Below, in pieces: positions 1 through 36,226 of a DNA stretch of 36,226 nucleotides. Position numbers and translations under genes: made by a program. Positions within the stretch are counted from its first letter, which is position 1; each line of letters opens with the position of its first letter. Under the pieces are notes generated by a model. It ran no database searches, had not been told where the DNA came from, and saw nothing but the letters and a program-made list of their open reading frames with translations. This DNA comes from Chthoniobacterales bacterium. Its GTDB lineage: Bacteria > Verrucomicrobiota > Verrucomicrobiia > Chthoniobacterales > UBA10450. The stretch lies in the NCBI GenBank assembly GCA_025935755.1, contig JAICUQ010000015.1, positions 1 through 36,226 on the forward strand, in the 5' to 3' direction.

Positions 1-161
1 CAGGTGTCATCGGTCGAGCCATCATCAATGACGATGATTTCGAAACGGCATCCGGTCTGTTGCAACGCTTCCCTCAGATCCGATAATAACTCGCTCAGAT
101 GAGAGCCCTCGTTGTACAGCGGAACGACCACTGAGATCAGCGGCACAGTCGGCGAGACCAT
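1..161 (-). CDS. Family 2 glycosyltransferase, N-terminal fragment
   Basis: The gene starts with an ATG at 161 and runs off the left edge, so only about 53 residues are visible. After a short lead the protein reads ISVVVPLYNEGSHL, then FEIIVIDDGSTDDT. These are the first beta strand and the nucleotide-sugar binding DDGS motif of GT-A fold family 2 transferases, of the kind that act on polyprenyl phosphates or build surface polysaccharides. The acceptor and donor cannot be told from this part. It points away from the toxin-antitoxin pair's upstream side and is separated from it by 222 bp in which I see no gene. The family call is firm and the specific function is open. Confidence 0.85.
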   Translation of the reverse strand, partial: MVSPTVPLISVVVPLYNEGSHLSELLSDLREALQQTGCRFEIIVIDDGSTDDT

Positions 162-383
162 TGAGTCAGATTATCGTTCTTGGCGACTTACAGCAATGTC
201 CCGACAAATGTTTTGTCACGGATTCTGGCCATGGCGAAGCAGAAATTCATGCTACTCGCTCCCGTTATAACGGGCATGCCGGATATTCAAGATTTGTAAA
301 CATCTTTGCGGTCGTTCGCTGTGAACTCATCTGGATCAATAGTGCGCCGGTTTTATCGCCGAGGTTTCTCCTCCCCAACTGAA

Positions 384-803
384 TCATCGGGACTTCGCGC
401 GCAGCACTTTCACGGTCAAGCCAGGCACGCGGTGAAAATGTTTCTCGTCACGGGGACCGCTCAGCACACCGAAGCCCGCTGCTCTGGCGGTCGCGGCGAC
501 GGCAATATCGTTTTGCGGGATCATTTGCCCTGACTGCATGAGTTCTGCAAATATGTCGGCGTAATGTTCTGCTATTTCGGCCGAAAAAGGTTCTATCGGG
601 ACATGCGTCCTAAGCGTTTCCAATCGGGCCCGGCGCTGGGCAGCGCGCAGAGCGGTATCGGCTAAGCGAACGCCTGCGAGCGCCTCAGCCCACACAATGG
701 CTGGAAGAATCAAACCCTCCTCCCACGGCAAGTCGTCAGGGGATCCTTGCGGCAGCAACCGCTCGAGTTCAACCAATGCCGAAGTATCCAGAGCTAGCCC
801 CAC
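384..803 (-). CDS. PIN-domain toxin, VapC-like ribonuclease
   Basis: This 139-residue protein begins GLALDTSALVELER, the usual first strand and first catalytic Asp of PIN-domain nucleases. A conserved acidic residue follows in the WAEAL segment (about residue 39), and a later acidic cluster is seen in the IPQNDIAVAATARA segment, where VapC proteins carry the remaining metal-binding Asp. The start is a GTG at 803 that overlaps the antitoxin stop by 10 bp, as expected for a translationally coupled toxin. It most likely cleaves RNA with Mg2+ and is held inactive by the upstream-encoded antitoxin. The RNA target cannot be predicted. Confidence 0.88.
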   Translation of the reverse strand: MGLALDTSALVELERLLPQGSPDDLPWEEGLILPAIVWAEALAGVRLADTALRAAQRRARLETLRTHVPIEPFSAEIAEHYADIFAELMQSGQMIPQNDIAVAATARAAGFGVLSGPRDEKHFHRVPGLTVKVLRAKSR

Positions 804-1054
804 GGATTTTTCGGCGGCCGATCCGCCTTGTTCACAGCATCCAAGTCGTCGGCAAATTTAAGATCGGGTGGCAATTTCCGCCACAATTTCCAAAATTCGC
901 CGAACGTGATTGCCCGTAGTGTGTGCACAGGTCCAAGCGTAGCAACTGGTTTCTCGTTCTTATGCAAAATAAACGTTTCGCCGGTGTGTTTAATTCTGGC
1001 CAAAACATCGCCAAGATTCCTTGCCGCTTCGGTAGTGGAAATTGACTTAGCCAT
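794..1054 (-). CDS. Phd/YefM-type antitoxin
   Basis: The 86-residue protein has the typical N-terminal DNA-binding and dimerisation region of the Phd/YefM family (ISTTEAARNLGDVLARI, then a beta hairpin ETFILHKNEKPVATL). The less conserved C-terminal tail, rich in Trp, Pro and Lys, would wrap around and inhibit the PIN toxin. It is the first gene of a two-gene leftward operon, antitoxin then toxin, with a 10-bp overlap. Antitoxins of this type usually repress their own promoter, and a candidate operator lies directly upstream. Confidence 0.85.
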   Translation of the reverse strand: MAKSISTTEAARNLGDVLARIKHTGETFILHKNEKPVATLGPVHTLRAITFGEFWKLWRKLPPDLKFADDLDAVNKADRPPKNPWG

Positions 1055-1056
1055 AC

Positions 1057-1089
1057 GTAAATCTGTAGTTTACAAAAAGCAGATGTCAA
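1057..1089 (-). promoter_or_regulatory. Candidate promoter/operator of the toxin-antitoxin operon
   Basis: On the minus strand a perfect -35 hexamer TTGACA (1084-1089) lies about 30 nt before the antitoxin ATG, with a weak -10 candidate about 16 nt downstream. A short inverted repeat GTAAA-N7-TTTAC (1057-1073) covers the -10 region and would be a logical autoregulatory operator. The spacing implies a very short leader or a leaderless mRNA. The hexamer and the repeat are seen directly; the function is inferred. Confidence 0.4.
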
Positions 1090-1245
1090 AAACACGTAAT
1101 TCAACGCGAGGCAACCTTTTCTTCACATTACTTCCACGCTTGCGACGCAAACATGCTCCTCATTTGTTCTTCATCTGTTCCGCAGGCGCTTCCAACGGAT
1201 TCGCACTTGCGCGGCGCATCGGAAACGCCTATTAGCTTTACCCTC

Positions 1246-1563
1246 ATGGTTCATCATATCGTTCTGTACAGATTGAAGCACGAGATAACCCCCGCCCGCG
1301 TGGAGGAGATGATGATGAACACGCGGATGCAACTACTCAAAATTCCTGAGGTCCTCAGTATCAAGTGCGGCAAGCGAATCGATCCGGAAGTGGATTGGCC
1401 TTTCTTTATCGCCATCGATTTCGAGTCGATGGATAAATATTCCATCTTCTGCGAAGACCCGATCTACGTGAAATTTGTGGAGGAAGTCATCAAGCCGAAC
1501 ACGCAGGACTCGCTGGTGCTGGATTTCGAGATGGATCCAGGCAAGGACGTGCGGTTTTCGTAA
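1246..1563 (+). CDS. Dabb (stress-responsive A/B barrel) domain protein
   Basis: The 105-residue protein begins MVHHIVLYRLK, the usual opening of the Dabb family, a small ferredoxin-like alpha/beta barrel that often dimerises. It continues with a central WPFFIAIDFESMDKY segment and a terminal DFE strand, which fits a single complete Dabb domain. The ATG at 1246 is preferred over upstream in-frame starts because the family begins here; there is no convincing Shine-Dalgarno sequence. The biochemical role of this family in bacteria is mostly unknown, and nothing in the neighbourhood fixes it. It stands alone on the plus strand between the toxin-antitoxin operon and a glycosyltransferase gene. 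Confidence 0.8.
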   Translation: MVHHIVLYRLKHEITPARVEEMMMNTRMQLLKIPEVLSIKCGKRIDPEVDWPFFIAIDFESMDKYSIFCEDPIYVKFVEEVIKPNTQDSLVLDFEMDPGKDVRFS

Positions 1564-1605
1564 ACCAGAGAACGCCCAAACGCCCAACGCCGAATCTCCG
1601 TGAAC

Positions 1606-1718
1606 TGTCATTCCGAGCCAACCAGGGGATCTCACGAATAATTGCTGGTGTTCCGGCGAATTTGATTTTTGAGATACTGAGGATCTAACTGAGATCCTTC
1701 ACTTCGCTCGGCATGACA
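1606..1718. repeat. Inverted pair of a dispersed intergenic repeat
   Basis: The left arm (1606-1633, TGTCATTCCGAGC...GGATCTC) and the right arm (1691-1718, GAGATCCTTCACTTCGCTCG...TGACA) are imperfect inverted copies about 28 bp long. A degenerate copy of the same family lies at 14117-14145. The right arm supplies the ATG at 1713, so that ATG is probably not the true start of the glycosyltransferase. Confidence 0.7.
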
Positions 1719-1721
1719 CCC

Positions 1722-3716
1722 ATGCGACTTGGTTATCTCTATTCTCGCTATCCCGTAATCTCCCAAACGTTTTGCGACGCAGAGATGCTGGCGCTGGAAC
1801 GGCAAGGAATCGAGCTCGTGATCGGCTCGGTGTATCCGCCGCTGACCAGTTTACGCCATGAATACATCGCCAGGTTGCGCGCGCCTGTTCATTACGCACC
1901 GCCACAGGAGATGTTAAAAGTTCTTGAAGAAAACGCGAAAGCTAACGGCAAATGGCCGCGCCAGCTTGTGGAGCGCCATAAGAAGAAATATGGCCCCTTG
2001 GCAAAGTCCGAACAGCGTGCGCGCAATGCGGTGTACTTTGCCGAATTCTTCGCCCGGAAAGGCGTTGATCATGTGCACGTCCATTTCGCAAATCGCGCAG
2101 CGCACACTGCGATTTTCCTAAAGGAAATTTCAGGGATTCCGTTCAGTGTGACGGCGCACGGACAAGACTTTATGAAGGATCTCGGCAGCGACGATTTGCT
2201 TCGGGAGATCTGCGCCGCAGCGGAATTCGTCGCAGCCGAAACCGATTACAGCCGCGACTTGCTTCGTCAGCGATGCCCCGACTCAGCCACGAAAATTCAG
2301 AGGGTTTACAATGGCATCGATCTGGAACGCTTTCCGAAGAACGCCTCGACAGAGCGAGGCGGCTACAGCGCCCCGAATTCAGTGCCACGCATCGTGAGCG
2401 TCGGAAGGCTGGTCGCTTTCAAAGGTTTTTCTGATCTGATTGATGCTTGCGGTGAACTCGCACGGCCCGACATCGACTTCGTCTGCGATATCGTTGGCGA
2501 TGGTCCTCTGCGCGACAGCCTTCAGGCGCAAATCGAGAGACTGTATCTTTCGTCGCGAGTGAATCTGCTCGGTTCACTTTCGCAGGACGCGGTGTTAGAA
2601 AAAGTTCGAACGGCTGACATTTTTGCATTGGCTTCAACTACCGATGCGCAGGGAGCCACGGACGTTTTTCCCACGGTGATTCTCGAAGCCATGGCCTCCG
2701 CGCGGGCAGTCTTATCAACTCGCCTGGCCGGAATTCCTGAGTTAGTCGTCAACGGCGAGACAGGAATTCTGGTTCCGCCCGGCGATTCCACTGCGCTTGC
2801 TCAGGCACTTGAACAATTGCTGCGAAAGCCTGATCTGAGATTGCGCTTCGGACGTGCCGGGCGTGTCCGGATCGAGCAGCATTTCCAAATTGAGCAGACA
2901 GTTACGCCGCTGATGAACATGCTCAATGAAAGTTGTAGCCGTCCGCCTCTGAGAGACGTGGACGCTTCGGGATCCCCCCTGGCTGCAACCAAATCCACCC
3001 GGAATCGCGCGTCGCACAGCGAAGCGGCTACAGAAATATTGTATCTGATAGATCGATGGCCTGACCCTGAATTGCCGCTCCTCGAACTCGAGCTGGAAGA
3101 GATGAAGCGTCGGAATGCGCCGATTGTTCCCGTGGTCTGTGAATCGAATTCGAGCGCGAAGCTTGACCGTGCAATGCAGCGAGTCGCGCCATCGCTCGAG
3201 TTTCTGCCCGATGCAATGGTAGCGGAAGCGGAATGGCGGGCAAACCCCTCTCTGGCTCAACAGTTAGAGGAAGATCGCGCACAGCAGAGCAGCCGCGCCC
3301 CGGGCGCGATTTTCCTGCGTCAGGCTCGATTCGCGGTCATGCTCCGAACATCACTTCGAGAGAAAAACGTATCGCACATTCACGCCACGAGTTCGCGTGC
3401 GTTGGTTTGTGCTCTCATGTTAAAGAAGCTCCTTGGTGTGACAGTAAGCGCCACGATCGAACCGCGAACGGAGTTATCGCGCGAGTGGATCCAGAAGGCG
3501 TTATCCCAATGTGTTGGCGGTCGTGTAAACAATCGGACATTGGTCGAGAAACTCGGGGGGGCATTCTTCCTGGACAAAACAACATTCCGTTCTGCTCCGA
3601 AGAAAACCTTGGGGCAAATCACTCAAAAAACGCGTATCGATTTGACCACAGGCTCGCGTTTTTGGCAGCAGTGGGCGGAGCTGCTCAAGCAGTGGAGTCG
3701 CGGACAGTCAAAATAA
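1722..3716 (+). CDS. GT4-type glycosyltransferase with a duplicated N-terminal-like domain
   Basis: The 664-residue protein has a complete GT-B fold GT4 transferase in about residues 1-400. It starts MRLGYLYSRYPVISQTF, has an acceptor-side HVHVHFANRAAH segment and a SVTAHGQDF segment, then a donor domain with VGRLVAFKGFSDLI, VGDGP and a PTVILEAMASARAVLSTRL segment carrying the E of the EX7E motif. Such enzymes transfer a sugar from a nucleotide-sugar to a lipid or saccharide acceptor during envelope polysaccharide synthesis. After a palindromic linker, residues about 440-664 resemble the first Rossmann domain again (HIHATSSRALVCALMLKK matches the HVHVHFANRAAHTAIFLKE region) but have no donor domain. 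The start at 1722 is preferred over 1713, which lies inside a repeat. The donor and acceptor are unknown. Confidence 0.85.
   Translation: MRLGYLYSRYPVISQTFCDAEMLALERQGIELVIGSVYPPLTSLRHEYIARLRAPVHYAPPQEMLKVLEENAKANGKWPRQLVERHKKKYGPLAKSEQRARNAVYFAEFFARKGVDHVHVHFANRAAHTAIFLKEISGIPFSVTAHGQDFMKDLGSDDLLREICAAAEFVAAETDYSRDLLRQRCPDSATKIQRVYNGIDLERFPKNASTERGGYSAPNSVPRIVSVGRLVAFKGFSDLIDACGELARPDIDFVCDIVGDGPLRDSLQAQIERLYLSSRVNLLGSLSQDAVLEKVRTADIFALASTTDAQGATDVFPTVILEAMASARAVLSTRLAGIPELVVNGETGILVPPGDSTALAQALEQLLRKPDLRLRFGRAGRVRIEQHFQIEQTVTPLMNMLNESCSRPPLRDVDASGSPLAATKSTRNRASHSEAATEILYLIDRWPDPELPLLELELEEMKRRNAPIVPVVCESNSSAKLDRAMQRVAPSLEFLPDAMVAEAEWRANPSLAQQLEEDRAQQSSRAPGAIFLRQARFAVMLRTSLREKNVSHIHATSSRALVCALMLKKLLGVTVSATIEPRTELSREWIQKALSQCVGGRVNNRTLVEKLGGAFFLDKTTFRSAPKKTLGQITQKTRIDLTTGSRFWQQWAELLKQWSRGQSK
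2343..2368. repeat. In-frame palindrome in the glycosyltransferase gene
   Basis: GCCTCG and CGAGGC form a 6-bp stem with a 6-nt loop, followed by GGCTACAG. The same GGCTACA end recurs at 3025-3031 and near 5041. It encodes the short loop STERGGYSA within the GT4 domain and looks like a small inserted repeat. Confidence 0.45.
2934..3032. repeat. In-frame inverted-repeat element at the domain linker
   Basis: The left arm TGTAGCCGTCCGCC...GACG (2934-2958) and the right arm CGTCGCACAGCG...GGCTACA (3010-3032) are imperfect inverted copies. The roughly 99-bp unit lies exactly between the GT4 catalytic region and the second Rossmann-like region, at about residues 405-437, and keeps the reading frame open. 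Confidence 0.6.
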
Positions 3717-3759
3717 AATCGATGATGTGCTCTTTTACGCGTATATCACGCGATTGATT

Positions 3760-3990
3760 GGAATGACGAAACCAGAATGACGAAGGACGAAGGAAATCCG
3801 AATGACGAAGCTCGACGGGGTTTCAAAAGCCCACGTGCGCATCGCGCGCTCGAATTGCTAGCATCGCCACGCGCATCTTCTGAGTCACCATTCTGCACGG
3901 CGAGCTTTCCACCAGGTCGAAATTTAGGAGGCAATTCTTCGGGTTTCGTCATTCGTTCGTCATTCGTCATTAGAGCTTCGTCATTTCCGT
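3760..3990. repeat. Intergenic inverted-repeat element with ATGACGAA units
   Basis: The 320-bp gap between the glycosyltransferase and rfbA contains no gene. Its left side has three ATGACGAA units (from about 3762) and its right side carries the same units on the other strand (3945-3990, TTCGTCAT). ATGACGAAGCTC occurs in both arms in opposite orientation. A direct repeat of TTCGCGT motifs follows at about 4004-4022, just before rfbA. The element resembles dispersed non-coding repeats; a 74-codon reading frame on the minus strand inside it is judged non-coding. Confidence 0.65.
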
Positions 3991-4036
3991 CATCCTTATT
4001 CGCGTCAATTCGCGTGATTCGCGGGCTATTACAGAA

Positions 4037-4930
4037 ATGAAAAAAGCCATTCTGCTCGCAGGCGGTGCGGGGACACGTCTCTATCCGTTGACCAAAATCG
4101 TCTGCAAACAGCTGCTGCCCATTTACGACAAACCGATGATTTGCTATCCGCTGGCGACGCTGCTGCTGGGCGGTTTACGCGAGGTGCTGATCATATCCAC
4201 ACCAAAAGATTTGCCCATGCTTCAGGATTATCTGGGCGATGGACGACAGCTCGGAATTCGGATCGAATATGCCGCCCAATCGAAACCGGAAGGAATCGCC
4301 CAGGCATTTTTGATCGGAGCGAAATTTGTTGGCGATTCCGGTGCGTCGCTAATTTTAGGCGACAACATTTTTTACGGAAAACTCGACTTCTATCGTGACG
4401 CGCTCGCGATCGACCGTGGGGCATGCATTTTCGGCTATCAAGTTCGCGACCCCGAACGGTACGGCGTAGTCGAGTTCGACAGCAACGGGACAGTGATCAG
4501 CCTGGAAGAAAAACCAAGGCAACCGAAAAGCTCTTTCGCTGTTCCAGGACTTTATGTTTACGACAACCAAGTGGTTGAACTGTGTCGGACATTGCGTCCC
4601 TCCGCGCGGAACGAACTGGAAATCACCGATCTGAATTTGCTGTATCTGAAGCAGAACCAACTCCACGTGAAACTGCTCAGCCGCGGCATGGCATGGCTTG
4701 ATACGGGAACCACCACTACACTGCTTGAAGCCGGCAATTACATCGCCACCATTGAGCATCGGCAGGGCTTGAAGATCGCATGCCTCGAGGAAATCGCGAT
4801 GCGAATGGGTTTCATTGAACAATCCGATCTGGAAAAAATCATCGACGGATTACCGAAGAACGAGTACCGCGATTATCTCCGCACAGTTTGTGACGAAGGA
4901 CCCAGCACTGGCCCCGAAACTGTGGGGTGA
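4037..4930 (+). CDS. rfbA: Glucose-1-phosphate thymidylyltransferase
   Basis: The 297-residue protein makes dTDP-glucose from glucose 1-phosphate and dTTP, the first step of the dTDP-L-rhamnose pathway in the cytoplasm. It starts KKAILLAGGAGTRLYPLT, the nucleotide-binding signature of the family, followed by KQLLPIYDKPMICYPL, a LILGDNIFYG metal and nucleotide site, and the ELEITDLNLLYL and WLDTGTTTTLLEA segments near the C-terminus. The length is normal for RfbA/RmlA. The other rhamnose genes (rmlBCD) are not in the window, so the gene is either isolated or separated from them. The glycosyltransferases on its left suggest that its product feeds surface polysaccharide synthesis. The Shine-Dalgarno sequence is weak. 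Confidence 0.95.
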   Translation: MKKAILLAGGAGTRLYPLTKIVCKQLLPIYDKPMICYPLATLLLGGLREVLIISTPKDLPMLQDYLGDGRQLGIRIEYAAQSKPEGIAQAFLIGAKFVGDSGASLILGDNIFYGKLDFYRDALAIDRGACIFGYQVRDPERYGVVEFDSNGTVISLEEKPRQPKSSFAVPGLYVYDNQVVELCRTLRPSARNELEITDLNLLYLKQNQLHVKLLSRGMAWLDTGTTTTLLEAGNYIATIEHRQGLKIACLEEIAMRMGFIEQSDLEKIIDGLPKNEYRDYLRTVCDEGPSTGPETVG

Positions 4931-4947
4931 ATTCTATAAACCGGCGC

Positions 4948-5030
4948 TGTAGCGTGCGCTGTCCCCAGCGCAGAATGACCGCGTTGGGTCGGAACATTTG
5001 CAAACTCCGCTGAGGACAGCGGACACTACA
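4948..5030. repeat. Inverted repeat at the rfbA/SCO convergent junction
   Basis: TGTAGCGTGCGCTGTCC...AGCG (4948-4970) pairs with CGCTGAGGACAGCGGA...TACA (5008-5030), giving a long imperfect stem with a loop of about 37 nt. It sits between two genes that face each other and could act as a two-way terminator, but it has no T-run and looks like a dispersed repeat. Confidence 0.5.
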
Positions 5031-5049
5031 ACGCTGATGGCGGCTACAA

Positions 5050-5706
5050 CTATTTTGGTTGTTCCCGTAGCAAATGGTGGGTGTCGGCAGCCAGCTTCGT
5101 TATCGCGTCGGGTTCCGTCGCGTCGTAATAGCCCCGAATTTGACCGCGTCGGTCCACGAGGATCATCCGCGTGCTGTGAACCGGAAGTCCCTGCTCATCG
5201 CTTCCATCTGAGATCGCAAGTTTGAAACCGTCATGCGAAAGTTTGTAGATCGTCGATTTCGACCCGGTAAGAAAATCCCAGCGTCCGGGTTCCGCTTGCA
5301 ATTTCGCCGCATAATCGCGCAAAACAGCAGGTGTGTCTTTCTCGGGATCGACACTAAACGAAACCAAATGCACATCGGTTTTTTCCAGAGGTTTCTGCAA
5401 TTCGCTCATCCGGCTGCTGATCATCGGGCACGGACCAGGGCACGTTGTATAAACAAAGTCGGCTATCCAAATTTTCCCGGCCAATTGTCCTGATCCAAAT
5501 GCCTGCCCGTTTTGATTCGTAAGCTGAAAACTCGGCACGGTTCCATAAGAGGAAACTGTCCGCTGACGCAGCGCTGACACCTCAAGATTTCGCAACCATA
5601 TCAACATCGCCAACGTGATAATTGGGATAAGGATCAGGATTACTTTCCAGGCAATGCCGCTATGTGCCGGCGCCATGTGGGCTGTTGCAGAATCAGTATT
5701 CATCAT
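5050..5706 (-). CDS. SCO1/SenC copper chaperone for cytochrome oxidase
   Basis: The 218-residue protein has one N-terminal membrane helix (about residues 20-38) and a thioredoxin-fold domain facing the periplasm. The copper ligands of the SCO family are present: the CPGPC motif (Cys89 and Cys93) and the distal His177 in LPVHSTRM. SCO proteins deliver copper to, or reduce the cysteines of, the CuA site of oxidase subunit II. It is the last gene of the leftward cox cluster, 160 bp after ctaB, which fits service to the CoxB encoded there. Two adjacent ATGs (5706 and 5703) are possible starts. Confidence 0.92.
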   Translation of the reverse strand: MMNTDSATAHMAPAHSGIAWKVILILIPIITLAMLIWLRNLEVSALRQRTVSSYGTVPSFQLTNQNGQAFGSGQLAGKIWIADFVYTTCPGPCPMISSRMSELQKPLEKTDVHLVSFSVDPEKDTPAVLRDYAAKLQAEPGRWDFLTGSKSTIYKLSHDGFKLAISDGSDEQGLPVHSTRMILVDRRGQIRGYYDATEPDAITKLAADTHHLLREQPK

Positions 5707-5866
5707 CTTTTTGCATTAATGTTCGCCCGGTTTTCGCACGAAGTGCCTTCGAGTGCGGGGCCATCGCACCGGTTTTGACAAACGGCTCGTCGAGAGAAAA
5801 AACGCGATGAACCCTCGCACGCCCAAAGCTTCGCAAAACTGTTCCATGCAAAAATGACAATTCGCC

Positions 5867-6766
5867 TCAGGTTTTCGTTAGAACCAATGCTGTTAATAAC
5901 AGTGGAAGATATGCTATTGATGCAATGAAGAGCAGACGCGCAGCGCTCTGCGTCCGCAGCCGCAAAAAACGCATCGCCGCAGCGATGAACAAACCCCCAA
6001 GCACGAGCGCAATTGCCTCATAAACGTAGCTGGCAATTCCGATGAATGCAGGGAGACCTGCGAGTACTAGAAGCAAAATGCAGAAAAACACGCTCTGACT
6101 GGCGCTGCGTTCACCGGTGGGATCGTCGTTCGAAATCATGCGGAACCCGGCTCGCGAATAATCTTCGCGGCACATCCACGCGATGGCGAAGAAGTGTGGC
6201 ATCTGCCACAAAAACACGATTACGAATAGACTCCACGCTCCTGCTGCAATCTCGCCAGTGGCAGCGGCCCATCCGATCATCGGCGGGATGGCGCCCGGAA
6301 TCGCGCCAACAGCAGTGTTCGCCGTGCTGGCGCGCTTTAATGGTGTGTACGCGAAAATGTAGATAACGATTGTCACTGCCGCGAGTATTGCGCTTAGCGC
6401 GTTGCAGACCACGGCCAGGTAAACGACACCAAAAATCGAAAGCGCCGCGCCGAGTAAGAGCGCTTGAAGCGGTGCCATGCGTCCGGCTGGAATCGGCCGT
6501 GTCATTGTTCGCCGCATCAGCGCGTCGACACGCCGTTCCCACCACTGATTGAGAGCGGCGGCGCCTGCTGCTGCCGCTGCTGTTCCAAAGACCGTGTGAA
6601 ACAGCGCCCAATAATCGATCGGTGGTTCCGCTCCGAGATAAAAACCCACCGCGGTCGTCACCAGAACAAGCAGCGTCAGTCTCGCTTTCACAAGCTCTGC
6701 GAGATCGCCAAAGAAATTGGAGCCGGACGACGCCACGGTCGGATCTTCGACGAGGGCCGTTTTCAT
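5867..6766 (-). CDS. ctaB: Protoheme IX farnesyltransferase (haem O synthase)
   Basis: This 299-residue polytopic membrane protein belongs to the UbiA superfamily. It adds a farnesyl group to haem B to give haem O, the precursor of haem A for the aa3 oxidase. The prenyl-diphosphate site appears as NQWWERRVDALMRRT followed by TRPIPAGRM; the first Asp of the common NxxxDxxxD motif is Glu here, a conservative change. The second conserved loop is YTPLKRASTANTAVGA. About nine hydrophobic segments follow each other, and the length is normal. Its ATG overlaps the ctaA stop by 4 bp (ATGA), so the two are translationally coupled. Confidence 0.95.
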   Translation of the reverse strand: MKTALVEDPTVASSGSNFFGDLAELVKARLTLLVLVTTAVGFYLGAEPPIDYWALFHTVFGTAAAAAGAAALNQWWERRVDALMRRTMTRPIPAGRMAPLQALLLGAALSIFGVVYLAVVCNALSAILAAVTIVIYIFAYTPLKRASTANTAVGAIPGAIPPMIGWAAATGEIAAGAWSLFVIVFLWQMPHFFAIAWMCREDYSRAGFRMISNDDPTGERSASQSVFFCILLLVLAGLPAFIGIASYVYEAIALVLGGLFIAAAMRFLRLRTQSAARLLFIASIAYLPLLLTALVLTKT

Positions 6767-7941
6767 CTTGATTGGTGCGCAGCGTCTCCAGTCAACGAAG
6801 GACGGCTTGGGCGGCTATCGCTTTCAAAATCTGACGGCCGGTGAGCCGGCACTCCTTGAGCCGGCCGGCGCACGGCGCCGATCGTACCTGAAATTCGGAG
6901 GCAAATGGCGCTGATACTCACACCAAAAGATAGCATCACCGCGCCGAGAGCGACATGCGCGGTCGCAACATCGGCAGCCTTGTTGCTCCAAATGACCCAG
7001 GCGCCGAGCGAAATCTGACAAAAGACAAAAATCACCCAAAGGATGGACAATCGTCTGAGAACACCGAAGTCCCGCGCATCTCTCCACACGCGGACACAAA
7101 GCGAAATTATCGCAATCCCAATGATTAAGGCAAAAAACCTGTGCACCATTTGCAGCCAAATTTGAAATGCGCTCACGTCTGATAATGCACGCGCGTCGCG
7201 CCATGCATTGATTTTTGCCAATGCGGCTGCGCTGGTATCCGGAATCCAGGCGCCGTTCGCAGTTGGAAAATCCAGAATGGAAAGATCACGATGTTGGTGG
7301 CGCATCGTTGCCCCGAGCGCCAGCTGTACGTAAATCGCGATGGTAATGGCGATCGCGAGCACCTTGATTGGCGACAACCGAGTCAACGATGGAGAGGTGA
7401 GCTCCTGCAAGCGTGAGTCTTGTACTGGGTAATTCAGCCCTTGGCTCGCGGGAGCTCCGCCCTCCAGGGCACTCGCGCCGTCTGTGAGCGACGACCAGAA
7501 TTTCGTAGTCACCAGCGCAATGAAAACAAGTAACCCAAGAAATGCCTGCGCGACGCAGGCGTGAAAGATGCCGATCTGATCTTTCATCATCGTGACACGG
7601 AGACCGCCGAGAATTCCTTGCAGAACCACTCCGGCAACCGCGATTACGCCGAGCCTTCGTACCCATCGCCGCTCGTCGCGCAGCCAAAGCCACACTGCGA
7701 GAATAATGGTGAGAAATCCGACCACCGAACCCATCAATCGATGCGTGTGCTCGAACAAAATTCCGCCGACCCATCTCGAAACTGGAAACAAAAACATGTT
7801 GTAACCGAAGGTGGTCGGCCAATCCGGCACGGCGAGACCGGCGTTTTTGCTGGTCACCATTCCTCCGCTGCAAATCAGCAGGAGCGTGGCGACGCATGTC
7901 AGCCAGGCAAACCGGTTCAGCCACTTGGTCGATGCTCGCAC
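6763..7941 (-). CDS. ctaA: Haem A synthase (COX15/CtaA family)
   Basis: The 392-residue membrane protein converts haem O to haem A. The family histidines are all there: His65/His67 (EHTHRLMG), His127 (FHACVAQAF), His267 (MVHRFF) and His329 (TAHVALG), in two four-helix halves. The N-terminal GGMVTSKNAGLAVPDWP loop is typical. The start is a GTG at 7941; the nearby ATG at 7946 is out of frame. Two parts are unusual: residues about 151-190, between the two halves, are made by an in-frame REPIN-type palindrome, and residues 352-392 are an Arg/Pro/Ser-rich tail beyond the last helix. It lies between coxB and ctaB in the oxidase cluster. Confidence 0.94.
   Translation of the reverse strand: MRASTKWLNRFAWLTCVATLLLICSGGMVTSKNAGLAVPDWPTTFGYNMFLFPVSRWVGGILFEHTHRLMGSVVGFLTIILAVWLWLRDERRWVRRLGVIAVAGVVLQGILGGLRVTMMKDQIGIFHACVAQAFLGLLVFIALVTTKFWSSLTDGASALEGGAPASQGLNYPVQDSRLQELTSPSLTRLSPIKVLAIAITIAIYVQLALGATMRHQHRDLSILDFPTANGAWIPDTSAAALAKINAWRDARALSDVSAFQIWLQMVHRFFALIIGIAIISLCVRVWRDARDFGVLRRLSILWVIFVFCQISLGAWVIWSNKAADVATAHVALGAVMLSFGVSISAICLRISGTIGAVRRPAQGVPAHRPSDFESDSRPSRPSLTGDAAHQSR
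7389..7466. repeat. REPIN-like inverted REP pair inside ctaA
   Basis: The left arm TGGAGAGGTGAGCTCC (from 7390) and the reverse complement of the right arm TGGAGGGCGGAGCTCC (7451-7466) match closely, so two REP units lie head to head. The same REP core occurs at 30711, 34083 and 34591, next to a RAYT pseudogene. The insert encodes the loop at about residues 159-185 of CtaA without breaking the frame. Confidence 0.7.
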
Positions 7942-8070
7942 CGCATAGAATACGATGAGAGAGACGTGTGAGACAAATTTCTACCGCTCTTCGTCAAGAA
8001 CCTCGGCGCTCCCGCAGCCAATCGGGAATTGAACAAACACCGCGCTGCCGGTGCGACTGCAGGAGATTGA

Positions 8071-9030
8071 TTACCCGTGCGGACTCGGCGAAGCCGTAGC
8101 CGCAGGCGCGTTTTGCAACTGCTGTGCAGGGTGCGCCGGAGCGCCTGCGCCTTCCGCGTCGGCCTTGGAAGGGTTAGCTCCACCTGGCGGTGGAATCGTC
8201 CGCAGTGTGGATCCGCCCGCGGTCGGTTCACCCGGCGGACGCTGTGTCGGCGCGGGCGGAGATGCCTGGGTGCCGGCGAGCTCGGCGCGTTCTTTCAGCC
8301 ATGCCTGATAATCCTGTGGTGTATCGACGACCAGTGTCCCTTTCATCCCATAATGACCAAGTCCGCATAGCTGGCCGCAGATCACTTCATAGGTACCCGT
8401 CCTGATCGGAGTGAACCAGACAGGAATCAGCGAACCGGGAATCGCGTCGCCTGCAATCCGCATACTCGGCAAAAAGAAATCGTGGATCACATCCTTTGAT
8501 GAGAGCTCGGCGATGACAGGCCGATTCACCGGCACGTGAAGCTCGCCACTTGTCACGATGTCGTCTTTTCCGGCAGGATCGTTCGGATCGATGCCGAGAG
8601 GATTTGAGTTGGAAACGAAATAGATGTCGCGTTTGCCAAACTGCCCATCGGATCCCGGCAAATGATAATTAAAATTGAACTGCTGCGCGACCACATGGAC
8701 AAGCAGCGCTTCCTTGCCCGGAGGAAACTCATTTACGCGCCGTGCCCAAAGTGGAATCGCAAATCCTAGCAGGAGCACGGCCTCGATCAAAACGACTGAA
8801 AATTCCAGATGTGTAGAAATGCCGCTTTTTACACCGAGATGATCTGCACCGGGGTGTCGCCTTTTTCTGAATCGAATTATCACGTAAATGAAAAATGCCG
8901 ACCATCCGACAAAAAGCGCCGCCATGAACCAGTGGCAAAATTCGAGGATGTGATCAATTTGATACCCATGGGCGGAAGCGTTGTCGCGCGGCATCCCCAG
9001 AAACTCGTTGATCAGCGCGAGGCTACTCAT
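8071..9030 (-). CDS. coxB: Cytochrome c oxidase subunit II
   Basis: The 319-residue subunit accepts electrons from cytochrome c at its binuclear CuA centre. Two N-terminal membrane helices (about residues 32-53 and 76-95) are followed by the cupredoxin domain. The CuA ligands are His183 (VIHDFFLP), then Cys218, Cys222, His226 and Met229 in CGQLCGLGHYGM. The usual Glu between the cysteines is Gln here. There is no C-terminal cytochrome c domain. Instead, residues about 255-319 form a Pro/Ala/Gly-rich tail of unknown role. Its start overlaps the stop of the upstream small gene by 8 bp. Confidence 0.96.
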   Translation of the reverse strand: MSSLALINEFLGMPRDNASAHGYQIDHILEFCHWFMAALFVGWSAFFIYVIIRFRKRRHPGADHLGVKSGISTHLEFSVVLIEAVLLLGFAIPLWARRVNEFPPGKEALLVHVVAQQFNFNYHLPGSDGQFGKRDIYFVSNSNPLGIDPNDPAGKDDIVTSGELHVPVNRPVIAELSSKDVIHDFFLPSMRIAGDAIPGSLIPVWFTPIRTGTYEVICGQLCGLGHYGMKGTLVVDTPQDYQAWLKERAELAGTQASPPAPTQRPPGEPTAGGSTLRTIPPPGGANPSKADAEGAGAPAHPAQQLQNAPAATASPSPHG

Positions 9031-9280
9031 ATCTACTCAAATCTTCTTCGGTCAGTTCCTGATGAGGCTCGACAGGCATGCGCCCATGCCGCCACAGATG
9101 AAAACTGAACGCGCCGATCCCGCCAATAACCGACATCACGGCGCCAAAAAGAAACCAGATCGCGACAGCCATATGCTCGGTGGATTTACCGTCCTTGGCG
9201 CCATAACAAAACGGGCACGCCGATGCTTGCTGCGCGGCCAACAGAATGAATACCAACAATAATGACGCGACTCTTTTCAT
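9023..9280 (-). CDS. Small exported CPxC membrane protein of the cox cluster
   Basis: The 85-residue protein starts at the ATG at 9280. A cleavable signal peptide (KRVASLLLVFILLAAQQASA) is followed at once by CPFCYGAKDG, so a CxxC pair would sit at the mature N-terminus in the periplasm. A second hydrophobic helix (about residues 40-62) and a charged C-terminal tail with HLWRHGR follow. It overlaps the 69-residue gene by 4 bp and coxB by 8 bp, so it is translated as part of the oxidase operon. I do not recognise a named family. The CxxC and the position suggest metal or redox handling for oxidase assembly, which is only an inference. Confidence 0.75.
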   Translation of the reverse strand: MKRVASLLLVFILLAAQQASACPFCYGAKDGKSTEHMAVAIWFLFGAVMSVIGGIGAFSFHLWRHGRMPVEPHQELTEEDLSRYE

Positions 9281-9486
9281 GTGATAAGGCGGAGACGTTT
9301 CATTTTCCGCCAGAACCAAAACCCGTAAACCATCAGCGCAGTCGCAACGACAAGCGAGGCGATCGCGCCGGTGAGGTAAACGGGGCCGCCAACAATCAGA
9401 TCCACCCAGATGCACCACGCGCTGGTTCCCAACGCAAGCAGCGTTGAGAAAATGATGAACACGATATGGAATGCTTTAAGCGACAT
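9277..9486 (-). CDS. Small two-helix membrane protein of the cox cluster
   Basis: This 69-residue protein has two predicted membrane helices (about residues 5-28 and 35-57) and a basic C-terminus (WRKMKRLRL). It begins directly after the coxD stop and overlaps the next gene by 4 bp (ATGA). No catalytic or metal motif is visible. Its size and position suit a small structural subunit or assembly factor of the oxidase, but I do not recognise the family. Confidence 0.7.
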   Translation of the reverse strand: MSLKAFHIVFIIFSTLLALGTSAWCIWVDLIVGGPVYLTGAIASLVVATALMVYGFWFWRKMKRLRLIT

Positions 9487-9831
9487 TTAGCGAAAGATCG
9501 GGTAATCGTACCACGCAAATAACGTAAGCCAGAAGAGGCCGAGCACAAAAAAACCGGTGAAAATCAGGATGCGATAGATGAGCCGCTTTTCAGCCGCGAG
9601 ATGCATGAATATTGCGGCCACAAGTCCGGCTTTGAATGCCGCTACCAGCACAGCCACCGCAATGTTGGCCTTGTGCGTGCCAAAGTTCACGTAGGACAAC
9701 GCCACAGTGAGGGCGGTAAACACCAGCAGCGTGATGCCAACCATCAAATACCCCCGCACGTGCTTTCGAATGCCGTGCGCGTATTCCTCAAATTCCTTTG
9801 GGTCCTGCGAAACGTCAGGCGGGTTGTTCAT
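9487..9831 (-). CDS. coxD: Cytochrome c oxidase subunit IV
   Basis: The 114-residue protein has three membrane helices and the pattern of prokaryotic subunit IV: a soluble N-terminus (MNNPPDVSQDPKEFEEYAHG), a first helix, a second with AVLVAAFKAGLVAAIFMHL, and a third ending FAWYDYPIFR. The KAxLVAxxFMHL element is the family hallmark. I place the start at the ATG at 9831; a TTG 36 nt upstream is possible but less likely. It is a non-catalytic structural subunit, lying between coxC and the small membrane genes. Confidence 0.85.
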   Translation of the reverse strand: MNNPPDVSQDPKEFEEYAHGIRKHVRGYLMVGITLLVFTALTVALSYVNFGTHKANIAVAVLVAAFKAGLVAAIFMHLAAEKRLIYRILIFTGFFVLGLFWLTLFAWYDYPIFR

Positions 9832-10020
9832 GGCAATTACGTCATTCTCGGCGGAGCGAACCTGCAAGGCAGCCTCGAAAGCTTTCGGGGCAACGCCAGG
9901 CTTTTAAGCTCTCGTTATTTCCGGAACCAGTCACATTCAGAAACTGAGACGTTTAAAGGCTGGCCTATGCTTCGCATTTCCTTGCAGCGCTTGCTCAACA
10001 TGACAGCGTTATCAATAAGT

Positions 10021-10896
10021 TTAGAGGAGATAAAATAACGGAAAGACAAAGATCCAGATTAGATCGACAAAGTGCCAGAACAGGCCGGCTACTTCCACTC
10101 GATTGGCCAGATGTTCAGGATTACTTTGGTAAAGCCGTTTGCTGACTGGCAGCCACAAGTAAATGAACACCAGCACGCCACCGAGCACGTGCGCCCCATG
10201 CAGCCCGGTAATGGTGAAATAACTGGCGAAATATGTGCTGTGCGTCGGCAAAAACATCGTTGCGCGCTCGACGTCTTCCTTTTCGATCTTCGCGATTTTG
10301 TCAGTGACCGGCAGCGGGAAAAAATGCGGCCGATCGACCTCGGGATTGGTGGGGTAAGCGTTAAGCGGGTCCAGCGCGACTTCGTATTCCTTGATATTGG
10401 GGTCTTTCAACGCCGCCTGATTGTGCAAGTGACCGGTGATCTCAAGTCGCGGCGGCAAATCTTTCTCCGCAGCATACGCGTTGCCCAGATATTGTTCATA
10501 TTTTCCCAGCGCCTCTGGTTTGATGTAGGCGCCGAAATGAACGTAATCCAGCGGCCATTCATAACCCAGTTTAATGACGAGAAAGACGATCCCGCACAAA
10601 ATTGTGCCCAGCATGTACCACCAATAAGCGCGATACCTCCGCATCTTGAGCGACGCCCAGGCCAACACCACCATGACCGACGAAATGATGAGAATCGAGG
10701 TATTAAATGTGCCTACCGGCACGTTGAGCACGCCACGCGGCCATGTGCCCGGCGGTGCGTCGATGCGCAGAAAGATGTAGGCGGAGAAAAGCCCGCCAAA
10801 GAGCATCACTTCCGATGCCAGGAAAAGCCAGATGCCGACCTTGGCATTCCAAAGACCGGTGTCTGGACGAGTGGAAACTGTGTACGGGATTTCCAT
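10021..10896 (-). CDS. coxC: Cytochrome c oxidase subunit III with a hydrophilic insertion
   Basis: The 291-residue membrane subunit stabilises the oxidase core. It starts with the GIWLFLASEVMLFGGLFSAY helix and ends with ITGLHGAHVLGGVLVF and VEVAGLFWHFVDLIWIFVF, all typical of subunit III. Between the fourth helix and the FASYFTITGLH helix lies a hydrophilic stretch of about 75-80 residues (about 130-208), rich in Lys, Glu and Pro, which the family usually lacks; it has no Cys and no haem motif. The gene follows coxA by 58 bp, and about 190 bp without a gene separate it from coxD. Confidence 0.95.
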   Translation of the reverse strand: MEIPYTVSTRPDTGLWNAKVGIWLFLASEVMLFGGLFSAYIFLRIDAPPGTWPRGVLNVPVGTFNTSILIISSVMVVLAWASLKMRRYRAYWWYMLGTILCGIVFLVIKLGYEWPLDYVHFGAYIKPEALGKYEQYLGNAYAAEKDLPPRLEITGHLHNQAALKDPNIKEYEVALDPLNAYPTNPEVDRPHFFPLPVTDKIAKIEKEDVERATMFLPTHSTYFASYFTITGLHGAHVLGGVLVFIYLWLPVSKRLYQSNPEHLANRVEVAGLFWHFVDLIWIFVFPLFYLL

Positions 10897-10954
10897 GATT
10901 CAGTGGCGCGAAGTCGCCGACAATCGACTTGTATATGGAACTTCCATAGATGCC

Positions 10955-12838
10955 CTAAACCAGAACTGATTCGGCTGGCGGCTTTCGGCGAGTGCGTTCC
11001 GCCGGTTCGACCGGTTCGTTTTGCATCGTGAAATCGCGATCGCGTCCAGGCAGACTGTATTCATAGGGACCGCGATAGGCCACGGGGGTATGAACGAAAT
11101 TTCCGTGTGGCGGCGGCGAAGGCGCAGTCCATTCCAGGGTGGTCGCTTCCCATGGATTGTCGTTCACTTTTTTACCATGCTTGATGCTCCAGAAGAAATT
11201 GATGATGAACGGAATTTGAGCGAGCCCCATGATCCATGCTGCCCATGAGATCGGCTTATTCCACTCGAAGCCGGTTAATCCCCAGATGGTATGGTCGTTC
11301 GCCACGTTCCAACCCTGGCCGCCGTCATACCAGCGCCGATGCATCCCGGCCATGCCCTGCAAGAACATCGGCAGAAAGATCGCGTTCATGCAAATGAGCG
11401 TCGGCCAGAAATGCACCCTGCCCCAAAAATCGTTCATCTTTCGCCCGGTCGCTTTCGGGAACCAGTAATAAATTCCGCCAAAAATTGCAAAAATCGTGCC
11501 CGGAGCCACCAGGTAGTGGAAGTGCGCGATCACGTAGTAAGTGTCGTGTAGATAGAGATCGGCCGAGTTAAACGCCAGCGGGATACCCGTGAGACCGCCA
11601 ATCCCGAACATCGGCAGAAACGCGATGGTGAAAAGCATCGGCACGGTAAACCGAATGGAGCCGCCCCACAGCGAAATGAAAAAGGCGCTCAAGATGATGA
11701 CCGATGGCACCGAAATCAGGATCGTGGTCGTCTGGAAAAATGCGCTGACGCCGCTACCCATACCGGTCAACCACATGTGATGCGCCCAGACGATGAAAGA
11801 AAGGAACCCAATCGTGAGCACAGCAAAGACGTGTGCCTTGTAACCCCAAAGCGGTTTACGCGAGTTATTGGCCAGGATCTCTGCGACGATGCCAAACGCC
11901 GGCAAAACGAGCACGTAAACCTCGGGGTGCCCGAGAAACCAAAACAAGTGCTGCCATAAAAGCGGGCTTCCGCCGCCACTGATGGACACCGGCGCGCCAT
12001 TCAAGACCAGGCCTGCTGGCAGAAAAAAACTGGTATGAGCAACGCGATCCATCAGTTGCATAATGATGGCGGCTTCGAGCGGCGGAAACGCCAGCAACAA
12101 TAAAAAGGCGGTTACAAACTCCGTCCAAACGAAGACAGGCAGCCGCATCCAGGTCAGCCCTTTGGCGCGCAGTTGAATGATGGTAGGGATGAAATTGATG
12201 GCGCCGAGCAATGACGAGGTGATGAGAAAGATAAAGGCGATCAACCAAAGCGTCTGGCCGTTAAACACCACGAGACGTCCAGGACCGGTGTCGTCAAAGG
12301 CCGCAAGCGGCGTGTAGGAAGTCCAGCCGCCCTTGGCTGCGCCGCCCGGCACAAAGAAACTGATGAGCATGATCGAGCCGCCGATAAAAAATGCCCAGTA
12401 ACTCGCCATATTCACTTTCGGGAAAGCCATGTCAGGCGCGCCGATTTGCAAAGGCACCACAAAGTTTCCGAAGGCGGCAAATGCAATCGGCACCACGCCA
12501 AGAAAGATCATTATGGTGCCATGCATCGCCCCCAAGGAATTATAAAAATTGGGCGTCATTTTGCCGTCTGGCATCGACTCCGGCCCGAAAATGTGCGGGA
12601 GCCATTTGCCAATTACCGGCAGTTCATGGCCAGGATAAGCCAGTTGCCAGCGCATCAGCATCATCAGACAAAAACCGAAAAACAAAAAGATCAGGCCGCT
12701 GATAAGGTACTGAATTCCGATCACTTTGTGATCGGTAGAGAAAATGTATTTACGCCAAAATCCGAGCTCGTGATGCTCGTGCGCCGCATCGTGCGCGTGC
12801 GGTTCGTGATGGGTGTCAACGGAAGCAGAAGAATCCAT
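10955..12838 (-). CDS. coxA: Cytochrome c oxidase subunit I (aa3, A-type)
   Basis: This 627-residue catalytic subunit reduces oxygen and pumps protons. All metal ligands are visible: the low-spin haem His in GAMHGTIM, the CuB ligands in GHPEVY (with the cross-linked Tyr) and WAHHMW, and the high-spin and second low-spin haem ligands in HDTYYVIAHFHYL. The Glu in HPEVY and the NFVVPLQIGAPDMAFP segment mark an A1-type D-channel, and the Lys in GYKAH marks the K-channel. The N-terminus carries a His-rich stretch (THHEPHAHDAAHEHHE) that could bind metal. It is the first gene of the leftward cluster and is divergent from dinB. Confidence 0.97.
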   Translation of the reverse strand: MDSSASVDTHHEPHAHDAAHEHHELGFWRKYIFSTDHKVIGIQYLISGLIFLFFGFCLMMLMRWQLAYPGHELPVIGKWLPHIFGPESMPDGKMTPNFYNSLGAMHGTIMIFLGVVPIAFAAFGNFVVPLQIGAPDMAFPKVNMASYWAFFIGGSIMLISFFVPGGAAKGGWTSYTPLAAFDDTGPGRLVVFNGQTLWLIAFIFLITSSLLGAINFIPTIIQLRAKGLTWMRLPVFVWTEFVTAFLLLLAFPPLEAAIIMQLMDRVAHTSFFLPAGLVLNGAPVSISGGGSPLLWQHLFWFLGHPEVYVLVLPAFGIVAEILANNSRKPLWGYKAHVFAVLTIGFLSFIVWAHHMWLTGMGSGVSAFFQTTTILISVPSVIILSAFFISLWGGSIRFTVPMLFTIAFLPMFGIGGLTGIPLAFNSADLYLHDTYYVIAHFHYLVAPGTIFAIFGGIYYWFPKATGRKMNDFWGRVHFWPTLICMNAIFLPMFLQGMAGMHRRWYDGGQGWNVANDHTIWGLTGFEWNKPISWAAWIMGLAQIPFIINFFWSIKHGKKVNDNPWEATTLEWTAPSPPPHGNFVHTPVAYRGPYEYSLPGRDRDFTMQNEPVEPAERTRRKPPAESVLV

Positions 12839-12867
12839 TCAGAAAAAAGTTACGATGCTTAATATCG

Positions 12868-12934
12868 AAAAAGAAGCCTGATTGCAAAGGGAGAAATTTC
12901 AAATCAGGCGAAAAAACGCCGGATGGTCTCCGGC
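12868..12934 (-). terminator. Two tandem terminator-like hairpins upstream of coxA
   Basis: Read on the minus strand, GCCGGA-N5-TCCGGC (12918-12934) is followed by G and six T. Next comes a second stem GCCTGATT/AATCAGGC (12876-12909), also followed by a T-rich tract (12868-12875). They lie between the divergent genes dinB and coxA, before the coxA start. They could stop antisense transcription out of dinB or act as attenuators in a coxA leader. The structures are seen directly; the role is unknown. Confidence 0.5.
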
Positions 12935-12939
12935 TTGCG

Positions 12940-14016
12940 GTGTGCGAGAATTTCCATGTGCAAGATGACCGAAACGCACGCGCAATCATACATCTCGATA
13001 TGGATTGCTTTTACGCAGCGATCGAGGTGCGGGACCGGCCTTCGTTGCGGGACAAACCCGTCGGCGTCGGCGGCGCTCGCGATAGACGCGGCGTTTTGAC
13101 CACCTGCAATTATGAGGCACGCAAGTTCGGCGTCCGCTCAGCCATGCCGACGTTCATGGCCATGCAACGTTGCCCGAACTTGATCGTGCTTCCGACACGG
13201 TTCGACGTTTACCGGCGCGAAGCGGCCATTATCCGCGGAATTCTTTACCAGTTCACGTCGATCATCCAACCGTTGTCGCTCGACGAAGCTTACCTCGATG
13301 TCACATCGCATCCAGGCGCCCCGGCGGCGCTCGCGCAGGAAATCCGGAGCGCGATCTTTACGGCAACAAAACTCACCTCTTCGGCAGGAATAGGTCCAAA
13401 CAAACTCATCGCAAAAATCGCCAGCGAACTGAACAAACCAAACGGTCAGTTCGAAGTCACGCCGGAACAAGTCGCGGATTTTATGAAAGATTTGCCCGTG
13501 CGCAAAATCTGGGGAATCGGCGAGAAGAGCGAACGAAAACTCGAAGACTTGGGTGCCAGAACCTGTGGCGAACTTCAACGATTCTCGCGGCCCGAGCTCG
13601 TTAATGTATTCGGCAAATTCGGCCTTGAACTGTACGATCTTTGTCGCGGCATGGATGACCGGCCGGTCGAACCGGATCGTCCCCGCAAATCGCTAAGCAC
13701 GGAGGAAACGTTCGCTGCCGATCTCACCACGCTCGAACAATGTGAAGAAAAACTCGAAGAACTCTTCCAGGACTTAATGGCGGATCTGGCCCAAAAAGAA
13801 TCGATGCGCGACCTGACCAAGATCTTCGTGAAACTAAAGTTCAATGATTTCACGCGCACTACTGCCGAGCGCGCGGGACTTCCGCCAACTTTGGAAGGCT
13901 TCCGCTCGCTCCTTGAGGAAGCATTCGGGCGAACTGGTAAACCCGTGCGCTTGATCGGTGTCGGTGTTCGTTTTGCTGACCCGATACAGGAAGACGCCCA
14001 ACTGAATTTATTATAA
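12940..14016 (+). CDS. dinB: DNA polymerase IV (Y-family translesion polymerase)
   Basis: The 358-residue polymerase copies across damaged bases. Its metal-binding acidic residues are in IIHLDMDCFYAAIE and in SLDEAYLDVT. The GPNKLIAKIASELNKPNG segment and the VRKIWGIGEKSERKLEDLG helix-hairpin-helix are typical of DinB, as is the C-terminal little-finger region. It lacks an obvious C-terminal beta-clamp motif of the QLxLF type, although the end QLNLL is close. The start is a GTG at 12940 or an in-frame GTG at 12958; no ATG precedes the first motif. No SOS box is evident upstream. Confidence 0.95.
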   Translation: MCENFHVQDDRNARAIIHLDMDCFYAAIEVRDRPSLRDKPVGVGGARDRRGVLTTCNYEARKFGVRSAMPTFMAMQRCPNLIVLPTRFDVYRREAAIIRGILYQFTSIIQPLSLDEAYLDVTSHPGAPAALAQEIRSAIFTATKLTSSAGIGPNKLIAKIASELNKPNGQFEVTPEQVADFMKDLPVRKIWGIGEKSERKLEDLGARTCGELQRFSRPELVNVFGKFGLELYDLCRGMDDRPVEPDRPRKSLSTEETFAADLTTLEQCEEKLEELFQDLMADLAQKESMRDLTKIFVKLKFNDFTRTTAERAGLPPTLEGFRSLLEEAFGRTGKPVRLIGVGVRFADPIQEDAQLNLL

Positions 14017-14039
14017 CACCGCCCAACTTTCCTGAAGCT

Positions 14040-14145
14040 TCATGTTGAGCGAAGTGCTGCAACGAAATGCTCAGCATGAGGTCAGGCTTTCGAACATCTC
14101 TGATCAATTGTCGAGAGTGAGATTGTTCGCTTCACTCAGATGACA
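14040..14145. repeat. Degenerate dispersed repeat between dinB and the FAD dehydrogenase
   Basis: TCATGTTGAGC (14040) and GCTCAGCATGA (to about 14080) form an imperfect palindrome, and GTGAGATTGTTCGC...CAGATGACA (14117-14145) is a diverged copy of the repeat at 1691-1718. The repeat ends 2 nt before the start codon of the next gene. Confidence 0.5.
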
Positions 14146-14147
14146 AC

Positions 14148-17100
14148 ATGAATTCGGCACATCAACGAAGGATCAGGCAGACCGGTTGCGAAGCACGGTT
14201 CGATGATCTCACCCGTCAACTCTACTCGACTGACGCTTCGATTTACCAAATACACCCAGCCGGCGTCGCGTTTCCGAGGACCACGGATCAGGCGAGTGTT
14301 GTCATTCGCGCCATCGCGGACGGAGGTTTTTCCATCACGCCGCGCGGCGCGGGCACCAGTCTGGTTGGCAATGCGATCGGCGAAGGCATGGTCGTCGACT
14401 TCTCGCGGTACAACAGACAGATCACCGATCTCGATCTCGAAAAGCGCAGCGTCCGGGTAGGAGCCGGCGTTGTGTTGGATCAACTCAATGAATTTTTAAA
14501 TCCGCACGGTTTTTGTTTCGGACCAGACGTGGCGACGAGCTCGCGCGCCACGCTCGGAGGCATGATCGCGAACAATTCGTCCGGCGCGCGTTGCCCAATT
14601 TACGGCACAACAGCCGATCACGTGATTTCGCTCGAAATCGTACTGGGTGACGGCCGCGTCGAAAAAATTGGAATCGACCATGAGTCGTTAGGCTGCGAAC
14701 GCACAAAAATTGAAGAACTCGTTCGTGCGGCGAGCAGCGAAATGGCCGAGCGCTGGCCTGCGGGTTTAATGAAACGCTGGCCCGGCTACGGCATCGAACG
14801 ATTCCTCCGCGCGCCAAATGACCTGACCAATATCCTCGCCGGCAGCGAAGGCACACTGGCGGCCATCTTCTCCGCTGAGCTCAAGATTTCTCCCCTGCCC
14901 CGCGAGAAAGGTTTGGGCCTGATCTTTTTCGCGTCGGCTGCTGAAGCAATGCAGGCGACGGTTGACCTGCTCGATCTCAAGCCTGCCGCGATCGAACACA
15001 TCGATCGGCCTTTGTTCGATGGAACCAGGGGGCAACTTCAGTTTCAGGCGGCGCGTGACTTACTCGAGCTGGACACGAAACCGTGCGAATCGATTTTGAT
15101 TGTCGAGTTCTACGATTGTGAGAATGCGCGGACACGTCTGGGTCTTCAAAGCGGTTCCGCAGCCGCGGCATCGCACTCCAAATCTTCAGTCGGCGAGCGA
15201 CTGTCAACGCTCCAATCAAAGAAGCTTGGTCTGCGCACGAAAATTATCACCGACCTGGCGCAAATGAACATGGTCTGGTCCGTGCGCAAATCCGGTCTTT
15301 CCCTTTTGACTGGATGCATCGGCCCGGCAAAGCCAGTTGCGTTCATCGAAGACGCAGCTGTTCGTCCCGCGCAATTGCCTGAATACGTGCGCGGTTTGCA
15401 ATCGATCATGGAACCGCTAGGCCTCACCGCGAGCTACTACGGCCATGCCGCCAGCGGACTTTTGCACGTGCGCCCGGTGCTCGATCTGCACACTGCCGCC
15501 GATTTGAAAAAATTCCGGCAAGTCGCAGATGAAACTTCAGCACTGGTGCGCCAGTTCAAAGGTTCGCTGTCTGCCGAGCATGGTGTGGGTATCGCGCGCA
15601 CCGAATACATGCGCGATCAACTTGGCGATCAGTTGCTCCAAGTGATGCGTGAAATCAAACTCGCGTTTGATCCAAAAAATGTTTTCAATCCTGGCAAAAT
15701 TTTCGCGGACGGCCGGCACAAAATCGATAGTCATTTGCGCGAAAATTTCACGCGTCCGCTCGAGCTTTCGTTTGAGCCGTTGCTCGCCTTTGCGTTCAAA
15801 GACCGGTCGTTCACAGGTAACCTCGAACAATGCAACGGTTGCGGCGGGTGCCTTAAACAGAGCGGCATCATGTGCCCGACGTTCATCGCGACGCACGATG
15901 AAGCGATGTCCACACGTGGTCGCGCCAACATCATTCGGGCCGCACTCGAGCATGGATTCGGAATGCGCGTTGATGTTCGCGCTTTCGAAAGCGGTCCCGC
16001 AGCCGCGGGATCGCCGCACTCCGGAGATCCGCTGAAATCCGCCGAGCTCGATGCCGCGTTGAGCAATTGCCTCTCGTGCAAAGGTTGCACGCCGGAATGC
16101 CCATCCAACGTGAACCTGGCGCTGCTAAAGGCGGAGATGCTTCACGCGCGTTGGCGCCGCGACGGCCTGCCGCTCCGCGAACGCATTCTGAGCAACGTCG
16201 ATTTGTTAGGCAAACTTGGCTGCATCATGCCGGGTGTAACCAATCGATTCCTCGATTCGAAGTCCGTGCGCTTGGCGATGGAGAAAACCATTGGAATTTC
16301 CCGACAACGTTCGCTGCCTCGTTACGCGAGCGAACGCTTTGACAAATGGTTTGCAAAGCGTCTGGGGAGCGCGGGTGCCGTGCCCGCTGTGTCACGCGCC
16401 TCGCGGGACACACTCGGGAGCGCAAGCTCCCGGAGGTTTGGAGCCAAAACGCAGGTCTTTGGCGAGGCGCCAAAAACAGCGGGCGAGGCGCCCGCGGTCC
16501 CCAGACGCGGCCAGGTCATCCTGTGGGATGACACCTTTGTACGTTATCACGAACCGCACATCGGCATTGCGGCAGTAAAAGTCCTCGAGGCGCTCGGGTT
16601 CGAAGTGTCGCTCGTGAAAAACCGCAGCTGCTGCGGACGACCGGCATTCAGTCAGGGAAATCTCGATTACGCAGCGCAGCTCTCCAGATATAACGTGGAG
16701 ATTCTCTCATCCTTCCATTACTCCAATACTCCAATTCTGTTCCTGGAGCCCTCGTGCTGGTCGATGTTCGTCGAAGACTATCGCGAGTTGAACATCGCGA
16801 ACGCTGAAGACGTCGCGGAGCGCTGTTTCCTTTTCGAAAAATTCGTGGACGATTTGCTGGCGCGAGAACCGGAAGCCATTCGGTTCAACGAGTCCCGTAA
16901 TCGCTCGATCGTCATTCACCCGCATTGCCACGCCAAATCGATCACCAGTCCAGCTTTCATGCGAAGACTCGCCGAACGTTTACCTGGGACAAAGGCGAGG
17001 ATACTGGACACAGCCTGCTGCGGAATGGCAGGCGCATTCGGCGCGCTCGCAGAAAAATACGATCTATCGGTCCAAATCGCGCAACGGTTGATCGACCAAA

Positions 17101-17225
17101 TTGATCATCAGCCTCCGGAGACGGAAGTAATCGCATCGGGCACAAGTTGTCGCCATCAAATCAGCGACCTAACAAGTGCCCGGCCGAAACACATGGCTGA
17201 GCTTTTGGCGGAAGCTCTCCCATAG
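14148..17225 (+). CDS. FAD-linked oxidase/Fe-S fusion dehydrogenase (YdiJ/GlcD-GlpC type)
   Basis: The 1025-residue protein joins a flavin dehydrogenase to an Fe-S electron-transfer half. Residues about 30-270 form the FAD-binding PCMH domain (TPRGAGTSLVGNAIG, then GGMIANNSSGARCPIYGTT). The FAD-oxidase C-terminal domain follows, with SLSAEHGVGIART. Two 4Fe-4S motifs follow (CNGCGGC near 562, CLSCKGCTPECP near 640). Two cysteine-rich CCG modules end the protein (RSCCGRPAFSQG and TACCGMAGAFG). The closest functional guess is oxidation of a 2-hydroxyacid such as D-2-hydroxyglutarate or D-lactate, with electrons going to quinone. Three repeat-derived in-frame inserts (near residues 334-345, 614-625 and 740-785) are unusual. 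The gene stands alone on the plus strand. Confidence 0.9.
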   Translation: MNSAHQRRIRQTGCEARFDDLTRQLYSTDASIYQIHPAGVAFPRTTDQASVVIRAIADGGFSITPRGAGTSLVGNAIGEGMVVDFSRYNRQITDLDLEKRSVRVGAGVVLDQLNEFLNPHGFCFGPDVATSSRATLGGMIANNSSGARCPIYGTTADHVISLEIVLGDGRVEKIGIDHESLGCERTKIEELVRAASSEMAERWPAGLMKRWPGYGIERFLRAPNDLTNILAGSEGTLAAIFSAELKISPLPREKGLGLIFFASAAEAMQATVDLLDLKPAAIEHIDRPLFDGTRGQLQFQAARDLLELDTKPCESILIVEFYDCENARTRLGLQSGSAAAASHSKSSVGERLSTLQSKKLGLRTKIITDLAQMNMVWSVRKSGLSLLTGCIGPAKPVAFIEDAAVRPAQLPEYVRGLQSIMEPLGLTASYYGHAASGLLHVRPVLDLHTAADLKKFRQVADETSALVRQFKGSLSAEHGVGIARTEYMRDQLGDQLLQVMREIKLAFDPKNVFNPGKIFADGRHKIDSHLRENFTRPLELSFEPLLAFAFKDRSFTGNLEQCNGCGGCLKQSGIMCPTFIATHDEAMSTRGRANIIRAALEHGFGMRVDVRAFESGPAAAGSPHSGDPLKSAELDAALSNCLSCKGCTPECPSNVNLALLKAEMLHARWRRDGLPLRERILSNVDLLGKLGCIMPGVTNRFLDSKSVRLAMEKTIGISRQRSLPRYASERFDKWFAKRLGSAGAVPAVSRASRDTLGSASSRRFGAKTQVFGEAPKTAGEAPAVPRRGQVILWDDTFVRYHEPHIGIAAVKVLEALGFEVSLVKNRSCCGRPAFSQGNLDYAAQLSRYNVEILSSFHYSNTPILFLEPSCWSMFVEDYRELNIANAEDVAERCFLFEKFVDDLLAREPEAIRFNESRNRSIVIHPHCHAKSITSPAFMRRLAERLPGTKARILDTACCGMAGAFGALAEKYDLSVQIAQRLIDQIDHQPPETEVIASGTSCRHQISDLTSARPKHMAELLAEALP
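15148..15183. repeat. In-frame dispersed repeat, copy 1
   Basis: AAAGCGGTTCCGCAGCCGCG followed by GCATCGCACTCC encodes QSGSAAAASHSK at about residue 334 of the FAD dehydrogenase. A second copy lies 840 bp downstream in the same gene and in the same frame (15988-16022). Confidence 0.65.
15988..16022. repeat. In-frame dispersed repeat, copy 2
   Basis: AAAGCGGTCCCGCAGCCGCG followed by GGATCGCCGCACTCC encodes ESGPAAAGSPHS between the two 4Fe-4S motifs. It differs from copy 1 at two or three bases plus a 2-nt length difference. Each copy sits at a surface-loop-like position. Confidence 0.65.
16364..16502. repeat. 139-bp compound palindrome inserted in frame
   Basis: The outer arms of about 27 bp (16364-16390, GGGGAGCGCGGGTGCC..., and 16476-16502, ...GGCGCCCGCGGTCCCC) are inverted copies with only a few mismatches. 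Inside lies a perfect stem CGGGAGC/GCTCCCG with a GCAA loop (16415-16432). The element encodes a low-complexity Ala/Ser/Arg/Gly stretch at residues about 740-785, between the 4Fe-4S region and the first CCG module. Confidence 0.75.
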
Positions 17226-17316
17226 TGGCAGTCGGGACGGCTGCAACTCTGAAAACCTTTCGAAGGATAGCGGCGCCCGGGGTTATGGCCAGCTAAGTCG
17301 CACAGAACCTCGTGCC

Positions 17317-17341
17317 GCGCACACGCGGAGACGGCGTGCGC
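17317..17341. repeat. Palindrome at the convergent junction
   Basis: GCGCACACGC (17317-17326) and GCGTGCGC (17334-17341) form an imperfect hairpin just before the ccoP-like stop codon, read from the other side. The 120-bp gap between the FAD dehydrogenase and the ccoP-like gene holds no gene. The hairpin has no T-run, so it is more likely a dispersed repeat than a terminator. Confidence 0.4.
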
Positions 17342-17345
17342 TACT

Positions 17346-18119
17346 CTACGGTTTTGGTGGTGCTGCGGGTTTTGCGGCTTCGCCGGGCTTCGGCGGGGCG
17401 CCTCCAGCTGGCGCTGAACCGCCCGGAAGATCTTCATCGGGCACAGCCAGGATGTCGTGCTCGGTGAACGATTCAGTGCGGCTAGCCAACTCTTTCCGCA
17501 GCGCGGCAATTTGCTCAGGCGTCACGGGACTCGCATTGTTGCCCCACTCGCTACGCTCGTACGTGAGGACGTCAGCAATTTTCTGGTCGGTCAACGTCTT
17601 GTCCCACGGTTGCATCACAGCCGTGCCGAATTGTTGGCCTTTAACTGTGACTGGACCTTGCAAGCCTTTAAGGACAATCATCGCGGGACGCCGCGACCCG
17701 CCGGTTGTAAATTCTGAACCAGCAAGCGGCGGATATTGACCGGCAACTCCAAGACCATTGGCTTGATGACAGGTCTGACAATTCGCCGCGAAAACTTTTT
17801 TGCCACGATCATGCGGCGAAAGTTCAACTTGTTCACCACCAGCCGGTCCCCCTGCCACTGCTTTTTTCGGTGCCGGCGGCGAACCCATCGGATCGAGTCC
17901 GCCGCTTGTGAAATTTCCCGAGAAACGGCCGAGGTATGCGCCGCCAAAGAAAATCGCCAGGCCGTAGATCGCGATTAGCCATATTGAAAGCGGCTCTGCG
18001 CCCACACGAGGTTCGCGTTTTTCGCGCCTGACGGCTGCATGCACCTGTTGCACGTCGGATTGTTCGCCATAATCCATCCCCTGCCCTGTGCGCGGCGACA
18101 TTTTTGGTTCGTCGTTCAT
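17346..18119 (-). CDS. Mono-haem membrane cytochrome c (CcoP-like)
   Basis: The 257-residue protein has a soluble, charged N-terminus, one membrane helix (about residues 44-62) and a periplasmic class I cytochrome c domain with one haem motif, CQTCH (114-118), and a likely axial Met169 in AVMQPW. True CcoP subunits usually have two haems, so this is a reduced form. The last 30 residues are Pro/Ala/Gly-rich. It is the last gene of the act-cco operon, 7 bp after the ccoO-like gene, and probably passes electrons from the complex to an oxidase or soluble cytochrome. The fold call is firm and the complex membership is inferred from position. Confidence 0.85.
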   Translation of the reverse strand: MNDEPKMSPRTGQGMDYGEQSDVQQVHAAVRREKREPRVGAEPLSIWLIAIYGLAIFFGGAYLGRFSGNFTSGGLDPMGSPPAPKKAVAGGPAGGEQVELSPHDRGKKVFAANCQTCHQANGLGVAGQYPPLAGSEFTTGGSRRPAMIVLKGLQGPVTVKGQQFGTAVMQPWDKTLTDQKIADVLTYERSEWGNNASPVTPEQIAALRKELASRTESFTEHDILAVPDEDLPGGSAPAGGAPPKPGEAAKPAAPPKP

Positions 18120-18126
18120 TGCGTCG

Positions 18127-19326
18127 TCATTTAGGAGCAGCAGGCGATCCTCCCGCTGGGGGAGCCGGTGAAGCAGCTGGCGCCGCTGGCGAAGAAGCTC
18201 CTCCAGCTGCAGGTGCGCCAGTTACTGATCTGACATCTTTCAATGGATGAGATTGATTAAGCCCCATCAAATAAGCCACCACACATTTTGCATCGAACGT
18301 GGGAACAATCTCCCACCCGTCCGGTGGAGCATCGGCGCCGGAAAGTTGCAACGCCTCCGCTGAACGCTCTCCGGTTATCCGTCTTTTTCGGTAAAGAAAC
18401 CGGTACGACGGCATGTTCGAATCAGGATTGATGCTGCGGGGCGCATATAAATGAACATGATGCCACGCCGCAGAATACATCGGCGGCAGACCCGCTGTTT
18501 GGATGGGCCACGGAGCGCCGGGAGTTTGCGCGCTGGGTGCAACAGGACTGCTTCCTCCGGGAGTAGTATTCGCCATCTGTCCAGGTGATGGCGAAGCAAC
18601 TCCGGTGCGCTGTCCCGGCGGCGCTGGCGAGGTGTGCACCACACCCGAAGTGGCAGGCGTCGGCGCAGGCGATGTCGCCAACACTGTTGCGGGCGAGCTG
18701 GCCGGCGATGCAGCGGGCGCGGTCGCAGGAGAGCTGGCTGGCGACGCAGCTGGCGCCGTCGCAGGTGAACTCCCAGGCGAACCGGCGGGTGCTGTTCCCG
18801 GCGAACTGCCTGATGAAGGTGATGTTGCAGGTGCTGCAGCGGCAGGGGCTGCAGCGGCAGGTGCTGCGCCAGCAGCAGGTCCAGCGGCAGCGGCAGTCGT
18901 AGCGGCAGCGGCTTGAGCTGCCGGACTTGCTCCTCCTGCAGACGCCGGTGATTCTTCGGGCGCCGGCGCGCGCGCGCCAATGTTTGCTAGGTCCTGGCCC
19001 ATTCGCATTTTTCCGAGAAATACCGGACGATCAAAAATGTAATCTCGCGGCGCACTCCGACGATCTCCCCATTTTCGCTCGATGTCGTTGGCGATGTAAT
19101 CGGCGCGGATTTGCTGGCTGTGACAATAGACGCAGCCGTTTGCCGCATAAACGTGTGCGCCCCGCTGGAACATTCCCGATTGTGGACGCGGATAAATGTC
19201 CGTGCCCTCTTCGTCAGATTCGGGATTGAGACTTCCGATTTGCCAGTTCGGGATGACCGTCAGACCGACCCAGGAAAAGGCGAACGTTCCGAAGATTCCA
19301 AGGAAAAGGGGAGCGAGTCCTTTCAT
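18127..19326 (-). CDS. CcoO-like mono-haem cytochrome c with a long low-complexity insertion
   Basis: The 399-residue protein has an N-terminal membrane helix (about residues 4-24) and the start of a FixO/CcoO domain: haem motif CVYCH at 65-69, then RADYIANDIERKWGDRRSA and GKMRMGQDLANIGAR. The domain resumes at about residue 281 with MYSAAWHHVHLYAPRSINP and NMPSYRF (likely axial Met305). Residues about 121-280 between them are an Ala/Pro/Ser/Thr-rich stretch that normal CcoO lacks. A Pro/Ala tail closes the protein. The start is the ATG at 19326, which overlaps the ccoN-like TGA by one base; a TTG just upstream is less likely. Confidence 0.88.
   Translation of the reverse strand: MKGLAPLFLGIFGTFAFSWVGLTVIPNWQIGSLNPESDEEGTDIYPRPQSGMFQRGAHVYAANGCVYCHSQQIRADYIANDIERKWGDRRSAPRDYIFDRPVFLGKMRMGQDLANIGARAPAPEESPASAGGASPAAQAAAATTAAAAGPAAGAAPAAAAPAAAAPATSPSSGSSPGTAPAGSPGSSPATAPAASPASSPATAPAASPASSPATVLATSPAPTPATSGVVHTSPAPPGQRTGVASPSPGQMANTTPGGSSPVAPSAQTPGAPWPIQTAGLPPMYSAAWHHVHLYAPRSINPDSNMPSYRFLYRKRRITGERSAEALQLSGADAPPDGWEIVPTFDAKCVVAYLMGLNQSHPLKDVRSVTGAPAAGGASSPAAPAASPAPPAGGSPAAPK
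18692..18835. repeat. 36-bp tandem repeat inside the ccoO-like gene
   Basis: Four successive 36-bp units start at 18692, 18728, 18764 and 18800, the first two nearly identical (GGCGAGCTGGCCGGCGATGC and GGAGAGCTGGCTGGCGACGC). On the coding strand they give SPASSPATAPAA-type repeats. Shorter Ala-coding repeats follow to about 18930. The array is in frame and likely varies in length between strains. Confidence 0.8.
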
Positions 19327-20804
19327 CAATGGCCTCCAGATGTCTCGGCTTCAACCGGGTTGAGAAACGTCGGAACCGTCGATGTGCGCCCCAATCCCAG
19401 CAGCATCAGACCAAAATGATATGCGAAAATGAAATGCGCGACCGTCAGCAGAATGCCGGATATGCTGCGTCCGCGAAGATATGGCAATACCGTTTGGATG
19501 CTTTCGCTGAATGGCAGCGCCGGGTTTTGCATATCCGCGCCTTGAAGGAATCCACCAGCGAGAAGCATGAGCGTCATCAAGCCGATCCCGTAGGCTGATG
19601 CCCAGAAATGAAGTTTAATTAGTGATGCGGAACGCCATTCACGGCCAACCAGTCGCGGAACGATGTAGTACATCGAACCGAAAATCGTCATCGTAAAAAA
19701 GGCGTACAGACCCAGGTGCGAATACGCAATGCTCACCTGCGTGAAATCCACGTATCTGGCAACTGACCGGAGGGAGATTAAGAGGCCGATCAGACTAAAG
19801 ACCGTGTACGACATGGCGCCGAATACGGTGAACCGGAGGGTCGGACTATATCGCAGCAAGGGGAAATAACCTTGCATCGTCAAATGATGATTGAGCCCGA
19901 TAGTTGCCACGGGAATCATCGTTAGGATTGTCGCGGCGATGCTTGCCGTAATCATCCACGCCGGAAACGGACCGTCCACCAGTCGCGTCATCCCGGTCCA
20001 GCTGGAAAAAAGCGCGTACGTCCAGAAACCGATGGTTGCCAGGTGATAACTATACACCGGGCGACCGATCACTTTGGGAATCATGTAATACGCCGTGCCC
20101 AGAGCGATCGCGCCGAACCAAAGAAATAACAGATTGTTGGCGTACCACCAGGTGATTGCTGCCTGCAGGACTCCCTGCAGTGGGACGACAAAAAGCATCA
20201 ATTGTCCGGCTGCATACAGCCATGGAAACCAGAGGAAGGCGCCAAGCAAAAACCATTGCGTGATGTAAATTTGGTCGCCGCGCCGATGCCGAAACATGAG
20301 CACCGCCCAGGAAGCCATAAGCGTGTAAGCGACAAACAGAATGACGGCTACATAGCGCGGAAACTCGAGCCACTGAAAACCAGTGCTATCGCCGAGAAGG
20401 ATTGCACATACGCCTATCAGCACGCCCAGGTTCCAGAATGCGCCGCCGGCTGCGAGCAACAGTGGAAATCGCAAGGTCGTCCGGCACAATCTTGCCATCA
20501 ACCAAACGGCCGTGCCCATTCCGGCCATTGAGCCCCAACCGTAAACCATCATGTTCATGTGAACCGGACGCAGCCGGCCCCATGTCAGAAGACCCATACC
20601 TCCAAACAGGTCGGGCCAATGCAACCCGAAGGAGACAAGCATCGCCAAAACTGTTCCAAGAATCAGCCACGCCACGGCCGAGGTATAAAACAGCAACACT
20701 GGTATCCGCGTCGACGCATCGATATATGCGCGCTCCAGTTGCTCGGTGTCGCCGGCTGCAACGGAAACAGCCGGTTCTTTGAGTGGAATTCCAGTAGTAT
20801 TCAT
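19326..20804 (-). CDS. CcoN-like haem b membrane protein lacking the oxygen-reduction site
   Basis: The 492-residue, roughly 12-helix protein clearly matches cbb3 subunit I: GRLRPVHMN holds the low-spin haem ligand His82, and YYMIPKVIGRPVYSYHL matches the usual YYFVPK...RPVYSYRL. However, the CuB ligand in WWYGHN is changed to WWYANN (Asn223), the CuB pair in WAGPHH is changed to WTGMTR (Thr273, Arg274), and the high-spin haem ligand in GHVHSG is changed to AYSHLG (Tyr361, with His363 kept for the low-spin haem). The conserved Glu in the FEGPMMS helix is Ile. It should therefore bind one low-spin haem b but not reduce oxygen. It follows the act genes and is coupled to the ccoO-like gene. Reference motifs are recalled from known CcoN sequences. 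Confidence 0.9.
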   Translation of the reverse strand: MNTTGIPLKEPAVSVAAGDTEQLERAYIDASTRIPVLLFYTSAVAWLILGTVLAMLVSFGLHWPDLFGGMGLLTWGRLRPVHMNMMVYGWGSMAGMGTAVWLMARLCRTTLRFPLLLAAGGAFWNLGVLIGVCAILLGDSTGFQWLEFPRYVAVILFVAYTLMASWAVLMFRHRRGDQIYITQWFLLGAFLWFPWLYAAGQLMLFVVPLQGVLQAAITWWYANNLLFLWFGAIALGTAYYMIPKVIGRPVYSYHLATIGFWTYALFSSWTGMTRLVDGPFPAWMITASIAATILTMIPVATIGLNHHLTMQGYFPLLRYSPTLRFTVFGAMSYTVFSLIGLLISLRSVARYVDFTQVSIAYSHLGLYAFFTMTIFGSMYYIVPRLVGREWRSASLIKLHFWASAYGIGLMTLMLLAGGFLQGADMQNPALPFSESIQTVLPYLRGRSISGILLTVAHFIFAYHFGLMLLGLGRTSTVPTFLNPVEAETSGGH

Positions 20805-20833
20805 TCAGCTTGCGCAGTCAAAATGCTCTGTGT

Positions 20834-21370
20834 TCATGGCGTAGCCGCTGGCGCAGGTGAGGCAGGGGCCGGTGACGATGGTTGGGTTGAAGGAGGTGAC
20901 GCAGCACCCTTTGCCGCGGGAGATCCGGCAGGCGCATTTGCCTGAGCAGGCTGTGCCGCGGGCTGCTGCTGATGAGAAGCCGGCGCGGGCGACTCTCCAG
21001 CGGGCGGCGCTGCCGCTGGCGCGACCTGCGCAGGCGGCGTGGCAATCGGTCCTGCCGGGGCCGGCTTTTGTTGCGCCAAATCAGCAACTGTAAGTTCCAT
21101 CGCGCGATCGATTGGGATTCGCGCAATGCCTTTGTTCTTATCGACCCAGGCGTAGGTCGTGAGGTCCTTTTGTGTTTCTTCATTCAACGCCTTCAATCTT
21201 TCCATTCGCTTCTTTGCGCGGCTTTCTTCGTAATCACTTGAGCGCGGCGAAGGTCCGATCACCGCGAACACGATGAGACCAAACAAGACAAACAGAAACA
21301 CAACGCCGAGCCAGGTGGAGAATGGCGCGTGAGAGTAGGCAATGGTGCGAGCTGATTGCGTGTCGGCCAT
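20834..21370 (-). CDS. Single-helix membrane protein between actF and the ccoN-like gene
   Basis: Starting at the ATG at 21370, the 178-residue protein has one membrane helix (about residues 18-40), a charged helical segment (EESRAKKRMERLKALNEET) and a compact conserved-looking motif, WVDKNKGIARIPIDRAMEL. The last 80 residues are a Pro/Ala/Gln-rich tail. The ATG is preferred over an upstream in-frame start within actF; it lies one base after the actF stop. I do not recognise a named family. Its position suggests a subunit or assembly factor joining alternative complex III to the ccoNOP-like module, which is an inference. Confidence 0.75.
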   Translation of the reverse strand: MADTQSARTIAYSHAPFSTWLGVVFLFVLFGLIVFAVIGPSPRSSDYEESRAKKRMERLKALNEETQKDLTTYAWVDKNKGIARIPIDRAMELTVADLAQQKPAPAGPIATPPAQVAPAAAPPAGESPAPASHQQQPAAQPAQANAPAGSPAAKGAASPPSTQPSSPAPASPAPAATP

Positions 21371-21371
21371 T

Positions 21372-22574
21372 TCAGTTGACGGTGGTAAGAGATTCAATCA
21401 GACGCGGATCCCGGACCGGGAACAGCGAAGTTTTCGCGACGACTCGCAGGTAAACGAACCCGAGCGTCGTACCGATCGCGATCAGACAAATCAAATCCCA
21501 GATGCTCACGTGCACGCCCGTTCCGTGTAACGCAGGTAAAACGATCAGATACATGTCCAGCATCTGCATGAAAATCATCCAGGCGGCCAGAATACTGAGC
21601 TGGTGCGGATTTTTCTTGATCGAGCGCATCAACAAAATCGCAAACGGCACAAAGAACCGGCCGATGACCAGAAGCATGCTGAGTACCCACCACGATTGCG
21701 TGTTTCGTGTTAGGAAGAATTGGGTCTCCTCCGGGATGTTTGCATACCAGATGAGCATGTACTGGCCGAAGCCGATGTAGGCCCAGAAAATGCAGAACGC
21801 CAGCATCCATTTTCCCATGATGTGGTAGTGCTCGAGGGTGACGATCCCTTTGAGGTAACCCGCTTGTTGCAAAGCGGCGATCACCAGCACCAGCAACGCC
21901 ATCGAACTGCCCGCTGTCCCTGCAAAGATGTAGACGCCGAACATGGTTGAAAACCATCGGAAGTTGAGGCTCATCATCCAGTCGAACGCGCCAAACGTCA
22001 GACACATAGCAAACAACGGCAGACTGATGAACGACACCCGGCGCATCCAGATCGTGAACAGCGGATTTCCGTCTTTATCCTGGCGCGAGGAATATCTCCG
22101 CAGCAAGAGTGACGCGATAATCCAGAAAGCAAAAAAGATAATCGCGCGGATCAAAAACCAATGAAGATTGAGATACGCGCGCTTGAGATCCAGATTTGGC
22201 GCGCGCCCGGGAGGAATCACCATCCACGAGTAGAGATGGTCTCGCAGCAGCAAAATCGGGATAAAAAGGATTGCCAGCACGCCTAACAAGACTGCGATAT
22301 TTTCCAGTTGCCGGCGCACCACCACCGACCAGTCGGCGTCCGTTGCGTGGTGAACAATCGTCCAGAAGAAGCAGCCTGCGCACAGCGTAAAGAAGAACAC
22401 GAACGCAAACAGCCAGGAGTAGCTGAATTGATGCGGATTCACCAATGCGCCCACCAGACAGAGCACCAGGCTCACAACGGCAATCACACCGAGCAGAGTA
22501 GAAAGTCCTGTAAATCGACGACTGTCGAAGTATTCGCCTTCTGGCATTGGTGGTGTGTGTAAACGCTCGCTCAT
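21372..22574 (-). CDS. actF: Alternative complex III subunit ActF (quinone-binding membrane subunit)
   Basis: The 400-residue protein has about ten membrane helices and no cysteine haem motif. It starts SERLHTPPMPEGEYFDSRRF and has conserved-looking loops LYSWMVIPPGRAPNLDLKRAYLN and LEHYHIMGKWMLAFCIFWAY. ActF is a paralogue of ActC within the NrfD-like group and belongs to the membrane part of the quinol:cytochrome c oxidoreductase. Its ATG overlaps the actE stop by 4 bp (ATGA). The order actABCDEF is the usual one for this complex and makes the call firm. Confidence 0.88.
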   Translation of the reverse strand: MSERLHTPPMPEGEYFDSRRFTGLSTLLGVIAVVSLVLCLVGALVNPHQFSYSWLFAFVFFFTLCAGCFFWTIVHHATDADWSVVVRRQLENIAVLLGVLAILFIPILLLRDHLYSWMVIPPGRAPNLDLKRAYLNLHWFLIRAIIFFAFWIIASLLLRRYSSRQDKDGNPLFTIWMRRVSFISLPLFAMCLTFGAFDWMMSLNFRWFSTMFGVYIFAGTAGSSMALLVLVIAALQQAGYLKGIVTLEHYHIMGKWMLAFCIFWAYIGFGQYMLIWYANIPEETQFFLTRNTQSWWVLSMLLVIGRFFVPFAILLMRSIKKNPHQLSILAAWMIFMQMLDMYLIVLPALHGTGVHVSIWDLICLIAIGTTLGFVYLRVVAKTSLFPVRDPRLIESLTTVN

Positions 22575-23338
22575 TTTGCAGGAGTCGCAGCCGGTGGCGG
22601 TGACGCAGGTTTGTCCATTTCCGCGCGATGATCTTCAGGGACATCGGCAATGGCCGCGTGCTGGCTGCGTTGCAACGCGCGCAGATAGGCGATGATGGCC
22701 CAACGATCCGCCACGACGAGGTTCGGCCCGTAAGGCATCATCGTATTTTTTCCGTTTGTAATCGTGTTGAAAATTTCGCCGTCAGACATTTTGCGGATCC
22801 GATCGTCCTGAAGTGAAATCACGGTCGCAAGGCCGTACTGTTTCGTGATCCCATTGCCTGCAGCCGAAGCACCGTGGCACATCGCGCACGTGATGTTAAA
22901 ACGCTGCTGGCCGCGCTCCATTAACTCGCGCGTGACCGGCAGCGGAATTCCCGTTCCCCATTGGTCGCCCATTTTGCCAGTGTTGAAGTAATCGGTTCCG
23001 GCACTGAATGCGATCCGCATGTGCGCTTCCTCCGGCGCGTCTTCTGTCATACCGGCCGGCGAGCTCACGCTCTGCGCTGTCGGGCCGCCTTCCTCATTAT
23101 GGGCCACGTTGCGGCGAGGCATCTCGTACCCAACTGGAACTGTGCCCGCGACGGGCAAACGCGGACCGCGTCCATCAGCAAAAAAATCAAGCGGCGCCTG
23201 TGCGCGCACCTTTGGTTGCCGAACCATGTCTGGAAAAACTTCCGATGGCGGTTGTGTGCTTTTCTGCCCGCGAAATCCCATGACAGCGACCATCGCGATC
23301 GTGCACAGGATAAAAATAACGAAGAAGCCGCGAAGCAT
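22571..23338 (-). CDS. actE: Alternative complex III subunit ActE (mono-haem cytochrome c)
   Basis: The 255-residue protein has one N-terminal membrane helix or lipid-anchor-like signal (residues about 3-20) and a periplasmic cytochrome c domain with one haem site, CAMCH (151-155), followed by GASAAGNGITKQYG. A plausible axial Met lies in NTMMPYGPNL. The C-terminus ends in a short Pro/Ala tail. ActE takes electrons from ActB/ActA toward the terminal acceptor. It begins 2 bp after actD and overlaps actF by 4 bp. Confidence 0.9.
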   Translation of the reverse strand: MLRGFFVIFILCTIAMVAVMGFRGQKSTQPPSEVFPDMVRQPKVRAQAPLDFFADGRGPRLPVAGTVPVGYEMPRRNVAHNEEGGPTAQSVSSPAGMTEDAPEEAHMRIAFSAGTDYFNTGKMGDQWGTGIPLPVTRELMERGQQRFNITCAMCHGASAAGNGITKQYGLATVISLQDDRIRKMSDGEIFNTITNGKNTMMPYGPNLVVADRWAIIAYLRALQRSQHAAIADVPEDHRAEMDKPASPPPAATPAK

Positions 23339-23340
23339 AT

Positions 23341-23898
23341 TTAGTCCTCGTGCACGACAGTGATGTGCCGCCCCCCAGTTTGCTCCAGCAGTTCGTACAC
23401 GCCGTTCTCGGTAAAGCGCGGATCGTGAGCTTCGATCGCCAGAAAAAATCCGTCATTGGTCACGCGGCTGAACCGGTCCCAGTTGAACATCGGATGATTC
23501 CAGCGCGGCAAACGATTCATGCCTTGCCACGCGAAGAATGCGGCGAACGAGGAGAAAAGGATCGTCAGCTCAAACATGATCGGAAAAAATGCCGGGACGG
23601 TGAAGAAATTGGTCGGTTTCCCATGCACAACGAGCGGATACAGAAAAGATGACGGGCCGAATTCGACTATGACCGCAGTTAGAAATCCCGAGATTCCGCC
23701 AAACAGAACCCAGCCGCTCAACCAGGATTTGCCGAGCCCCATCGCTTCATCCATTCCGTGAATTGGAAATGGCGAAAACACGTCCCATCTGCGGAAGCCA
23801 GCATCGCGCACGCGCTTCGCCGCCTCGTAAAGCGCCGCCGCGCTCGGATATTCCGCGGCCATTGCATACACCTTGTGACCGTAGGGCGTTGTGGTCAT
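23341..23898 (-). CDS. actD: Alternative complex III subunit ActD (DUF3341)
   Basis: The 185-residue protein has the family's N-terminal soluble part ([35 protein letters not shown]) and two membrane helices (about residues 78-98 and 120-142), with a C-terminal soluble tail. It binds no visible cofactor and is a structural subunit of the complex. Its ATG overlaps the actC stop by 4 bp. Confidence 0.92.
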
Positions 23899-25337
23899 CG
23901 GTTGCGCTCTCCTCCGGCGGCGGGAATGGATTCGGGAGGCAGATCGTAATGCGGGTCCGCCTCAGGTGTGGCTGTCTTCACTTCTGACATTGCAATCATC
24001 GGGAGGAAACGAATGAACAGAAGGAACAGCGAAGTGAAAATTCCGATCGTGCCGATGTAGGTCCAGATGTCCACCCAGCTAGGCTGGAAAATGCGCCACG
24101 AGGACGGCAGGAAGTCGCGATGCAATCCGCCGACGATGATGATGAAACGCTCGAACCACATTCCGGCGTTCACGCACATCGCCACGAAAAAAACGACCAG
24201 CACGTTACGACGACACCAGCGGAACCAAAACAGCTGTGGCGACAGGCAGTTGCAAAAGAGCATCCCGAACCACCAGTACCACCAGTAGGGACCGAAAATC
24301 CGGTTCCAAAATGCGAACCGCTCGTAGTGGTCGCCGCTGTACCAGGCGATGAAAAACTCCATGGAGTAGGCGTAAGCGACGAAAGAACCCGTTAACAAAA
24401 TGATCTTCGCCATCTTGTCGACATGCTGCGGCGTGATGATGTCCTGCAATTTGAAAATCGCCCGTGCCGGCAACAGGAGCGTCAGCACCATGGCAAACCC
24501 GCCGAAGATCGCGCCGGCAACGAAATAAGGCGGGAAAATAGTCGTGTGCCATGTAGGCAAAACGGTCGACGCGAAGTCAAAGGATACGACGCTGTGCACC
24601 GACAGAACGAGTGGCGTAGAAAGACCGGCCAGGAGCAGGTACGCCATTTCGTAATGACGCCAATTACGGTTGGAGCCGCGCCAGCCAAGAGCGAAAACTC
24701 CGAACAGAAATTTCCGGACCCGGGTGGTTGCTCGATCTCGCAAACTCGCCAGATCCGGAACCAAACCGGTGTACCAGAACAGGACCGACACGGTGAAATA
24801 GGTCGAGACCGCGAACACGTCCCACATCAAAGCGCTGCGGAAGTTCTGCCAGATCGCCCAGTTGTTAGGTATGGGCGCCAAATACCACGCCATCCAAAAC
24901 CGGCCGACGTGAATTCCTGGAAAAATCGCAGCGCAGATTACCGCAAACAGCGTCATCGCCTCCGCAGAGCGGTTAATGGAGGTGCGCCATTTTTGACGAA
25001 GCAGGTACAAGATCGCAGAGATCAACGTCCCGGCGTGTCCGATACCGATCCAGAAAACGAAGTTGGTAATCCCCCACGCCCAGCCGACAGGGATATTGTT
25101 TCCCCACGTGCCAACGCCGGTGGAGATCAGGTACCCAATGCAAAACAGTCCAAAGGTCGCAATGCTGGCAGTCGTCATAAAACAGACCCACCACCACCTG
25201 GGTGCGGGTTGTTCGACGACGCCCGAAATGCGTTGGGTAAGCCAGTTGAAATTGCGCCTGTTTAGCACCAGCGGAACATGCGCAATTTGCTGTCTTGCCT
25301 GCTCGAGTTCCGGTGCTGTTGCTGGTGCTCCGTCCAT
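23895..25337 (-). CDS. actC: Alternative complex III subunit ActC (NrfD-like quinol-binding subunit)
   Basis: The 480-residue protein of the NrfD/PsrC family spans the membrane about ten times. Characteristic segments are [37 protein letters not shown], and [16 protein letters not shown]. It carries the quinol oxidation site and works with the Fe-S chain of ActB. The start is the ATG at 25337: an AGAGG sequence lies 6 nt before it, and the TTG 6 nt upstream is not needed. It lies 9 bp after actB. Confidence 0.93.
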
Positions 25338-25346
25338 GTTCAACCT

Positions 25347-28300
25347 CTACTCTGGCAATGTCTCGACCCGACTGGCAATGCCGATATCTTTCGCATCAGG
25401 CATTTTCGGATTTGGATTTCGAAGCCGGGCGAGATAACTCGTCCGCGGTACGACGTTCAAGTATTCGAGGATCCGATAATTGCGATCCTGTTTTTTCATT
25501 TTCGAGACGCCACTCTCCGGGTCTTTGATGTCGCCAAAAACGATCGCTTCAGTTGGACACGCTTGTGCGCAGGCGGTGGTGAACGAATCGCGCGGGATAA
25601 GCTTGTTAGGCGAAGCGCTGGCGCGCGCAATCGCTGCGATCTTCGCTTCTTCGATGCGTTGGACGCAGTAACTGCATTTTTCCATCACCCCTCGCATGCG
25701 CACGGTGACGTTAGGATTTTTCTGCAACTTTATCGTGTCCGGCGCGCCCTTGGTAGTGAGCGGCGCAAAATACTCTTCAAAGACGTTCAGGGCGCCGACG
25801 ATCTTTCTCTTGCCGACTGGTCGCTGCGTGTAATCGAAGAAGTTAAAACGCCGCACCTTGTAGGGACAATTATTCGAACAGAATCGAGTGCCGACGCAGC
25901 GGTTATAAGCCATTACGTTGAGGCCGTCCTCGCTGTGAACGGTCGCGTTTACCGGGCAAACCGTTTCACATGGTGCGTTCTCGCAATGCTGGCAGGGCAT
26001 TGGTTGGAACACCATTTCGGGATGCTCCGGCCAGTGGCCGCGGTCCTGGTTGAAAGGCTCCCGGCTGGCGTAATACCGATCGATGCGCAGCCAATGCATG
26101 ATTCGCCCATGCGCGACTTGTAACTTCCCAACCACCGGAATGTTGTTCTCTGCCTGGCAGGCAATCACGCAAGCGCTGCAGCCAGTGCACACATTCAAAT
26201 CGATGCTCATCCCCCATTGCTGGGGCGCGTCCAGCGGCGGATGCGAATACAGAGTCGGTGGCGGATGCGGCAGTTCTTCTGCTCCAGGAATTTCTTTGGC
26301 GAAATCGTTGTTGTTGCGATACCCCTCTAATGTTGCTTCACGAATCAACCCGCGGCCTTCGATGCTGAAGTGTTCCTGCATGATGGACAACGGATAATTC
26401 CGTCCCACCCTGGTCACTTGCACGCTCTCAACGCCTTTTGCCCCGGCAACAGCGACGTACGGATTGGCTGCGGTTCGCAGGAAATAGCCATTGAATCCCG
26501 CCTGCTCTGTAAGCCCCGATCTTTCCTTTAAATTCCCGCCTGCATACGGCAGTTCGTCGAACTGCGGCATTTTGCGTCCCCAGCCGAGTGCAACTGAAAC
26601 AGAATTGTCCGCATGCCCGGGCGACACATACGCTGCAATGACGAGCTCGCGCTTCATCGCACTTCCGCTGGCGCTCTTTTCATTGATCGTGATCTGCAAC
26701 AAATCTCCGGTTTCAACACCGACTGTTTTTGCATATTCAGGACTGATCAACGCCACGTTGTCCCAACTCAGCCTCGTAACCGGGTCGGGAAGTTCCTGGA
26801 GCCAGCCGTTGTTTGCGTAGCGGCCGTCATCCATGCCGTAGCTGCCGGTCAACACGATCTCCGGCGCTTCCGGTGTGGGAGCCGCTGGAGCCGATGACGA
26901 ATCGCGCGGCAACGCTGCCGCGCCACCCGCGTTGAAAGTGGCGGGTTGATCAGCGGGTTGAACATGCGCGGCAAAACCATCGTGCAAAAAACGCGACCAA
27001 ATCGTCTGAAAATCTCCCGGAGGATTTGTCAGGCGAAATGTTTCCTGCACCAGTTCGGGACCTTCCAGTTTCGGGCCGCCCAGAACCATGTTCATCAGCT
27101 CGATTTCACTGACTCCGCCAAAAAGCGGAAGGATCATCGGCTGAATCGACAAATAATCGCCACCAGCCGTGAGCACGTCGCCCCACGACTCGAGATAATG
27201 AGCAAGCGGAACGTGCCACTGGCTCAGAGCCGATGTCGCGTCCTCGTGATAACCAAGCCGCACAATGTTCGGAACTTTCTTTTGCAACTCTGCCCAATCG
27301 AGAGGCGTCTTTGACTCTGGATCTTCTACCAATCCCCGCGGCGCGTTATAGACCGGGTCGCCGCCGAAAATGAACATTTGCTTAACGCGACCTTCGTTTA
27401 TATCCGTCGCGAGCTGAGCGATGTCGATTGTCTTCGGATTGCGCGGCACCTGGCGTACAACGAGGGTTTGGCCGACATTTTTTAGCGCGGCGTTCATTGC
27501 ATAAACCAGCGTCTGCACCGCCACCGGCTGTGCCGGGCCGGCGAGCACCAGGCTTGCTCCCGGTTTCGCCATCAAATCGGAAGCGACGCCATCAATCCAT
27601 TGCTGGTCGAAGCTGTTTGGCCCGCCTTGCGAATTTCCAAGCAAAGAGCCCAGAGCGGAATCATTCGTTGCGCCGAGGATCTTTGTCGCCAGCGCATGCG
27701 CGAACGCAGGAATCTGACTGGCTGGACAACGCAGTCGATGATCCGCCATTGCACCGGTGAGGCTGAAACGGTGTTCCACCACATACAGCCGGTTCATGCT
27801 GTCCTTCGACGTGCTCACCTTGCGGCGCGTAGTGAAACCGCGCACGGTTTCAAGATCGCCCTCGCCGCAATCGAGAAAGTCGCTATCCAGCGCAAGAATC
27901 ACGTCGGCGCGATCGAATTTTGGCAACACGCGTGCGTTGGCGCCGAACGCTGCTTGCATTGCCATGTTTGCATCCTGACCAAGTCGCGGTTCGTAAACGC
28001 ACCAACGCATTCCCGGGAATTTTTTCTCCAATTCCACCCGCAAACGCTCCCGGGTCGGCGAATTCGTCTCCTCCACCAGAAACGCAAGACTCTGGCCCTG
28101 GTCATCCAGCATGGTTTTGCCAAATTCTCCGAGGAATTTCTCAAATTCTTCGCGCGTACTTGCCTTCTTTTTCTGAACGAAACGTTTCGACCGGGTCGGA
28201 TCGTACAGATCGAGGATCGACGCCTGCACAAACGTGTCGGTGGCGCCGGCGCTTGCCGGGTGCAGCGGATTGCCTTCTAGCTTGATCGGCCGGCCGTCCA

Positions 28301-28646
28301 CAGTCGTCGCGATCAGCGGAATCCCGCCGCCGCGACGCGGCATGGCAGTCGCGTAATAGAGAAACTTGCCGGGAATCGTCCATTCCACATTTTTGGTGAA
28401 AGGAACGAGATGCAATTCCGGGCGACGACAACTCGTTAGGCCAACTCCCGCCAGAGCCATCGAAGCTCCCATCAATTTCACAAAATCGCGCCGCGACCAT
28501 TCGTCGCCATTCAGTTCCGCCGCGCCTGCGGGAAATTCGCGTTCCAGCCACTCCCGGAATTCGGGCGTGTTTTCCAGTTCGCCGAGGCTTCGCCAATATT
28601 TTGTGCCGTGGGACGGCTCAGGCGGATGATGAAAAACACGTTTCAT
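25347..28646 (-). CDS. actB: Alternative complex III subunit ActB (Fe-S/molybdopterin-like fusion)
   Basis: The 1099-residue protein joins a molybdopterin-oxidoreductase-like domain (about residues 75-790) to a four-cluster ferredoxin domain (about 800-1040). A Tat signal appears as SRRDFVKLMG (51-60), and Cys73 (GLTSC) gives a lipobox-like site, so export and lipid attachment are likely. Cluster motifs include CTGCSACVIACQAEN near 820, CQHCENAPCETVC near 885, CVGTRFCSNNCPY, and CSYCVQRIEEAK near 990 with CAQACPTEA. In this family the first domain normally has no molybdenum cofactor. The protein relays electrons from the quinol site to the haem subunits. Confidence 0.95.
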   Translation of the reverse strand: MKRVFHHPPEPSHGTKYWRSLGELENTPEFREWLEREFPAGAAELNGDEWSRRDFVKLMGASMALAGVGLTSCRRPELHLVPFTKNVEWTIPGKFLYYATAMPRRGGGIPLIATTVDGRPIKLEGNPLHPASAGATDTFVQASILDLYDPTRSKRFVQKKKASTREEFEKFLGEFGKTMLDDQGQSLAFLVEETNSPTRERLRVELEKKFPGMRWCVYEPRLGQDANMAMQAAFGANARVLPKFDRADVILALDSDFLDCGEGDLETVRGFTTRRKVSTSKDSMNRLYVVEHRFSLTGAMADHRLRCPASQIPAFAHALATKILGATNDSALGSLLGNSQGGPNSFDQQWIDGVASDLMAKPGASLVLAGPAQPVAVQTLVYAMNAALKNVGQTLVVRQVPRNPKTIDIAQLATDINEGRVKQMFIFGGDPVYNAPRGLVEDPESKTPLDWAELQKKVPNIVRLGYHEDATSALSQWHVPLAHYLESWGDVLTAGGDYLSIQPMILPLFGGVSEIELMNMVLGGPKLEGPELVQETFRLTNPPGDFQTIWSRFLHDGFAAHVQPADQPATFNAGGAAALPRDSSSAPAAPTPEAPEIVLTGSYGMDDGRYANNGWLQELPDPVTRLSWDNVALISPEYAKTVGVETGDLLQITINEKSASGSAMKRELVIAAYVSPGHADNSVSVALGWGRKMPQFDELPYAGGNLKERSGLTEQAGFNGYFLRTAANPYVAVAGAKGVESVQVTRVGRNYPLSIMQEHFSIEGRGLIREATLEGYRNNNDFAKEIPGAEELPHPPPTLYSHPPLDAPQQWGMSIDLNVCTGCSACVIACQAENNIPVVGKLQVAHGRIMHWLRIDRYYASREPFNQDRGHWPEHPEMVFQPMPCQHCENAPCETVCPVNATVHSEDGLNVMAYNRCVGTRFCSNNCPYKVRRFNFFDYTQRPVGKRKIVGALNVFEEYFAPLTTKGAPDTIKLQKNPNVTVRMRGVMEKCSYCVQRIEEAKIAAIARASASPNKLIPRDSFTTACAQACPTEAIVFGDIKDPESGVSKMKKQDRNYRILEYLNVVPRTSYLARLRNPNPKMPDAKDIGIASRVETLPE

Positions 28647-28666
28647 GGTTTCGCTCCGGTTCGCGG

Positions 28667-28732
28667 CGTTGAATCGTTGAACCGTTGAATCGTCAAATCG
28701 GCGCCCCGATGTAACGCTGTAACGATGTAACG
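28667..28732. repeat. Short tandem repeats in the actA-actB spacer
   Basis: The 100-bp spacer contains three copies of a GTTGAATC-type unit (28667-28692) and three copies of an ATGTAACG-type unit (28708-28732). No gene is present. It is the largest gap between act genes in the operon and could be a repeat insertion that does not break co-transcription. Confidence 0.6.
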
Positions 28733-28746
28733 TATTACGGTTGTTC

Positions 28747-29472
28747 TCATCGGTGGCATCCCTGGCAAGTGGTGGGGGGCGTGATCTTCCAGCGCTCTTT
28801 GAGCGTCAGGCCAATCTCAGATTGAGTGAGTTGCTTCTTTTTCGAAAAATCTTCACGCGCGCCGCTTGGCTGACCATATTTCGCGACAAACTCCGCCGGT
28901 TTAACGTCGGCAGGTTTCCAATCGAGATTGAAAACCTGATCGTTCGGGCGCAGATAATTCTCCGGGTGCCGGTGACAATCCAGGCACCACGCCATGCTGT
29001 GGGGCTGGGCGATGTGCACCACCGACATTTGATTAACGGGACCGTGGCAACTGAAACAGCTGATACCGCGGTTCACGTGCGCAGAGTGATTATAATAGAC
29101 ATAATCGACGGTGCGATAGAGCCACACCCATTCGACTGGCTGCCCGCTTTTCCAACTGTGCTCCACTGGCTGCAGCTTGGGATTATCTTTGGCCACCTGC
29201 GTGTGGCAGTTCATGCATGTCGCCGTATTCGGCACGTTGGAATGCGCAGCCACTTCGACGAAGCTGTGACAATAGCGGCAATCCATTCCGAGTTGTGTGA
29301 CGTGAATATCGTGCGGAAACGGCACCGGCTGGATCGGCTGATACCCTACCTTTGTGTACTTCGGAGTGGCGTAATACCACGTCGCTGCAGTCAATCCACC
29401 AGCAAGCACGATCAAGCACACGATCATCTTGATCGGTAACCAATTCGTCCAGCGTGGAAAGAAATTGGCCAT
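28747..29472 (-). CDS. actA: Alternative complex III subunit ActA (pentahaem cytochrome c)
   Basis: The 241-residue protein has one N-terminal membrane helix (about residues 13-33) and five CxxCH haem motifs at 65-69, 86-90, 139-143, 163-167 and 236-240 (CRYCH, CMNCH, CFSCH, CLDCH, CQGCH). It is the first gene of the act operon and provides the multi-haem wire of the complex on the periplasmic side. The start at 29472 (MANFFPRW) is chosen because the first helix follows directly; an in-frame start 87 nt upstream adds unlikely Arg/Ser-rich residues. Only a weak TATAGA-like promoter candidate is visible upstream. Confidence 0.95.
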   Translation of the reverse strand: MANFFPRWTNWLPIKMIVCLIVLAGGLTAATWYYATPKYTKVGYQPIQPVPFPHDIHVTQLGMDCRYCHSFVEVAAHSNVPNTATCMNCHTQVAKDNPKLQPVEHSWKSGQPVEWVWLYRTVDYVYYNHSAHVNRGISCFSCHGPVNQMSVVHIAQPHSMAWCLDCHRHPENYLRPNDQVFNLDWKPADVKPAEFVAKYGQPSGAREDFSKKKQLTQSEIGLTLKERWKITPPTTCQGCHR

Positions 29473-29612
29473 TGGTACTAGACGGCTTCCACGCCGACAC
29501 TGCGCAGCCGCCAAGCCCGCCGAGGCGGATTCGTCCCGCGGCGAACTACCAATGAGCAAAAACTGTGGTCAGGATGTGCTTCGTTCAGACGCTGCAAGTG
29601 GTTAAGGTTAAT

Positions 29613-29631
29613 TGTTGCCTGGAGAGCAACA
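29613..29631. promoter_or_regulatory. Hairpin in the actA upstream region
   Basis: TGTTGC-N7-GCAACA forms a perfect 6-bp stem about 140 nt before actA. No T-run follows on either strand, so it is not a standard terminator; it could be an operator or an mRNA structure. The rest of the 273-bp gap shows no gene. Confidence 0.3.
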
Positions 29632-29745
29632 CGAGGATTCTATAAATGCACAGCAGAAGGGCAAAACAAAATTTCGTTTTTGCAATTTCATTGCCCGCCC
29701 GAGCACAAAATTGCCAGAAGAATTTTGAAAAATTGTCGAAATTTT

Positions 29746-30624
29746 TCAGGAAAACGGAAGCGAAACGACTTCAACCGGGATCGTTGCATCCGGAGAAAGC
29801 GCATTCAAATTCGTCGCCGGATTGTTAAAACCGCGTTTCACGTACCCGAGTGCAATTTGCTGCCCTTCGCTGCCGGTCGCGCTCGTGATCCAGCCGGCTT
29901 CTTTTCCACCGGCAGAAGGAGCGACAAGTTTCATCCCGGGCTGAAGCGGCACGTTGTTCAGCGATATTAATCCGCACAAACGTTTGTTCGTTTGTCCCGA
30001 CATTTTGATTCGGGAGATTACTTCCTGCCCGATGTAACAGCCTTTTTGATAATCGACCGCGCGTTCTTCCAGGTTTGCTTCGATTGGGATTATCTCATCG
30101 GTAAGTTCGCGAGCCCAACGCGGCAGCCCTTGTTCGATTCGCATCACCTCCGCAGCGGCAACATCGATAAGCAGATGCGCTGAGGCCAATTCATCCCGCA
30201 CAGCATCGTGGCGCGCTGCCTCAGTCCAGATGTCCCAACCGGTCGCAGAAAAACGGCGCGTTGAAACGATCCGCCCAAACCCGGGTGCCGGCGACTCGCC
30301 GCCCAAAACATGAAACAGCGAGAATTCGTCGGTGACATCCTCGATCTCAACGTCGTCGGCAATGACATAACGTTCCAGGCGCGCGCGCAACGTTTCGCGA
30401 AGCTCCTGCTCGGCATCGACCAGAAAACTTTCCCCGGACGCGGTGACAAAAATGTGCGCGTTCAGTTTGCCTTTCGCACTGAGCACGCAGGCTTCGATCG
30501 CATCCGTTTCGCTCGCCTTACGCAAATCGTTTGTGATTTGTCCGTTGAGAAATCGGACCCGGTCAGCTCCGGTCACACGTAGTTTCGCGCGCGCGGAGAG
30601 ATCGAGAAAAGCAGCATCTTGCAT
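29746..30624 (-). CDS. ygfZ: Folate-binding protein YgfZ
   Basis: The 292-residue protein resembles the aminomethyltransferase GcvT and acts with tetrahydrofolate in assembly and repair of certain Fe-S enzymes. The diagnostic motif KGCYIGQE is present at about residues 194-201, and the N-terminal RVRFLNGQITNDL and the IEANLEERAVDY segments are typical. The length is normal for bacterial YgfZ. The neighbouring act genes encode a protein with four Fe-S clusters, so the location may be meaningful. The start is the ATG at 30624. Confidence 0.93.
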   Translation of the reverse strand: MQDAAFLDLSARAKLRVTGADRVRFLNGQITNDLRKASETDAIEACVLSAKGKLNAHIFVTASGESFLVDAEQELRETLRARLERYVIADDVEIEDVTDEFSLFHVLGGESPAPGFGRIVSTRRFSATGWDIWTEAARHDAVRDELASAHLLIDVAAAEVMRIEQGLPRWARELTDEIIPIEANLEERAVDYQKGCYIGQEVISRIKMSGQTNKRLCGLISLNNVPLQPGMKLVAPSAGGKEAGWITSATGSEGQQIALGYVKRGFNNPATNLNALSPDATIPVEVVSLPFS

Positions 30625-30710
30625 CCGAACCAGTCTACATCTAAAAGCGGCCGAAGAAATGCAGGAGCCGAGAATCCCGAGCCCGTAGACACCGCAACAG
30701 TGATGTCAAC

Positions 30711-30740
30711 ATGGAGCCGAAGCTCTGCGACGCCTAACGA
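30711..30740. repeat. Single REP unit
   Basis: ATGGAGCCGAAGCTCTGCGA followed by CGCCTAACGA matches the REP next to the RAYT pseudogene (34083-34110), including the CGACGCCTAACGA end. The rest of the 196-bp gap between ygfZ and the dehydrogenase shows no gene. Confidence 0.65.
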
Positions 30741-30820
30741 ATGTTCGCTGAAGCAGGGGCCGTCACCGGGCTAGCAGGAGGTCGCCCCGCCATTGCCGCA
30801 GCAGGACGCCCGCCGCTGCG

Positions 30821-31939
30821 TTATTCCGCCCCGGATGAAAAGCGGCTTAGGAGCTGTTTGATAAATCCACGGCGTAACGGAGTGGCAGCAGCAGCGGTCG
30901 CGTTCATCGTTCCGCTGAAAGTGACTGCAGGCTCTGCGGAAGCAACGAGCCCCGGTTCTTGAGCCTCCACTTCCTGCGTATCCGCCTCTGCCGAACCCTG
31001 AATCGATTCTCCGGCGTCCATTTGCTCTAACGCCTCCTGGCTGTGTGACTCTTCGAAATGTTCTGTAGTCGGCTCATGCAAATACTTGCGCAGCACGGCG
31101 GAATAATCGTTGTCGCCGTGGCCCCACTGCATTTGCTCGAACAATTGATTGCGCGCCGCAGCAGTGACACCGAAGTCCAGGTAATGCGACAACGCGATTT
31201 GATTGGCGATCTGCATGTCTTTCAACATGTGTTTGACTGAAAAATGCGGCGCGAAATCGCGTGCGATCATTTTTGGCAGCTTCATTGCCAGCGTGCCGGA
31301 ATAACTTGCGTTGACGCGCATGGCCTCGACGAATTTTTCAAACGGCAACCCCTCCGCTTGTACGAGCGCCAGAGCCTCGGCTGAAGCCTGAATACTGGCA
31401 GCGGTGATCATATTCGTCGCGACCTTGATCGCGCTCGCCTGGCCAACTGATCCGATATGCACGATCTCTTTGCTGCTGGCTTCAAGAATGCGACGGCCTT
31501 CGCGTACGGCTTCGTCGGTTCCGCCAACGTAATAAACAAGCTCACCCTTTTCCGCCGCGCCCTTGCTCCCGGTGAAGCAGGCCTCAACGAACCGGGCTCC
31601 GCGCCGTTCGACAATTTCCGCCGCCGCGCGCATCGAATCCGGAGCAACCGTGGAATGCGCAAACACAACATGACGCGCTGTAAGTTTTTCATTTAGCTGC
31701 TCGGCAATTTGCAGGAGCGCCTCGTCGTCCGAGACAAAAATCTGAATGTAATTGCACAACTCCGCCAGTTCTCCCGGTGAACCGACAAAATTCGGAACAG
31801 GACGAGGCGATCGATTCCAGACGAACACTGAAAAACCTTTATGGCGAAGATGTGCAGCGATTCCGCGACCGATAATTCCCAGCCCGATGACACCAATGTT
31901 TGTGTGCTTTGGATTGGACGCAGAGACGGGACGCTCCAT
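30821..31939 (-). CDS. NAD(P)-dependent beta-hydroxyacid dehydrogenase
   Basis: The 372-residue enzyme belongs to the 3-hydroxyisobutyrate/glyoxylate reductase family. It has the Rossmann motif GVIGLGIIGRGIA, a substrate-loop segment EACFTGSKGAAEKGELVYY, and the catalytic Lys in ASAIKVATNMITA (about residue 175). The first 290 residues form a complete enzyme. The last 80 residues form an acidic, low-complexity extension (EESHSQEALEQMDAGES...) ending in a basic, amphipathic RRGFIKQLLSRF helix, which is unusual for the family. The substrate could be glyoxylate, succinic semialdehyde or a related acid; it cannot be settled here. Confidence 0.88.
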   Translation of the reverse strand: MERPVSASNPKHTNIGVIGLGIIGRGIAAHLRHKGFSVFVWNRSPRPVPNFVGSPGELAELCNYIQIFVSDDEALLQIAEQLNEKLTARHVVFAHSTVAPDSMRAAAEIVERRGARFVEACFTGSKGAAEKGELVYYVGGTDEAVREGRRILEASSKEIVHIGSVGQASAIKVATNMITAASIQASAEALALVQAEGLPFEKFVEAMRVNASYSGTLAMKLPKMIARDFAPHFSVKHMLKDMQIANQIALSHYLDFGVTAAARNQLFEQMQWGHGDNDYSAVLRKYLHEPTTEHFEESHSQEALEQMDAGESIQGSAEADTQEVEAQEPGLVASAEPAVTFSGTMNATAAAATPLRRGFIKQLLSRFSSGAE

Positions 31940-32072
31940 GGATCGGCTGTTCAGCGATCAGCCTGCCGATAAAACTGGTTCTACGCAATATGGAAATTTG
32001 TGGCGGGAGTGCGCAACGCTGAGCGAGCGCCAGAGGCGCTGCATATCTATAGCTCTGCCGGGATACGTGTCA

Positions 32073-32085
32073 GCTCCGTAGGAGC
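32073..32085. repeat. GCTCC-GTA-GGAGC palindrome
   Basis: This perfect 5-bp palindrome, with GGCATGTT after it, is the core of a short dispersed repeat (about 32030-32100) between the M28-family gene and the dehydrogenase. No gene or clear promoter is seen in the 172-bp gap. Confidence 0.45.
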
Positions 32086-32111
32086 GGCATGTTTCAACAT
32101 CTGAAGACCAC

Positions 32112-33113
32112 TCACTTCAACGCGAACTGCGACAGATAATTCAGCGCAACAGAGCCGACGATTTGCAGACTCTGCGCGCTGATTTTGTCCATTGTATCGT
32201 CCGCGGTGTGCCAGGCAGGATAATCGAAATCGATGATGTCGATCGTCGGAATCCCGATGCCATTGAGCGGCGTGTGATCGTCAATCATGTCGCGATCCAG
32301 GTAGCTGAAGTAGTTCCGGAGCTTCAATGCTTCAGCCGCAGCGAAAATATCGCGCGCCATCGACGCCGGTGAATCTGCGGGAAGTGTGATGTTGAGCGAA
32401 CGGTCACCCACCATGTCCAACAGAATTCCTCCGCGAATTTTCCTGGCGTCGTTGCCTTCGAGATGTTTGGCAAAGTAGCGGCTTCCATAGAGACCGTCCG
32501 TTTCAGAAAAATTTTCGTATGCCTCTTCGCCATCGAAGAACACCAGCTCAATTTTCCTGGCAAGACTCGCGTGCTGCCCGAGCACCCGAGCTAACTCCAA
32601 CAGCAGACCGGTGCTTGAGCCGCCATCATTCGCTCCGACAAACCGGATGGTGTCGAACAATTTCGTGTCGTAATGCGAGCACAGCAAAAAGGATGGGGAT
32701 GCGCCATTTGGGTGGCCCGGGAATCGCGCAATCAGGTTTACAAAATGAGTTTTACCTTGCGGGGTGTTGTCAGTGAATGCCTGACGTGTGACCTGCCAGC
32801 CCGAATGGCGCAGTTCTTCCTCTATGTAATCTCTGGCTTTCTCGATTGCCTCCGAGCCGGCCGGACGCGGCCCCAGATCAACAAGGCGTTGAACATGAGC
32901 CAGAGCTTTCTCTCCCGAGAACTCTTCCCAGATTTTTGTTTCTGCGGCGCATGATTGATGCATCTGAAAAAACAAAACGAAAAAGAAAATGGCCGCGGGT
33001 TGCAGGGCGTTGGAAAGCGCGGTCGTTGCTTCCCATCCATTACGGCTGTGAAACGCCAGCACCAACGCGCATTTTCCAATTGGCGTCTGACACAGACGCC
33101 CTACAATTTTCAT
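32112..33113 (-). CDS. M28-family protein similar to glutaminyl-peptide cyclotransferase
   Basis: The 333-residue protein has the zinc-site pattern of the M28/glutaminyl cyclase group: SHYDTK, GANDGGSSTG, FFDGEEAYENFSETDGLYGS, a DMVGD segment and a C-terminal WHTADDT. The DGEEA...SETDGLYGSR stretch is closer to glutaminyl cyclases than to aminopeptidases, so it may convert N-terminal Gln to pyroglutamate or act as a peptidase. A hydrophobic stretch (AAIFFFVLFFQMHQSCAA, about 39-56) suggests export. The ATG at 33113 lies 6 bp after parB; the first 35 residues contain repeat-derived sequence, so the true start may be downstream. Confidence 0.82.
   Translation of the reverse strand: MKIVGRLCQTPIGKCALVLAFHSRNGWEATTALSNALQPAAIFFFVLFFQMHQSCAAETKIWEEFSGEKALAHVQRLVDLGPRPAGSEAIEKARDYIEEELRHSGWQVTRQAFTDNTPQGKTHFVNLIARFPGHPNGASPSFLLCSHYDTKLFDTIRFVGANDGGSSTGLLLELARVLGQHASLARKIELVFFDGEEAYENFSETDGLYGSRYFAKHLEGNDARKIRGGILLDMVGDRSLNITLPADSPASMARDIFAAAEALKLRNYFSYLDRDMIDDHTPLNGIGIPTIDIIDFDYPAWHTADDTMDKISAQSLQIVGSVALNYLSQFALK
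33082..33100. repeat. Palindrome in the 5' end of the M28-family gene
   Basis: GGCGTCTG-ACA-CAGACGCC is a perfect 8-bp stem. It encodes about residues 5-11 if the ATG at 33113 is used and would fold in the mRNA close to that start codon. It looks like a dispersed repeat. Confidence 0.6.
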
Positions 33114-33119
33114 CGTGTG

Positions 33120-34013
33120 CTAGTCTGCCGGCGGCAAGCCTAAAGCGGTAACAATCCGCTGGAGATCATCTGTGCCGTAGTACTCGATCTCGATTCGTCC
33201 GCGCTTTTCGCCGTGCTGAATGGTGACATGGGTGGCCAGATGTTGTTGCAGGCGATTCTGCAAATCGTTTACTGCTGTCGCTGTAACGCTCGGATCGGCG
33301 CCTCCGCGCCGCGCCTTGCGGCGCCCGCGACCAACGCCGAGCAACCGGGCAACCATCCGTTCGGTAGAGCGCACCGTAGCGTTGCGGCGCAACACCGTTT
33401 CCGCGGCGAGCAATTGTTCTTCCGGCACTTTCAAACCCAACAGCACCTTGGCGTGTCCAACTGAAACCAGGTTTTGAGCCAGCCAGATCTGCACCTGCGG
33501 ATGCAAATCCAAAAGCCGCAGTGCATTGGCTACCGCCGCCCTGCTCCGTCCGACTTTGTTGGCAATATCTTCCTGCCGCATTCCAAACTCGTTAGCTAAC
33601 CTCGCGTAGCCCTGGGCTTCTTCGATCGGGTTAAGGTCGGCGCGTTGGAGATTTTCGATCAACGAAAGTTCGAGCACTTCCAGGTCGTTAGCGGTGCGGA
33701 TAATAACTGGAACTGCGGCAAGACCGAGTTCCTGCGCGGCACGCCATCGACGTTCGCCGGCGATCAGTTCAAATCGCGTGCCGACCTGGCGAACAATGAG
33801 TGGCTGAATGATGCCGTGTTGCCGAATCGATTCGACTAATTCCAACAACACATCGCGCGCAAAATCCTTTCGCGGTTGTAATGTGCTCGGGACAATCCTC
33901 GTCAATTCGATCTGATGAACTTTGTCGCTCGCGTCCGATCCGTCCCTGAGGGTGACGGCCGGAGGCGTGCCGATCAGTGCACCAAGACCTTTACCCAAAC
34001 CTGAGCGTGCCAT
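33120..34013 (-). CDS. parB: Chromosome-partitioning protein ParB
   Basis: The 297-residue protein starts with the chromosomal ParB signature LGKGLGALIG. It has the N-terminal nucleotide-binding domain (LQPRKDFARD, HGIIQPLIVR, GERRWRAA; the latter is the CTP-binding arginine motif) and ENLQRADLNPIEEAQGY. The helix-turn-helix follows (RQEDIANKVGRSRAAVANALRLL), and the C-terminal dimerisation region ends the protein. It spreads from parS sites and organises the origin region. No parA lies upstream in the window, so parA must be elsewhere; no clear parS sequence was noticed. The downstream M28-family gene is 6 bp away. Confidence 0.95.
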   Translation of the reverse strand: MARSGLGKGLGALIGTPPAVTLRDGSDASDKVHQIELTRIVPSTLQPRKDFARDVLLELVESIRQHGIIQPLIVRQVGTRFELIAGERRWRAAQELGLAAVPVIIRTANDLEVLELSLIENLQRADLNPIEEAQGYARLANEFGMRQEDIANKVGRSRAAVANALRLLDLHPQVQIWLAQNLVSVGHAKVLLGLKVPEEQLLAAETVLRRNATVRSTERMVARLLGVGRGRRKARRGGADPSVTATAVNDLQNRLQQHLATHVTIQHGEKRGRIEIEYYGTDDLQRIVTALGLPPAD

Positions 34014-34082
34014 GTGCCTGAGGCTACCGGAACAGAATTCTTAACGCAAACAGCAAAGCACAACCGGCGCAAACGCGTGAAT

Positions 34083-34110
34083 TGGAGGCCGGAGCTCCGC
34101 GACGCCTAAC
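34083..34110. repeat. REP unit left of the RAYT pseudogene
   Basis: TTGGAGGCCGGAGCTCCGCG followed by ACGCCTAA is a REP copy in the same orientation as the left arm of the REPIN at 34591-34616. It directly precedes the RAYT remnant. Confidence 0.7.
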
Positions 34111-34589
34111 GACCACTCCCCGCGCAGAAAAACGCCGGCACATTTCCCGACGCTGATGGTGGGAGCTCGCTCGGTGATTATCTTTCTTACCGTCTGCACT
34201 CGCGAGCGACGACGACTTCTGGCAAACGACGACTCAGCGCAGCGAATCATCGAATCGTGGCGGAACAGCGGATTTCTGGCGTGTCGGTCGCTACTGCATC
34301 ATGCCAGATCACATCCATTTGTTCTGCGGACCCAATGTCTTCTCCGCGTACCCGCTGAAGAAATCGATCGAAGACTGGACAAACGAGGTCACTCGAAACC
34401 GGGCCGATCGCGCCCAGCTTCGGATTTGGCAGCGCGAATTTTAAGATCGTCAGTTGCGTCGTTCCGAAATCGTACGCCCAGAAATTGGATTACGTAATGA
34501 ACAACCCGGTTCGCCACGGCTACGTCCGTCGCGCAAAAGATTGGCCTTACCAAGGTGAACTCAAGATCCTGGATTGGCACGACCAGTGA
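34111..34589 (+). pseudogene. Decayed REP-associated tyrosine transposase (RAYT)
   Basis: The remnant reads in three frames. The first part contains GARSVIIFLTVCTRERRRLL. After a one-base insertion near 34264, it continues as VGRYCIMPDHIHLFCG with the HxH metal motif and IEDWTNEVTRNRADRAQLRIW. A TAA at 34442-34444 replaces an expected codon. After a second one-base insertion near 34469, it ends SYAQKLDYVMNNPVRHGYV... with the family's catalytic Tyr, stopping at 34587-34589. Repairing these three lesions gives a normal-length Y1_Tnp transposase. RAYTs mobilise REP/REPIN sequences, and REP copies flank this remnant. The left limit is approximate. Confidence 0.88.
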
Positions 34590-34590
34590 C

Positions 34591-34677
34591 GATGGAGGGC
34601 GGAGCTCTGCGACGCCTGCTCCGATCACACGCAATCTTTCGCCGCATGCGCGGGCTCGCGGCGCTCGCTCCTCCATC
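34591..34677. repeat. REPIN right of the RAYT pseudogene
   Basis: The left arm GATGGAGGGCGGAGCTCTGC (34591) and the inverted right arm (34653-34677, ending GCTCCTCCATC) form a head-to-head REP pair with about 36 bp between. It begins 1 nt after the transposase stop codon. Confidence 0.7.
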
Positions 34678-34727
34678 TTCTCGGTAGGCAAACGAACCGG
34701 TCTCTCGAAAAACAGTTAAAAAAAGTA

Positions 34728-34757
34728 TTGACACTCCAGCCCAAAATCCGGTATCAC
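34728..34757 (+). promoter_or_regulatory. Candidate sigma-70 promoter of the repeat-protein gene
   Basis: A perfect -35 box TTGACA (34728-34733) is followed after 18 nt by TATCAC (34752-34757, four of six matches). An A-rich stretch lies directly upstream (34715-34724). Transcription would start near 34764, giving a leader of about 110 nt. Confidence 0.55.
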
Positions 34758-34764
34758 GGCGGAA

Positions 34765-34856
34765 GGTTCCAAAACAGACAAAGGACTTTTGCCCGGTAGG
34801 GTTCTTTGTCTGTTCGGTTCCCAATGAGAGTTGAAACAATCAAAAACACGACCGGG
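34765..34856 (+). promoter_or_regulatory. Structured 5' leader with a possible pseudoknot
   Basis: GGTTCCAAAACAGACAAAG (from 34765) pairs with CTTTGTCTGTTCGGTTCC (from 34804), giving a long, nearly perfect stem. The loop holds CCCGGT (34792-34797), which is complementary to ACCGGG (34851-34856) just before the purine-rich ribosome-binding region. Pairing would make an H-type pseudoknot that could hide the ribosome site. It matches no riboswitch that I can name. Confidence 0.55.
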
Positions 34857-34875
34857 AAAGAGAAAGAACACATCC

Positions 34876-36132
34876 ATGTATTCATTGAATCAAGTTAACA
34901 AGTCAGTCTCATGCGGACGAGATCCGGCTCGCTCGCTGCCGTTATGGCGCGGGTTCCTTCTCATCCCGCTCATTCTGGTGTGCTTTGCATTTGCGCCGCA
35001 GACGCGAGCACTCGTTCCGCCTCCCGACGGATGCTACCCTGGGTTTACGACCGCTGAAGGCTGTCAAGCACTGCAGTTCGTCACCACCGGAGTTGGAAAT
35101 ACAGGCCTCGGTTGGCGTGCGCTTTTTAGCGCCGCGGGATCCAGTTTCAATACTGGCGTCGGCGCCGGAGCGCTGGTGCTTAACCACGCGCCGGACGGGG
35201 CGAACACAGCCGTCGGCGCTGCTAGTCTGCTACTTAACGTTTTCGGTAGCCGAAACACGGCAGTTGGAGCCGCCGCAATGGTCAACAACGCCGGCGATAC
35301 TGGAGGCAACGGGTCGTTCAACGGCGCTGTCGGTGCGTTCGCGTTGAATGGGAACACCACCGGATTTAGTAACAACGCCATGGGCGACTCGGCGCTCTTT
35401 AGAAATGAAGTTGGCGCTGCCAATACTGCTGTTGGTGATCTCGCCCTCGAAGATAACGATGCCACCGGAGCCGGCAAAGCGAACTTCAACTGTGCGTTCG
35501 GCGCTCAGGCACTCCAGGGCAATGTTACCGGAGATTCCAACAACGCCGTTGGCGCTTCGGCACTCGTCGGTAATGACGATGGGTTGTTTAACCAGGCATT
35601 CGGGGCTTTCGCCCTCTCGAGCAATTCGTCTGGTGCTTCCAACGTCGCCATCGGCGATTCAGCGGCAGCTCACGTAACAAGCGGCTCGTTTAACACCGTC
35701 GTCGGCGATACTGCAGGACAAGACATCACCGACGGCACCGATAACATTTACATCGGCGCAGGCGCTGGAACTGAAGTTGGCAACGAAAGCCAGACCATCC
35801 GTATTGGACAGCCTGGTTTCATCGGCGCCTGCTTTATCCAGGGCATTTCGGGTGTGGGCGTCTCGGGTGACCCCGTTGTTGTAGACGGAAACGGCCAACT
35901 CGGCACCGCCGCTGCTGGCAGCCCTCTCTCAATGAAAGAAGTGCTCAAACAACGTGAAATCGTTCAGCAATTGAAGACCACAACTGAAAAGCAAGCCGCA
36001 CGAATTGCTTTGCAGGAAAATCAAATTCACACCCTCACCGCAGCGTTAAAGCAGCAAGCCGAGCAGATCCAGAAAGTAAGCGCTCAGCTTGAAATGATTC
36101 GCCCGACGCCGCGAGTTGTGGAGAATCGATAA
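34876..36132 (+). CDS. Exported YadA-head-like repeat protein with a C-terminal coiled coil
   Basis: The 418-residue protein has a signal peptide (LPLWRGFLLIPLILVCFAFA), then about ten imperfect repeats of the NTAVGAxAL type found in trimeric autotransporter heads (for example NTGVGAGALVLN, NTAVGAASLLLN, NVAIGDSAAAH). A conserved closing module IYIGAGAGTEVGN...IRIG and GACFIQGISGVGVSGDPVVV follows, and a coiled coil of about 60 residues (KQREIVQQLKTTTEKQAARI...) ends the protein. It lacks the beta-barrel anchor and the S74 autocleaving chaperone, so it is probably a secreted or surface-held trimeric fibre. I prefer the ATG at 34876 over a TTG at 34831. A strong terminator follows. Confidence 0.88.
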   Translation: MYSLNQVNKSVSCGRDPARSLPLWRGFLLIPLILVCFAFAPQTRALVPPPDGCYPGFTTAEGCQALQFVTTGVGNTGLGWRALFSAAGSSFNTGVGAGALVLNHAPDGANTAVGAASLLLNVFGSRNTAVGAAAMVNNAGDTGGNGSFNGAVGAFALNGNTTGFSNNAMGDSALFRNEVGAANTAVGDLALEDNDATGAGKANFNCAFGAQALQGNVTGDSNNAVGASALVGNDDGLFNQAFGAFALSSNSSGASNVAIGDSAAAHVTSGSFNTVVGDTAGQDITDGTDNIYIGAGAGTEVGNESQTIRIGQPGFIGACFIQGISGVGVSGDPVVVDGNGQLGTAAAGSPLSMKEVLKQREIVQQLKTTTEKQAARIALQENQIHTLTAALKQQAEQIQKVSAQLEMIRPTPRVVENR

Positions 36133-36183
36133 AACTGTTATACAGGAACGCTGTTAGAGAAGTCAGCGGCTCCTAGATACATT

Positions 36184-36220
36184 CAGCCGCCGCGCGAACC
36201 CGCGCGGCGGCTGTTTTTTT
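36184..36220 (+). terminator. Rho-independent terminator
   Basis: A perfect 13-bp stem CAGCCGCCGCGCG/CGCGCGGCGGCTG with an AACC loop is followed by seven T (36214-36220). It lies about 50 bp after the repeat-protein stop and ends that transcript. Confidence 0.95.
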
Positions 36221-36226
36221 GTACTA

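Follow-up and report, generated by a model that had tools for sequence, protein, structure and literature searches.

A CcoN homologue without CuB and haem b3 ligands in the alternative complex III operon of a verrucomicrobial genome, with a proposed role as an oxidase-dead accessory subunit

A Verrucomicrobiota genome (3.67 Mb assembly, 270 contigs) near Ca. Udaeobacter carries an operon for alternative complex III (ACIII) whose eighth gene encodes a homologue of CcoN that has lost the CuB and haem b3 ligands and kept those of the low-spin haem b. Judged from its sequence, it is close to certain that this protein is not an oxidase. We propose, with a probability of roughly 0.6, that it acts as an oxidase-dead scaffold that docks the haem of a CcoO-like cytochrome onto ACIII, with a separate oxidase reducing O2, and "oxidase-dead accessory subunit of ACIII" seems to us the best name for a protein of this presumed scaffold role. 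The observations that carry this reading are the ligand loss, the predicted fold, the operon linkage, selection in close relatives, the c-haem motif and the occurrence of further oxidase genes. The model would add to them that the protein is physically part of ACIII, that electrons take the path set out below and that the CcoN-like protein itself binds haem b.

The gene occupies positions 20804-19326 on the minus strand of the window, by which we mean the whole stretch of 36,226 nucleotides analysed here, and forms an open frame of 492 amino acids without stops, as an earlier note on this DNA had claimed; the coordinates in that note, 19326-20804, were right, and the strand is minus, the plus-strand frame over the same positions being interrupted by stops. 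As reference for the ligand columns we used the P. stutzeri CcoN sequence (3mk7), the functions of whose ligand residues in the cbb3 oxidase we take from the structural literature. The three CuB columns (H207, H257 and H258 in 3mk7) hold Asn223, Thr273 and Arg274 in the window protein, the haem b3 ligand column (H345) holds Tyr361 and the cross-link tyrosine column (Y251) holds Ser267, while both low-spin haem b columns (H60 and H347) keep their histidines, His82 and His363. The motifs concerned are RPVH, ending at His82, WWYANN with Asn223, WTGMTR with Thr273 and Arg274, and AYSHLG with Tyr361 and His363; the residue numbers of the earlier note (82, 223, 273/274 and 361/363) are exact on the translated protein, and its central claim, loss of the CuB and haem b3 ligands with the low-spin ligands kept, is borne out by the alignment. 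Its further statement that all catalytic positions were lost together holds for the CuB and b3 ligands but not for the glutamate of the FEG motif, a position that reads SLIG here, with Ile in place of Glu: since 55 of the 56 relatives that keep the site also lack this active-site Glu, the missing residue is not part of the joint loss, and in these alignments it marks the whole ACIII-linked group, not loss of the site. The ligand loss as such is not due to chance, because none of the 62 aligned members of the window's family retains any of the four catalytic histidines.

The window protein passes the Pfam COX1 model (193.6 bits, cut-off 34.8) and falls short of the CcoN equivalog model TIGR00780 (168 bits, cut-off 583.15). 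An AlphaFold2 model built from 44 sequences (pLDDT 83.8, pTM 0.87) superposes on 3mk7 CcoN without shift, with a TM score of 0.85-0.90 at about 26% identity. Alignment to P. stutzeri CcoN and structural modelling, which had been suggested as checks, have thereby returned a CcoN fold in which the CuB and b3 ligand columns are replaced.

The operon reads, on the minus strand throughout, actA-F, smTM, the CcoN-like gene, the CcoO-like gene and a cytochrome c gene. actA (28747..29559), encoding the multihaem cytochrome c subunit of ACIII, was assigned from cytochrome c7/c3 matches, a sub-cut-off QrcA match and its place as first in the act order; its start in the list of open reading frames may lie too far upstream. 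The large iron-sulfur, CISM-like subunit ActB (25347..28646) was recognised from its translation and an order common to relatives, the NrfD/PsrC-type membrane subunit ActC (23895..25343) from PF03916 (72.9 bits), the membrane subunit ActD (23341..23898) from translation and position, and the mono-haem cytochrome c subunit ActE (22571..23338) from PF13442 (53.1 bits). ActF (21372..22574), by position the second NrfD-like membrane subunit, was likewise named from translation and position, there being no Pfam match at E<=0.01. smTM (20834..21370; no Pfam match) encodes, when translated from an internal ATG, a small protein that has a single hydrophobic stretch and a tail rich in Pro and Ala; it lies between actF and the CcoN-like gene, and a relative stands in the same place in most of the loci listed. 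The ATG of the CcoO-like gene (18127..19326; translation and PF02433, a FixO match of 72.8 bits) overlaps the stop codon of the CcoN-like gene, and its product, a membrane cytochrome c, keeps CVYCH (residue 66) and NMPSY (305), the two motifs lying about 160 residues further apart than in other groups. The last gene (17346..18119; PF00034, 51.8 bits) encodes a membrane-anchored mono-haem cytochrome c that has one CxxCH and scores 29 bits to ccoP, for which the cut-off is 180.

The loss extends far beyond the window. The window protein found a match in 312 of 384 genomes drawn class-wide, the weak matches including ordinary fused CcoNO proteins such as L045. We chose 265 loci by hand, mostly one or a few per genus, together with the best 80 of the 434 matches of one scan, among which the closest named relatives (80-90% identity) are mostly Verrucomicrobia bacterium MAGs and two Candidatus Udaeobacter. 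These loci yielded 261 homologues longer than 350 amino acids, the four loci without one being the window genome's other COX1 loci, and 234 distinct sequences were aligned; L045, L244 and L248 were dropped as not of the homologue family, which leaves 231 for the counts. The site is lost in 175 of them and kept in 56, numbers in which the window's family is over-represented because of the hand-picking and of the 80 best matches from a single scan. Among the 56, all six histidines are present in 55, and one has Arg at one CuB column; among the 175, none of the six is kept in 62, only the low-spin pair in 49, and one or two scattered histidines in 64, His being scored as absent in the three family rows that are blank at the His60 column (two cut at a contig end, one with an internal gap). 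The cross-link tyrosine is present in 56 of 56 complete proteins versus one of the 175 lost ones. By taxonomic family (156 loci with a family code, 64 families), 40 families have the lost form only, 16 the complete form only and eight both, so that the lost form is seen in 48 of the 64 family codes sampled, most of which are represented by one or few genomes. A search of viral contigs found no relative. Searches of the open-licence literature found no mention of ligand loss; Refojo 2010 and Muntyan 2015 lie outside that scope and could bear on it, the latter having introduced an "unknown group" of COX1 relatives, as cited in the part of PMC5492636 considered here.

Linkage to the act genes accompanies both states. 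Where at least 2.5 kb of upstream sequence is available, an act gene lies ahead of the lost form in 140 of 141 loci and ahead of the complete form in 48 of 53. The check proposed in the earlier note, whether homologues sharing the window's signatures follow actF, comes out in favour, and the linkage extends to far more degenerate homologues and to ligand-complete ones. Downstream, where at least 0.7 kb is available, a CcoO-like gene is next in 164 of 165 lost loci and in all 55 complete ones. CxxCH is found in all 226 CcoO-like proteins located beside the 234 genes, a count that could miss haem-less copies because the genes were detected by similarity to a window stretch that contains the haem motif, and in 208 of 211 of the cytochromes c that follow. 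Being kept equally beside complete and lost genes, the motif therefore fits any role that needs those cytochromes.

According to the model we favour, the CcoN fold would be kept for its use as a scaffold, holding the CcoO-like cytochrome c and the cytochrome c encoded after it on ACIII, and electrons would pass from menaquinol through the ACIII haems and the two c haems to a separate oxidase. In the window genome the latter could be, for instance, the aa3 type encoded nearby, a candidate for O2 reduction whose gene set lies at 8071..12838 on the minus strand: coxA (12838-10955; COX1 437.5 bits, best NCBIfam match CtaD_CoxA with 572 bits, below the cut-off of 671) and, recognised from their translations, coxC (10896-10021), a coxD-like gene (9867-9487) and coxB (9030-8071). 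In the window's family, His82 and His363 probably still hold one low-spin haem b, which may stabilise the fold or tune electron transfer. When 73 lost proteins outside the family are compared with 39 complete ones, and the topology is assumed, the periplasmic loops have lost the least conservation (entropy rise 0.91 versus 1.12-1.49 elsewhere); this modest signal would agree with docking of cytochromes, as CcoO would dock on that side.

Substitution rates in close relatives point to strong purifying selection. In the CcoN-like gene dN/dS is 0.04-0.06 across seven closely related pairs, compared with 0.06-0.11 in actF and, in the six pairs where it is computable, 0.08-0.17 in the gene of the CcoO-like cytochrome. 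Since synonymous sites have gone far toward saturation, these values are more reliable when genes of one pair are compared than when taken as absolute. In two other pairs from the window's family the CcoN-like gene has a dN/dS of 0.11. The claim that this is a selected non-oxidase protein and not a decaying gene thus stands on the seven pairs and on the linkage to act genes in 140 of 141 loci. Ordinary decay, in which the gene would be a functionless leftover of a former cbb3-like oxidase on its way out, is already disfavoured, and we give it a slim chance. The lost proteins do evolve fast in many lineages: their mean majority share is 0.47 (77 rows) versus 0.69 for the complete ones (39 rows), so that constraint is weaker in many lineages, and in genus g9 lost copies share 56-66% identity with each other while their ActC shares 93-94%. 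In addition, the CcoN-like gene of G417 consists of two overlapping frames and the protein of L075 has an internal gap, each being either assembly error or decay. However, no stops occur inside the matches, among the matches listed, dN/dS is 0.04-0.11 over the nine pairs of the window's family, 48 of the 64 family codes have a lost form, the act operon standing upstream in 140 of 141 loci, and G76, G89, W124, W220 and P281 are invariant in the 73 lost proteins outside the family.

A second possibility is the one favoured by the earlier note, namely that the retained low-spin haem b is itself the selected function, a relay that would carry electrons through or within the membrane, from quinol for example. 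The histidine pair is present in 49 of the 59 family proteins with both columns filled, and among those with at least 80% identity to the window protein it is present in 27 of 27 such rows (out of 30, two being cut by contig ends and L075 lacking the stretch with the His82 column); moreover, family proteins that hold the pair are under strong purifying selection, and losses within the family are mostly joint (seven of both histidines, three of one). Outside the family, in contrast, none of 113 lost proteins keeps both (79 have no low-spin His and 34 have one), so the gene is not in general kept for a haem b relay, and relatives without the pair still have the gene in its operon place. The relay is thus not supported as a general explanation and is possible close to the window; taken as a whole we consider it unlikely. 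Coupled loss of His82 and His363 was tried and rejected as proof (Fisher p 8e-7, 59 rows), since it amounts to about three changes of each residue on the tree, too few for a phylogenetic test. Nor do we see much prospect for a new catalytic site, acting for example on nitric oxide, with non-histidine ligands. In 61 of 62 family rows the first CuB column holds Asn and the b3 column Tyr, residues that may on that account be under selection, but the Arg and the Thr or Gln that fill the other CuB columns make poor ligands for metals, and the same columns hold many different residues in other lineages. Known NOR centres need His and Glu ligands, and the NorB-type FeB histidine columns, which are the same as the CuB columns, hold no His in the window protein; we regard such a site as very improbable. 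The chance that the window gene encodes an oxidase with other histidines at its binuclear centre is close to nil. A search of the window protein for an HxH motif found none, and just one further His pair, His306-His307, which is no substitute site because the helix boundaries of the model put it at the opposite end of helix 8 and because it is common to site-keeping relatives (His at the His307 column in 56 of 56 and at the His306 column in 52 of 56). The alignment and the fold superpose the protein on CcoN without shift, and neither of them places other histidines at the CuB or b3 positions, one of the two findings that the earlier note had named as speaking against a lost site.

Compared with the cbb3 oxidase CcoN of P. 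stutzeri (3mk7), the window protein shares the fold, the low-spin haem b histidines and the CcoO-like gene directly downstream, and differs in having neither the CuB and haem b3 ligands nor the cross-link Tyr and active-site Glu; the cytochrome after its CcoO-like gene has one haem motif, whereas CcoP of the cbb3 oxidase has two. Verrucomicrobial methanotrophs and Opitutaceae are known to carry C-type oxidase genes linked to ACIII (Refojo 2010, cited in the part of PMC8498564 considered here), and the window gene resembles these genes in adjoining act genes. Our ligand-complete relatives may include the Opitutaceae genes of that excerpt, in which these genes are described as oxidases and lost ligands go unmentioned, in contrast to three copies from pMMO-bearing genomes that keep one of the six histidines. 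Lost sites have a precedent in ACIII itself, although in other protein families: excerpts of PMC8552683 and PMC5928083 describe ActB as a molybdoenzyme relative without the molybdenum cofactor and ActF as lacking the quinol-site residues of ActC, while the former also assigns to both ActC and ActF a motif predicted to bind quinol. ActG and ActH of the Rhodothermus ACIII are likewise extra, non-universal subunits, described without oxidase kinship in the part of PMC5928083 considered. A search of the open-licence literature found no structure of a verrucomicrobial ACIII.

The model calls for another oxidase in genomes with the lost form, and all 29 genomes taken as lost have at least one further COX1 member (ligands were read in 26; the other three belong to the window's family). 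Among 20 genomes with a site-keeping copy, one of them with the changed CuB ligand, G060 alone, 94% complete, has that copy as its sole COX1 match. PF02461, the AMO/pMMO subunit, occurs in seven of seven genomes of the family f20 set (six with a located homologue and one more) and is absent from the window's genome, and we infer that the PF02461-bearing f20 genomes are verrucomicrobial methanotrophs. In the six with a located homologue it is the only match to the window protein at E<=0.001, and the three that were aligned (L231, L242 and L264) keep one of the six histidines each; an act gene lies upstream in two of them, and for L264 the small TM gene alone was detected. Eleven of the 30 COX1 loci in the pMMO-bearing genomes were inspected; besides the homologue they look A-type, B-type and NorB-type, L266 being uninformative. 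The lost state apparently includes methane oxidisers whose gene is described as a working oxidase. In the parts considered here, PMC6688271 states that ACIII genes co-located with a cbb3-type oxidase agree with the high oxygen affinity of verrucomicrobial methanotrophs, PMC8498564 counts the ACIII-linked cbb3-type oxidase among their three complexes IV, and PMC10205796 likewise lists a cbb3 type. Inference from the gene name in PMC6688271 and PMC8498564 would be corrected by our counts, as far as those excerpts go, and taking CcoN as an indicator of low-oxygen respiration may mislead surveys of Verrucomicrobiota. Beyond this, heme-copper oxidase homologues without a metal site stand behind ACIII genes across the class as a natural series (complete, low-spin only, none), which lets one ask what the oxidase fold does without its chemistry and how ACIII passes electrons on.

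How the two states spread is told differently by different genes. On a tree of ActC, ActD and ActF (68 rows) there are 13 state changes, nine of them forced by well-supported branches, and a single clade of ligand-complete operons is rejected (p-AU 2.5e-47), whereas the CcoN-like gene's own tree has one change and is compatible with a single loss (p-AU 0.957). Rooted on true CcoN, and provided the site is never regained, the latter would require seven losses (eight in FastTree, 176 rows), on weakly supported forks. Over 116 loci the state changes number 21 for actC, 22 for actD, 19 for actE, 20 for actF, 16 for smTM, one for the CcoN-like gene, 11 for the CcoO-like gene and 12 for the cytochrome c, against about 28-38 when shuffled, which means that the conflict is sharpest at the CcoN-like gene and partial at its two downstream neighbours. 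It also comes in part from sites conserved only in complete copies: with CcoN-like sites equally conserved in both states, there are ten changes on 108 columns versus two to three on a random 108, and five on 196 columns versus one on random columns. A count of independent losses was dropped, as the act-gene and CcoN-like trees disagree. Owing to this conflict and its partial dependence on sites, neither history is singled out: two old cassettes may have been exchanged, or the site may have been lost repeatedly, with attraction in the tree.

A bolder proposal, to which we give clearly less than an even chance, is that the CcoN cassette of verrucomicrobial ACIII is interchangeable and comes in two old forms, one oxidase-competent and one oxidase-dead. 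These would be swapped in place between otherwise collinear operons, so that over evolution ACIII would alternate between two modes, a quinol oxidase supercomplex complete in itself and a reductase feeding a separate oxidase. The dead form would be the sole C-type relative in the methanotrophs and Udaeobacter, and their supposed high-affinity cbb3 oxidase would then not exist. In genus g9, complete and lost operons share ActC at 93-96% identity, while the CcoN-like proteins share 45-52% across states, 89% between two complete copies and 56-66% among lost copies. Synonymous and fourfold sites in this genus were tried as a means of separating loss from exchange and set aside, being near saturation. 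As a side observation, the CcoN-like gene of genus g9 has a modest synonymous and fourfold excess between and among the lost copies.

Although relatives that retain the CuB and haem b3 ligands are usually found with act genes, four such complete copies (L032, L117, L122 and L163) have no act genes upstream within the stretch examined, and in the case of a fifth, L139, only the small transmembrane gene is seen upstream. The complete cassette may therefore also be able to stand alone, without act genes. L122 is, in addition, the sole case among the 56 site-keeping relatives in which Glu occupies the FEG position. In one genome of the window's own family (G036; L026 and L027), a copy that has lost the site and lies in an alternative complex III (ACIII) operon and a complete copy occur on separate contigs, and this two-state pair may have arisen from a binning error. 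A separate, second C-type-like homologue, with six of six histidines and the motifs GYYMHQ and IGTHHF, is represented by L244 and L248; both genomes with a homologue of this type have a ligand-lacking, ACIII-linked copy as well.

The CcoN-like gene at G417:C58:225276-226701 appears split over two overlapping frames, and L075 is missing the stretch around the column of His82, the low-spin haem b ligand; assembly error or decay may account for both. Three homologues come from metagenome-assembled genomes labelled Acidobacteriota, Omnitrophota and Isosphaeraceae (L081, L118 and L119), a placement that may reflect either transfer or mislabelled bins.

Within the window, the CcoN-like protein (20804-19326, minus strand) carries at residues 306-307, in helix 8, a His pair that is absent from the P. 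stutzeri CcoN reference (3mk7). His is found at column 307 in all 56 site-keeping relatives, versus 83 of the 175 relatives that lost the site. The CcoO-like protein encoded directly downstream (18127-19326, minus strand) contains a long insert, rich in Pro, Ala and Ser, between CxxCH and NMPSY. The spacing between these motifs is 239 in this protein, with a median of 190 within the window's family (33 measured) as against 76-79 in the other lost and the complete groups (15 and 4 measured, respectively).

Between the coxD-like gene and coxB lies a gene for a small, Cys-containing membrane protein (9023-9418, minus strand), for which searches of Pfam and NCBIfam returned no match at E<=0.01. 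Finally, between the two respiratory gene sets, on the strand opposite to them, lie genes (12940-17225, plus strand) that are named from translation alone as a DinB-like polymerase and a long, oxidase-like FAD/iron-sulfur fusion.
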